A DNA stretch of 46,496 nt, from the IMG/VR virus record IMGVR_UViG_3300010391_000098, positions 1 through 46,496 of that record; one strand, 5' to 3'. The notes beneath the pieces are model-generated. The model was given only the letters and a program-made list of their open reading frames with translations, did no database searches and was not told the origin of the DNA. Positions 1 through 46,496 of this stretch are shown in pieces (the stretch's first letter is position 1; each line of letters starts with the position of its first letter). The DNA comes from a virus. The position numbers and the translations under genes were made by a program.

Positions 1-102
1 AGACTGCGGCATGAACAGGAGTAGAAGCCCGCCTAATTTAACCAACATACGTATATTAACAAAGCTAATCAACCAGCAAACCATAGAAGGGAGTAAAACT
101 AA

Positions 103-306
103 ATGCGTATAACCTTAAGAGAAATCATAAAATTGGACAAGAAGTATAAAAAATGGGATGAACACAGATACGTGATAGTATCACCTTCATCTTTGAAAGA
201 TGACTTCCTTATAGAGATAATCCTTATAAACAAAGATGGAAGTTATGACTCCCTTAAAATAACAGCAAACAACAAACCACCGGAGGAAAAGCAAAAATGG
301 AATTAA
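103..306 (+). CDS. Hypothetical 67-aa early protein
   Basis: First complete gene of the rightward early cluster. A GAAGGGAG ribosome binding site lies about eight bases before the ATG. The product is charged (many Lys, Glu, Asp), with no cysteine, signal peptide or membrane segment, and the middle reads as alternating beta-strand. Its 3' end overlaps the next start by 10 bp, as expected in a tightly packed phage operon. I do not recognise the family. Confidence 0.7.
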   Translation: MRITLREIIKLDKKYKKWDEHRYVIVSPSSLKDDFLIEIILINKDGSYDSLKITANNKPPEEKQKWN

Positions 307-461
307 AAGTAAGTGACTCCCGCACAGTCCCAGTTCTTCAAGTACCTCCTGGCTTGGCTATCACTATACTCCAAGCCGCTTTAATCGTTTCTCAATTCCT
401 CACCACTAAAAGATCATTCACTATGGAACAGTGGCTACTCAGCTACAACCAAGGGGAGTAG
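297..461 (+). CDS. Hypothetical 54-aa protein
   Basis: A short gene of 54 codons whose ATG follows GGAGGAAA at good spacing and overlaps the end of the preceding gene. The next gene starts seven bases after its stop. Residues 17-34 are hydrophobic (Pro-Pro-Gly-Leu-Ala-Ile-Thr-Ile-Leu and onward) and could form an amphipathic or short membrane helix. The rest is polar. No family recognised; the packing and binding site are the support. Confidence 0.6.
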   Translation: MELKVSDSRTVPVLQVPPGLAITILQAALIVSQFLTTKRSFTMEQWLLSYNQGE

Positions 462-467
462 CATTAA

Positions 468-806
468 ATGCAAATGCAGATTTGTGCAATATGCCATCGG
501 GCATCCGAGGTACTTATCAGCTATAGGTGCCCGGAATGTGCCGGCGCCTATCTACGCTCCTCTATCGAAGAAAGAACTGCGCTGATGGGCCAAATAAAAG
601 AGCTAGACGATGGGATAAAAGAATTATCAATAGGTCTCCTCCGTTTCGAGAAGAAAATACAGTATCTTTGCCGTTGCGGTGCCTTCTTCTACAGCGTGAG
701 CGAACGGCAGGAGCACCTCTCTTCTCACATAGCTACCGTGAAACCACCAAGCCAGCAACGTCGCCGTGTTGATTTATCCCGATTCCATAAAACGGAGGAG
801 GTATGA
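468..806 (+). CDS. Zinc-finger protein with VDLSRF tail
   Basis: A 112-residue protein. It has CxxC pairs at C6/C9 and C21/C24 forming a probable zinc ribbon, a charged helical stretch at 30-62, and a C2H2-like element (C68, C70, H83, H87). The basic C-terminal tail RRRVDLSRFHKTEE is nearly the same as the tail of the protein at 2472-2702, and resembles that at 44418-44876. AAGGGGAG precedes the ATG. The likely role is nucleic-acid or protein binding in the early phase; target unknown. The shared tail is seen directly, its meaning is not known. Confidence 0.7.
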   Translation: MQMQICAICHRASEVLISYRCPECAGAYLRSSIEERTALMGQIKELDDGIKELSIGLLRFEKKIQYLCRCGAFFYSVSERQEHLSSHIATVKPPSQQRRRVDLSRFHKTEEV

Positions 807-979
807 TGCTACAGAACAAGAAGTGTATGCTTTGTGGACATAATCAAGTGGATCATTTATCAATAGATACTGGAGCATTCATTGAAGAAGGTTGTACAGC
901 AGACAAATACAAATACGAATGCGATTGCCCAGGCTTTCTAGCCACGGAAGAAGACAATGAGACACCAGAGGAAGGCTAG
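803..979 (+). CDS. Small zinc-ribbon-like protein (58 aa)
   Basis: The ATG overlaps the stop of the preceding gene (GTATGATG) and follows GGAGGAGG. Cysteines at 8, 11, 31, 40 and 42 give a CxxC...CxC pattern typical of small phage zinc-binding proteins, and the C-terminus is acidic. It overlaps the J-domain-like gene downstream by 23 bp. An adjacent ATG at 806 is an alternative start. Function unknown. Confidence 0.6.
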   Translation: MMLQNKKCMLCGHNQVDHLSIDTGAFIEEGCTADKYKYECDCPGFLATEEDNETPEEG

Positions 980-1436
980 GCAAGTAACTATAATCGCGTG
1001 GCACGCAGTCTTACACAATTTCATCGTTAAGACTCGCCCGCTTAAGAAAGACGCCGCAAAGCGGTTTGGTCTTGATTTTCGCTTTAAAGCAAATGCTAAG
1101 TTTGATCCACTCCGAAAAATATGGACTATCAAGGAGGATAAACTAAAGATAGCGGAGGAAATATGCCACAACTACTTCGGACCCGATGTCCGGGTAATGC
1201 CTAAAATAGAGCTTAGACTCCCACCATCCGAACAAAAGGACTTCTACGGAATCTTCTGTAGCATCATCGGATATGATGGACCTAAATTATTAGTAGAAGA
1301 AGCACATAGAAAATGGCGCTTTGCCATGTCCCGCCTTCACCCCGACTTGGCGAATGGAAACGCGACTCAAGCCGCCGCGCTTAATGAGGCTTGGCGGGAA
1401 GTTAAAATAGCATTAGCAGAAGAGAGGCGGGAATGA
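957..1436 (+). CDS. J-domain-like (DnaJ-type) protein
   Basis: A 159-residue protein. The C-terminal half has a J-domain-like helix-HPD-helix arrangement: a basic helix near residues 112-127, His-Pro-Asp at 128-130, then a helix ending LNEAWREVKIAL. In DnaJ proteins the HPD motif stimulates the Hsp70 ATPase. The N-terminal half (residues about 28-80) is a separate, unrecognised basic alpha/beta segment. With a GroES homologue 1.6 kb downstream, the phage may tune host chaperones during replication or assembly. The HPD element is placed C-terminally, unlike classical DnaJ, and homology rests on the motif and its flanking helices only. Confidence 0.6.
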   Translation: MRHQRKARQVTIIAWHAVLHNFIVKTRPLKKDAAKRFGLDFRFKANAKFDPLRKIWTIKEDKLKIAEEICHNYFGPDVRVMPKIELRLPPSEQKDFYGIFCSIIGYDGPKLLVEEAHRKWRFAMSRLHPDLANGNATQAAALNEAWREVKIALAEERRE

Positions 1437-1493
1437 ATAAGGCGGAGTTTCTCCATGGCAGCTAGTGCAAGCCTAGGCTAGCAGGAGCAATGA

Positions 1494-1679
1494 ATGAAAC
1501 GATTTACGCTGGATCAGATCGAAGAGGCAATGGAAAACGGCATCGGCTTTTGTGTCGCGTGCGGGTCCGAGAGGGCTTGCTGCGAACCCGACGCTTGCAA
1601 CTACGAATGCGAGGAATGCGGTAAAAGACAGGTATTCGGGGCGGAGGAATTGCTGGTCATGGGAGCTGTCAGAGTATGA
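1494..1679 (+). CDS. Zinc-ribbon microprotein (61 aa)
   Basis: CAGGAGCA lies just ahead of the ATG. Seven cysteines (20, 23, 29, 30, 35, 39, 42) are arranged as two CxxC knuckles with extra cysteines between, behind a short N-terminal helix. This fits a zinc ribbon that binds DNA, RNA or a host protein. The family is not recognised. Confidence 0.65.
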   Translation: MKRFTLDQIEEAMENGIGFCVACGSERACCEPDACNYECEECGKRQVFGAEELLVMGAVRV

Positions 1680-1756
1680 TCGGAAGAGGCGGAGGTGGAA
1701 GCCACCATCATCAAATAGTAACTCCAGATGATAGAAAGGAGAAAAAAGATGAATAA
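1676..1756 (+). CDS. Possible 26-aa micro-ORF, Gly/His rich
   Basis: ATG overlaps the preceding stop and the frame ends just inside the next gene, which suits translational coupling. It would encode a Gly4-Ser-His3 N-terminal stretch followed by a charged tail. GGGAG lies rather far upstream. No homology is recognised; it may be only a leader or a chance frame. Confidence 0.2.
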   Translation: MIGRGGGGSHHHQIVTPDDRKEKKDE

Positions 1757-2372
1757 TGATTTCGATAATACAAAAGCAAATGAACTAGCGAAGAAAAAAG
1801 AACACTTAGCTATAATTTTAGATAAGAGCGGTTCTATGAGTTCTTCCTTCTCTTCTCGGCATATAAAGAGCCGCATTCATTGCGCATGGGAAGCCGCCAT
1901 CGCAATTGTCTCCTCTACAGATGATGTTATCACAGAACTATCGGTGATAGCATTCGACACGAAGATCTTCAAAGTTTGCGAAAAGATGGATTCTATCTCG
2001 ATACTTACTGTACTTAATCTGTTCGAAGCCGATGGAGGCACCGCACTTGGCGCCGCTATCAACGCAGGCATTAGTATAGATGCCAATCGTTTAATCATAT
2101 TAACCGACGGCTATCCAGATTCGGAAGCAGCTACTATAGCCGCCGCCACGGAAGCCGCGGCCCGTAGCATTAAAATAGATACAATCGGCATTGGTGAATC
2201 AAATGACATCCTTCTGAAGGAAATATCGAAGATGACTAATGGCATCTTCAAACATCCCAACTCCCCAGAGGAACTAATCCAGCACTTCGTTCAACTAGAA
2301 ACAAAGAATCGTTTGATGATAACTTACCTGGCCGATCCGTTATCCCCATGGAAGGAGAAATCTAATGCTTAA
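1749..2372 (+). CDS. von Willebrand factor A (VWA) domain protein
   Basis: A single-domain VWA protein of 207 residues. The metal-ion-dependent adhesion site is complete: D25-x-S27-x-S29 after a hydrophobic strand, T98 in GGTALG and D120 in LTDGYPD. The rest follows the Rossmann-like alternation of strands and helices. VWA domains bind protein partners through a Mg ion and often pair with MoxR-type AAA+ ATPases. No such ATPase is seen next to it. ATG at 1749 is preferred over ATG at 1728 because AAAGGAG lies just upstream of it. It sits among zinc-ribbon genes; the partner is unknown. Confidence 0.85.
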   Translation: MNNDFDNTKANELAKKKEHLAIILDKSGSMSSSFSSRHIKSRIHCAWEAAIAIVSSTDDVITELSVIAFDTKIFKVCEKMDSISILTVLNLFEADGGTALGAAINAGISIDANRLIILTDGYPDSEAATIAAATEAAARSIKIDTIGIGESNDILLKEISKMTNGIFKHPNSPEELIQHFVQLETKNRLMITYLADPLSPWKEKSNA

Positions 2373-2475
2373 CTTAATTCTAAATATCATAGCGGTTTGC
2401 TTTCTGCTTATTTCACTCGGACTAATCATTTCAGCTACTAGAACGCTTCGCAGACTGAATAAGAAGGAAGAATGA
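2365..2475 (+). CDS. Single-span membrane microprotein (36 aa)
   Basis: ATG lies inside the end of the VWA gene behind GGAG, and the stop overlaps the next ATG. Residues 3-23 are continuously hydrophobic (Leu, Ile, Val, Phe), followed by a basic tail with RTLRRLNKK, giving one membrane helix with a cytoplasmic C-terminus by the positive-inside rule. Function unknown. The coupling to the VWA gene suggests the two may act together, which is inference. Confidence 0.55.
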   Translation: MLNLILNIIAVCFLLISLGLIISATRTLRRLNKKEE

Positions 2476-2702
2476 TAGTTAATTCAAAAGGGACAACGGC
2501 ACCGTTCGTTCGTTTCGCGCCTAAAGATTTTCTAGCTATGACGAACGCGGAACGGCTATCATTCCTAGAGAAGATTCGCGGTCGCCGTGAGCAGCGGGAA
2601 AAGCCGCCGCGCGTTGCTGCTTCCGCAGCTAAATCGAAAACTATAAAAAAGAGAAGAGGCGTAGATTTATCTCGCTTCTCTAAAACTGAGGAGGAACTAT
2701 GA
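2472..2702 (+). CDS. Basic protein with VDLSRF tail (76 aa)
   Basis: Starts at an ATG overlapping the previous stop, behind AAGGAAG. The N-terminal half reads VRFAPKDFLAMTNAERLSF, then a Lys/Arg-rich, probably disordered middle, then the tail KKRRGVDLSRFSKTEEEL. That tail matches the C-terminus of the zinc-finger protein at 468-806. A shared basic tail with invariant VDLSRF suggests a common docking partner. Otherwise unrecognised. Confidence 0.65.
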   Translation: MIVNSKGTTAPFVRFAPKDFLAMTNAERLSFLEKIRGRREQREKPPRVAASAAKSKTIKKRRGVDLSRFSKTEEEL

Positions 2703-3028
2703 CCAAAGATGAATTCATGCAGGAAGTTAGTAACATAAAGGAGGGCTGGTCCATTTTAGTAGTAGAATATCAGCAGCGATCTCGGCAGCTAATTAGATAT
2801 AAATTGGACGGCCCCGAATTCGATTGGTTCAAACTTTGTCCAATAACTGTTGTACTTTATAACAAGACGAGGAATAAAGACAACCTGGACAACTCTATCC
2901 ATACGCAAGCTCATGCACTCAATTTGTCCTTTCATTTAGCTAACCGAATTATACGCGCCTCGGATGATTTCCATCACTACCCCGACAGTTTTCGAGAAGA
3001 ACTCTTAAAAGCATGCAATCTTCCATAA
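2699..3028 (+). CDS. Hypothetical 109-aa protein
   Basis: Overlaps the previous gene by four bases (GAACTATGA) behind GAGGAG. A mixed alpha/beta soluble protein with a beta-like N-terminal half and a helical C-terminal half, one Cys near the middle, and no membrane segment. Its end overlaps the GroES gene by 16 bp, indicating co-translation. Family not recognised. Confidence 0.65.
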   Translation: MTKDEFMQEVSNIKEGWSILVVEYQQRSRQLIRYKLDGPEFDWFKLCPITVVLYNKTRNKDNLDNSIHTQAHALNLSFHLANRIIRASDDFHHYPDSFREELLKACNLP

Positions 3029-3300
3029 AGCTTCGACCAATCGGCCCAAAGATTCTAGCTCGACGGATAGGGGAGGTAGAGCAAACTAGAAGTGGGCTCT
3101 ACCTTCCATCCAATGCCAGAGAACGTCCACAATTGGCTGTAGTAGTAGCCGTCGGCTCGTATTGGGATGGTTCCACACTTGACATTAAAGTAGGCTCTAC
3201 TATCATCTTCCCACGATTCCATGACCGTACCATTCGCATAAACGGAGAAGAACTACTCATCTTCGAGTGGAGGGAGCCTTATGCAGTATTGGAGGAATAG
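3013..3300 (+). CDS. GroES-like co-chaperonin (Cpn10)
   Basis: The 95-residue product spans a full Cpn10 domain: LRPIGPKILARR at the N-terminus, a mobile-loop equivalent TRSGLYLP that would contact GroEL, AVVVAVG, VGSTIIFPRF and the terminal strand EELLIFEWREPYAVLEE. Cpn10 caps GroEL and widens or shapes the folding chamber; phage versions such as T4 gp31 serve capsid folding. No GroEL is encoded, so it would work with host GroEL. The start overlaps the upstream gene. Confidence 0.9.
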   Translation: MQSSIKLRPIGPKILARRIGEVEQTRSGLYLPSNARERPQLAVVVAVGSYWDGSTLDIKVGSTIIFPRFHDRTIRINGEELLIFEWREPYAVLEE

Positions 3301-3302
3301 CG

Positions 3303-3575
3303 ATGATAAGCAAACCAACTGAAGAAGAACTACAGAAAATGCTCGACTCTGAGTGGCGACAAGCGTACTACGTACAAAAGGACAGATGCAGTATTGCTGA
3401 AAAGCTTCTTCATCGTGTTCTTGAGGTAAGTGGCAATTATGATAAATTACCAGAGATGCGCGTATATATACTCGCCGCTAGTGCCTTAGTCCATCTTTGC
3501 GGTCCGGAGAAAAATTGCAAACTTGCGAAATATAGAGCCGAGGTAATCGAGAAGTTTGAACTATTAAGCAAATGA
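3303..3575 (+). CDS. Hypothetical 90-aa helical protein
   Basis: ATG at 3303 follows GGAGGA in the last codons of the GroES gene; an upstream in-frame ATG lies inside that gene and is less likely. The protein is mostly helical and charged, with two widely spaced cysteines and no membrane segment. It overlaps the nuclease gene by four bases. Not recognised. Confidence 0.65.
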   Translation: MISKPTEEELQKMLDSEWRQAYYVQKDRCSIAEKLLHRVLEVSGNYDKLPEMRVYILAASALVHLCGPEKNCKLAKYRAEVIEKFELLSK

Positions 3576-4483
3576 TTAACTTCGACAAGATAGAATGGTA
3601 CGATAATTCCAGAATTACCAAGATTCTGGAGTGCCCCCGCCGAGCATATTATGAGCAAATCTACAACGGCGGCTTAGCTTACCCCGTGTCCGCAGGAGCC
3701 AACATCGGTAGCGCATTCCACGCCGCCATCGCAAGATACTACCACCCCCACGACTGGACAATTCTAACAGAGTACGAAAGGCGGCAGAAAGCCCTATCCG
3801 AATTCGAGAAGCAGCACAGTTTCTACTTCTCTAGTAGAGAACCGGAACGGCGGCACACCCTAGATCGCTGTCTGCAGATACTTGGCCATTACTTCGACGC
3901 TTACTTATTTGAAGATCGAATCTGGCGGCCCATCGAAATCGAACTCTTCGCTATCTTTGAAATAAAGCCAGAGAAGAATGAAGACTTCCAGTCGTTCTAC
4001 TTCGCTATGCGCGCCGATGGCGTCTTCGAGCACACTAAGCTTAAGCATCTCTATGTCTTAGAGAATAAAACAACAAAATCAATTAGAGGCGAAGTAGATC
4101 GCCTAACCGTAAACCGGCAGACAACCGGCTATACATACGGCCTTCGTCTATGGAACACCAAGGTAGAAGGCGTCCTAGCCAACATTATCTTAATAGCCGT
4201 AGAGAAGCTAGATTGCCGAAGGGAGGTATTCAAGAAGACGGAAGCCGAGCTAGCATCATGGCGTAAGCAGACGATAAATATAGTACAAGACTGGAGAAAA
4301 AAGAAACTCTCTCTAGACGGCGAATTATCCCACATTCTTGATACCTTCTATCAGAATGATCGTCAATGTACAACATATGGCATTTGCCCCTTCTTCAAAG
4401 CTTGCCAATTTAACGCCCCTATTATGCTAACGGGAATGGAGAAAAATACATGGACTCCACTACAGGTGAAAGAGTACCCTTGA
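3572..4483 (+). CDS. Cas4/RecB-like PD-(D/E)XK nuclease with Fe-S cysteines
   Basis: A 303-residue exonuclease-type protein of the PDDEXK_1 group. Visible core: H50 in GSAFH, D149 in RADGV, E164-x-K166 in VLENKT, and a following helix with Gln183/Tyr190. Four cysteines fit a 4Fe-4S cluster: C21 in CPRRAYYE and C266, C272, C278 in the C-terminal CTTYGICPFFKAC. This matches Cas4/AddB C-terminal nucleases, which resect DNA 5'-3' or 3'-5'. It is next to a Sak4-like ATPase and DUF669-like protein, so a recombination or replication-fork role is likely. No cas genes or CRISPR array are present. Confidence 0.85.
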   Translation: MINFDKIEWYDNSRITKILECPRRAYYEQIYNGGLAYPVSAGANIGSAFHAAIARYYHPHDWTILTEYERRQKALSEFEKQHSFYFSSREPERRHTLDRCLQILGHYFDAYLFEDRIWRPIEIELFAIFEIKPEKNEDFQSFYFAMRADGVFEHTKLKHLYVLENKTTKSIRGEVDRLTVNRQTTGYTYGLRLWNTKVEGVLANIILIAVEKLDCRREVFKKTEAELASWRKQTINIVQDWRKKKLSLDGELSHILDTFYQNDRQCTTYGICPFFKACQFNAPIMLTGMEKNTWTPLQVKEYP

Positions 4484-4653
4484 TATTCTTCTGCGAATGC
4501 AGTCATCCGGAGAAACCATATCATCTAATGCCGCGTTTAGATGGCGATGAATACGGCTTTAAAGAAACATGGCCTTGTACAGCTTGCCCCTGTAAAGATT
4601 TCAGGGAAGAGGAGTGTGATGCAGTATATGAAGAATGCAAAGAGGCATATTAG
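4450..4653 (+). CDS. Cys-rich zinc-binding microprotein (67 aa)
   Basis: Starts inside the nuclease gene behind TGGAGAAA. It has seven cysteines (15, 17, 43, 46, 48, 56, 63) including CxC, CxxC and a CEEC-like tail, and a hydrophobic start (VPLIFF). Probably a metal-binding accessory protein; partner unknown. Overlaps the next gene by 35 bp. Confidence 0.55.
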   Translation: MDSTTGERVPLIFFCECSHPEKPYHLMPRLDGDEYGFKETWPCTACPCKDFREEECDAVYEECKEAY

Positions 4654-4891
4654 ATTGTGCGGCTGGCTCTTTCAGTTTATAATATTGCCCCCGACTTGCA
4701 TACCCGACCGATATATCATATTCCTCTGCTCCCCTCAGTGTTCAGAGAGATACAACGCAGTAGATGGCTCCTGCGAGATTAGTGAACTAATATGCCGCGG
4801 CGGCGGCTCCGCTGGCTGCCGCCTCGATAATCTAAAACCCCCAATAGACGGAGACTCAATCAGAATCCGCTTTGAAGAAGGAAGGAAGTAA
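4619..4891 (+). CDS. Cys-rich hypothetical protein (90 aa)
   Basis: ATG at 4619 follows AGAGGAG and is preferred over an ATG at 4541, which would overlap the preceding gene almost completely. A basic N-terminus leads into a hydrophobic stretch at residues 13-26, then several cysteines (CSPQC, then single Cys residues) and an acidic/basic tail. Possibly a membrane-linked or disulfide/zinc protein. Family unknown. Part of its sequence (4838-4857) resembles the untranslated spacer at 7532-7551. Confidence 0.5.
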   Translation: MQYMKNAKRHIRLCGWLFQFIILPPTCIPDRYIIFLCSPQCSERYNAVDGSCEISELICRGGGSAGCRLDNLKPPIDGDSIRIRFEEGRK

Positions 4892-4892
4892 A

Positions 4893-5084
4893 ATGACAGG
4901 TAAGCAACTTTATGAACTTTTATTAGATCGTCTAAATAAAAGTCGTGGAAAACAATTTTCAAAACAACAAGTTGCCTTCATCATTAGAGAAACCTACATA
5001 ACCCTTCTAGAGGAGGAAACTGTTTCTAATAACCCAAAACTAACCTACAATGCCTTGCTTATGGAGGAAAAGGAAAGAAGATGA
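4893..5084 (+). CDS. Hypothetical 63-aa helical protein
   Basis: ATG at 4893 has the GAAGGAAGG binding site; a TTG 21 bases upstream is in frame but lies within the previous gene. The product is a basic/acidic helical protein without Cys or membrane segments. It overlaps the ATPase gene by four bases, so it is probably co-translated with the recombination module. Not recognised. Confidence 0.65.
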   Translation: MTGKQLYELLLDRLNKSRGKQFSKQQVAFIIRETYITLLEEETVSNNPKLTYNALLMEEKERR

Positions 5085-5908
5085 GACAAAATCTATCTGA
5101 GATAGCTCTAAATAAATCAAGTCTTATCATGATCTTTGGTAGCCCGAAAACTGGGAAGACAACTTCCTCTGCTTCTCTAGCTAATCTTTTAATCAAGAAG
5201 TTAAGCATAGAAGGGACAATTTGGTACTTCGACTTCGATGGTGGCGACGCTATCCAACCTTTCATTCGACATCTTGATCCGGAAGTAGCCCAACGAGTGA
5301 TCCGCTATTTCTACGCACCCAAAGGAGGAGATAAAGTAGGCGCGACAGAATTTCGCCCCCGTGGACAAGGCCGCGATATCTTTCTTGACTTCCTTTCTGA
5401 CTTTAATCGAGTATATGATCTCATAGACCAGGACACGGGACGCTGGAAAACTAAGAAAGAGCACGAAGCACCCTGTCTTATCATTTACGATTCAATGACT
5501 TCCCTACAAGATATCATCCTCGATTTCGTTCTCTGTATGGTAGGACACGATCTAGGAGCACCGAAGACAGACTCACGGAGCGACTACGGAAAACAAATGT
5601 CGAAGATAGTTGAAATAGTAGAATCAGCGAAATCAGTACCCTGTTCTCATGTATTCATAGCACATGAGAAAGTAACTCAGAACGAACTAACGTCAGAACT
5701 TCGGATAGATCCAGACTTCACCGGAAAGCTGGCTGCGGAAATCTCCGCCTACTTTGGAACCGTCCTTTATTCAAAGACACGGAAGAATGGGCAGAAAATT
5801 GATTACCTATGGCAAACCATGTCAGATGGCTGGATCAAGTCCGTTGGCGCCCGTCCGAAAGATAATCTCCCACTGGAGATGCCACAAGACTTTGAGCTAC
5901 TATTATGA
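5081..5908 (+). CDS. Sak4-like RecA-fold ATPase (AAA_24 type)
   Basis: A 275-residue ATPase. Walker A is GSPKTGKTT near residues 20-28, and Walker B is CLIIYDS about 110 residues later. A conserved strand HVFIAHEK and the terminal strands LWQTMSDGWIK follow the pattern of phage AAA_24/Sak4 single-strand annealing or RecA-like proteins. It would promote strand annealing or recombination together with the upstream Cas4-like nuclease and the downstream DUF669-like protein, a pairing commonly seen in phages. ATG overlaps the previous stop and GGAAAGG precedes it. Confidence 0.8.
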   Translation: MRQNLSEIALNKSSLIMIFGSPKTGKTTSSASLANLLIKKLSIEGTIWYFDFDGGDAIQPFIRHLDPEVAQRVIRYFYAPKGGDKVGATEFRPRGQGRDIFLDFLSDFNRVYDLIDQDTGRWKTKKEHEAPCLIIYDSMTSLQDIILDFVLCMVGHDLGAPKTDSRSDYGKQMSKIVEIVESAKSVPCSHVFIAHEKVTQNELTSELRIDPDFTGKLAAEISAYFGTVLYSKTRKNGQKIDYLWQTMSDGWIKSVGARPKDNLPLEMPQDFELLL

Positions 5909-6075
5909 GACCTCCGATCGCGTGCCGCCATTGTAAGAAGCCGACTGCTTACTTCCGCACTAAGCAAATTTGGGCAGGACTCGCGTATATGAGCTACTAC
6001 TGCAGCGTCTGTAACCGATATACGGAAGCGCGCGTCTCTACAAAAGCGGAAGCAGAGGAGGAGGAAGAAGAATAA
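5905..6075 (+). CDS. Zinc-ribbon microprotein with acidic tail (56 aa)
   Basis: Starts by ATGA overlap with the ATPase stop. CRHC (C7, C10) and CSVC (C33, C36) make a classic four-Cys zinc ribbon, followed by a run of six glutamates at the C-terminus. The acidic tail could mimic nucleic acid or block an interface. Family unknown. Confidence 0.65.
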   Translation: MRPPIACRHCKKPTAYFRTKQIWAGLAYMSYYCSVCNRYTEARVSTKAEAEEEEEE

Positions 6076-6088
6076 GAAAGGAAAATAA

Positions 6089-6223
6089 ATGTCAATTAGA
6101 GGGCCACCTGGGTGTATATTTATACAAAGATTCATCCAAATAGAAATGCGGGGGTGCGGACTCCAAAGAAGCGCAATAAACAAGAAGGGAAAAGAAAATG
6201 GAACTCATTCTTTCAAACGATGA
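6089..6223 (+). CDS. Possible 44-aa basic peptide
   Basis: ATG follows AAAGGAAA and the frame overlaps the next gene by 26 bp. The sequence is basic with two cysteines and no recognisable family. It fills an otherwise empty 110-bp space between well-supported genes, but codon pattern alone does not prove that it is translated. Confidence 0.3.
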   Translation: MSIRGPPGCIFIQRFIQIEMRGCGLQRSAINKKGKENGTHSFKR

Positions 6224-6380
6224 GGAAATTCTTCTAGGAGAGATGACTGAAAGTGGGAAGCTTAGTCTTCGCATTCTATACCAAACTGCGTCCGAAGCAT
6301 GGTTAGAAAAAGAAGTACTTCTAGATGAAGAGGGTATTCAGGTACTAACCGATCTGCTCGAATCAAATAAGGAGGACTAA
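6198..6380 (+). CDS. Hypothetical acidic protein (60 aa)
   Basis: AGAAGGGAAAAG precedes the ATG. A strongly acidic protein with about a dozen Glu and several Asp residues, a probable beta hairpin, then a terminal helix (VLTDLLESNKED). Such small acidic early proteins often inhibit host enzymes, but no family is recognised. It stops two bases before the DUF669-like gene. Confidence 0.65.
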   Translation: MELILSNDEEILLGEMTESGKLSLRILYQTASEAWLEKEVLLDEEGIQVLTDLLESNKED

Positions 6381-6382
6381 AG

Positions 6383-6907
6383 ATGCCCCGTGTAACATCG
6401 GATCTTAAGAATGTAACCATATTCCAACCATACCCGAAAAATGTCTACAAAGCCGCCATTCGGGAGTGTAATCTAACGAAATCACAGCAATCTAACCCGA
6501 TGATAGAACTTCGGTGGAGAATTATAGAAGGCGAATTTTCTGGGAAAGATATGCCACCGGAGCCGCGCCGCTTTGACCGTATTGTCTTAAGTGGCACGAA
6601 CAAAGAAGGGAAAGATATCATTCCCTACAGTCTCGTTAATCTCATAGAAGCTACTAAGATTCCATGGAGCTGCCTAGAATGCGCTGCTGACTTCAACAAC
6701 GGAGAGAGCTTCTACCGTTCCGATGGAACCGATGGCTTGGATAAGAAGAATATCTACTGTCCAAAGTGCCGCAACACACTCCACATTGCCTATGATACCA
6801 ACGATTTCATAGGGAAAACAGCTATAATCGCTATTGATGTAGAGCCGCCAACACCGACGTTCGATAGGGAGAGTAATGTAGTAAAGGGCTACGCTCCAGC
6901 GGCCTAA
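6383..6907 (+). CDS. DUF669-like ssDNA-binding/recombination accessory protein with zinc insert
   Basis: The 174-residue protein begins with a beta-barrel-type pattern (YKAAIRECNLTKSQQSNPMI, then LRWRIIEGEFSGK and FDRIVLSG). This is typical of phage DUF669-like proteins encoded next to Sak4-type ATPases and thought to bind single-stranded DNA. A four-Cys zinc ribbon (C97, C100, C126, C129) is inserted near the C-terminus. The tail ends in a proline-rich strand. The position after the ATPase supports a recombination/replication role. The assignment rests on pattern and context. Confidence 0.6.
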   Translation: MPRVTSDLKNVTIFQPYPKNVYKAAIRECNLTKSQQSNPMIELRWRIIEGEFSGKDMPPEPRRFDRIVLSGTNKEGKDIIPYSLVNLIEATKIPWSCLECAADFNNGESFYRSDGTDGLDKKNIYCPKCRNTLHIAYDTNDFIGKTAIIAIDVEPPTPTFDRESNVVKGYAPAA

Positions 6908-6962
6908 CTGGTAGAAATGGGGGAGGGAAGTAGTTGCTTCTCTCCCCCTGGGAGGAAAGAGG

Positions 6963-7151
6963 ATGTGTTGCCCAAAGTGTGGAAGCTCCCAAGTATCTAC
7001 GGAGAAGACACTCTCCCAGAACCACAAAAAACTGCCGCGAATTCTACGTGGCCAGAATCTAACATACCGCCGTCACATTTGCGAGAAATGTTCAAGTAGA
7101 TTCGGGGGTGTGGAAATTCTACTGGATTACTACAAGGAGATTAAAAGATAA
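6963..7151 (+). CDS. NrdR-type zinc-ribbon protein (62 aa)
   Basis: MCCPKCGSSQV at the N-terminus and YRRHICEKCSSRF at residues 35-47 reproduce the zinc ribbon of NrdR-like regulators (C3, C6, C40, C43). The ATP-cone of NrdR is absent, so this is a stand-alone ribbon, perhaps a DNA-binding regulator. GGGAGGAAAGAGG directly precedes the start. Confidence 0.65.
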   Translation: MCCPKCGSSQVSTEKTLSQNHKKLPRILRGQNLTYRRHICEKCSSRFGGVEILLDYYKEIKR

Positions 7152-7152
7152 T

Positions 7153-7281
7153 ATGACTGACGAGTTAGTATTTCTCACCATTGGTATTGTAATAGGCTTC
7201 CTACTTCGGGTCGTCTTCGATCCACTACTACGAGAACGAAAGAAGGAGAAACCAAATGTCCGGAAAGACTTCAACATCTGA
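7153..7281 (+). CDS. Single-span membrane microprotein (42 aa)
   Basis: N-terminal acidic residues (TDE), then a hydrophobic helix at 5-22, then a basic tail RERKKEKPNVRK. The topology is N-out, C-in by the positive-inside rule. AAGGAG lies about 14 bases upstream, a little far. It overlaps the next gene by 26 bp. Function unknown. Confidence 0.5.
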   Translation: MTDELVFLTIGIVIGFLLRVVFDPLLRERKKEKPNVRKDFNI

Positions 7282-7477
7282 GCGGGTAGTTGACTCAGCT
7301 AAGGTCGTAGATATTCAAACCGCCATTGCAGAGGCTGAACTTTTATTCCTGAATACTGTTTCCAAGCTTGAGGAAGACTATCCGCAGATTATAGTTCAGG
7401 CAATATCCATAGTTCGGGACTACAAGACGATTGCTGCAGATATCCATCTGATTCGCCTTGCTGTAGGAATTAGATAG
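7256..7477 (+). CDS. Hypothetical 73-aa helical protein
   Basis: AAGGAGAAACCAA leads into the ATG. The product is predominantly helical, with heptad-like spacing of Ile/Leu/Val over residues 18-70, and could form a small coiled-coil or bundle. No Cys, no membrane segment. Last gene before the 121-bp spacer that precedes the polymerase. Not recognised. Confidence 0.65.
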   Translation: MSGKTSTSERVVDSAKVVDIQTAIAEAELLFLNTVSKLEEDYPQIIVQAISIVRDYKTIAADIHLIRLAVGIR

Positions 7478-7502
7478 AAGAAGCATTGGGCCTCTTAACC
7501 CC

Positions 7503-7530
7503 ATGTTATCACAGAACTATCGGCGATAGC
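7503..7530 (+). repeat. 28-bp copy of a VWA-gene segment, with palindrome
   Basis: These 28 bases match 1924-1951, inside the VWA gene, at 27 of 28 positions. The copy ends in a 13-bp palindrome CTATCGGCGATAG (7517-7529) which the VWA copy lacks by one base. It lies in the untranslated spacer 7478-7598 upstream of the polymerase gene. Confidence 0.8.
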
Positions 7531-7598
7531 CCCCCCAATAGTCGGAGTCTGTAGGAAGAGGAGCAGACTTCTTAGTATATAGTAAGCAGGGAAAATGA

Positions 7599-10061
7599 AT
7601 GCCTAATTACAGCTCAGGTTATATTGGCTCAGAAGGCCCCACGGATGCACAACTTGCTATAGTAGCTATGACGCCAGGTCCAGATGAAGTGGCCCTCTTT
7701 CTAAAAGATGGAAAAGGCCGCCCACTCATCGGTGCCTCCGGTAGAGCGTCTGATAATCATCTAATAAATGCCGGTACGCATAGATCCCGAACGTATTTAA
7801 CAAATGCCTGTAAGCATTTCTTATATGCTATAAACCACGATGGTAGAGTATACATAAAAGAGCCCTCCCAAGAGCAAATAGTAGACGAACAGCCGGCACT
7901 CTACGAGGAGCTTATCTCCCTTCCTAATCTTAATTGTATAATAGCATATGGACAAGTCGCCCTTTTGGCTTTATCCAATTTCCATTTCTCCGACATCACG
8001 CGGCGGCGCGGCTCTATTCTAGAAACTATCTTCGGAAAAAAGATGATTCCCACATTCCATCCATCTTTCTACATGCACGGAGAGTGGCGTTTCCGGCCAA
8101 TTGTAGACTTCGATGTCCGCCGTGCTTATAAAGAAAGTAAGTTTCCAGAATTACGAATCCCTATTCGGCAATTCTACATTGAGCCTACATTCCACGAAGT
8201 GGCTGAGTGGTTATCCATTCTTCACAATCTAGAGGAACGCACAATAGCATTCGACATTGAAACAATAAGAGGGAATCTATCATGTATTGCTTTCTCCGAT
8301 CAAGTAAGCCGGGCCTTCTGCATCCCTTTCGTTAAGAATAGCTATGAGCATTATTGGGAGAAATACGAAGAATCCGCTATCCTAACCGGCATTGCCCGTT
8401 TACTTTCCAGGCCAGACATAAATTTCATAACCCAAAATGGCCTCTTTGACGCTTGGCAACTTTGGAAATATGGTATTCCTGTTTCATCTAACGTAAACAG
8501 CTTTGATACAATGTACGCCCATCGTCTCTTAGCGCCTGATCTCCCTCATAAATTGGAATTTCTTACTTCCCTATATACAGACGAACCCTTCTATAAGGAT
8601 GAATCTGGTAACTGGAAGTCTGAAATTCCAGTCCCCGACCATCAATTCTGGATTTACAATTGTAAAGATGCTTCCTGCACGCTGGAAGTGGCTGTGGCAC
8701 TTCAGGAAGATATGGTAGAAACAGGAACACTCGACTACTATAAGGAAGTAGTCCAACCAAAGTGGCCCATCCTACTCGATATGCGCCAACGCGGCATTCG
8801 AGTTCACTTAGGTAAATTAGTAGAATCACGAACTCGACTTCAGAAAGAACGGCAGAAACTAGAAGATGAGCTTCAAAAGGTCCTTGGGTGGTCCCCTAAT
8901 ACTAAATCATATATAGATATGGAAAGACTTCTCAATCAAATGAACATGCGCTGCGATCGAACAGCAACCGGGCGGCCCAGAGTGAATGAAGAATATATGA
9001 AAAAGTACATCTATGAGACCGAGAGATATATCATCCCCGGGAAAGACGCCGAGCACGCTCGTTTAATACTCTCCCAATGCCTCGAAATAACAAAGTACCG
9101 AACGCTGGAAAGTTCATTTCTACAGATGCAGCCCGACGATCACAACTTCTATCATCCAATCTATGATCTATCTCACGCTGTCTCAGGAAGGGATTCATCG
9201 AAAAGTGATGAAAACGGAGGGCCGCAGCTTCACAATATTCCACTATACATTAGAAAGCTATTCGTCCCCGACACACCAGGGCATATATTCATTCAAGGTG
9301 ATCTAAAGCAAGCAGAGACAATGGTAGTCGCTTGGGATGCAGAGGATGAGTTACGAATAAACGCCTTTCTCTCTAACATCGACATCCACCGTGTGAATGC
9401 CTGCATCCTATTTAGAGATTGGCTCTCCTCCGATCTTCCACCGGAGGATATGCTGGATTCTATCTCAGTAGTCTGTAATCAGTGTGCTGGAGTGTTAGAT
9501 CTAGAATCCTGCAGACACTCTGAACGCTACGCGGCTAAGCAATCCGGCCACGCCTTTGCCTACTTAATGGGAGAGGAGAAATTCGTCCGACTTCAAGCTA
9601 TGAATGGTATATTCATTCCGATTACCGAAGCTAAACGAATGCGTTCTCTTCTAGTTTCCCCCTCGATTAGACGTTGGCAGCAATCTCTATTAAGAGAGCT
9701 AAGAGAGACATCCCGCTTAACGAACCCGCTAGGCCGCCGTCGGGAATTCTACGGAATACTCGACGGGAAAATGCACGGAGCTGCACTTAGTTGGAAAGCC
9801 CAGTCTACCGTATCCAGCGTGATAGATATAGCAATTGCGCGGCTATGGAAAACACTCGGCGGCATCGCGGCTAGGCTAGTTACACAAACCCATGACTCTG
9901 TTCTAATAAACACACCTGATGACAAGATCAATGAAACTATTCCACTAATGGAGGAAGCATTCAATGTAGAAATGACAATCAAAGGTAGAAAATTAAAGAT
10001 TCCGTTAGAAATCTCAGTTGGACAATCCTGGGGAGAATTAGAGAAATGGCAGATAAGATGA
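7599..10061 (+). CDS. UDG-like / 3'-5' exonuclease / family A DNA polymerase fusion
   Basis: Replicative polymerase, 820 residues. Residues 1-190 resemble a uracil-DNA glycosylase domain (AMTPGPDE, GKKMIPTFHPS) without the family 4 Fe-S cysteines. Exonuclease motifs: DIE at 219-221, QNGLFD with D284, Y353-x3-D357. Polymerase motif A has D568 (QGDLKQAE), motif B R643...K647...Y655, motif C H765-D766-S767, and LGRRR precedes motif C. The residue four after K647 is His651, where Phe, Tyr or Leu is usual. A Cys/His cluster (C626, C629, C638, H640) sits just before motif B. All catalytic residues are present. Confidence 0.92.
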   Translation: MPNYSSGYIGSEGPTDAQLAIVAMTPGPDEVALFLKDGKGRPLIGASGRASDNHLINAGTHRSRTYLTNACKHFLYAINHDGRVYIKEPSQEQIVDEQPALYEELISLPNLNCIIAYGQVALLALSNFHFSDITRRRGSILETIFGKKMIPTFHPSFYMHGEWRFRPIVDFDVRRAYKESKFPELRIPIRQFYIEPTFHEVAEWLSILHNLEERTIAFDIETIRGNLSCIAFSDQVSRAFCIPFVKNSYEHYWEKYEESAILTGIARLLSRPDINFITQNGLFDAWQLWKYGIPVSSNVNSFDTMYAHRLLAPDLPHKLEFLTSLYTDEPFYKDESGNWKSEIPVPDHQFWIYNCKDASCTLEVAVALQEDMVETGTLDYYKEVVQPKWPILLDMRQRGIRVHLGKLVESRTRLQKERQKLEDELQKVLGWSPNTKSYIDMERLLNQMNMRCDRTATGRPRVNEEYMKKYIYETERYIIPGKDAEHARLILSQCLEITKYRTLESSFLQMQPDDHNFYHPIYDLSHAVSGRDSSKSDENGGPQLHNIPLYIRKLFVPDTPGHIFIQGDLKQAETMVVAWDAEDELRINAFLSNIDIHRVNACILFRDWLSSDLPPEDMLDSISVVCNQCAGVLDLESCRHSERYAAKQSGHAFAYLMGEEKFVRLQAMNGIFIPITEAKRMRSLLVSPSIRRWQQSLLRELRETSRLTNPLGRRREFYGILDGKMHGAALSWKAQSTVSSVIDIAIARLWKTLGGIAARLVTQTHDSVLINTPDDKINETIPLMEEAFNVEMTIKGRKLKIPLEISVGQSWGELEKWQIR

Positions 10062-10210
10062 CGAAAAGGAGAATCCTCTTCTCTTTTAATGTAAAACAAC
10101 AAAAAGAACAAATAGCTATTATGCCCTGTCCAGTCTGCGAATCGCCAGAGGAGGCTTGGTGGAATGAAGTAACGGGAGAGTGGGAATGCAGCGATTGCTG
10201 GTTAAAGTAA
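10058..10210 (+). CDS. Zinc-ribbon microprotein (50 aa)
   Basis: Starts by ATGA overlap with the polymerase stop. A basic N-terminal half (TKRRILF) and a four-Cys ribbon: CPVC at 24-27 and CSDC at 44-47, with two tryptophans between. It could be a polymerase-associated zinc protein, given the coupling. Family unknown. Confidence 0.6.
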   Translation: MTKRRILFSFNVKQQKEQIAIMPCPVCESPEEAWWNEVTGEWECSDCWLK

Positions 10211-10374
10211 ACGGGAAAGAATTTCAATTAATCAGGTCTGCCTGCATAACGTACTTACAGATTAGTAGACGGCGGAGTAGAATGTACCCCGCAGCCGATT
10301 ACTCGATAATAATCAAACAACTAGAACAGTTAATTAGGAAATTAGACAAATGTCCTGGCTACAAGACTACTTAG
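10186..10374 (+). CDS. Hypothetical basic protein (62 aa)
   Basis: ATG at 10186 lies behind CGGGAGAG and overlaps the preceding gene; a GTG six bases upstream is also possible. The product is rich in Arg and Lys (SRRRSRMY) with a terminal helix, and may bind nucleic acid. It overlaps the next gene by 25 bp. Not recognised. Confidence 0.5.
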   Translation: MQRLLVKVNGKEFQLIRSACITYLQISRRRSRMYPAADYSIIIKQLEQLIRKLDKCPGYKTT

Positions 10375-11561
10375 AGTACAGTCAACATCAAGAAAGTCCT
10401 GAGATATTCCATTTTTGGGTCGGCCTTACAACTATGGCCGCCATCCTAAATCGCCGTGTCTGGACACCCCGGCGTTCTCACGGAGTTACTTGGTACGAGG
10501 TCTACCCCGGTGCTCTTATGGTAACACTAGTATCCCCAGCCGGGAAAGGGCATAAGAATACAGCTATCCGATTAGGCCGCTCGTTAATGACACAAGCCGG
10601 CGTCCGTGTCTTTAAAGGGAAGGGATCTACAGAAAAACTTATATTAAATATAGCAAATGCCAGCGGTACTACAGTTCACGGCACGCACGTTACTACAACA
10701 ACGGGAGCCGCCGCCGTAGCAACAATCGTAGCACCCGAATTATCCGTCTTCCTCTCAAAAACTAACTACGCTGATACACTAGTAGATTTTATAATGGATA
10801 TATACGATTGTGAAGATCCCTTTGAATTTTCGACGCAGAAGCATGGAAATATTATTCTCCGCCATCCCTGCTTAACGGCGCTATTTGGCGCAACCCCAAT
10901 ATCAATTGCCAAGTCAATACCAGAGAAAGCCCATGAAGCTGGCTATACAAGCCGCATCCTTCATGTATTTAATGAAGGGGACGAGAAGGCCGCTAATCCG
11001 TTAACGGATTTGGAGGATCAGGATGTTACGGTATTAGAGATGACGCAGATTAAAAGAATTGAGGCTTCCCTAGTGCAAGGCTTAATCCAAATGAAGCAAT
11101 TAGCTGGCCCATTTACATATACGAAAGAGGGGAAGCAATGGATGGACAACTGGAATCGTGACTGGCACCAGTCAGCTACTAGTCAGATAGAAGGCTACGG
11201 CTCGCGGCGGCCAGATCATCTACTCCGAGTAGCTATGCTCCTGCGAATTGCCGGCTTTATGGACTTAACATTGGATGATAAGTCACTAATGTCCGCAGAT
11301 ACCGCCCTCAAACTAATTGAACAGGACTTCCATAAAGCGTTCATCCACGTAGGGGAAAGCGAATTATCAAAAGCGAAGGATCGGGTAGTGGATATTATCC
11401 GTCAATCCAATGGACGTATCTCCACAGCCCTTCTTATCCGCCGATCTTATCGCTACTTTAGAGATTATGAAGACTTAAAGAGAACGCTTCAGACACTTAT
11501 AGAAGCGGGTGTAATTGAAGATGATGGTGGTCAAGGGCAGTATTGGAAGATAACAATTTAG
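10350..11561 (+). CDS. DUF3987-like replicative ATPase/helicase-like protein
   Basis: A 403-residue protein. An N-terminal YLEYSQHQESPEIFHFWVGL element, a P-loop variant SPAGKGHKNT at 62-71, an acidic strand VAPELSVFL acting as probable Walker B, and LTALFGATPISI fit the DUF3987 group of phage helicase/primase-type ATPases. Residues from about 345 to the end form a winged-helix-like domain (IIRQSNGRISTALLIRRSY, then a beta wing ending YWKITI). It closes the replication module, so loading or unwinding at the fork is the likely role. No other replicative helicase is seen. Confidence 0.7.
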   Translation: MSWLQDYLEYSQHQESPEIFHFWVGLTTMAAILNRRVWTPRRSHGVTWYEVYPGALMVTLVSPAGKGHKNTAIRLGRSLMTQAGVRVFKGKGSTEKLILNIANASGTTVHGTHVTTTTGAAAVATIVAPELSVFLSKTNYADTLVDFIMDIYDCEDPFEFSTQKHGNIILRHPCLTALFGATPISIAKSIPEKAHEAGYTSRILHVFNEGDEKAANPLTDLEDQDVTVLEMTQIKRIEASLVQGLIQMKQLAGPFTYTKEGKQWMDNWNRDWHQSATSQIEGYGSRRPDHLLRVAMLLRIAGFMDLTLDDKSLMSADTALKLIEQDFHKAFIHVGESELSKAKDRVVDIIRQSNGRISTALLIRRSYRYFRDYEDLKRTLQTLIEAGVIEDDGGQGQYWKITI

Positions 11562-11713
11562 CCAGAAACAAATTTCTCGATTTCTCCACAGATATGCTTT
11601 GGATTCTCTAAATCCGTCTTTACAAACGAGACGCTACATTCTTGACAAAAGCTAATTAATATCCTCCCTTCACGTCTTAGGATTTCGCTCAGATCTCCAC
11701 TCGAATTCTCCAT
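11558..11713 (-). CDS. Hypothetical 51-aa protein, last gene of leftward operon
   Basis: ATG follows ACGGAGGAAAGCTA, an excellent binding site, inside the end of the neighbouring membrane protein gene. Three cysteines (FCQEC and IC) suggest a partial metal site. Its stop overlaps the final codons of the convergent DUF3987-like gene by four bases, so the two opposing operons meet tail to tail with no spacer. No strong terminator is visible here. Confidence 0.6.
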   Translation of the reverse strand: MENSSGDLSEILRREGRILISFCQECSVSFVKTDLENPKHICGEIEKFVSG

Positions 11714-11873
11714 TAGCTTTCCTCCGTAGTTGATAGGTTTCCCACATTAGATCTACCTTAAGTTCAATTTCAGCCAAACGGCGTAGTATCTTATACCCTA
11801 AGATCCCCATACTGGATAGGTATACTATTATGCTAATAATAGTCCCTATAGTGATAGTTGGCTCAATTATCAT
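11670..11873 (-). CDS. Small single-span membrane protein (67 aa), spanin or holin-like candidate
   Basis: A hydrophobic segment spans residues 6-28 (TITIGTIISIIVYLSSMGIL), followed by a helical, charged, coiled-coil-like stretch with LAEIELKVDLMWE and a basic tail. This N-anchor plus coiled-coil layout resembles phage inner-membrane spanin or holin partners, but sequence alone does not decide. It lies at the end of the late operon, far from the endolysin, which weakens a lysis role. Confidence 0.6.
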   Translation of the reverse strand: MIIEPTITIGTIISIIVYLSSMGILGYKILRRLAEIELKVDLMWETYQLRRKANGEFEWRSERNPKT

Positions 11874-11882
11874 TTGCCAATC

Positions 11883-13202
11883 CTAGAATATAGATTCCCG
11901 ATCAATCCAGCCAGAGTCGATTAGCCGCCTATAGTCTTCAATTGCCTTTATTCCTATATCTGTCCTATAACCTAAATCAGGAACTCGGATACGATCAAAC
12001 TTTGCGTAGCAATTGGAACGGGCAGCTTCAATGGAAGTGCCGCGGCCCACTACATCAAACAACATGCCAAAGGGTCCAGATGTTTCTACACCATCCTGCG
12101 TGATCATCAGTTCTGATGGATATACTCCATCTATAAATGATTCCGGATTGAAACCAAATACTGGTGTTCCAACTGCCAACTTAGGATCTTCTTTAATGAA
12201 TTCCGGATAAGGAGGAATCCATGCCCGAACTCCACAGGAGAAATTATCTGCCTTCACTGAATGATAATCGCGTCCATTTGCAATCTCATATAGCAATCGA
12301 CCTAAATCAGAAACTAGCTCAGCCAAACCGAAAATGGCCGCGTATCCAAATCGTGGGGAAAATTCGAGGAATACTGGCTCATTTAGTTCTTTATCTATAA
12401 TACAATTCACGTCCAAGGGTCCAACATACTTCCCCTTTAGAAGGGCTGTCATAGGCTTGAGTAGACGATCAAAGAGAGAACTATCATTGCGGTAAATCCA
12501 TACAACATTACCAGAACAGCCACAAATTTCTCCAAGGTCATCGTTTAATATCCTCTTCCGTTCAAGAGTACCATTAGGTGCAGACCAACTTTCCCCATTA
12601 AACCAGGCTTCTGTTGAAACTTCAATTCCTTCATGCTTCGCCTCTATAACAAAGACTGCCCTCTCTGGCGTATTCTCTTTCTTAAAGCGGTCTTCTATAT
12701 AGGCAAGCATCCTAATCATTTCCTCGAAATCGTCCGCTATCGTAGTATCTACGCCCTTCAAGTGTACATTGTCTGGTTTAAATACCCATCCATTCTCTCT
12801 ATCTTGATGTTTCTCAAGGAAACTGCGCGCTTTTTCAAATGCTCCCAAGCCTTTAAAGCTTTCATATAATGGAACCCGGATGCCAAGCCGCTTTGCGATT
12901 TCTAAGGAAAAAGGACGGTCTGCTTCCAGTCGGGCGGCGTACTCCGACGTTCCAATTATCTTCACCCCCTTACCGCGTAGGAATTCCGCTTCTTTTGGAA
13001 GTGTTCCTGAACTAGTATCAAACACGATTACATCTGCCCATTGTATACTTCCATTGAAATCCTTCGTCTTTGGAATTAAACCATCTCCAGCCATTTGCGC
13101 CCGTGGCTCTTGAATGGAAAACCGTACATCATTCCCCTCATGCATTACTCGAAAAGCGACTCCAATAGAATCACCAGAGGCTGATCGGAATAAGAACTTC
13201 AT
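11883..13202 (-). CDS. ATP-grasp ligase, PurD-like
   Basis: A 439-residue enzyme with ATP-grasp layout: an N-terminal Rossmann-like region (VIVFDTSSG, VKIIGTSEYAARLEADR), a central ATP-binding region (WVFKPDN, AVFVIEAKHEGIEVSTEAWF) and the Mg/ATP acid cluster DVNCIIDKELNEPVFLEFSPRFG. It resembles phosphoribosylamine-glycine ligase, which joins glycine to phosphoribosylamine with ATP. No other purine genes are present, so its real substrate may differ, for example peptide or DNA modification. It sits in the late operon behind virion genes, where metabolic enzymes are unexpected. Confidence 0.75.
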   Translation of the reverse strand: MKFLFRSASGDSIGVAFRVMHEGNDVRFSIQEPRAQMAGDGLIPKTKDFNGSIQWADVIVFDTSSGTLPKEAEFLRGKGVKIIGTSEYAARLEADRPFSLEIAKRLGIRVPLYESFKGLGAFEKARSFLEKHQDRENGWVFKPDNVHLKGVDTTIADDFEEMIRMLAYIEDRFKKENTPERAVFVIEAKHEGIEVSTEAWFNGESWSAPNGTLERKRILNDDLGEICGCSGNVVWIYRNDSSLFDRLLKPMTALLKGKYVGPLDVNCIIDKELNEPVFLEFSPRFGYAAIFGLAELVSDLGRLLYEIANGRDYHSVKADNFSCGVRAWIPPYPEFIKEDPKLAVGTPVFGFNPESFIDGVYPSELMITQDGVETSGPFGMLFDVVGRGTSIEAARSNCYAKFDRIRVPDLGYRTDIGIKAIEDYRRLIDSGWIDRESIF

Positions 13203-13205
13203 AAA

Positions 13206-16200
13206 TTATCGAAAGATTGGTTCTTCCGCCCGCTTCTTATCCCGTTTAACCTGCCCACGTATCTGTGAAATATCCTTGTAAGTTATAAAAACTCCCTTCT
13301 TTCTAGCTTCCCCTACGATATGCGAAATAAGATCTGGATGCCCATATCGAATAGCATCTGAGATCATTTCCTTTGATCTATAGTACTCGTCACGGAACGT
13401 AGGACGAAGGCCGGCGGCCCTAGCAACTATTTCCCCTGATGATGGCTTTGCCCTTAATGTACCATCCCTGTCGAACACGCCGCCTTTGGATATAGCAGAA
13501 ATTGCCTCCCCACCAGATAAGATGAATGGCGAGAATCCCCGAAGGGCCGTTCGAACGGTCTGCGACGAAAGCGGCCCCTCTTTCCATGCAGATTCAAATG
13601 TATTATAGGTAGGACCAAAAGTAGGACCGAGTACATAGCTAGGAATCTGCGAAGCAGACATCGGAAGATCAATCGGCTTAATGGCTTCCGTCATGTCGAT
13701 GTCGAAGTTCAAGCCGCCGGGGTAAATTTGATTCCCCACAAACGTGAATCCATTATTATCCGGTAGAACAACCCCGGCTCGCATCATTTGACTTCTAAGT
13801 GTCCGATAAAATGGAACCGCGGCGGGACCACCAAGCATAAGCAAGCCGCCTAAATTCTTCATAAATCCTACTTTATCGTGAGTCCAGAGATTCTTCATCA
13901 TTGATGTATATGCAATCGAATATGTACGAAATTGTCCAAGCAACCGGCGGCCTTGTCCGCCTATAAAAGCTGTAGGGCGGCCCTCTTTCGATAGAATAAA
14001 CTGCGTAGCTCGAACACCCTCTTGCCCATACTCCACAGCGTCCTTAGCGGACATCTTCTCACCTGGCTTTAATGTTTTTAAATATGTTAGAATCGCCTTA
14101 TGTGGCTTGAACCCTGGTTCAAGGGCGCTCATCCGAAACGCTTCAAATGCGACCGTTCTATTAAATTGTTCAGATACTTTAGCAGTGTAAGCGAATGGAT
14201 AGTATTTTGATATTGTATTCAGTATGGAATCTCCGAAGGATTCCGATTCTGTGATAAAACGATCAGCGGCTTCTTCAAGGACGCCAGCCCGCTTAGCGCG
14301 CATCCAGGAATTATTAAAAATGTCTTTCTTCCCAACCCCCATGACTGAAACTGAGTCTTTCAAGACACGAGCTAAAGCGCGAGCATACGTATTGAACCCA
14401 ACAAAGCCAGGTACCGTAACCATAGTCTGCGTGGAATTCAAGATTGAGAACCGCGGCGAGATCGTGAGCTTTATGAATCCGTTTAGCTTAAGTATATTTG
14501 AAAAAACCTCCCTAATTTCCTCCTCATCTAATCCGTGCTTCTGAAACAACTTGGTAAACTGTCGAAGATTCGCATCCTCATTAAAGCCCTTTGCGCCGCG
14601 CACCCCATTTATCCAATTAATCAAATACGCCTTTGCATCTCTATCCACCAAGGAATCGTGCGCCATCTTCCCCCGATGGAGAATAGAGTCATAATAGCGT
14701 TTATTCAAGAAGCCAACAATAAGCCGCTCACCTACCCGTTTAGGATCAGTGTCAAAATTAAATGGAATAGCATCAGGATCTTCGGCTAATTCGTAAGGGC
14801 CATAACGATGTTTAGATGGTAGAACGGAACCCATCATAGTCCCGCCAGCTTCCCGCTCAGCTATCTTCTTCTCAAGCTGTTCAAGACGTGCTTTCTTAAA
14901 CGCGAGTGCGATCATATCCCAATGATTCTCAGCATTCGCTATCGGACTACTCCCCTTATCATCCAATTGAAGTCGTTTAATAAGCTGCCCAATCTCCCCT
15001 TGAAGGGCGACCCGCTCCCTATGTACTGGAAATAGGGAGAATAGATTCCCTTCAAATGGATTCAATGAGAGATCGTAAGATGAATCAAATGCTAACATCC
15101 CCCGTGCATCGTGCGCCGCGGCTATTTCCGCTACACTATATGGATGCGCAATCGGCTGCACATTCACCCCCGAAGCCGTCAAGTCCTGAATTCCCTTAAG
15201 GTCTCGTAGCAACTGCTCACTATACGGCAATTGATGCTTAGCTAATACGTCCTTCAACTCAAGCCGAAGTCCATGTGTTTGCCATAGAAGTGGACGTAGG
15301 ACGGACCTCCAATAAGCTTCTGCCCCCTGCGCAGCGTTCCCGCTTATATCAGCGGCCCTCTGAGTGAATTTTCCATCTAGGAAATCCAATCCATTAAGCG
15401 CACGAGACCATTCATCAAATGTAACTTCCGTTCCTATCTTATAGCGTTCGAGAATTTTCTGCTGCCGTTTAATTAATTGAGGGAGAATTTGCTCAAGCAG
15501 CCGCGTCATGTCCTTTAAAGTACCCGACATGAATTCCGCTGTCTCTGGGAAGCGTGCCATGACATTTGTAGGAATACGAAGACTTGTCCAGAGACCTAAT
15601 CGCTGCATCGCTTTTGCAAATACACGAGTGGGCTCCGAGTCGAATGCCACTTCTGCATTCACAATATGTCCGTTGAAGATCGTGCGACTAGGATCGAACG
15701 TACTGTAAGTGAATCCCTTAAGGGGTCGCCTTCTCTTAAATGCCACCTTAGCTTTCCCAGTAGCAAGCAAGAATGCTTCCTCTTCTGGAAGATAGTTAGG
15801 AAAATGTACGCGAGCTTTCTCCCTTACTTTTAATAGCTCATCAGTAGCAGTTGCCCATCGTTTCTGTTGCGAGTCATAAGCCGCTCGGAGTTCCGGTTCC
15901 ACATTACGTCGTTTCGTGGGTGTCCATATACCAGTCTCCGCATCCTGCTTTAAGAAACCAGGAAACTCAGCTTTCTCTGTCTTCCCAAGATCTTTAAGTG
16001 CTTTCGCCCCCTCCGTGGGAGTGCCGAATATCTCCTCAGCTTCCCCATGGGCGACCTTCTTATCTACTTTTCTAAGAAAAGTATCTTCATCTAGTATAGC
16101 CTTCCCAACGAACGGTGGCCCCTCTGGTAATTTTGGTGCTCTCTTAGGAAATACTTCTCCTAATTCTTCCTCTGTAAGACTCGTACCACTAAGAGCTTCA

Positions 16201-17465
16201 AACATGCTCTTATGTTCTTGAACCGACTTCTGACGAAGCGTCTTCGGCTTTTGAATACCTTCGAGAGGGAATATCTCTGCGCTCGGGACTGGCTCCTTGG
16301 GAAATGGCACGTCACCAAAGCCTATCTCAGGCCGCGCATATTGCCCACCGTACATAATACCCTGTGCCTGTTTAATCTCCTCTTCAAAGCCGGCAACCTC
16401 ATCTGGCTTTAATAAACTGAGAGTATCAAGTGGTGGCCCTTGCGCCTTTGCTAGTGCGGCTTGAAGTTCCCCAGCCGTCTTAAATCTAGTTTGTGTTATC
16501 TTAACATCTTCATGAAACACTTTCTTAGCCAAGAAATCAATTCCCCTCATTACGTCCTGATTTCCTAAACTATCAGCTATTCGCTTTGAGAAGGCACTTC
16601 TTATTAAACCGATCGCACCACCCGATAGAGCGCCGATTCCGCCACCTAGAATAGCGCCGGAGATACCTTGCGTATATAAAGCACCCTCGGCGGCTACTAC
16701 GCCCGTTCGCGCCCCGAGGCGAGCAAGGCGCTCCGCGCGTCCGAGGTCCGGGAGCAGGCCGCGTACTTGATCCGACGCCAGCGCACGTGAGGGCGAGCGC
16801 GCTGCGCCGGCGAGCGCAGCTTCTTGCGCACTCGGACCTGGAGCAGGCTGCCTAATGCCGCGCGCCCCTGCGCTCGCTGCTCCGGAGGATTCCTCCAAAG
16901 CAAACTCAGAACCAGCTTCAATCCCCGATAAAGCACGACCCAATCCCGGTATCTCTTCCGGAGACTTAATAGCTGCCGATAGACGTTCTGCTGTCTTTCC
17001 CGCACGTCTAGCGCGCTCAAGTCCTTTAAGAGCAGGAGCAACAATTCCACGAGTAGCGAGTGCTGCCGCTCCGCTTTCTGCGAGGCTGGAAATTGGGCCG
17101 GTAGCTAACGGGAAGCCAATAGCGCCACCAATTGCCTCCGTAATGGGAAGTCCCAAAAGTGGAATCCGCGGCCCCGGCGGGAGATATCCAGATACCTCCT
17201 CTACTTTTGATCTTAACTCTGTCCCTAGAAGCAAGTCCGCCGCGCTTGCAAGCACCTTCCCCGGTTCCGTGAATACAGAAAGCGCAGTCTTCGCTCCTAG
17301 TGGAACGAGCCCAGTTTCTTCTGATAATCTAGAATCTATATTACTAATATACTCAGTTTCTGGATCTTTTTCCTTTCGTAGTTGACCGATGAATTCAATA
17401 GCTTCACCACGGCTTCCGCCGTAGCGACCACGAACCCTATCAATCGCTTCATCGAAGCTAATCAT
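13206..17465 (-). CDS. Large internal virion/ejected protein (1419 aa)
   Basis: Very long, mostly helical protein. ATG at 17465, five bases after the preceding stop, gives MISFDEAIDRVRGRYGG; a frame extension to 17570 overlaps the previous gene and is rejected. Hydrophobic Gly/Ala-rich segments occur near residues 110-145 and 267-288, and the C-terminal third has amphipathic helices and GQGRRLLGQFRTYSIAY, a pattern seen in large polyvalent or internal proteins of podoviruses. Such proteins leave the capsid with the DNA and may form a channel through the envelope. No lysozyme or transglycosylase motif was recognised. Function is inferred from size, composition and location. Confidence 0.6.
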   Translation of the reverse strand: MISFDEAIDRVRGRYGGSRGEAIEFIGQLRKEKDPETEYISNIDSRLSEETGLVPLGAKTALSVFTEPGKVLASAADLLLGTELRSKVEEVSGYLPPGPRIPLLGLPITEAIGGAIGFPLATGPISSLAESGAAALATRGIVAPALKGLERARRAGKTAERLSAAIKSPEEIPGLGRALSGIEAGSEFALEESSGAASAGARGIRQPAPGPSAQEAALAGAARSPSRALASDQVRGLLPDLGRAERLARLGARTGVVAAEGALYTQGISGAILGGGIGALSGGAIGLIRSAFSKRIADSLGNQDVMRGIDFLAKKVFHEDVKITQTRFKTAGELQAALAKAQGPPLDTLSLLKPDEVAGFEEEIKQAQGIMYGGQYARPEIGFGDVPFPKEPVPSAEIFPLEGIQKPKTLRQKSVQEHKSMFEALSGTSLTEEELGEVFPKRAPKLPEGPPFVGKAILDEDTFLRKVDKKVAHGEAEEIFGTPTEGAKALKDLGKTEKAEFPGFLKQDAETGIWTPTKRRNVEPELRAAYDSQQKRWATATDELLKVREKARVHFPNYLPEEEAFLLATGKAKVAFKRRRPLKGFTYSTFDPSRTIFNGHIVNAEVAFDSEPTRVFAKAMQRLGLWTSLRIPTNVMARFPETAEFMSGTLKDMTRLLEQILPQLIKRQQKILERYKIGTEVTFDEWSRALNGLDFLDGKFTQRAADISGNAAQGAEAYWRSVLRPLLWQTHGLRLELKDVLAKHQLPYSEQLLRDLKGIQDLTASGVNVQPIAHPYSVAEIAAAHDARGMLAFDSSYDLSLNPFEGNLFSLFPVHRERVALQGEIGQLIKRLQLDDKGSSPIANAENHWDMIALAFKKARLEQLEKKIAEREAGGTMMGSVLPSKHRYGPYELAEDPDAIPFNFDTDPKRVGERLIVGFLNKRYYDSILHRGKMAHDSLVDRDAKAYLINWINGVRGAKGFNEDANLRQFTKLFQKHGLDEEEIREVFSNILKLNGFIKLTISPRFSILNSTQTMVTVPGFVGFNTYARALARVLKDSVSVMGVGKKDIFNNSWMRAKRAGVLEEAADRFITESESFGDSILNTISKYYPFAYTAKVSEQFNRTVAFEAFRMSALEPGFKPHKAILTYLKTLKPGEKMSAKDAVEYGQEGVRATQFILSKEGRPTAFIGGQGRRLLGQFRTYSIAYTSMMKNLWTHDKVGFMKNLGGLLMLGGPAAVPFYRTLRSQMMRAGVVLPDNNGFTFVGNQIYPGGLNFDIDMTEAIKPIDLPMSASQIPSYVLGPTFGPTYNTFESAWKEGPLSSQTVRTALRGFSPFILSGGEAISAISKGGVFDRDGTLRAKPSSGEIVARAAGLRPTFRDEYYRSKEMISDAIRYGHPDLISHIVGEARKKGVFITYKDISQIRGQVKRDKKRAEEPIFR

Positions 17466-17469
17466 TTTC

Positions 17470-18627
17470 TTAATAATTAAATGAAGGATACGGAGATGGT
17501 ACAGTAAGCTGCATTGATCGTGGTGGCGTCCTAATTGCCCGCTGTCTACTTGGTAGAACCAATCCGCCACTTGAATAACCTTCTAAAGGAATCTCTGTAG
17601 TAGGTTCAGTTAAGGATCTCTCGGTTTCCTCAGTAAAACGTTTCATTGGCTGACGACCGGAGAATAGTCCAGCCGCGCGGCTCTTCTTACCTTCCTTCCC
17701 AGTGAGGCCTAATCCCAAAGCTTCTGCTAATTCTGGGTCAGTAACTTCCAATCCTGCGTGACTAGCAGCTAATCTAGCTAATCCTTCCCTTCTTGCTTCT
17801 AACGCTTCTATTCTATCATCAATCTTCGTAGCTTCCTCTGGGTGAACATCGACAACCTTCTCCCGTAATGACCGAAGTGAACCTATTTCTTCCACTACAG
17901 CCTTTCCCTGCGCTTCCAGGAACATCTGCGCTGGTGATCGCTTACCGCTGCCCTTTGGATTTAATATGGCATCAGACATAAAGTAATTATACTTAGCAAT
18001 AGAAAGTTGCTTGCTAAGTATACTAGATTCCTGAGTCGCCGAAGCAGCTCTTTCCGCCGCGGCTGTCCTTCTCTCAGATAAACCTAGTTCTCTCTCTTGA
18101 TATGGAGTGATAGGAGAAACTCTAGGAGTAACGGCCCCCATTTCTTCAAGACCGAAGCCAGATAATATCTTCTTCTGCGTACCCTCATCATATTGTGAGA
18201 GAGAATGAAGAAAGCCAAGATAATTCTGTAGGGCGGTCATAGAGCGCACTCGCTGGAGTGTAGCTCCGCCCTCGGCGGCTTGTATCTCATCCTGCGAGAG
18301 CGCCCGCGGCTTTGGTTCTCCTATCATACCAATATTTTGAAAGAATGCTCCAATAGGGCCGCGCTCCTCAGTCACCTGCGACGGCACTCCTCTTTGTTCA
18401 TATCCCAGAGTAGAAGCCCCTTGAAGCCGCCGAAGATTCTGCGCTTCTAATCCTTGACCTATATACGCTAAAGGCACTTGAATATCCCCTCTTTGCGCTC
18501 TATCAAGCACCGAGAGAAACTGTAGAAGCCCGGTTCCAATAGCTGGCGCAGACAGCGGATTCGCTGCACTAAACGCCCCCGTTGGATCAAGCCGTGGATC
18601 AATGTATGCTCCATCATAAGTAGGCAT
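17470..18627 (-). CDS. Putative internal virion protein (385 aa)
   Basis: GAGGTAAG precedes the ATG at suitable spacing. The protein has an Ala/Ser/Gln-rich N-terminal half and a coiled-coil-like charged middle (around residues 235-290, many Glu, Arg, Ala), with a Pro-rich C-terminus. Between two structural genes and upstream of the 1419-residue protein, it likely belongs to the ejected or internal protein set, as with the three-protein sets of podoviruses. No family recognised. Confidence 0.55.
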   Translation of the reverse strand: MPTYDGAYIDPRLDPTGAFSAANPLSAPAIGTGLLQFLSVLDRAQRGDIQVPLAYIGQGLEAQNLRRLQGASTLGYEQRGVPSQVTEERGPIGAFFQNIGMIGEPKPRALSQDEIQAAEGGATLQRVRSMTALQNYLGFLHSLSQYDEGTQKKILSGFGLEEMGAVTPRVSPITPYQERELGLSERRTAAAERAASATQESSILSKQLSIAKYNYFMSDAILNPKGSGKRSPAQMFLEAQGKAVVEEIGSLRSLREKVVDVHPEEATKIDDRIEALEARREGLARLAASHAGLEVTDPELAEALGLGLTGKEGKKSRAAGLFSGRQPMKRFTEETERSLTEPTTEIPLEGYSSGGLVLPSRQRAIRTPPRSMQLTVPSPYPSFNY

Positions 18628-18656
18628 TTACTTACCTCAAAAAGTTGCTACTTAAT

Positions 18657-19214
18657 TCACTTAGAAAGGTTAGTAGCCCCCAAAATTCCACCAAGGAATG
18701 GAATTTGAGAGAGGGCGGCGGCTCTTCCTCTTTGTCTCGCTGTCTTAAGCCTAGTCAATCCAGCTTCCTGTCTGGCTAATGTAGCCTGGATAGTTGGTCC
18801 CAATCCTGCTCCTCTTACTAATAGATCCAGTAGACCCATTAATCTATCCGGCTCTGCTAGCATTAATTCCCTAGACCCTTTAAGTGAGGGATCATATTGA
18901 TTCAATGTACTCAGGGCTCTTTCCCCACCGAAAGTGGGAAGAAGAGATCTAGTCGGACTAAAACCGGATAAATCTCCAAGTCCCTGTAGTCGATCCATTG
19001 CCGGCGGCGCACCATACGGAGCTACGCTAGCCGGATTAAATAAGCCCATTAGATGGCTTATAAGTTCGTTAGAAACACCCACAGTAGGGTAGAAAGTCCT
19101 AGGACTAATCCCAAAGCCAGCATTTGGTTGCAACTCTGAAGGTGTTCCGGAGATAAATGGCGAAAGCTCTGGTCCTGTCTCCTGAACCGGAGAAGAAAAC
19201 ATCCTAGTAGGCAT
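18657..19214 (-). CDS. Putative virion protein (185 aa)
   Basis: AGAGGAGG lies ahead of the ATG, which overlaps the stop of the preceding gene. Rich in Gly, Pro, Ser and Leu with little charge in the first half and a basic, helical second half (LARQEAGLTRLKTARQRGRA). It begins MPTRMF while its neighbour begins MPTYDG, a small likeness. Part of the tail/internal protein block; exact role unknown. Confidence 0.55.
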   Translation of the reverse strand: MPTRMFSSPVQETGPELSPFISGTPSELQPNAGFGISPRTFYPTVGVSNELISHLMGLFNPASVAPYGAPPAMDRLQGLGDLSGFSPTRSLLPTFGGERALSTLNQYDPSLKGSRELMLAEPDRLMGLLDLLVRGAGLGPTIQATLARQEAGLTRLKTARQRGRAAALSQIPFLGGILGATNLSK

Positions 19215-20062
19215 CAGAAGCCTCCTCTATATAGATTATAAACAGAAGGATCATAATTCAAGCGATAACCACCTGATGGACCTAAACCAGTCTGCTGTGA
19301 TGGGCCAAGATCCATCGAAAGTGGCTGCTGTTGTCTATTTTGTCCTAAGTTATATTGAAATTGACTGGGTATTTGCCCCTGTCCTAGAGATTGTCCGGCT
19401 GCTGCTCCAGAGAGCGCTCCAGTCAAGCTACCACCTCCAGAAGCGCCTAAATATCCTCCTAAAGCCGTAAGTCCTAATCCAACGCCGCTACGAACCCCTC
19501 CAAGTATTCTATTAAATTCTTCAATATCAGCTTCCTGTGAAGCTCCTTGTTCTTCTAGTATAGCCTGAAAGCGTTGATCTTCTGTAGCTATATCTGTTTG
19601 CCCTATCCCTAAAAGAGCAGCTAATAAGCTTTGCTTTCTTCTAGATTCCGCTTGGGATGTTTGCGAAACGGCTGTTCCTATATCAGAGGCATACTCTCTA
19701 GCTAGATTCCGTCCTGTGAGAGTAGCTGCACCACTCTGTGAAAGTCCCCGCTTAACAAGAGATGCTCTCCTTCCTTGCTCTGTCTCTCTCAGAGAGCTAG
19801 CTAGAGTGTCGAGAAGCCCGGCTTCTCGTACATTCGTAAGATCCCCCTTCCCAGATAATTGGGTTAATATAGAGAGAAGAGCCCTATCCCGCAATGGGCC
19901 GTATTGAAGTCTCTCAACAGGCCCGGTATCTTCCCCGCTAAATGTAAAGAACTTAGGACCATGCTTTAAGAGGGTAGGTATCCGGAAAGGAGTAAATTCC
20001 CTAGTTGGATAATCAGGCTGACCAGACAATAATCTTCGTATTTCTTCTAGATTATCAGGCAT
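19214..20062 (-). CDS. Putative virion protein, Gly/Gln-rich C-terminus (282 aa)
   Basis: ATG at 20062 follows GGAG with nine-base spacing and gives MPDNLEEIRRLLSG; a TTG five codons upstream is less likely. Residues 60-190 form helices with many Arg and Glu, and residues 195-230 are a Gly/Ala-rich hydrophobic stretch (GVGLGLTALGGYLG) that could insert in a membrane. The tail is Gln/Gly/Tyr rich. With the two genes downstream it may make up the ejection proteins. Not recognised by family. Confidence 0.55.
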   Translation of the reverse strand: MPDNLEEIRRLLSGQPDYPTREFTPFRIPTLLKHGPKFFTFSGEDTGPVERLQYGPLRDRALLSILTQLSGKGDLTNVREAGLLDTLASSLRETEQGRRASLVKRGLSQSGAATLTGRNLAREYASDIGTAVSQTSQAESRRKQSLLAALLGIGQTDIATEDQRFQAILEEQGASQEADIEEFNRILGGVRSGVGLGLTALGGYLGASGGGSLTGALSGAAAGQSLGQGQIPSQFQYNLGQNRQQQPLSMDLGPSQQTGLGPSGGYRLNYDPSVYNLYRGGF

Positions 20063-22196
20063 CTCTAGTTTCTCCAATCTCCGCGTAGTCTATACGAAGA
20101 TTTGACAGTATAGATGGATCAGCTAATAAATCAGTAGTCTCCGCAGAGAACCGAATCTTGATCCGGCGGCCTATCTTTCCAAGGAAGTTATCCATCCGTA
20201 ACGGAAACGGCCCGAAGTGTCCATCTGCATCACTATCTACCCAATACTCATACACCAAATCCCTAGGAGGATTCTCCACTTTCAACTTTCTAAATACCTT
20301 CCGCATAGCATTCCCATTACTCTCGGAGGGAATGAACTGCGTCTCAGCTAACGCTTCACAGAATCGAGCGGAGAAGAACAATCGCCAGACGCGGGACATA
20401 CTCGCAAGTACGATGAAACGTTCCCCACCGGGCAACTCTACTTCCTCCATAACATTCATTTCTTGAAAATCTTGAAGCTGCGCATCCTCCGTAGGAGGAA
20501 TAAAAAACAATGAAAATGGCGATTCTTGAGATACATCCATCATCAAGAAGACGAAGGGTTTAAGAAATTCCTCTCTCGGATTCGGATATGCCATAACTAC
20601 AAGTCCTCTTCTAGAGTCTGAAGACATTAGGCTCTTAGCAGAGAGACTAGGATTATTCACAAGCTCGTCAATGAATGGCTTAATTGTCTTCCCGTAGAAA
20701 GATGGATTATCCGCTGCCCATTGCATAATCCCTTGATGAGATAGAAATAACAGAATGCCTTGTATCTTAGCAATTCCCTTCCTGCTTAGAAAGCCCACCT
20801 GTGGATCAATAGGTGACATAACGAAGTCTGTAAAGTCCGTTCCTATGATCCTATGCGTACTGTACCGTTTTCCAATAATAAGTTGCTGAAATTGTCCTTC
20901 AAGAGTAATTATTTCATCATAATTATCAGCTGGAATATCGAAGAAGTTATCTACTGGATACTGTATAAAGTTTTCAATTTTTGAGAATATAAGCTTATAG
21001 GGATGCTGATTATCCACTAACCAGAGTCGATTCTGATAAACAGCTCCCCAATTGCCAATTGTAGGTGGATCATTCTCACCAGGCAATGGTGATGGATCTA
21101 CTAAGAGAAAATCCTGCCTAGGGAATCTAGACCCAACCCCTAAACCGAACGGATTTGGATAGAAGAAAAATGGCCTAGTAGAACTAAGCACTAATCCAGG
21201 TAATGCGCCAGGAGCAGTCGGATCGCTTATACCATCCCATACTATAGTATCAAGTGGAAGTAATGGAAATGCTCCGTCATCATCTGCTTCAGTAAATGGC
21301 GGTCCTCCACCTGGACCTGCTCCTACAACTGTATTTTTTACTAGAAAGAATTCCTCAGACCCATCTCTAGTAACCCATAACCTTCCATGCGTATAACCTC
21401 CAACCGCGTCTGCAGAACGTTGTATGATCCAAAGTAGTACAGTCGTTATATAAGGAAAATCTGGCGGCGGCTGTAACGGACTTACATTAGGAGTAATCCC
21501 AGATGATAATTCTCCACTAAGACCTATTAAGGGCGCATCATCTGGACTTGGAGAGGAATCCGTTTTCGTGATGGGATTCCAGAAAGTTAATCTATACTTT
21601 CTGGCAATATTAACTATAATTCCTTTAGTTTCATCAGAACTACAGCCTAGAGCAGTAACTATCAACGATCTATTTGGGCCAGGAGTACCTACATTAGTAG
21701 GAGAATTTAAACCATCCCATTGGTACGGTCTATTGTTAGCCGCTGTGATAATAAGATAGTTAATCACGAGTGGAGTTCCACCTATTGGATTAGTATAAAA
21801 TCCAGGCATGACTGCCATGAATGTAGCTCCAAAAGGATCTCCACCCGGCGATGGATTAAAAACCTCGTCTATTGGAAAAGAAGCTAAAGGTGGCCCACCA
21901 TTTATAAGATCCCAAAGCTTCGGCGGCTCTGGCGGGAAGCGCCTTTCCAGACCGACGAGAATCGGCGGATCATCTGGCGTTCTTCTATATACCTTAACCG
22001 CTACTATTCCTCCTGGATACTCACGATCGGCAAGAAGCTCCGTTAAGCCACGCACGCGCCGGATAGAGCCAGATACGATCTGATCAAACCCCTCCAGACG
22101 AGACCAGGACTTCTCATCCCTGAATAATTCATTAACCTCTACTTCAAGTCCTCGGAAGTCTTTAACTTCTAGGGACTTCTGTTCCGATCTAATCAT
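20055..22196 (-). CDS. Tail stabilization/hub-like beta-rich protein (713 aa)
   Basis: An all-beta protein with repeated blade-like segments: FWNPITK, LWVTRDG, WGAVYQNRLWLVDN, FSKIENFIQY, EGQFQQLIIGKRYSTHRI, GILLFLSHQGIMQWAADN, RLFFSARF. The sequence YQNRLWLVDNQHPYKLIFS and its surroundings resemble podovirus tail accessory proteins of the P22 gp10 class, which close the portal after packaging. It is preceded by a small virion protein and followed by internal proteins. ATG overlaps the upstream stop. Moderate confidence. Confidence 0.6.
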   Translation of the reverse strand: MIRSEQKSLEVKDFRGLEVEVNELFRDEKSWSRLEGFDQIVSGSIRRVRGLTELLADREYPGGIVAVKVYRRTPDDPPILVGLERRFPPEPPKLWDLINGGPPLASFPIDEVFNPSPGGDPFGATFMAVMPGFYTNPIGGTPLVINYLIITAANNRPYQWDGLNSPTNVGTPGPNRSLIVTALGCSSDETKGIIVNIARKYRLTFWNPITKTDSSPSPDDAPLIGLSGELSSGITPNVSPLQPPPDFPYITTVLLWIIQRSADAVGGYTHGRLWVTRDGSEEFFLVKNTVVGAGPGGGPPFTEADDDGAFPLLPLDTIVWDGISDPTAPGALPGLVLSSTRPFFFYPNPFGLGVGSRFPRQDFLLVDPSPLPGENDPPTIGNWGAVYQNRLWLVDNQHPYKLIFSKIENFIQYPVDNFFDIPADNYDEIITLEGQFQQLIIGKRYSTHRIIGTDFTDFVMSPIDPQVGFLSRKGIAKIQGILLFLSHQGIMQWAADNPSFYGKTIKPFIDELVNNPSLSAKSLMSSDSRRGLVVMAYPNPREEFLKPFVFLMMDVSQESPFSLFFIPPTEDAQLQDFQEMNVMEEVELPGGERFIVLASMSRVWRLFFSARFCEALAETQFIPSESNGNAMRKVFRKLKVENPPRDLVYEYWVDSDADGHFGPFPLRMDNFLGKIGRRIKIRFSAETTDLLADPSILSNLRIDYAEIGETRDA

Positions 22197-22627
22197 GTCA
22201 TTTTCTTCTTCTGCCGTAGTTCGAGCATTCGTAGATTCAAATTACCATCCATCTTATGCACACTCTTATCAATAGCAGAAACCATATTGGAGGTCGGTTC
22301 AACTGCCTTTTGAATCTGTCCATACGCCGACTGTGCGAATTCCCTAATAAACTCCCGGATCTCTACTACTATTGTATCTCCTTGCTGAGCGCCGCCCGTC
22401 TTGAATCGAACCATTAGGGGACCATTCTGATTGGTATCAATAGAGGATAGATCAAGGCCATAGTACCCTTCTCCTACTTCAAAGGGAGTCTTGCTAGCGA
22501 GCATCCATCCAGTGGCATTCTTTGAAAGATCTGCACTCAGAGCGCCTAATCCAGGGCCACTCATTAGGCACACAACTCTAAAATGAGAACTTCTTTCCCA
22601 TATACCCTGGAAGTTAAGGTTCGGCAT
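22193..22627 (-). CDS. Small virion-associated beta protein (144 aa)
   Basis: The first 105 residues read as a beta-sandwich (FRVVCLMSGPGLG, GLDLSSIDTNQNGPLMVRF, DTIVVEIREFI); the remainder is a helix with a basic end (RMLELRQKKKMT). The start comes directly after the stop of the large exported protein with little binding site, so translation is probably coupled. No signal peptide, in contrast to the genes upstream. Likely a tail component. Confidence 0.55.
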   Translation of the reverse strand: MPNLNFQGIWERSSHFRVVCLMSGPGLGALSADLSKNATGWMLASKTPFEVGEGYYGLDLSSIDTNQNGPLMVRFKTGGAQQGDTIVVEIREFIREFAQSAYGQIQKAVEPTSNMVSAIDKSVHKMDGNLNLRMLELRQKKKMT

Positions 22628-25165
22628 CTACCGACCAACTGGTTCAAAGTAGTAAGGCATAGCTACACCCCTTTGAGTCGGCCGCGGCGTTGGTGTGAAT
22701 GTTACACATCTAAGCGCAGTAGTAGCAGTTGGATTAGGCGTCCAAGTAAATGTCGGTCCAGCGGTCGGCGGAGTCTCCTGCGCGTGCAGGAATCCAAATA
22801 ATGCGACCTCAACTCCTGCACCAAACACATTTGATGTAGGCATAGTAATCGACGTGTACTTCGGCTCGGTCGCCGGCTCGTCGTTCACTTTGAAAAACAC
22901 CTGCCTGGCATCAACGGTTGTCGTCTGGACATCAGGCCATTGGTCCCCTGTGGCCCATTTCTCTGGCCCATTCCACGGATTGCGAGGAGCTGAAGCATCC
23001 TGCACTAAGCCAGAGCACTGATTTACAATAAACGGCGGTATCGGATGGAGGAAGCTAATTGTGTTTTCGTTATCCCAGCCAAAAATTCCAAGATGCAGGG
23101 GCGGTATTGCATTCGGGTTACAGTCCGGAAAGCAACCTGGTTGCATCTGGCTTGCTCCGCCACTTTCGCCCAGCTTACAACCGAACAACCCATCAGAGAA
23201 CTTGCACGGCCACTCGCCTCCAGCAAAGTCATTGATGCAGCAATCGAATTCATCAATAGGCGTTGGAGGCGGTGGAGTCGGCGTTGCAGGCCCTGCCGTT
23301 GCTGTTGGTGTTCTTAGACCCTCACAACCGAGACATACGGGAGTCGGTGGGAATAAGAATCCGTTATCTGGAAACATGCCAGGTGTTGGCCACGGTCGCC
23401 AGAAGAAATCTCCGAAGTGACACTGATCTCCGTGAATGACACCAGGAAACGCAGCGCCGCATTGAAAGTCTGGCGGATCAATGGGAGCGCCCCAAAACAA
23501 GTGCTGAAATGTACAATCAGTAGGCAAACAATTCTCGCCATGGGTCACCATTCCATACACGACTGCGCCACCACTAGGATGCGTAATGGTAATCGTATCC
23601 GCTCCGGTTAGGGGCGTCATGGGATAATGGGTAGAGAAAAAAACACCATTCAAAACACAAATAGCGGCAATTGCAGGACCGCTTCTGGACTCCAAGCAGG
23701 TGTAGCTATTACCTTGCGTGTCACTCACACAGAGGACTGTCCCATTCGGATTAGCTTGCAGTGAACCATTGCCACAGTCAGTCAACCACGCATTCAAAGG
23801 ACCATTGCGAGCATACACCCCGAGGACCAGGGCCTGTCCGTTATTGACCGCCTGCTGGAAGGCAGTTGTCGTGTCGGCGCCAGTGATAGGACCGAAGCGC
23901 GAGACTTCTGTGACTATCCCGCAGGTCGGAGTGTGCGTAACAGTCGGCGTGCGTGTCGGTGTACCAGTGATCGTCGGTGTACCCGTGACCGTCCCGGTAT
24001 TAGTTGGTGTAAAAGTAGGTCCAATTGGAGTATTCGAAGGCGTTTCAGTTGGAGTTGGTGTAGCGGTTGGCGGTCCATCTTCAAACAGCCAATTCGTATT
24101 ACCACCACTATCCGTTCCATTTGCACCAGCGAAGCAGGGATTTATGCCAGATCCGGAGCATATATTGTTCTTTACATTCAAGAAATCAGTTTGGAGCAGC
24201 GTACCCATTTTTACGAATGTCATGGTGTAACCGCCACCACCAAAGTCTCTTAATGTAACGACGTTCCCAAATTCGCCATGTCCTATGAAATTTGTAATAA
24301 CGAACGTGGAACTTGGCACATATTCCAGAATCGAACCCTTGTTCAACTCCAATGTTCCAATTGTGGCAGAGCCAGCAAATGTTGAACTCACCTGTCTTTT
24401 TGCTCCATCCAACAAGTGAATAGTTCCATAGGTTCTATCTCTAAGCCCGAAACTCCCAGTCGTCCCAGAAAATGCCAACGTAGCTGTTGAGACGTTGGTT
24501 GTAGCACTCGAATTAAAGATCGACCAACTTCCAGCTAGTGTTACAATTGAGGTTATCGTGATAGTACCTGAATCTCCTACGGAAAGACTAAACCACGATC
24601 TATCAGCGTCAATCGTAAGAGAACCACCATTCAGGTCAACTGCCGCATTCATGTTCGGCGGCATAGGCCACGTCGCGGATGAGACTACTGGATTGTAATT
24701 TTCATCTAGCGCGAATTCGAGACTATCGAATACATGTCCTGCATAATCAAGACTAGGTGTCCCGCTCGCAGCGGCGAAGTTGGCGAAGAGGTTCGTCTGG
24801 TTCGTGATTGTCATTGAGGCAATAAAAGTAAGGTTTCTGTAAATGGTAAATGTGTTCTCAGCAGTTGCATCAAACTCTGGAGTGTTCGTCGCTCCTGTCC
24901 AATTCATGTCTCGGCACAGGGCCATACTAGAGCCAATCCCATCAGCTGTGACTATCTGACCAGCCCCGCTGAAACTGTTGGCGTCGAAGAAGCAATCATC
25001 TGATGATGTAGGTACTGATGCCCCGCCACCACCGCCGCTGGACGTAGACCAATGTGCAGTGTTCGTCCAATTTCCAGTGCCCCCAACCCAAAATCTACTC
25101 ACAGCAAAAACTCTTGGAGCTAGTGTAAGAAATAGAATAATAGCTATTAGTATAAATTTCTTCAT
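22628..25165 (-). CDS. Exported WVGGTGNW-type protein with Thr-Pro stalks (845 aa)
   Basis: Signal peptide: MKKF then a hydrophobic run ending in AVS around residue 21. Residues 22-365 form a beta-rich domain opening with FWVGGTGNWTNTAHWS and GASVPTSSDDCFFDANSF, a signature I recall in many phage and bacterial surface proteins. A Thr-Pro stalk (residues about 368-425) joins a second domain. A CC-type disulfide module follows (DCCINDF... ending CFPDC), and a shorter Thr-Pro stretch leads to the C-terminus. Many cysteines suggest an oxidising, extracytoplasmic location. ATG overlaps the upstream stop (TAATG). Confidence 0.75.
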   Translation of the reverse strand: MKKFILIAIILFLTLAPRVFAVSRFWVGGTGNWTNTAHWSTSSGGGGGASVPTSSDDCFFDANSFSGAGQIVTADGIGSSMALCRDMNWTGATNTPEFDATAENTFTIYRNLTFIASMTITNQTNLFANFAAASGTPSLDYAGHVFDSLEFALDENYNPVVSSATWPMPPNMNAAVDLNGGSLTIDADRSWFSLSVGDSGTITITSIVTLAGSWSIFNSSATTNVSTATLAFSGTTGSFGLRDRTYGTIHLLDGAKRQVSSTFAGSATIGTLELNKGSILEYVPSSTFVITNFIGHGEFGNVVTLRDFGGGGYTMTFVKMGTLLQTDFLNVKNNICSGSGINPCFAGANGTDSGGNTNWLFEDGPPTATPTPTETPSNTPIGPTFTPTNTGTVTGTPTITGTPTRTPTVTHTPTCGIVTEVSRFGPITGADTTTAFQQAVNNGQALVLGVYARNGPLNAWLTDCGNGSLQANPNGTVLCVSDTQGNSYTCLESRSGPAIAAICVLNGVFFSTHYPMTPLTGADTITITHPSGGAVVYGMVTHGENCLPTDCTFQHLFWGAPIDPPDFQCGAAFPGVIHGDQCHFGDFFWRPWPTPGMFPDNGFLFPPTPVCLGCEGLRTPTATAGPATPTPPPPTPIDEFDCCINDFAGGEWPCKFSDGLFGCKLGESGGASQMQPGCFPDCNPNAIPPLHLGIFGWDNENTISFLHPIPPFIVNQCSGLVQDASAPRNPWNGPEKWATGDQWPDVQTTTVDARQVFFKVNDEPATEPKYTSITMPTSNVFGAGVEVALFGFLHAQETPPTAGPTFTWTPNPTATTALRCVTFTPTPRPTQRGVAMPYYFEPVGR

Positions 25166-26433
25166 TATTCAACCGGAACGCACGCAGCATTCTCTACTCG
25201 AATGCATGGCGTTGGGCAAATACCAGCTAATGGAATCTGACAATTAGCTTGTGGACATTCACAACACATAGTTGCAAAGTTAGGTGTAGCTGTTCGAGTC
25301 CGCGTATTCGTCGGAGTCCGCGTAGGCGTAACCGTAGGTGTCTGCGTAGCTGTAGGCGTGAATGTCATTGTTCTAGTAGATGTCGGAGTTCGAATAGGCG
25401 TCTGCGTAGGAGAGGGTCGAGTACAGAATGGCGGCTCGCAGACAAAGCCGCCGGTGAATACCCAACCCTGCGGGCAGTGTCCCGTCTCATCTATATTCAT
25501 ACACTCCCCAGGCCCTTCGCAGCACCCTATCATTCCCGTGGGAGTAGGCGTCGGCGTATATGGAATACAAGATACTCCCTGACAAGTAGCACCCGGTACG
25601 AATGTACAGCCAGCTTCGCAGTTCTCGCCAATTACAATTGATATACAGCTAAGAAAGCAAGCGCAACAGCCATTTTGAAAGACTGGCGTAACCGTCGGAG
25701 TTCGCGTGGGCGTTCGCGTGGGCGTCCTCGTTGGTGTAATAGTAGGTGTAATAGTAGATGTATGCGTAATCGTAAATGTCGCAGTAGGAGCAGTCGGTGT
25801 CTCTGTAGGCGTTTCCGTCGGAGTAGGCGTCTCAACAACGGCCAACGCATCTTGTGTTACGCATACGGGATCTCCATCATTAAGCATACAGCCATCCGGG
25901 TTAACTGGAATTGCACAACCGGAGGCATCAAATTCAATATTACTAATCCCGTAATTTGCTGCTATGAAGTCAATCTTAGCTAACTGCGCGTCTGGAACGG
26001 AAAATGCTAAGCATGCTAAGGCGATACATATCTTCCCCGGTGTGGCAGTATTACAGAAGAATAGACAACCATTGGCAATTGCATCAGAGCCTTCAAAGCA
26101 ATTATCCAATGTAAGCATTGAGTCATTATATAGAATTCCAAACGTGAAGGCTGTAATTCCAGCAGTATTACTAATTAAGAGCTGACCATCTTCCATAGCG
26201 CCTATACTCTCGAATATAAGCGTGCTAGAAAGAGTGCCGTCAACTATCCTAACCACGCGCGGCGTGGGCGTACTTGTAGGAGTCCCAGTAGGAATCTCAG
26301 TCGGGGTATCCGTAGGAGTTTCTGTAGGAGTCCCAGTTGGAGTCTCCGTAGGCGTCTCCGTAGGCGTCTCCGTCTGCGCTACAGTTGTAGTTGCTAGAAG
26401 TAGGCTTAGGAGGAAAATAGCTAATTTCTTCAT
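25165..26433 (-). CDS. Exported cohesin-like protein with Thr-Pro linkers and three CC modules (422 aa)
   Basis: Signal peptide MKKLAIFLLSLLL with likely cleavage before QTETPT. A TP linker (20-60) leads to a domain of about 140 residues (ISNTAGITAFTFGILYNDS, then LAKIDFIAANYGISNIEF) whose strands resemble a cohesin fold, the partner of dockerins. Three disulfide-rich modules starting CCAC, CCEG and CCEC follow, separated by TP linkers. The layout recalls a small scaffoldin, but no dockerin is recognised in the window. Function inferred from architecture only. Confidence 0.75.
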   Translation of the reverse strand: MKKLAIFLLSLLLATTTVAQTETPTETPTETPTGTPTETPTDTPTEIPTGTPTSTPTPRVVRIVDGTLSSTLIFESIGAMEDGQLLISNTAGITAFTFGILYNDSMLTLDNCFEGSDAIANGCLFFCNTATPGKICIALACLAFSVPDAQLAKIDFIAANYGISNIEFDASGCAIPVNPDGCMLNDGDPVCVTQDALAVVETPTPTETPTETPTAPTATFTITHTSTITPTITPTRTPTRTPTRTPTVTPVFQNGCCACFLSCISIVIGENCEAGCTFVPGATCQGVSCIPYTPTPTPTGMIGCCEGPGECMNIDETGHCPQGWVFTGGFVCEPPFCTRPSPTQTPIRTPTSTRTMTFTPTATQTPTVTPTRTPTNTRTRTATPNFATMCCECPQANCQIPLAGICPTPCIRVENAACVPVE

Positions 26434-26597
26434 TACTTCTTCTGTTCAGTAGGAGTAGGTGTAGGATCAGCTGTCTCTTTCAAGCCGCCATCAACGCCTT
26501 CTAATACCTTAACTCCCTTATGTACATTCTTCTTCAAACCGTCGAACCAATCCGACACTATCAGAAGAATAAGTGCGCCCAAAATGAACTTCTTCAT
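26433..26597 (-). CDS. Small anchored protein with PTPTPT tail (54 aa)
   Basis: ATG overlaps the preceding stop (CGATGA) and the stop overlaps the next ATG (TAATG). It starts MKKFILGALILLIV, a membrane anchor or signal peptide without a clear cleavage site, then a charged helix, and ends DPTPTPTEQKK. It carries the same N-terminal style and TP motif as its larger neighbours and may be a minimal member of the cassette. Confidence 0.6.
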   Translation of the reverse strand: MKKFILGALILLIVSDWFDGLKKNVHKGVKVLEGVDGGLKETADPTPTPTEQKK

Positions 26598-27421
26598 CGT
26601 AACTTATACTCCAATCTCAAGTTTACAAACCCTGCGAATGAAGTGTATGTATCCACCGCCCTTCTTCCAATTAAGAATACAACATGATTAGAAGGATTCC
26701 ACATTCCTAATCCAGGAAGGGTAGTTCCGGGAATAGATACTAATGTACGCGTATTCGAGGTAACTGTTACAGTAGTATTGAAATTAAAGTCGTTAACTGG
26801 TGTACAAAAGGCTTCCCCTGTATTATAAGTACACCAAGACATCTTCCATCCAACAAACAAAGTGCCATTACCAACAGAAGCGGAGTGCCACTCGAATAGA
26901 ATATTATCTACATCAAGTCCATAGGATGGCATTGTCCAATCATAGTATATATCCCGTTCGTTTCTATCTGGATCTCCCCCAAATGATATAAGACATGGTG
27001 CCGGATCGCAGAATAATTGCGGCGGCACTGGATCACCTAAGGCGGCAGAGATAATTGCCATATCAGCCGTTCGATCAATAGAAATCGAAGCCGCGAGTGA
27101 ACCCACACTTACCGTTACATAGAATAGCTTCGTTAATCCTTCCCCCGAGACATTCACCAGATATGTACCCGGATCAGAGAAGAACTGCAGAATCCCCGCA
27201 GCGGGTACTACATGAAGTATATTAATGGCAGACTTCTCTTGGTAAACGTCGGCGGCTGCTCCACTTGGGAATGTTACAGTTACTTGCGCGTTGGGGATTG
27301 GCCGCCCCTGAAGACCCACAATCGTAACTGGATCACTAGGGAAGCACATATGCGCCGCGGCGCACACAGCGGCTTCTACCGGACTAGCAAATAAAAGTAA
27401 AAGAAGAATTAACGAAACCAT
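26594..27421 (-). CDS. Exported beta-rich protein, tail-fibre-like (275 aa)
   Basis: Excellent binding site AGGAGA before MVSLILLLLLFASPVEA, a signal peptide with AEA-type cleavage. An Ig/transthyretin-like region (residues 28-105: IPNAQVTVTFPSGAAADVY, GTYLVNVSGEGLTKLFYV) is followed by a beta domain of a kind common in phage tail fibres (NILFEWHSASVGNGTLFVGW, NPSNHVVFLIGRRAVDTYTS). A fibre-type domain behind a signal peptide is odd for a phage structural protein. Whether it is incorporated into virions or displayed on the host is unknown. Confidence 0.65.
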   Translation of the reverse strand: MVSLILLLLLFASPVEAAVCAAAHMCFPSDPVTIVGLQGRPIPNAQVTVTFPSGAAADVYQEKSAINILHVVPAAGILQFFSDPGTYLVNVSGEGLTKLFYVTVSVGSLAASISIDRTADMAIISAALGDPVPPQLFCDPAPCLISFGGDPDRNERDIYYDWTMPSYGLDVDNILFEWHSASVGNGTLFVGWKMSWCTYNTGEAFCTPVNDFNFNTTVTVTSNTRTLVSIPGTTLPGLGMWNPSNHVVFLIGRRAVDTYTSFAGFVNLRLEYKLR

Positions 27422-28209
27422 CTAGATCTCCTTCTCCTGAACGCAGAAAGCGGATGCCGAACAGTCATATACCGAAAAGGTGGAGAATCCGACTGCCTAG
27501 CCGCGATCACTAATCTATTCTCCCACGTTTGCAAATCCTGACGCATCTCTGTGGTATCTAAAAATGACTTCCGAGAGGCAAGCCACACGGCGGCCTCTAA
27601 CGTTATAATCTCCTGAAGTATCCGAGCATATTCCGTCTCAAGTACTTGATCATCCCTCTGAAGATGATTAACCCACTTTATGTACCTAAATAAGATACCC
27701 CCTGGATTATCCTGCAGTGGTGCTTCATTTAAGAAGATCAAATCAAGCTGCCTTCGGTAAGTAGGCGCTCCATTGTATTCGACAATAGCATCAAGAGATC
27801 CCTCATCCACTTGATGCATAAATATCCGCTTAGAGAAAGGTACTTGCGACTTCGGAATTCCCGGATCTTTCCACCAGCAGCCGCGTAGAAACGCCATATC
27901 ATCTGGCGTTGGATATTCCATAATATTCGCCACAACGTCCACAGTTTCCTCGTCGGCGAATGTATTCTCCGCATTAGCGATAAGATCCAGCGATCTAGCG
28001 GTAAGTGATTCATTTAGCTTCCTATCAATATCCTGTTTCGTAAACAATGGATCATGGGAAATTATCGAGTCCGTATCTGGATTCATTGGATCTACTAGAA
28101 GCTCGCTTCCCGTAGCTACATCTACACTAGAAGGATAAACCGCGGCGAGGTTCCGCCAAACAGCGAGCCGCATTTCCTTTAAATTTAATCGTCCTAAGAT
28201 ATCTGGCAT
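27409..28209 (-). CDS. Putative head-tail adaptor or tail protein (266 aa)
   Basis: ATG at 28209 follows AGGTTAATTAAA at good spacing; an ATG 33 bases upstream (28242) behind GGAG is the alternative and would add 11 residues. The protein is soluble, helical at both ends (LGRLNLKEMRLAVWRNLA; EYARILQEIITLEAAVWLA) and basic at the C-terminus (FRRRRSRWFR). This fits adaptor proteins that dock beneath the portal. It is the only gene without a signal peptide inside the exported block. Confidence 0.5.
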   Translation of the reverse strand: MPDILGRLNLKEMRLAVWRNLAAVYPSSVDVATGSELLVDPMNPDTDSIISHDPLFTKQDIDRKLNESLTARSLDLIANAENTFADEETVDVVANIMEYPTPDDMAFLRGCWWKDPGIPKSQVPFSKRIFMHQVDEGSLDAIVEYNGAPTYRRQLDLIFLNEAPLQDNPGGILFRYIKWVNHLQRDDQVLETEYARILQEIITLEAAVWLASRKSFLDTTEMRQDLQTWENRLVIAARQSDSPPFRYMTVRHPLSAFRRRRSRWFR

Positions 28210-28270
28210 TTTAATTAACCTATAAAGGGCCAGGCCCGGCATTGCTCCAATCCGTAATTATCAAATATAT

Positions 28271-28498
28271 TTATCTTGCTACACTCTGCATAGGAGTACA
28301 ATCCCACATTCCACATATCTGATGCGGAGCGTATGTTTGCTTCATTGAGCAACTTCCACCCTTCTCTATATTCGTACAAGTGTCCGGCGGCTCCGATTCG
28401 CAGCAACCATCGTACGGTACATATACGCCACTCTTAGCTCTAATTGATGCACATCCACTTATTGAAAGCGCCAACAATACGAGAACCAACTTCTTCAT
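28271..28498 (-). CDS. Small lipoprotein with CC disulfide module (75 aa)
   Basis: MKKLVLVLLALSISGC is a lipoprotein signal with lipobox ISGC at residues 13-16, so the mature protein would start with a lipid-modified Cys16. The mature part contains a CC module (CCESEPPDTC, then C, C, C) like those in three neighbouring proteins. GGAGGGGAAA precedes the ATG. A lipid-anchored phage protein in the late operon suggests action on the host envelope. Confidence 0.75.
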   Translation of the reverse strand: MKKLVLVLLALSISGCASIRAKSGVYVPYDGCCESEPPDTCTNIEKGGSCSMKQTYAPHQICGMWDCTPMQSVAR

Positions 28499-28507
28499 TT
28501 TCCCCTC

Positions 28508-30721
28508 CTATGGAATAGTCGTTATGTCCTTCACTGGGCCATTAAAGCATCTAAACGAGAGCGTATTTATATCATCTACCCGCTTTGTATAGATAATACA
28601 ACGGCACTTGTTCTCATCGCGTAGACCGCCATCTATGCATTCCTTCGCATATTGCGGCTGGAGATCAGAATCATAGATGTCTAGCTCTAGCTTATCTACA
28701 TGCGTCGCTTCTACATGAACAGGAGTCCTCGTCATAGTTCGTGTGGGCGTTATTGTAAGTGGCGGGAAGATAACTGGCGTCTTTGTTTGCGTTCTAGTCT
28801 TACTGGGTGTTACTGTTTGTGTACTAGTCGGTGATCTCGTAGATGTCTCAGTGGGCGTTGAACTTACTCCAGAGGTTGGCGTTTTAGTAGGTGTATCAGT
28901 GAGTGTACTCGTAGGCGTATTAGAAGACGTCTCTGTCCTGGTCTGGGTAGGCGTAGCTGTAGATGTTGGAGTTAAAGTCATAGTATGTGTAGGAGAATCG
29001 GTCGGCGTACTTGTAGATGTCTCGGTAGGTGTCTCTGTTGCTGTAGTAGTGGGCGTTTCCGTAGTTGTCTCAGTGGGCGTGCTACTAGCAGTTTCAGTTG
29101 GAGTTTCAGTAGGAGTCTCAGTAGGAGTCTCCGTTGGCGTACTGGTCGCCGTTTCAGTTGGCGTTTCAGTAAGTGTTTCAGTAGGCGTTTGAGTAGAGGT
29201 CCGTGTCGGGGTGCTGAATAAAATATCTATCTGAATCGGTCCTAATGTATTCGTAGGTGTTTCCGTCGGCGTCTGGGTCGGAGTCTCGGTCGGCGTCGGC
29301 GTACTGGTTGGCGTCTTGGTCGGCGTGCTGGTTGGCGTGCTGGTCGGCGTCTCCGTCGGCGTTTCAGTTGGCGTATTAGTGGCTGTTCTAGTAGACGTAT
29401 TAGTAGGAGATAACGTAGGCGTTTGCGTAGGTGAGCTAGTGGGGGTACTAAAGAGAATATCTATCTGAACTGGTCCAAGTGTGTTAGTTGGTGTATTCGT
29501 GGGTGTATATGTCGGCGTAGGTGTACGAGTGGGCGTATCAGTAGGCGTTCTAGTAGGTGTATAAGTTGGCGTATTTGTTGCAGTCTCCGTGGGCGTATTC
29601 GTTGGCGTGCTGAGTAACACATCAATTTGAACTGGTCCACGGGTGTTGGTGGCAGTGTGCGTAGATGTTGAGGTTGGAGTCGACGTTCTCGTTGGTGTAT
29701 CTGTAGGTGTCTGAGTCAGAGTTGGAGTCGACGTTGGCGTATCCGTGGGTATCAGTGTCGGCGTGTACGTTGAAAATAAGATATCCACTTGCACCGGACC
29801 TAACGTGTTGGTTGGTGTATTAGTAGGCGTTGGGGTTCTCGTTCTTGTCGGAGTAGGTGTTTCCGTTGGTGTAGCAGTACTAGTTGGCGTGTGCGTTATC
29901 GTTGGTGTTAATGTAGGCGTAGGCGTTAATGTAGACAAGAGTACATCTACTTGAACCGGGCCAAGCGCCCTCCAACATACCTGTAAATAGCTCGGATTGG
30001 CTTGCCCATAATGTTGGAAAGTTAGTAGATTAGATGCGGATGGAGCGCCTCCACTAATATGACTACGAAGTCGTGTATATCCAGTAGTACTAAGCTTGTT
30101 GAGATTTCGAAGAGGAAACACATTATAAGCATTGAGTGTAGTAGCGCTCAACAATGTTCCTATATGAGCATCCGTTCCAGCCGTTGCTGTATAATCTGCA
30201 CTGTCGCAGCTACCATCCCAATCAAACCAATCTTCCGTGAAACTCCGACCATCATTGTCTGTCTTAGAAGCTACATAGAGATTATGTGTAGCGCTAATAA
30301 TATCCTTTCCAGCTAAATCAGCTGTATAGTATTGTGTTAGTCCATTCCAAACTGAGTACAATAAAGCTACGTCTTTAGTTTTCTGCGCTCCAAGGACAAA
30401 ATCACAACCATCAAATGCTGGTGGATAACTAATGTCAATGTTTGCTTCAGTAGAGACTTCATCATTGCTACTAAGAGGAAAGTAATTCTGGCATCGAACA
30501 CTCGATATGTTGAAGTTAGGTGTAGGAGTAGTCGTCGGTGTCAATGTTGGTGTTTGTGTACGAGTGGGCGTCTGCGTGATAGTCGGAGTGGCTGTTGGCG
30601 CCATAGCATATGCGGGTTTAGTCAACATTTCTTCAAGCCCGCTCTTCTTCCCTCGCTGCCATAAATATATTTCCACAGAGAGCACTATTAGAGATAAGAT
30701 AATAAGTGCTGCCTGTCTCAT
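28508..30721 (-). CDS. Thr-Pro-stalk surface protein with 54-residue superrepeat and conserved C-terminal domain (737 aa)
   Basis: Residues 5-21 are a membrane anchor or signal. A short TP stretch (42-68) leads to a beta-type domain (70-255; [19 protein letters not shown] resembles fibre domains). Five copies of the box [11 protein letters not shown] start at 254, 308, 362, 416 and 494, within TPTxTPT runs, spaced exactly 54, 54, 54 and 78 residues. A TP stretch (505-665) leads to the C-terminal domain (670-737) shared with the proteins at 32208 and 33592, ending TTIP. The stalk may be extended and O-glycosylated, as TP linkers often are. Start lacks a clear binding site, so coupling is likely. 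Confidence 0.8.
29210..29965 (-). repeat. Superrepeat of [11 protein letters not shown] boxes within Thr-Pro codon repeat
   Basis: Five 36-bp boxes within TPTxTPT-coding sequence. The first four boxes are exactly 162 bp apart, the last 234 bp (162 plus 72). Nucleotide sequence between boxes is an ACN-CCN-ACN mini-satellite, prone to unequal recombination. Confidence 0.85.
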
Positions 30722-30727
30722 TTGTAG

Positions 30728-31423
30728 TCATTTAGTTCCAAAGACCAATTTTACATTTCCGCCTTCGAGCAGCACGGTTCGCGTAGAGGCAAAGACCTTG
30801 CTCAAGGCCCGTTCCATCTTTGCCCCTTCTTCATTATTCCCAAGATCGAGGACTACAGTAGAAGCAACCACTTTATTAAGATCAACAAAGAATTTACCAG
30901 TCAGGAATTCTTCTGGAATAGAGTCTTCAGCGTTATAAGCATCTACGATTACAAGATCGTAGACCTTAGTTGTATGCGCAATATAATGCGCTCCGTCATC
31001 AATAATTACATGAAGACGATCATCATTGGGAAGAGCGAACCATCGTTGCGCTGCCTTTACGACTACTGGATTTATCTCTATTGCATCAAATGTCTTAAGC
31101 TTTGGCGCATGTTTAAGCCAATCCTTCGGGATCATTCCAGAACCGAGCCCGAGCATTAAGACAGATTCGACATTCCCCCATTGTTTCTGTAGCTCATAAA
31201 CGTAAGGATGAAATCCCGCATTGGGATTCTGTGCAGACATTCGTCCTGCCCATTGCGTTCCAATCCAGAGACTTCTAATACCATCATCTTCAGTGACCTT
31301 TACTATGCCATAGGATGATGATTCCTCAAAGAGGGTAGTAGCATATGTAGACGAACTAAGGAGTAGTCCAAAAGACAGCCACACCCTCGATTTCCATAGC
31401 TGCCGCGTCATCATTGCTAACAT
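30728..31423 (-). CDS. Exported spermidine-synthase-like protein (231 aa)
   Basis: Methyltransferase-like Rossmann fold of the spermidine synthase group: GLGSG at 92-96, FDAIEINP with E116, DDGAHY at 142-147, and DLVIVDAYN with D161 at the catalytic gate position. At 231 residues it is shorter than usual (near 290) and lacks most of the N-terminal beta domain. The N-terminus (WKSRVWLSFGLLLSSSTYA) looks like a signal peptide, so it may act outside the cytoplasm, where its usual substrates are scarce. The 5' end overlaps the upstream gene by 68 bp; a GTG within it would give a shorter start. Confidence 0.75.
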   Translation of the reverse strand: MLAMMTRQLWKSRVWLSFGLLLSSSTYATTLFEESSSYGIVKVTEDDGIRSLWIGTQWAGRMSAQNPNAGFHPYVYELQKQWGNVESVLMLGLGSGMIPKDWLKHAPKLKTFDAIEINPVVVKAAQRWFALPNDDRLHVIIDDGAHYIAHTTKVYDLVIVDAYNAEDSIPEEFLTGKFFVDLNKVVASTVVLDLGNNEEGAKMERALSKVFASTRTVLLEGGNVKLVFGTK

Positions 31424-31949
31424 CAGCTTGATTTCCCCTCTCTACGAGAAGAATCCCGTGTCGATTTACACAAGCAGCTACAGAGGCGCAGTTTGCCGCC
31501 GCCCCCTGATCGTAAGCTACAAATGTCCCCGGTTCGATAGTAATATCCCTATTTGCGGTAGAGAGAACGGCGGCTGTCCCCACAGAGCCCGCCGTTGCAT
31601 CTTCGCCATGATTTGCGTCCCAATTATCTGCATCCGTCGTAACTTCAAACCTACATCTGGCACCTACATTATTAGTAGTCGTAGTTGAATTGATTCGTAC
31701 CGTAACGGAACAATCAAACGTTGTCGTAGACGCTGAATTAGGGAACCAGAACTCCGCGATTATCCCATTTCGGTTAGTCGCGTGCGTCGCGCAGCTCCAG
31801 AGAACCTTCGTTGGAGCAGTAGCGGTAGCAGCAATTGTGCAGGCAGTTGTCTTTGCGCCTATAAAGTAGGACGCTGGCATATACTGATAACCAGTTCCAG
31901 CGAATGCAGGCGCGGCAATCAGCGAAAGCAACAAAAATAATTTTTTCAT
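31356..31949 (-). CDS. Exported beta-sandwich protein (197 aa)
   Basis: ATG at 31949 follows GGGAGAGAG and gives MKKLFLLLSLIAAPAFAG, a textbook signal peptide; the longer frame upstream is rejected. The mature part is Thr/Ala/Asn-rich beta-strand (FDCSVTVRINSTTTTN, CRFEVTTDADNW, RHGILLVERG), resembling tips or knobs of phage fibres. Six cysteines fit disulfides. Its 3' end overlaps the spermidine-synthase-like gene. Confidence 0.7.
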   Translation of the reverse strand: MKKLFLLLSLIAAPAFAGTGYQYMPASYFIGAKTTACTIAATATAPTKVLWSCATHATNRNGIIAEFWFPNSASTTTFDCSVTVRINSTTTTNNVGARCRFEVTTDADNWDANHGEDATAGSVGTAAVLSTANRDITIEPGTFVAYDQGAAANCASVAACVNRHGILLVERGNQADVSNDDAAAMEIEGVAVFWTTP

Positions 31950-31957
31950 CTCTCTCC

Positions 31958-32242
31958 CTATGGTGTTGGCGTCACAGTAGGTGTAAGTGTTGGCGTTGGA
32001 ATTGGCCAATGCCCTCCACAACTACTTTCACAACTACCACCTTCAACGTACCATTTCCACGCGGCTGCGGTGCAAGCAAAGCACTCCGATAGTTGATTAT
32101 TTAAACAACGATCAGGAATTACTTGAGGCCGGGCAGCCTCAGGAAGCCCAAAATTATCGCACACACAGCAACCATTGCCTATTACCTCCACTGGCGAAAC
32201 AAGAAAGCTAAGGAATAACAGTAATCTGCTTAATCGCTCCAT
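31958..32242 (-). CDS. Small secreted CC-module protein ending in Thr-Pro tail (94 aa)
   Basis: The ATG lies inside the last codons of the upstream gene, in another frame. The protein starts [18 protein letters not shown], a signal peptide, then a Cys-rich module (GCCVCDN and onward to CESSC, about ten cysteines) and ends in a bare TP linker, [15 protein letters not shown] linker without a following domain suggests truncation or a fusion point for recombination. No binding site precedes it, so translation is probably coupled. Confidence 0.65.
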   Translation of the reverse strand: MERLSRLLLFLSFLVSPVEVIGNGCCVCDNFGLPEAARPQVIPDRCLNNQLSECFACTAAAWKWYVEGGSCESSCGGHWPIPTPTLTPTVTPTP

Positions 32243-33626
32243 CCGGACACCGTATATCTAGTGAATTAACTGTACTCTCACGCTTCATGAACAGTACGCA
32301 TCTACACTCATCTATCTCTTTTGTAGCATAATTCTCATGCATACAAAGATCAGCATTCTGTGGTACTTCCGCAACTCCGTCGTAGAGAGAAAGCTCCAGC
32401 GAATGAATATGCGAATGCTTTCCGCGCTTTCTAGCCGTTGGAGTCCTTGTAGCTGTTGCGGTTGGGGTTGAGGTTGGTACTACAAGTTCAAAGGCTCCAA
32501 TATCACAAGCGATAGACTTCGGCCGGCTAATGTCGCGTTGATCTATAGTCTCACAGGCCGGTGGAGTCCCGCTCGGCGTGGCAGGATTGCCTGAATTGTA
32601 CGCCGGGCTCATAGAATTGATAGCCATCGTCTGTGTGAAACCACCATTGTCGGCTAATGCTAAAAGAAGTGGATCAATATTCTGCTGATCGCCAGTTGAG
32701 GTAAAAGTACACGAAGTGCCAGTTTCTATATTATAGCCTGCGCTTACTAGTGTACCTTGATTGTTGCATGGACCAGACAAGATTGTATTACTAATCGTTG
32801 TAGTTCTGCCGCCACCAACTCTAAGTACGATTGGATTTCCAGCAAAGGGGCCAACTGTTACGTTATTCAAGATTGCCGCGCTACCGACGTCAGAGCCTAA
32901 ATTTATTACTTCAACAACTACATTATTGCCAGAAAAAGTGCAATTCTTAAGAGTAATAGATGCACTCCCAAATCCAACAGCAACATTACCTATATTAGAT
33001 GCAAACGTACTATTGGTAATTACCTCAGAATCGTAGGCACTACTATCAATAGCCTCTTTATTATTTGTAAAAGTTGAATCGGTTACAGTCAGATTTACAC
33101 CATTATTGATCCCAAGGCCCGCACTCCCTTTATTATTATCAAACAAGGTCCGATTAACAACTGTATCACCGCTGAAAGTACTTGAGTCAATAAGAATACC
33201 AGAAGCATTCAACGCTGCCGATCCGTGGACAATAGCCAAATCTTGTATGATAAAAGTACCAGATGGAATGTTTACCTTCAAGATACGTGTTATGTCATTG
33301 CCACTAACTACTGTATTAGAGCTACCAGCTCCGGTGATCGTGCAACTACTCAAGAGAAGCATTTCACCAAGACTCAATGTATATGTCCCAGCAGGTATAT
33401 TAATTATACTTCCGTCACAACATTGCACAGCTTGCCGTAGCGAGCAGGTTCCAACTGAGCACGTCCCATCAAGATCACTCACGGTGTTGACTGTATAGGG
33501 GCCAGTGATACAAGTCGGCGTAGTAGTAGGGGTCGACGTTTCCGTAGGAGTTGTAGTTTGTGCTTTAGCTACAACTCCTACGATCAGGAAGCTAAGGGAT
33601 AGTAGTGACTTCTTTAATAGTCCCAT
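32208..33626 (-). CDS. Exported CSLREA/beta-helix protein with conserved C-terminal domain (472 aa)
   Basis: Start chosen at 33626 for [16 protein letters not shown], a signal peptide with cleavage near AKAQ. After a short TP segment comes a CSLREA-like entry ([20 protein letters not shown]), then a right-handed beta-helix with parallel repeats ([49 protein letters not shown]) and a DIGAFEL end motif. A TP linker leads to the shared C-terminal domain ([10 protein letters not shown] ... CRCVLF ... [14 protein letters not shown]). The gene starts inside the end of the upstream gene. Beta-helix proteins typically bind or cleave polysaccharide; no catalytic residues were assigned. Confidence 0.8.
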
Positions 33627-34131
33627 CAGGACACCGCACATTCAACGAGATTACACCACCTTGCCGCTTCACGTAAAGAACACACCGACAAGCATCCGGT
33701 CTGAATTCTTTAGGAACATACGCCGGACTAGCTAGACAGATATCCGAGAACTGTGGAAGATCCGTATCTCCATCGTAGATTGAAAGCTCAAGAGCATGAA
33801 CATGGGAAGCTTGTCCCTTCGAGCCACGAGCTGGAGTGATCGTAACTGTCGGCGTAATCGAAGGAGTCTTTGTAATCGTTGGAGTCGGTGTATGCGTCCG
33901 CGTATTTGTCGCGGTAGCCGTAGCCGTCCTCGTCCTAGTAGCTGTTCGAGTAGGCGACTGGAAGACAGTAATCGTCGGTGTCTGAGTAGCTGTTGGGATA
34001 GTAGTAGGGGTATTTGTTAGTGTATGAGTTGGTGTACTAGTAGCCGGGACTGGTGTATCCGTAGGAGTCTCCGTCTGCGCCGCTGCCATTAAGGGAAAAA
34101 ATAAGACAAGTACAGATATGAACTTCTTCAT
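33592..34131 (-). CDS. Exported Thr-Pro stalk protein with conserved C-terminal domain (179 aa)
   Basis: Signal peptide [19 protein letters not shown], a TP and TAT-rich stalk (about residues 20-105) and the shared C-terminal domain ([12 protein letters not shown] ... [11 protein letters not shown] ... [14 protein letters not shown]). It has no other domain: simply signal, stalk and C-terminal domain, so it is the minimal form of the family. GGAGGTGGG lies upstream and ATG overlaps the preceding stop. First of the exported cassette genes in the direction of transcription. Confidence 0.75.
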
Positions 34132-34379
34132 GTGATTGCTTTCCCACCTCCGCTTGTAATATTAAACTCTTCTCTTCTAGCTACGAAATAATCCTTAGTT
34201 ACGAAGATCGCCAGAGCGACCAATTCCGGCGGCGCCCACTTATGCACTATATAGATAACAGTAAGCGAGAGTAGAATAATCAGTACCAAGCTAGCTCTAA
34301 TACTCCCCGGAGGAAGCCAAAATGGCTGATCATTCCGAAACCATCTACTCAATTCTACGTTCCCGGAACTATCAGGCAT
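34128..34379 (-). CDS. Small two-span membrane protein, holin-like (83 aa)
   Basis: [20 protein letters not shown] (residues 23-42) forms a first helix and [18 protein letters not shown] (50-67) a second, with charged ends. A Pro-Gly-Ser-x-Arg-Ala start of the helix is common in small phage membrane proteins. It may be a holin or an assembly factor for the exported proteins that follow. Overlaps the capsid-region gene upstream by 25 bp. Confidence 0.55.
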
Positions 34380-34648
34380 TGAACATCTCCCGCAAAGTTC
34401 CCACTTGCTACGAATTGAACCCTCTCCGCTAAATGAGACAGTGCCTGAAAGCCCACATTATTAAATAGCAATGTAGGAAACCAGACATTCGTCTCTACAT
34501 ACGGAGAGATCTGCACTTCTACTGAACCACCAGTCATTACGCCATCTATATATATCTCCATAGGATAGAAGTTAGTCTTTGCTGGCCGCGTCGGAACGGG
34601 GCCGGCTATTTGCCCGGCCCCATTCAATCTACCTACTTGCGTCGCCAT
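34355..34648 (-). CDS. Small virion protein (97 aa)
   Basis: A compact, beta-rich protein ([37 protein letters not shown]) with no signal peptide, directly after the major capsid gene. It may be a capsid decoration or head-completion factor. No family recognised. Confidence 0.55.
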   Translation of the reverse strand: MATQVGRLNGAGQIAGPVPTRPAKTNFYPMEIYIDGVMTGGSVEVQISPYVETNVWFPTLLFNNVGFQALSHLAERVQFVASGNFAGDVQCLIVPGT

Positions 34649-34656
34649 TTATCCCA

Positions 34657-35562
34657 CTAAACCGGATTCGATCCAAGCGTACCGATCCAATGAGAGAAGC
34701 CAAATGAGAATGCCATTCGACTAATAACCCATTGGATGCTAGTCATCTCATCGAGCCAATCTCTATTTGAAAGTTGTTCTCGGTTAAATGACCGTAGCTT
34801 ATGCTGCGCCTTGTCCGAAATTACAAACCAGTCATTCACATCGGGTAGATAATCCCAAGTGAACGGCATTAAAGCATTTCGGACCACGTTATCGGCGCGA
34901 TTCGCCGTATCTGGCCGACCGGCACTCCTCAAGATTTCGAGGACATTATACTCTTCTTCCGGTGGATGAACAAGCCAGCGCGGCATTAACTTAACCCGAC
35001 GGACTCCAGTAGCATCAAAGAACCGTCGGAATTGCGTCAATGCGAGACGTACTGAGAGGACACTTACTGTAGCTACTGGAGCTAGAATATTATTCTGCGT
35101 CCCTATACCTTTCTCGTTTGGATGAACAGCAGAGAATAAAGGCTCTCCATCAGAGCCGTTCGCTACTGTAAAACCCTGCGCAAAGACATCTGCGTGGAGT
35201 ATCTCCTTCGTCTGCCGCGCTGAGATTCCCAAATCTCTAGCACGTTCTCGCCAAATGGCAGTCTTCGAATCCCGGCGCATTTGATGACTCGCCCCTACAG
35301 CAAGCGTATAATCATCATGCTGATATCGCTTTGCGAATCCAGGTGCGGGACCATCCTGGGCAACTTCTACATTCTCCGGCGTCTTCACGAAGAGACCAAG
35401 ACCCGCAACCGTCAAATCTTCTTCAAATGCAGCATCAGAACCCTCAACAGAAAAAATCTGTGAGTACTCCTCCGGAAACTCATTGTACCCTAGATAGATA
35501 ACCTTATTAATTCCCGGAAAGAGATGCCGCTGGAACTGCGCTCTTGTCATTACACTAGGCAT
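34657..35562 (-). CDS. Major capsid protein (301 aa)
   Basis: Features match HK97-fold-type major capsid proteins of this group: an N-terminal helix arm (MTRAQFQRHLFPGINKVIYLG), the block FTVANGSDGEPLFSAVHPNEKG, and later segments LMPRWLVHPPEEEYNVLEIL, WFVISDKAQHKLRSFNRE and WVISRMAFSFGFSHW. Preceded by scaffold and decoration genes. It would form the icosahedral shell. Assignment is by pattern and position. Confidence 0.8.
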   Translation of the reverse strand: MPSVMTRAQFQRHLFPGINKVIYLGYNEFPEEYSQIFSVEGSDAAFEEDLTVAGLGLFVKTPENVEVAQDGPAPGFAKRYQHDDYTLAVGASHQMRRDSKTAIWRERARDLGISARQTKEILHADVFAQGFTVANGSDGEPLFSAVHPNEKGIGTQNNILAPVATVSVLSVRLALTQFRRFFDATGVRRVKLMPRWLVHPPEEEYNVLEILRSAGRPDTANRADNVVRNALMPFTWDYLPDVNDWFVISDKAQHKLRSFNREQLSNRDWLDEMTSIQWVISRMAFSFGFSHWIGTLGSNPV

Positions 35563-35577
35563 GATACATCTCCTTCC

Positions 35578-36138
35578 TTATAGTGTCTGAACCAACCGAA
35601 CGATCACGGTTGCTTCTAGCGTTGAGCCTGGACTAGCTACGATAGTCTGTTGCGGACTATCGAAAATGTCCATAAGTTTGAACTGCTCGCCGCCGCCCGC
35701 TCCATCAAGATACTGCCGACTCTGGCGAAGAATTACACTATCGCCATCAACATTCGTAAGATCATATAGATCCCCTATGTTGTCTGGCCATATAACCGTA
35801 TCAACCAGGGTCTCGAAGAGAGCCTCCCCATCTTCTATACCAATGACATCACCTGCATCCGCCGCAGCGATATAATCCTGTGAAACAGGACCATTGGTAG
35901 ATGCTGGAATCGGATTGAGCGTAATGCCTTCTATGATTCCATTAACTATACCTACCTGCGCATCGGTGCCAAGTGCTCTAGCAATCGTTCCATCGGCGAG
36001 AATTGTATACGCATCACCGATCATCAAATTACTTACCCGATCTGCTTTCGCATGCCTCTGCACTCTCTTCGGCTCTCTCTGCCCGGCATGCCGGAACAAA
36101 TGAAAGCCACGTGGAGAATGCGTATTTGCTAAGGGCAT
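35578..36138 (-). CDS. Capsid decoration/cement-like protein (186 aa)
   Basis: Start has an ideal TAAGGAGGT binding site, so high expression is likely. The product has a basic start (AGQREPKRVQRHAK), then beta-strands (TILADGTIARALG, QVGIVNGIIEG) and ends in TLEATVIVRLVQTL. Directly before the major capsid gene, with the translation strength expected of a protein needed in hundreds of copies. Family not recognised. Confidence 0.6.
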   Translation of the reverse strand: MPLANTHSPRGFHLFRHAGQREPKRVQRHAKADRVSNLMIGDAYTILADGTIARALGTDAQVGIVNGIIEGITLNPIPASTNGPVSQDYIAAADAGDVIGIEDGEALFETLVDTVIWPDNIGDLYDLTNVDGDSVILRQSRQYLDGAGGGEQFKLMDIFDSPQQTIVASPGSTLEATVIVRLVQTL

Positions 36139-36150
36139 TCTTCTACCTCC

Positions 36151-36771
36151 TTACTTAGTAAGATGAGCGCTTTTCCGCGTCTTACGCTCCACTCGCGCCA
36201 CGAAGCCTTCTTTCTCTGCATCTTCTTCGAAACGCTTTGCTTGTACTTTAGAAGCCCCCGCTCGCCTTGCGCGAACTAGAACTTCCGGATCTGGCATTGT
36301 CGCATCAACTATCTGTTGCGCAACTTTCGCCTTCCTCGCTTGCATCCTATCAGCAATTACCTTTGGCATCTTCACAAGGATAGTATCAACATATTGTACA
36401 TATGATGAAACACTTTTTCCCACATCGCGTAGGAGACCTTCATCTATACCGACTTCTGACTTCGTAACAGGCACAAAGCCTTCTGTTCTTTTGGACTCTA
36501 ATTCATCCAGTCGGATTAATTGGTAGTACATAACGTCATCATACTTCAAATGAGCAAATGGACCTTTAAAATTAAGGTCTTCTAGTTCCTCCGTTGAATC
36601 TGCAGGAACGGCCCATACATTTCCCTGTTTATCACGAATGATTCCTGCTACTTCAACTTCCTCTACTTCTAAACTGGATATAGGACCATGTTCTACTTCT
36701 GGCACTTCTTCAACGGAAGTACCCAGTGGTATACTACCTAATTCAGTAAGAAGGTCATTAACCGCGCCCAT
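36151..36771 (-). CDS. Hypothetical head-region protein (206 aa)
   Basis: Acidic N-terminal half (EEVPEVEHG; EVEEVEV), a central helical region with MYYQLIRLDELESK and a strongly basic C-terminus (ARRAGASKVQAKRF; RKTRKSAHLTK). It sits between scaffold and decoration genes and may be a scaffold partner or maturation factor. GGAGAATCC precedes the ATG, which overlaps the scaffold gene. Not recognised. Confidence 0.55.
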   Translation of the reverse strand: MGAVNDLLTELGSIPLGTSVEEVPEVEHGPISSLEVEEVEVAGIIRDKQGNVWAVPADSTEELEDLNFKGPFAHLKYDDVMYYQLIRLDELESKRTEGFVPVTKSEVGIDEGLLRDVGKSVSSYVQYVDTILVKMPKVIADRMQARKAKVAQQIVDATMPDPEVLVRARRAGASKVQAKRFEEDAEKEGFVARVERKTRKSAHLTK

Positions 36772-37642
36772 ATTCTGGATTCTCCTTCTTCATAGCTTCA
36801 TAGCTTTCAAGCCATTCTTTCGGCGTTATCTTAAGCGATTTACACGCTCGCCGTATAGCTAACTTGTCTTTTTCTGTGTAACCTTCAAGTGCATCACCAG
36901 CGGGTGTTTCTCCGGATGGTTTATTACGATCACGTAGCATTGGATCGGATGTCTTCCTTACTACCGTCTCTCTAAGGCCATTCCTCTTCGGCTGGATATA
37001 GCCTTCTCTAACCATCTGGCCATACGCAATTGAAGCCGCGGCAGTTTGCAGCCCTGGTATCTTCCCCAATCGTTCCGTTAGGCCATTATAAATGAGTGAT
37101 GCCCTTTCTCTAAACGACGCATCAGAATCAATTTCCGGATACTGCTTATACATTGTTCGAATATCAAGATCATGCTGCGTTCGCTCTTCATCTGATTTCT
37201 TCAAGCCACCTTGAAGTTCCTTCTTGATCTGCTCTCGCAGCCTCGCTTCTCGCTTCTTCAGAGTAGCTACTGGATTCTCTCTAAGCGCCTTATGAATTTC
37301 CTCATCCGACTCTTCTGCTTCTTCATCGTCAACCTGAGAAGTACGCTTCGGCGGCGCGGCCCCTTCTACATACGCCCTCAGCTGCCCTTTCAGGTAGATA
37401 TTCTCTGCCTCTATCTGCCGTAGTCTATCATTCGCCTCTGAAGATTCAGACTTCTCTAATACTGTTTTCTCTTGGGATAATTTCTTGTCTAAAGCATCCT
37501 GCCCATCCTTATCTAATTCACCATCTAGTTCATCAGCTGAGCCCTCTTCTCCCTCATCATCTAGCTTCTCAAGTGGACTCTCTTCCTCTTTCGCAGGAAG
37601 AGCGCTCTGTTCCCCTTGCTTCTCTTCAAGTTCCGGTGGCAT
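36758..37642 (-). CDS. Scaffolding protein (294 aa)
   Basis: Strongly acidic N-terminal third (runs of Glu and Asp), a coiled-coil middle (LRQIEAENIYLKGQLRAYVE; LKKREARLREQIKKELQ) and a basic C-terminal region (RRACKSLKITPKEWLESY). This composition, together with its place between portal and capsid genes, fits a capsid scaffold that is removed during maturation. No protease gene is recognised nearby. Confidence 0.7.
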   Translation of the reverse strand: MPPELEEKQGEQSALPAKEEESPLEKLDDEGEEGSADELDGELDKDGQDALDKKLSQEKTVLEKSESSEANDRLRQIEAENIYLKGQLRAYVEGAAPPKRTSQVDDEEAEESDEEIHKALRENPVATLKKREARLREQIKKELQGGLKKSDEERTQHDLDIRTMYKQYPEIDSDASFRERASLIYNGLTERLGKIPGLQTAAASIAYGQMVREGYIQPKRNGLRETVVRKTSDPMLRDRNKPSGETPAGDALEGYTEKDKLAIRRACKSLKITPKEWLESYEAMKKENPEYGRG

Positions 37643-37789
37643 CTATTTACTCTTCTTTCTACGCTTTTGAGTAGATGGCTTCCATCCTGTCTTTCTCAGC
37701 GTACCGTATACATAAGCATTCGCCCGCTTACCCTTCAAACCGCGCTTCTTTGCCTGTTTCTTCAATTTCCGTTCAAGCGCTTTAGGCAT
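37643..37789 (-). CDS. Basic 48-aa phage protein of the KRANAYVYGT type
   Basis: GAAGGAGGCGTAGA directly precedes the ATG. A very basic protein: MPKALERKLKKQAKKRGLKG, then KRANAYVYGTLRKTGWKP. I recognise this pattern as a small protein often found near phage portal and scaffold genes; it may bind DNA or the scaffold's acidic region. Function unproven. Confidence 0.7.
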   Translation of the reverse strand: MPKALERKLKKQAKKRGLKGKRANAYVYGTLRKTGWKPSTQKRRKKSK

Positions 37790-37790
37790 T

Positions 37791-38003
37791 CTACGCCTCC
37801 TTCATCTGTTCATCCCGTGTAGCTTGCTGCTTTATGAATAATAAAGCTTCTCGAATACCTGTAATCTGCCCATGGATGAACTCTTTTCTTTCCATCGTAT
37901 TAGCCAGCAAGGCATGTTCCTTTAAGTCTTCTACTACTTTTGTGAAGTAATCAAGCGTTTTCTCCCAAGCTGGGGAATTATATATATATTCCCACTCTGT
38001 CAT
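37791..38003 (-). CDS. Hypothetical 70-aa helical protein
   Basis: Starts one base after the portal stop, behind AGAGGAAT. Helical throughout with aromatic residues at the N-terminus (WEYIYNSPAWEKTLDYF) and mixed charge. Small helical proteins in this position occur in many phage head modules but the role is unknown. Confidence 0.6.
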   Translation of the reverse strand: MTEWEYIYNSPAWEKTLDYFTKVVEDLKEHALLANTMERKEFIHGQITGIREALLFIKQQATRDEQMKEA

Positions 38004-40430
38004 CTATTCCTCTGTTTGAATTTCCGCGGGTTCCGCAGCGGCGGCTTGATCACCCGCTTGCTGTCCGCCTTCCAAGCCTGGGCGAATACCCATCGCATTC
38101 ATACTCGATTGCATTTGCGCCCCTTGCGCTGCCATCTGCGTCCGCATAAATTGCACCGTCTGCTGCATCTTTATACTAGCTTGAAGATGTTGCGCAAGCG
38201 CCTGCCGAGCCGTCGGGTCCGGCATATACGCCGGTAGATTCGGGTCCATTAATATTCCCAAATGGGCCTGAATATGGACATTGAAATTCTCATTCATAGT
38301 CGGCCCTTTAACTTTCTCCCCGGAGATCATTTGCTTATGCTCTACTTCAGGTGGGTCACTTTCCTGTGGGACATCGGGCGTATGCAGCGGAACGCCAGTA
38401 TAGCCACTCGCCTTTACGATTTTCTCAATCGCGGCGTATATCGTATCCGGCTTTACGATACCCATCTGGATTAGAATCTGATTTAGTAGGAGAGACATCA
38501 TATTAATCGCCGTCTCCCGCTCTAATTGAGATGATATCTGATTAATATTTGCCGTTAAGCGAATGCGGAATGGTTTTAATATAACCTCCCTAGAAATTGA
38601 ATTTACCAGAGTCTCCCCACTTAGGCCAGTTACCTGATAAACGCGGCCCCGCTTCATATTCCTCTTATAGAGGCCCAATATTCGGTAGAATAGCTTCTGA
38701 AGCGATCTCGCTAATTGCGTTACAATAAACTTAGTGCGAAGGTCCGCAGCTCCCGATGTCTCTAAGAATTCGCTTGCACTCGTCCTCTTAGAAATAAAAG
38801 AACCCACATCCGATGGACCGAGACCGGCTTGCGCTAGCGCATGCGAATATAGATTCTTCTCCTCAGCAAATGACCAGGTTCCCGTCCAATTAATCTTGGG
38901 AAACAACACACCAGCTACACTCTTACACGGATATCCTTTCCCCGGTTCCAATTGTAACGTTGTATGCGACATACCTGCCGTGGGCTCGTAAAAGAAGAAC
39001 GGAACATTTGACATAAGCCCCGCGTCTAGTCGTTGATTAACTACCATATCCATACTTGTTTGAATGTGCCGAAGCCATCCCACAAGCGACCAGGAGAAGA
39101 AACGATCTGGCTGTACAATGAAGTCAAATTTAATCGGAGTACGCTCCGCACCGGGATTGATTTCATCAAGCCGCGCTACGCGGACCAGTTTCCGAGTGAT
39201 CGGATTTACCCACGCAGCTATCTCAACGCCTTCCGAAGCGTTCCGCTTCTCCGTCGATGAATCGTTCACTGCTTCTAAATACCGCCGAGGAGCAAAGATA
39301 CCCTCCCATCTATATAGCTCAATCCATCGCCGATCGAAGTCAACCCCAGATATGTCCTTTGACTGCGTTCCCTCTTCTACATCAGACGACTCCGTAGTCT
39401 TCTGGGAGATATAATCCCCCTGCTTCTCCCGCGAGGCGGACACAATTGACTCTACATCTTCCTTGGATAATTTCCGAAATAACCCGGATTTAACACCCTT
39501 CTCGAAGCTATTCACAGATACGAACATTCGACTCCCGAAGAAGGGAAGATCCTCTAGTTTCACGGCGCTATTTACAATTACTAAATCTTCAAGATCAACA
39601 CTATCGAGTCGAACGCCATCGAAGATGACTTCTTGATCTTCGACCACTGCGATTAGTATATCTTCATCTAGGGAAAATTCAATGTGCGCTTCGAATTCAT
39701 CCCCTGAGCGATCTCGGTGCGTTACATCGAAGATGCCAGGGCCTACGGCTTTGGGGCCAATTTCAATTGCTTCATTGAAGATCATCTGGATGGCATTCAT
39801 CATCTGATCCATTAAGCTAATACCATCCTCAATGGGGAACTTCTGGTCTGTCTCTATCCGACGTTCCTCTATCGCATACCGCGGTACACATAGTGAGATG
39901 CCGGATACCGTGATATCATGCACCATCCTCTGTATGAACTCTTGTATATCTATCACTTCTTTCAGCTCATACTCAAACCAATCATTCGCCTGCTGAATAT
40001 GCTCCCGCGTTACTGAAGGATCAAGAGAGGAGAAAACGCTTAGACGGTCGCCGCCGACGAGGGCCTGATATAGCCGCGCTTTCATCTGTTCGACAAATGA
40101 TGATGTAGTAGGCACGCGGATATTCGCAGAGCCCTCAAACGGGAAATCTTTTTCTATTACGTCCCCGCGCCACGATTCCGTCCACTCCGTTCGGAGTGTC
40201 TTGAATTCAGACATTCCCGCTTCTGCATCTTCAAAGTCGCGGATTATTTTATTTACTAATGCTTCCTCATCATCTTTAGATATACGAAAGATCGAAGAGC
40301 GGCGGCCTCTCCGAACGAGCGCGTCTATAAGGGAATCCTCGGAGAATGCCTCCGAGGTGATCTCGCGTTCATCCGAAAAGGCGCCCTCTTCGGGTGGTGG
40401 TGCGGCAGGAGTCTCTAAGCCATTCGGCAT
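38004..40430 (-). CDS. Portal protein (808 aa)
   Basis: Large portal of the podovirus type. Conserved segments: WRGDVIEKDFPFEGSANIRV near residue 88, then YELKEVIDIQEFIQRMVHDI, a stem region with FFSWSLVGWLRHIQTSMDMV, and FFYEPTAGMSHTTLQLEPGKGY. The C-terminus is Gln/Ala/Met-rich, reminiscent of the barrel of P22-like portals. It forms the dodecameric ring for DNA passage and docks the terminase encoded upstream. Lies between terminase and scaffold genes. Confidence 0.9.
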   Translation of the reverse strand: MPNGLETPAAPPPEEGAFSDEREITSEAFSEDSLIDALVRRGRRSSIFRISKDDEEALVNKIIRDFEDAEAGMSEFKTLRTEWTESWRGDVIEKDFPFEGSANIRVPTTSSFVEQMKARLYQALVGGDRLSVFSSLDPSVTREHIQQANDWFEYELKEVIDIQEFIQRMVHDITVSGISLCVPRYAIEERRIETDQKFPIEDGISLMDQMMNAIQMIFNEAIEIGPKAVGPGIFDVTHRDRSGDEFEAHIEFSLDEDILIAVVEDQEVIFDGVRLDSVDLEDLVIVNSAVKLEDLPFFGSRMFVSVNSFEKGVKSGLFRKLSKEDVESIVSASREKQGDYISQKTTESSDVEEGTQSKDISGVDFDRRWIELYRWEGIFAPRRYLEAVNDSSTEKRNASEGVEIAAWVNPITRKLVRVARLDEINPGAERTPIKFDFIVQPDRFFSWSLVGWLRHIQTSMDMVVNQRLDAGLMSNVPFFFYEPTAGMSHTTLQLEPGKGYPCKSVAGVLFPKINWTGTWSFAEEKNLYSHALAQAGLGPSDVGSFISKRTSASEFLETSGAADLRTKFIVTQLARSLQKLFYRILGLYKRNMKRGRVYQVTGLSGETLVNSISREVILKPFRIRLTANINQISSQLERETAINMMSLLLNQILIQMGIVKPDTIYAAIEKIVKASGYTGVPLHTPDVPQESDPPEVEHKQMISGEKVKGPTMNENFNVHIQAHLGILMDPNLPAYMPDPTARQALAQHLQASIKMQQTVQFMRTQMAAQGAQMQSSMNAMGIRPGLEGGQQAGDQAAAAEPAEIQTEE

Positions 40431-40574
40431 ACTTTACTCATTAGCTAGAAAGAGGGGAAAGAAGAACGCAGATCGTATAAAAACTTCTCCCCCCTCACCC
40501 ACTTTGACGACCCGTTTACACAAGAAGGTGGATAGCTGGGCCTTATTTCAGATATCCTCCTAGACCTGCGTTTT

Positions 40575-40904
40575 TCAGACTTTCACGAACTCTGCTGATA
40601 TCCGGGTAAGACCCGGAACGGGCTCTGAAACAACCAACGTAGCTGTACTCTCGTAGATCACTCCCTGCGGATCAACTACTTTGATATGAGCATCAGCAGA
40701 TCCCTTTTCTAATACAACCACGGGAAGTTCAAAATGCTGCGCCCCTCCAGGAGGTACTTCTACGGAGTCTGGAATTGTGCAAACGTCGGGGCCATTATTA
40801 GCTACGCTAATAACACTCCCCTCCGGAATCGGCGCGCCGTTATTCGCGGAATGGCCATCAATCACGAGTATTACATGATCGCCTAACAAGATATCAGTTT
40901 CCAT
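40575..40904 (-). CDS. Ig-like small virion protein (109 aa)
   Basis: GGGAGGAATGTT precedes the ATG. The sequence alternates strands as a single immunoglobulin-like sandwich (HVILVIDGHSANNGAPIPEG; AQHFELPVVVLEKGSADAHI; VIYESTATLVVSE). Such domains decorate phage capsids and tails and may bind cell-surface sugars weakly. It is translated from the leftward operon between terminase and portal genes. The 144 bases that separate it from the portal gene hold no convincing ORF. Confidence 0.6.
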   Translation of the reverse strand: METDILLGDHVILVIDGHSANNGAPIPEGSVISVANNGPDVCTIPDSVEVPPGGAQHFELPVVVLEKGSADAHIKVVDPQGVIYESTATLVVSEPVPGLTRISAEFVKV

Positions 40905-41024
40905 AACATTCCTCCCTCTTTTTAAACGCGCTTGTTATATATCGAAGATGTTTCTTCCGTCTATGCCTAAAGAGGCATTTGATGAACTCAACGATGCACC
41001 ACCAAAAGCTATGAAAGTTAAATC

Positions 41025-41195
41025 TCATCTAGTTTTCTTCTTAATAACATTCACCTGAATTTGCTCGACGAGTAACTCTCCAACCGCGGCGTCTACCCGC
41101 CCATCGTCAAAACGAATTCTCCGCATCCCACGTAGTCGTGATAGGGCATGATGTGTCTCCACTTCAATGGACAGCATAACTCTTCTTTGTTTCAT
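41025..41195 (-). CDS. Small basic protein, ribbon-helix-helix-like (56 aa)
   Basis: ATG follows AAAGGATGG. The first 22 residues, MKQRRVMLSIEVETHHALSR, look like the strand and first helix of an RHH DNA-binding protein, and the rest is basic (RRIRFDDGR; VIKKKTR). It sits between terminase large subunit and the Ig-like gene. No homologue recognised. The 120 bases downstream contain no gene but do hold a 6-bp hairpin (ATGCCT/AGGCAT near 40966). Confidence 0.5.
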   Translation of the reverse strand: MKQRRVMLSIEVETHHALSRLRGMRRIRFDDGRVDAAVGELLVEQIQVNVIKKKTR

Positions 41196-41215
41196 GCTAA
41201 TTTACCATCCTTTGA

Positions 41216-42781
41216 TTATATGCTTATCCCCACCCCACCCCCAGCACGTAGGCCATGGTGGCGTTTCCAATCATCTGGTCTGCGATCAATTATCTTCGGT
41301 CCATGCTTGAGATCTGAGAATGTTGGCTCGGCTACGCACGTATATCGTACAATATCTGGGAAGTCCTTATTACGATCCTTCGTCTTCTCTTTTAGATCAC
41401 GATCCTTCCTATTATGGAAATCGTCCCACGAGTAGCGGAGCATTTGATGAATTGGGCCTCCTTTCCCTAGGCATGATCGAGAGAAGCGCATTCTCGGCTT
41501 CGACTCTGGATCAGTTGGATCATACTTAAGATACTCTCGAACGCATGAATGACCGAAGTGCACATCATCTACTCCTAGGTATACAGAGTACCCTTGCTCC
41601 TCGAACTCCATATCCCAAGATCGGCCATTTATTTGAATTGCGCGGCCCCGATTAGGGTCCATTAATGTCAAAACAGGCCGTCCCTGCGGGAACTCAGCTT
41701 CGTGTTTATCAAGCACTTTGAATATTTCCGAAGGAGCCCCCCTCACGGTTAGATAATGAAACCAGATTATCTCATCATCCGGCGTTACGATACCATACAT
41801 AACATAAACCGGCTTACGTTCATGGGGATCGACACCCATTATGACGGGCCATTCCTCTGGAATTTCTAGTAGATCCTCTATAAAGGGCTTCTCCGCCTTG
41901 AACTCAGGGTAGACTAGGCCAACTAAGGAAGCTGGCTTCCCTTGCTCTCGGACGGCCCGCTCTTGTTCATCAAGTGATGAGAGAAAAGCCATCTTCCCCT
42001 CTGGAGATAGCCACAAATTATCATGGATGGAACCTTCGAATATTTGAACATACACGTTCTCTTCTGCCTCGTCGTAGAGCCAGGCTTCTTTTATTAGTGT
42101 AGCTGTTATGATACAAGTACCATTGGATACGACCAAGCCGCGACGCATAGCTACGTAGACATCCCGCGGCGGCGGCTCATCGCACCATACGATATCCCAA
42201 TCTTTCCCCTCTGCCTTATCCGACCCTTGATCGTATGATCGGAAATGAATTAGGGAGCTATTAGATAGCTCCATCTCCGTGATGTGCCCCTGGGAATTCC
42301 GCCATTCTCGTTTGATCGAGCCTGAAGGGAACCATGATCGAATTGTGGGAATAGTTATCTCTTTATGAGAATCGAAGTCCTCTGCGAAGCACGCCCCCCT
42401 AGCGGGAACCGGGTAACTGAATGATCTAGATTCAAGTCCCCAAAGTGGCCGTCCAAGTAATCGTTCCCCGAAGCGTAAGGCGCCTGCTGTAGTCTTCCCG
42501 CCTTTATTACCTGCAAAGAAGAACAAGATTGTCTTCAACGGATCATCAAATTTAAGAAATGCTTCTTGCCCTCCAGGATTCGGGAGAAAGAAGCGAGCCG
42601 GGTCTATTTCAATGAGCCGCTTTATCTCTTCTCGTAGAGTGGCTAGTTTGATTAGCTCTTCTCTTAATAGAGAAGCTAAGTGATCCGTCGGCGGGCTTAG
42701 TCGTTTAAGCGTCTTCCTGAGAAAGTCCCTTGGAATCTTAGTTACGAACCTATTTGTGAACTGTCTACCCACGTGCTTCAT
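41216..42781 (-). CDS. Terminase large subunit (521 aa)
   Basis: Packaging ATPase and nuclease. Walker A variant FAGNKGGKTT at 89-98, Walker B with catalytic Glu in WDIVWCDEPPP near residue 195, coupling region TCIITATLIKEAW, and nuclease-domain strands beginning MGVDPHERKP near 316 with a second acidic site LTLMDPNRG. It cuts concatemers and drives DNA into the procapsid through the portal. Encoded after terminase small subunit and a holin-like gene. Confidence 0.92.
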   Translation of the reverse strand: MKHVGRQFTNRFVTKIPRDFLRKTLKRLSPPTDHLASLLREELIKLATLREEIKRLIEIDPARFFLPNPGGQEAFLKFDDPLKTILFFFAGNKGGKTTAGALRFGERLLGRPLWGLESRSFSYPVPARGACFAEDFDSHKEITIPTIRSWFPSGSIKREWRNSQGHITEMELSNSSLIHFRSYDQGSDKAEGKDWDIVWCDEPPPRDVYVAMRRGLVVSNGTCIITATLIKEAWLYDEAEENVYVQIFEGSIHDNLWLSPEGKMAFLSSLDEQERAVREQGKPASLVGLVYPEFKAEKPFIEDLLEIPEEWPVIMGVDPHERKPVYVMYGIVTPDDEIIWFHYLTVRGAPSEIFKVLDKHEAEFPQGRPVLTLMDPNRGRAIQINGRSWDMEFEEQGYSVYLGVDDVHFGHSCVREYLKYDPTDPESKPRMRFSRSCLGKGGPIHQMLRYSWDDFHNRKDRDLKEKTKDRNKDFPDIVRYTCVAEPTFSDLKHGPKIIDRRPDDWKRHHGLRAGGGVGISI

Positions 42782-42782
42782 T

Positions 42783-42974
42783 TTATTTAAACAGTAGACC
42801 TAGTATAGTAATTAGTGCAGATATACCAAAGACTATCCATTCTCCCTGCGTATGCGGAAGCGCGGCCCCTATGAATGCAGCATATGTACTAGCTCCGAAA
42901 ATGGAACCAGTCACGGAGGCCACTGGATTTGATCGAATGCCAGAGAGACCGAAGTTACTACGGAAGAAATCCAT
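42783..42974 (-). CDS. Holin-like two-span membrane protein (63 aa)
   Basis: Two hydrophobic segments (GSIFGASTYAAFIGAALP, residues 23-40; EWIVFGISALITILGLLF, 45-62), a short loop HTQGE and few charged residues. Size and topology match class II holins. It lies between the two terminase genes rather than next to the endolysin at the right edge. A bound membrane role in assembly is the alternative. Confidence 0.6.
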   Translation of the reverse strand: MDFFRSNFGLSGIRSNPVASVTGSIFGASTYAAFIGAALPHTQGEWIVFGISALITILGLLFK

Positions 42975-42977
42975 ACT

Positions 42978-43394
42978 CTAAGCCGCCATTGCAGATCGTT
43001 CAATATGACTAGAGAGGTCCGTCTTATCTCGGTATACACTAGATTTAACGTAGTGGTGTTTTTTGTCATACTTAGGAAGCTTCTTCCTAATCTGCTCCCT
43101 TATCGAATCTGGGTCCAATAGGAGTATACGGCAGAGATTAATAAAAGAGAATGTGTATGAACGGTCATCCGAATCGAAATAGCTCTTCGCATCTAGATAA
43201 TGTGTATGACTGGAGTAGGACTTCGAATTCTTGAATCGTATTAGATCGAAAAAGGCGAGTTCGATGACAGCGGCCATCAGTGCGCGTTCCTCTTCACACT
43301 CCCGATGAGCATATTCGCTGCGAATAGCAGGTATCTCAATAGTCATCAAAGCACCTACTACGTTTTCTACTGACATATCCTCTGGAAGATCCAT
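42978..43394 (-). CDS. Hypothetical 138-aa protein
   Basis: CAGCAGGA precedes the ATG; a second ATG six codons on is possible. A soluble protein with a helical first half (EEERALMAAVIELAFFDLIRF) and a polar, basic second half (REQIRKKLPKYDKKHHYVK). Located between terminase small and holin-like genes. Its family is not recognised; position suggests a packaging or regulatory accessory. Confidence 0.6.
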   Translation of the reverse strand: MDLPEDMSVENVVGALMTIEIPAIRSEYAHRECEEERALMAAVIELAFFDLIRFKNSKSYSSHTHYLDAKSYFDSDDRSYTFSFINLCRILLLDPDSIREQIRKKLPKYDKKHHYVKSSVYRDKTDLSSHIERSAMAA

Positions 43395-43442
43395 TCCTGC
43401 TGCTGCTACGCACTCGATTAGGGCGCGCCAAGGGCGCGGCGG

Positions 43443-43886
43443 CTAGTGGATAGTCGTCGGATCATCTCCCTCCCCTGCTAGTAGTTTCCTAATCTGCTCC
43501 GCACTTTTACCTTTATATTTATCCTCCACCGGATCTACCTGTTCTACCTGTACTCGCTTAATAGGCGAATGCCCGGCCATATTCAAAATATCCGTGCAGG
43601 CGATATTCCGAACGCGCTCATCCTTCGCCTTAAGCGCCAGCTTCAATTTCTCCTCAAAAACCGCCGGCGCAACCGCTTGAAGATCGCCAGAGATGTCTAA
43701 GATCGTATCAACCGTCTTCTTCTGAAACATCTCCAATATTTCCAAAGACTCTGGAAGACCCACAATACGATAGACAGTCTGCGCGGAGCAATCAAGTTCC
43801 TGCCCTATTTCATCAGCGGTCCACCCTTGAAAATGAAGGCGGAGAATCAACATGTGGAGTGGGCGGAATTTACGGATGAAGTCCAT
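43443..43886 (-). CDS. Terminase small subunit (147 aa)
   Basis: Helix-turn-helix at residues about 22-42 (WTADEIGQELDCSAQTVYRI), a central helical oligomerisation region (ILEMFQKKTVDTILDIS; KLKLALKAKDERVR) and a basic, disordered C-terminus. This is the standard small terminase layout that recognises the packaging site. ATG at 43886 is preferred. A frame extension to a GTG at 44045 lacks a binding site and would read through palindromic sequence of the leader, though it cannot be excluded. First gene after the late promoter. Confidence 0.75.
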   Translation of the reverse strand: MDFIRKFRPLHMLILRLHFQGWTADEIGQELDCSAQTVYRIVGLPESLEILEMFQKKTVDTILDISGDLQAVAPAVFEEKLKLALKAKDERVRNIACTDILNMAGHSPIKRVQVEQVDPVEDKYKGKSAEQIRKLLAGEGDDPTTIH

Positions 43887-43993
43887 TGGTAGTATCCCGT
43901 CCGCGATCGTATCCGGCTCTGCCGAAGATGGAAAGAGCGATTTGGAACGCTCGCAAGCGCGTAAGTGCGCGAAATGATGGACGAAGCCCGAAT

Positions 43994-44025
43994 ACCCATA
44001 TTTGGGTCCAACTCCCAGATGGGAG
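43994..44025. promoter_or_regulatory. Two palindromes in late leader
   Basis: ACCCATATTTGGGT (43994-44007) and CTCCCAGATGGGAG (44012-44025) lie between the probable late transcript start and the terminase gene. The first is one of four related palindromes in the region (others at 45297, 45638 and 45680). They could be operators or RNA hairpins in the leader. Confidence 0.5.
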
Positions 44026-44081
44026 GTGATAAAATGACTCTGCACTTTCTATTTTAAAGCTATATATTCAGCGTCTGATAT

Positions 44082-44101
44082 CCCAGGGGCATGCCCCTGG
44101 G
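44082..44101. promoter_or_regulatory. Perfect 20-bp palindrome
   Basis: CCCAGGGGCATGCCCCTGGG is perfectly self-complementary: eight G/C-rich pairs around CATG. It lies within the leader of the late transcript predicted from the promoter at 44140-44168, where it would form a stable hairpin. No T-run follows, so it is not a standard terminator. Confidence 0.7.
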
Positions 44102-44139
44102 TAAGGCGGGCTGAGTGGGCACCCTCCCCGGTACTGTAG

Positions 44140-44168
44140 ATTAGATAGTTGACAATATGTATTGTCAA
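44140..44168 (-). promoter_or_regulatory. Leftward late promoter with overlapping operator
   Basis: On the minus strand TTGACA (44163-44168), a 17-bp spacer and TCTAAT (44140-44145, five of six consensus) form a strong sigma70-type promoter facing the terminase genes. The -35 lies within a perfect inverted repeat TTGACAATA/TATTGTCAA (44149-44168), a natural repressor operator. A further TTGACAATA half-site lies at 44198-44206. It is the only strong promoter I see for the 32-kb leftward operon. Confidence 0.7.
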
Positions 44169-44181
44169 GTCTTCATTTATG

Positions 44182-44315
44182 TATGAATGTAGAGTAGTTG
44201 ACAATATGATTAGTATAGGATTAGACGGTGCCGCCGCGGCAGTCGGCGGCCTATAGGGGGAGTAGTAGACTTGACAACTATGAATGTAGAGTCGTTAGCG
44301 GCTATGAATGTAGAG
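44182..44315. repeat. Three 13-bp iteron-like repeats
   Basis: TATGAATGTAGAG occurs in direct orientation at 44182-44194, 44279-44291 and 44303-44315. Such repeats at this density resemble iterons of an origin or an activator site. The sequence between the first and second holds an imperfect GC-rich palindrome near 44230-44250. Confidence 0.65.
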
Positions 44316-44322
44316 CTACTAA

Positions 44323-44354
44323 GATTATCGTAGTGCGATTATCGTAATACGATA
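44323..44354. repeat. Tandem GATTATCGTA repeat and 15-bp palindrome
   Basis: GATTATCGTA occurs at 44323-44332 and 44337-44346 with a 14-bp period. The second copy runs into the palindrome TATCGTAATACGATA (44340-44354), with seven-base arms and one central base. Probable protein-binding site next to the terminator of the gene at 44418. Confidence 0.6.
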
Positions 44355-44368
44355 TGTGCGCTGAGCAC

Positions 44369-44400
44369 AAAAAAAGGGGCCGAACAATGTGTTCGGCCCC
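44369..44400 (-). terminator. Rho-independent terminator
   Basis: On the minus strand the hairpin GGGGCCGAAC-acatt-GTTCGGCCCC (ten perfect pairs) is followed by seven T residues. It ends transcription of the gene at 44418-44876 and separates it from the late operon. Confidence 0.9.
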
Positions 44401-44417
44401 CCTTCTCTTATTTCCGC

Positions 44418-44876
44418 TTACTTGCTGCCGCTTTTGAATCGCGCGGTGTCTACTTCACGTTTACGCCCTCGCGGCCCGCTGGGCTTACCGTACTTTTCGT
44501 CTAGCAGCTCGATTAGTCCGTTTCCGACAACCGTTTTCAGACCATTGTTCGCAGCGGAGACGATATCCGACAGGCTGATCCTGATGGATTTGACGAACGG
44601 CTGTTCGTCGAAGGTGCCTCTATCGCAGCTGAACACGCCCTTCCTTTGCAGCATGGACTGTAATTCAGTGATCGCAGCAACAAGGTGATCACCGATGTCC
44701 TGGACGGTCTTAATCTGCTCAGGATTGATTGCAGGTATGGTTACTTCTAGACCAATCGCGCCATCCTTTTCCGCGACGAACGGCTCTTCCGCCTTGCTCC
44801 CAGCTACGAGTTCATCCGCCTTCAGCCGGCGGCCAGTTACCTGCGCAGTTAGCATCTTTGATTCTACTTTTGCCAT
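44418..44876 (-). CDS. Monocistronic regulator-like protein with VDTARF tail (152 aa)
   Basis: Single-gene unit with its own promoter (45017-45044) and strong terminator. GGGGAGAAAA precedes the ATG. Residues 40-80 contain VTIPAINPEQIKTVQDIGDH, the middle is helical, and the C-terminus KPSGPRGRKREVDTARFKSG resembles the VDLSRF tails of the early proteins at 468 and 2472. Because it is transcribed alone beside the operator region, a regulatory or DNA-organising role is plausible. No family recognised; the gene is clearly real. Confidence 0.7.
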   Translation of the reverse strand: MAKVESKMLTAQVTGRRLKADELVAGSKAEEPFVAEKDGAIGLEVTIPAINPEQIKTVQDIGDHLVAAITELQSMLQRKGVFSCDRGTFDEQPFVKSIRISLSDIVSAANNGLKTVVGNGLIELLDEKYGKPSGPRGRKREVDTARFKSGSK

Positions 44877-45016
44877 TTTTCTCCCCTATTTTTCTGCGAA
44901 GTTAATACGCCCACTTCCCCCCGACCGGCGACCTTCTATGCCAGGTATTGAAACCGAAGAAGGCCCGCGCGAAATTTGCGTGGCAACGGTCGAGGCAACT
45001 TTTCTATCCAGACCCG

Positions 45017-45044
45017 ATTCTAAGCACTTGCCCGACAAAGTCAA
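45017..45044 (-). promoter_or_regulatory. Leftward promoter of the 152-aa gene
   Basis: On the minus strand TTGACT (45039-45044), a 16-bp spacer and TAGAAT (45017-45022) match sigma70 consensus at five of six positions each. The leader to the ATG at 44876 is about 140 bases and contains no obvious riboswitch. A small hairpin (AATGGCG/CGCCATT) lies upstream of the promoter near 45058-45074. Confidence 0.6.
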
Positions 45045-45225
45045 ATGAAATCAGTTAATGGCGAAGCGCCATTCTTGCGTCCATCTTATCATTAAAACAA
45101 CAGGCTTAGATCGCTCCTGCGGCCCTCTAGCTATCTGATACGCTTTGCGCGAAGCGCGTAACGTCGTTTGGCGCTCCTGCGGCTTCTCTTGCATCCTGGC
45201 GCTGTATCTACGAAAGGCTGCCAGA

Positions 45226-45336
45226 AGTGATTCAATGACTCACCGAGTGAATCGGAATGCGACATCAACGATTTCGCGTACTTAGCCGCCGATTGGACCC
45301 ATATCTGGGTTTCTGAATCGCTGTCTGAATCTACAC
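45226..45336. repeat. Arm 1 of a large imperfect inverted repeat (GATTCA/TGAATC field)
   Basis: This arm reads colinearly with the reverse complement of 45600-45735: a 10-bp identity (AAGTGATTCA), a 10-bp divergent stretch, a 16-bp identity (GAGTGAATCGGAATGC), then ACCCATATCTGGGT and TGAATCTACACG. It contains four TGAATC/GATTCA sites (45229, 45248, 45314, 45326). A startless plus-strand frame here (45230-45406) would match the protein at 45517-45714, so it may be a decayed gene copy. Confidence 0.6.
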
Positions 45337-45434
45337 GACCACTGACAGTGCGTGTGCGCGTCCCCCCAACCGCGCGAGGAGCCGCGCAGAAATTGGAAGT
45401 CATATAAGTAGAGACATATACGCCATAGCTATCA

Positions 45435-45486
<52 letters not shown>

Positions 45487-45489
45487 ATA

Positions 45490-45518
45490 AGAGTCTAGAA
45501 TAGACTCTCTTATTTTTT
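45490..45518 (+). terminator. Terminator-like hairpin
   Basis: AGAGTCTA (45490-45497), loop GAA, TAGACTCT (45501-45508), then six T residues at 45513-45518. It points along the plus strand, but no intact plus-strand gene ends upstream; the only candidate is the startless frame ending at 45406. It may be a relic or insulate the rightward genes. Confidence 0.5.
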
Positions 45519-45714
45519 ATCTGTATCTATATAGACTCTTATCTCTCTTAGCCGCTTCGCGCCGCGCCCGCGCCTCTCTGTCTCTCTCTGTCAGTAAGGC
45601 GAGTGATTCACATGTAGATTCACCCTCTGAATCAGGTTCCCATATCTGGGTCCGAGTGGACCCACTAATAGACTCAAAGACCCACATTTGGGCCTTGCAT
45701 TCCGATTCACTCAC
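45517..45714 (-). CDS. Doubtful 65-aa ORF, related to the arm-1 sequence
   Basis: GTG start with only weak AGG upstream. It encodes ESEC, AQMWVFES and TQIWEPDSEG motifs, then a basic tail (ERDREARARREAAKRDKS). The arm-1 frame on the other strand shows SESEC and THIWVSES, so a duplicated coding element is possible. Equally the similarity may come only from repeated DNA palindromes. Low confidence as a gene. Confidence 0.25.
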   Translation of the reverse strand: MSESECKAQMWVFESISGSTRTQIWEPDSEGESTCESLALLTERDREARARREAAKRDKSLYRYR

Positions 45715-45735
45715 GCCTATACTGAATCACTTTCG
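45600..45735. repeat. Arm 2 of the inverted repeat (GATTCA/TGAATC field)
   Basis: Partner of 45226-45336 in opposite orientation. Five GATTCA/TGAATC sites (45605, 45617, 45628, 45704, 45723), two palindromes of the ACCCATATCTGGGT type (45638, 45680) and GGGTCC-gagt-GGACCC (45648-45663). A weak rightward promoter (TTGCAT at 45695, 17-bp spacer, TATACT at 45718-45723) is flanked by two of the sites. Confidence 0.6.
45695..45723 (+). promoter_or_regulatory. Possible rightward promoter
   Basis: TTGCAT, 17 bp, TATACT. The -10 is good and the -35 poor. GATTCA (45704) sits in the spacer and TGAATC (45723) at the end of the -10, so a protein reading those hexamers would control it. It would drive the RHH-like gene and endolysin and, in a circular genome, the early genes from base 103. 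Confidence 0.35.
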
Positions 45736-45784
45736 ACCTTATTCACATTTACACCAGAGCTAGCCCAGAGGAAGGAACGAATAA

Positions 45785-46075
45785 ATGGGAAAGAGATATT
45801 GGCATTCTAGAGACTGCACCTTGATCTGTCATACTTCCTTGAAAATTAAGGGGCAGGTAGAAATATTCGCTATAAACGATAAGCAATCTATCTCCTCTTT
45901 TATTGAAGATCTAATAAAGAGGGAGCTAGCAATCAGAGAAGAGATAGACGGTCGGCTATCCAGCGGCCCGACCAAACAAGAGCTTGAACAGCCATTAACG
46001 TTTGAGTCAACGTCCAAGCAAAAAATCACTATAAATGACCTTCTTAAAAATGCATCACCAGAGCGGACGATATGA
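45785..46075 (+). CDS. Ribbon-helix-helix-like regulator (96 aa)
   Basis: AGAGGAAGGAACG precedes the ATG. Residues 15-50 (TSLKIKGQVEIFAINDKQSI, then SSFIEDLIKRELA) match the strand-helix-turn-helix of CopG/Arc-type DNA-binding proteins. A short N-terminal segment carries a Cys pair, and the C-terminus is disordered and polar. Its location next to the GATTCA field makes it a candidate to bind those sites. Overlaps the endolysin start by four bases. Confidence 0.55.
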   Translation: MGKRYWHSRDCTLICHTSLKIKGQVEIFAINDKQSISSFIEDLIKRELAIREEIDGRLSSGPTKQELEQPLTFESTSKQKITINDLLKNASPERTI

Positions 46076-46496
46076 TAGATAATGAACTTCCCTTCTGGCG
46101 CCTTCTCCCCGATAGAGAACTCCTCGCCGCCCTTATAAAGGGCGAAGCCGAGTCTGAGCCAGACATCGGCAAATGCGCTATAGTACACGTTGTCCTAAAC
46201 CGTGCCAGATACGGCGATTCGGCTTTAGTTCCCTGGTTTCCTTCTTCCGTCGTTGAAGTAATCCTGATGCCTCAGCAGTTCTCCTGCTTCTGGCATGATT
46301 ATCCAATTAGGAAAGACGCAATGAAGGACGCGATGAGCGAGAAGCTATATCTAAATTGCGTCGATCTAGCTATATCCACCCCTGATCCCACACTCGGAGC
46401 AGATCACTACTTCCGCTATGACATTCCAATCGCCTGGCAACGGCGACGGCGTGGATGGCCAGTATGGGCAGCGCACTTCTCTCGTACTATTAGAAT
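46072..46496 (+). CDS. SleB-type cell wall hydrolase (endolysin), partial at window end
   Basis: ATGA overlap with the previous gene. Conserved elements of the Hydrolase_2 family: LAALIKGEAESEPDIGKCAI with the catalytic-type Glu, VHVVLNRARYGDS, SSVVEVILMPQQFSCF, and LGADHYF with PVWAAHFSRTI. Such enzymes cut peptidoglycan at muramic acid sites and act as endolysins. The reading frame is open at the right edge. If the edge is joined to base 1, the frame continues to a TAA at 110-112 (178 residues in all), overlapping the first early gene. No signal peptide, so a holin would be needed. Confidence 0.85.
   Translation, partial: MIDNELPFWRLLPDRELLAALIKGEAESEPDIGKCAIVHVVLNRARYGDSALVPWFPSSVVEVILMPQQFSCFWHDYPIRKDAMKDAMSEKLYLNCVDLAISTPDPTLGADHYFRYDIPIAWQRRRRGWPVWAAHFSRTIR

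Follow-up and report, generated by a model that had tools for sequence, protein, structure and literature searches.

In the isolate phage LUZ24 (Bruynoghevirus), the terminase, portal, scaffold, capsid and fibre/tail genes follow each other in this order on one strand, and a collar-domain tail protein is encoded between the capsid and tail genes. Phage proteins with Sec signals are known from other settings. Cor and Llp are exclusion lipoproteins that carry such signals and are active outside the cytoplasm, and the T4 antiholin RI has a cleavable signal peptide (PMC8385771). Together with the spanins, these are late or accessory proteins that act beyond the cytoplasm, as would the proteins described here.

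The window, which is the whole stretch of 46,496 nucleotides analysed (IMG/VR record IMGVR_UViG_3300010391_000098), belongs to a LUZ24/SU10-like podovirus as judged by its terminase, portal and capsid families and its gene order, which resembles that of LUZ24 (Table 1). The SU10-type portal and adaptor families (PF23899, PF24175) are represented by the window portal and by the adaptors of relatives (E 1e-4 to 2e-6; two of the seven adaptor homologues match SU10_adaptor below its curated cut-off, E about 1e-4), whereas the window's own adaptor-like protein had no significant match in a Pfam search. Unlike LUZ24, whose late genes lack export signals under the same home-made rule, the window has a block of exported proteins in the interval corresponding to that of the collar-domain protein.

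A run of export signals in the late operon

Export signals were called by a home-made rule combining n-region charge, a hydrophobic core and an AxA-type site or lipobox. The original prediction had listed eleven genes, named here as there by their 3' ends, as starting with a signal peptide, lipobox or anchor. All eleven were located on the minus strand within 22628-34131, and all begin with an export signal (nine SPI-type, one lipobox and one anchor; 28508, one of the nine, may be an uncleaved anchor). Only the start of the 31356 gene had to be revised, from a TTG at 32021 to an internal ATG at 31949; its coordinate held. Predicted AxA cleavage sites or the lipobox are clear at most starts. 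SPI-type or lipoprotein calls were made for 10 of the 32 late genes of the window, with 26433 added as an anchor; every one lies in the block, and the rule called none of the other 21 late genes. Among the control phages T7, LUZ24, Jasmine, ctEqG8 and ctKR88, it called 3 of 98 late genes, all weakly.

Table 1. Features of the window
Feature	Position	Strand	Support
Terminase large subunit	41216..42781	-	phrog_2 E 1.5e-22
Portal protein	38004..40430	-	phrog_1216 E 1.7e-14; SU10_portal E 2.8e-14
Major capsid protein, upstream border of block	34657..35562	-	phrog_371 E 1.4e-9
Exported protein: signal peptide, TP stalk, C-terminal 4-Cys domain	33592..34131	-	export rule
Shared 'foot' domain (C-terminal, 4-Cys), copy 1	33595..33813	-	A12 alignment
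Exported beta-helix/choice-of-anchor Q protein, TP linker, C-terminal 4-Cys domain	32208..33641	-	NF041518 E 3.6e-19
C-terminal 4-Cys domain, copy 2	32211..32423	-	A12 alignment
Small exported protein rich in Cys (8 among its 72 mature residues), TP repeats at end	31958..32242	-	
Exported protein, about 200 aa, start corrected to internal ATG	31356..31949	-	export rule
Signal peptide, then spermidine/polyamine aminopropyltransferase-like domain; no Cys	30728..31423	-	PF01564 E 2.3e-8
Protein exported or anchored in the membrane, with a globular domain, a long TP stalk and a 4-Cys domain at the C terminus	28508..30721	-	
TP stalk with five copies of a short hydrophobic motif, four between segments and the first just before the stretch	28721..29938	-	
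C-terminal 4-Cys domain, copy 3	28511..28711	-	A12 alignment
Lipoprotein, Cys-rich, lipobox MKKLVLVLLALSISG/C	28271..28498	-	export rule
Head-tail adaptor-like protein without signal, inside block	27409..28242	-	homologues in 7 relatives
Exported all-beta-type protein, 6 Cys, directly behind adaptor, core block member	26594..27421	-	A10 alignment
54-aa membrane-anchored peptide, short TP tail	26433..26597	-	export rule
Exported protein with 29 Cys: a single globular domain, TP stalks and three Cys modules of CC type	25165..26433	-	
Exported protein of 845 aa with a WVGGTGNW domain at the N terminus, TP linkers, a Cys module and GVAMPYYF at the C terminus	22628..25165	-	
Tail protein, conserved and signal-free; borders the block downstream, after 22193-22627	20055..22196	-	homologues in G010, G002, G007, G011

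The block had been described as gapless between the capsid and tail genes, and its neighbours do overlap or abut (spacers of -68 to +28). The sole break in the exported run is the adaptor-like gene, so that 11 of 12 consecutive genes have export signals. Contamination or a chimera, considered unlikely at the outset, was rejected because an independent 49-kb contig (G010) is syntenic, with the same gene order. Cysteine makes up 3.2% of the mature exported proteins but 0.36% of the products of other window late genes (nine-fold, P = 2e-4); the corresponding values in G010 are 2.7% and 0.33% (eight-fold). This enrichment independently points to folding in an oxidizing compartment.

Two suggestions about the origin of the genes failed. 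The recurrent start motif ATGAARAARTT had been taken to indicate duplication of a signal-peptide cassette, but in pairwise DNA comparison 12 to 21 of the 48 nucleotides behind it were identical, against 15.1 ± 3.4 for a random codon pool. Recent import from a host was likewise rejected, since codon usage is the same in exported and structural genes (r = 0.96).

Protein modules and their relatives

TP stalks and CC-type cysteine modules, both anticipated, are present in several block proteins. Three window proteins with different heads have one C-terminal 4-Cys domain in common, whose family comprises eight members in four genomes with C26, C42, C44 and C61 invariant. A homologue of 33592 with the same layout is encoded in G003 (E 4e-15), and further ones in L088 and L094. 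The 32208 protein scores 68.7 bits against NF041518, above the curated cut-off of 25, and also matches Beta_helix (E 7.6e-5) and, weakly, CSLREA; choice-of-anchor Q is a domain typical of bacterial surface proteins. In 28508, which has hits to G009 and G010 proteins, the stalk is broken up by a repeated PVQ(V/I)D(V/I)L(L/F)ST motif. The C-terminal end of 22628 resembles GVMPYYFG of the L088 10654 protein, and 31356 may form a family with proteins of L088, L049 and G006, for which the alignment is weak and BLAST not significant. The 30728 protein exceeds the gathering score of PF01564 (34.2 against 22.9 bits) and has no equivalog-level spermidine synthase match (PRK04457, E 6.5e-24, scoring 84 bits where the cut-off is 304). 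With 75 amino acids and a lipobox SG/C, 28271 fits a small outer-membrane lipoprotein, as an o-spanin would be; its match to the spanin family phrog_456 is weak (E 0.063) and covers the signal only.

In five genomes the gene directly behind the adaptor is a member of the 26594 family; all five members bear a signal at about 33% identity, with C138, C143, C197 and C206 invariant. A search for it in IMG/VR at large returned only the four relatives already known. Fold searches gave no match for the 4-Cys domain (model pLDDT 68.7) and nothing usable for 26594 (model pLDDT 48), and PDB sequence searches with both families found none.

The exported block recurs in other phages, as had been supposed. 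Exported genes lie behind the capsid gene in seven of the eight members of a supported capsid clade and, among genes of at least 150 aa on 41 contigs, export was called for 32 of 218 downstream of the capsid gene and for 3 of 217 upstream of it (P = 1.5e-7). G007 has none between capsid and adaptor, and one large exported gene elsewhere in its late operon. The block occupies the fibre slot of the late operon, between the capsid and tail genes, in the window, G010, L088 and others; it is here that phages usually have their tail-fibre genes. In this slot, distant relatives encode signal-bearing proteins that match tail fibres (E 5.4e-15 and 2.8e-4) and a virion structural protein (E 6e-13) among the PHROGs, while one in G002, encoded elsewhere in the late operon, matches a tail spike (E 9.7e-4) and has a pectate-lyase domain; the fibre and spike families concerned are phrog_6320, 5073 and 2234. 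Other signal-bearing proteins of relatives have Laminin_G_3 and fn3 domains, among them domains of lectin type. The window proteins themselves matched no fibre or spike PHROG family, and neither in the window nor in G010 could a signal-free fibre gene be recognized.

Lysozyme-like and holin-like genes were noticed by eye, with no family match, in the same interval of L094. Possible likenesses of an L049 segment to dockerins and of the L088 14140 protein to GT-C-like membrane proteins were dropped, as neither had a family match. Searches of isolate phages found no homologues of three exported window proteins or of two of the relatives' fibre fragments; a third fragment gave none under a low-complexity filter. 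Across 84,980 genomes, narrow pattern searches for a host, by terminase prophages or by the 4-Cys domain, yielded no relatives, and the papers searched offered no precedent for such an exported block.

Possible sites of action of the exported proteins

Cysteine-rich proteins of sugar-binding type in the fibre slot, all with a secretion signal, suggest exported adhesins. Our preferred reading, a tentative one somewhat short of even probability, is that the block genes are the phage's own and specify proteins of adhesin or fibre type, which are produced late and leave the cytoplasm through the host Sec system. It draws on features of the sequence: export signals, cysteines, TP stalks, the 4-Cys domain, family-wide conservation and the fibre slot. 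These suggest that this group of uncultivated short-tailed phages sends adhesins out of the host cytoplasm rather than building them onto the particle inside. The original prediction had set exported proteins against virion proteins; the exported set stands, whereas the strict contrast is blurred by the fibre slot and the fibre, spike and virion matches of relatives. Because of these same two observations, at least some block proteins may be appendage proteins.

One objection is that known short-tailed phages complete their tails in the cytoplasm, and export would take these proteins away from there; the scarcity of exported genes in G007 and the lack of a fold match for the 4-Cys domain also speak against the preferred reading. 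On that reading, the block proteins would cross the inner membrane and be cleaved by signal peptidase I, with 28271 lipidated; in the periplasm, disulfides would form. The TP stalks would serve as spacers. At cell lysis, the adhesins would most likely be docked onto the tail by the 4-Cys domain and by the 26594 protein, which is coupled to the adaptor, so that the receptor-binding set would join virions outside the cytoplasm. The small lipoprotein and the membrane-anchored members may serve this cassette in lysis or anchoring. That the clade builds its receptor-binding apparatus in this way, by Sec export, disulfide formation and 4-Cys attachment during or after lysis, is put forward with more reserve, as possible rather than probable.

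Instead, the proteins might be secreted, or displayed by the infected cell, without ever entering the virion, which we regard as a real possibility while not expecting it. They could form a late coat or remodel the envelope, masking receptors, excluding rivals or making cells and debris adhere, or work in the medium, whether as lectins or as proteins that bind or cleave polysaccharides. The lipobox and anchors, the bacterial surface domain of 32208, the lectin-type domains of relatives, the many different heads borne on stalks and the signal-bearing aminopropyltransferase-like protein would all fit. Such a role is harder to reconcile with the fibre slot, the relatives' tail-fibre, tail-spike and virion-protein matches, the want of another recognizable fibre gene and the 26594 family being strictly coupled to the adaptor. 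Against the adhesins joining virions, a lipobox, TP stalks and choice-of-anchor Q also suit cell-surface proteins that stay off the particle, and the signal-free tail-region genes 17470, 18657, 19214 and 22193 could hold the real receptor-binding protein.

An ordinary mixture of lysis genes (a lipoprotein spanin and holin-like genes) and accessory 'moron' genes, brought together in the late operon by chance, is improbable: the lipobox of 28271, the enzyme-like 30728 and the L094 genes seen by eye are in keeping with it, but most of the block is taken up by large stalked proteins rich in Cys and by core families that are conserved. The block is conserved as a unit in several relatives and does not show foreign codon usage, as recent morons would be expected to. 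We give still less credence to the hydrophobic N-termini staying uncleaved on virion proteins as lipid-binding tags of membrane- or lipid-associated particles. An E. coli signal peptide on the T7 capsid protein does bind phospholipid to the virion (PMC5157022), and 28508 and 26433 have anchor-like starts with charged segments behind the core; however, the clear AxA sites or lipobox at most starts and the cysteine enrichment point to cleavage and a real stay in the periplasm.

Comparison with known systems

If the exported adhesins do join virions, tailed phages would have a second, extracytoplasmic assembly stage with disulfide-stabilized adhesins, a route to receptor-binding assembly not known for them; if they stay off virions, these phages would, late in infection, put in place an entire layer of their own making, at the surface or secreted. 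A signal peptide on a fibre-type protein is taken as a non-virion mark (PMC6199706 is an example), and genes of this kind may therefore be discarded or misread by pipelines. The targets of phage DGRs, fibre-like proteins with a C-type lectin fold, share stalked or lectin-type recognition with the block; those of PMC6199706 are reported to lack signal peptides, which was taken as support for phage origin, in contrast to the fibre-slot proteins of the window. Bacterial surface proteins of the NF041518/CSLREA type are matched by 32208, which carries a phage-type 4-Cys domain in place of the bacterial anchor, as we read the family name. Finally, Cor, Llp, the spanins and RI are single small proteins, whereas the window has 10 to 11 such genes in a row, large modular putative adhesins included.

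Export signals and cysteine in the late operon

Eleven genes between the capsid gene and the tail genes form a block distinguished by its export signals, cysteine bias, conservation and position. All late genes of the window, a 46,496-base IMG/VR virus record, are on the - strand, and PHROG and Pfam matches identify the terminase, portal and capsid among their products. ORFs and translations confirm exactly the coordinates that the original prediction gave for the eleven genes, the numbers that name these genes being 3' ends. The export starts claimed for them were also recovered: a simple rule written for this analysis called an SPI-type signal or lipobox in 10 of 32 late genes, and 26433 has a membrane anchor. 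Among the ten, 28508 may be an uncleaved anchor, judging by charged residues behind its hydrophobic core. Called genes all lie within 22628-34131, broken only by the head-tail adaptor-like gene (27409-28242), and the rule called none of the remaining 21 late genes. In controls (T7, LUZ24, Arthrobacter phage Jasmine and two environmental podoviruses) it called 3 of 98 annotated late genes, all weak. Cysteine, a rule-independent measure, makes up 3.2% of the mature exported proteins compared with 0.36% of other late proteins (2.7% and 0.33%, respectively, in the related contig G010). Several start codons in the block overlap the stop of the preceding gene, which supports these starts.

Two suggested origins were not borne out. 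The six starts behind the shared ATGAARAARTT are no more similar than random codon draws, contrary to duplication of a signal cassette, and MKK(F/L) is a common beginning of signal peptides. Host derivation, as recent import, is disfavoured because codon usage is equal in exported and structural genes (r = 0.96).

Elsewhere in the window, an ATP-grasp protein (11883-13202; GARS_A, E 2.3e-10), conserved in the relatives G002, G007 and G011, is encoded at the end of the late operon, and 7599-10061 encodes an N-terminal uracil-DNA-glycosylase-type domain fused to DNA polymerase A (Pfam UDG, exonuclease and polA).

Conservation of the block in related phages

IMG/VR was searched with terminase, portal and capsid, which yielded relatives at capsid identities of 67% and lower. 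The same gene block, as had been proposed for checking, was found in G010 (49.4 kb), which is syntenic with the window: capsid, 34355 homologue, proteins with a four-cysteine (4-Cys) domain, adaptor and 26594 homologue, then three large exported proteins, and homologues of 22193, 20055 and 19214 and of the large internal protein. Behind the adaptor, contigs L088, L049 and G006 have the same arrangement. In the capsid tree the window falls in a clade of eight (support 100/98), seven of which have exported genes downstream of capsid, as do 9 of 17 members of a second clade, the labels of L107, L127 and L164 having been assigned by eye. Across 41 contigs, 32 of 218 genes of ≥150 aa downstream of capsid were called exported versus 3 of 217 upstream (p = 1.5e-7, only approximate because two contig pairs share sequence).

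Families of exported proteins

The 26594 family is found in five genomes, directly behind the adaptor every time; all of its five members carry a signal, four cysteines are invariant and identity is ~33%. The 4-Cys C-terminal domain (~70 residues) occurs behind TP-rich stalks or alone: the window has three copies of it, L088 and L094 have two apiece, and G003 has one; a narrow pattern found none in genome contigs. A single open frame, L094 1344-2003 (G010), combines a holin-like N-terminus, signal-like segment, TP stalk and 4-Cys domain, and is either a fusion or has an internal start.

Large stalked proteins carry CC-type cysteine modules, and in several of them the stalk also holds repeats of a short hydrophobic motif. 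The motif is kept within one protein, differs from phage to phage and is vaguely reminiscent of the 4-Cys domain's first strand.

Proteins with a repeated stalk motif (~4-6 copies per TP stalk)
Genome	Coordinates	Motif
Window	28508-30721	PVQ(V/I)D(V/I)L(L/F)ST
L088	10654-14136	FVAQVLLA
L049	7990-9765	
G006	12477-16934	

Heads include choice-of-anchor Q (32208), pectate lyase (G002), Laminin_G_3 (L094, G010 and L133) and fn3 (L131). In 30728-31423 a signal peptide precedes a spermidine-synthase-like domain without cysteines, unlike its neighbours; a phage late operon here appears to encode an exported protein resembling a polyamine enzyme. L088 14140-15291, a polytopic membrane protein within the exported block with no family match, might modify the stalks.

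Fate of the exported proteins

Block proteins would be exported by Sec, with signals probably cleaved, disulfides formed and TP segments serving as stalks. We tentatively prefer that they then attach to virions. Among distant relatives, genes 1-5 kb behind capsid encode proteins that bear a signal and match PHROG tail fibre (L133 and L104) or PHROG virion structural protein (L131); a signal-bearing G002 protein encoded between portal and terminase has a weak tail spike match. No recognisable signal-free fibre gene was found in the window or G010, but one of several uncharacterised tail-region proteins could be the receptor-binding protein. The window's block proteins matched no fibre family, so their fibre reading rests on position and relatives. 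In L130 (about 10531 on), L133 (12300) and L134 (about 15387 on) a signal peptide directly precedes a PHSVNTxxxGxGxPxxxLGSxGDFYxxTxxWxIYGPKAGTW-like segment, of a type found in tail-fibre proteins; it had no isolate-phage match at the threshold used.

That the proteins instead remain on or around the host is possible, if less so than virion attachment. It is unlikely that the block consists of ordinary lysis and accessory genes, and retention of the hydrophobic N-termini as lipid tags, which has an engineered precedent (PMC5157022), is more doubtful still.

The open-access papers searched describe no tailed phage that carries a run of exported proteins of the fibre type. Absence of signal peptides has been taken to support phage origin of recognition proteins (PMC6199706), and rumen phage genomes have 0-2 signal peptides each (PMC5723332). 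The late-gene order of the window is similar to that of LUZ24.
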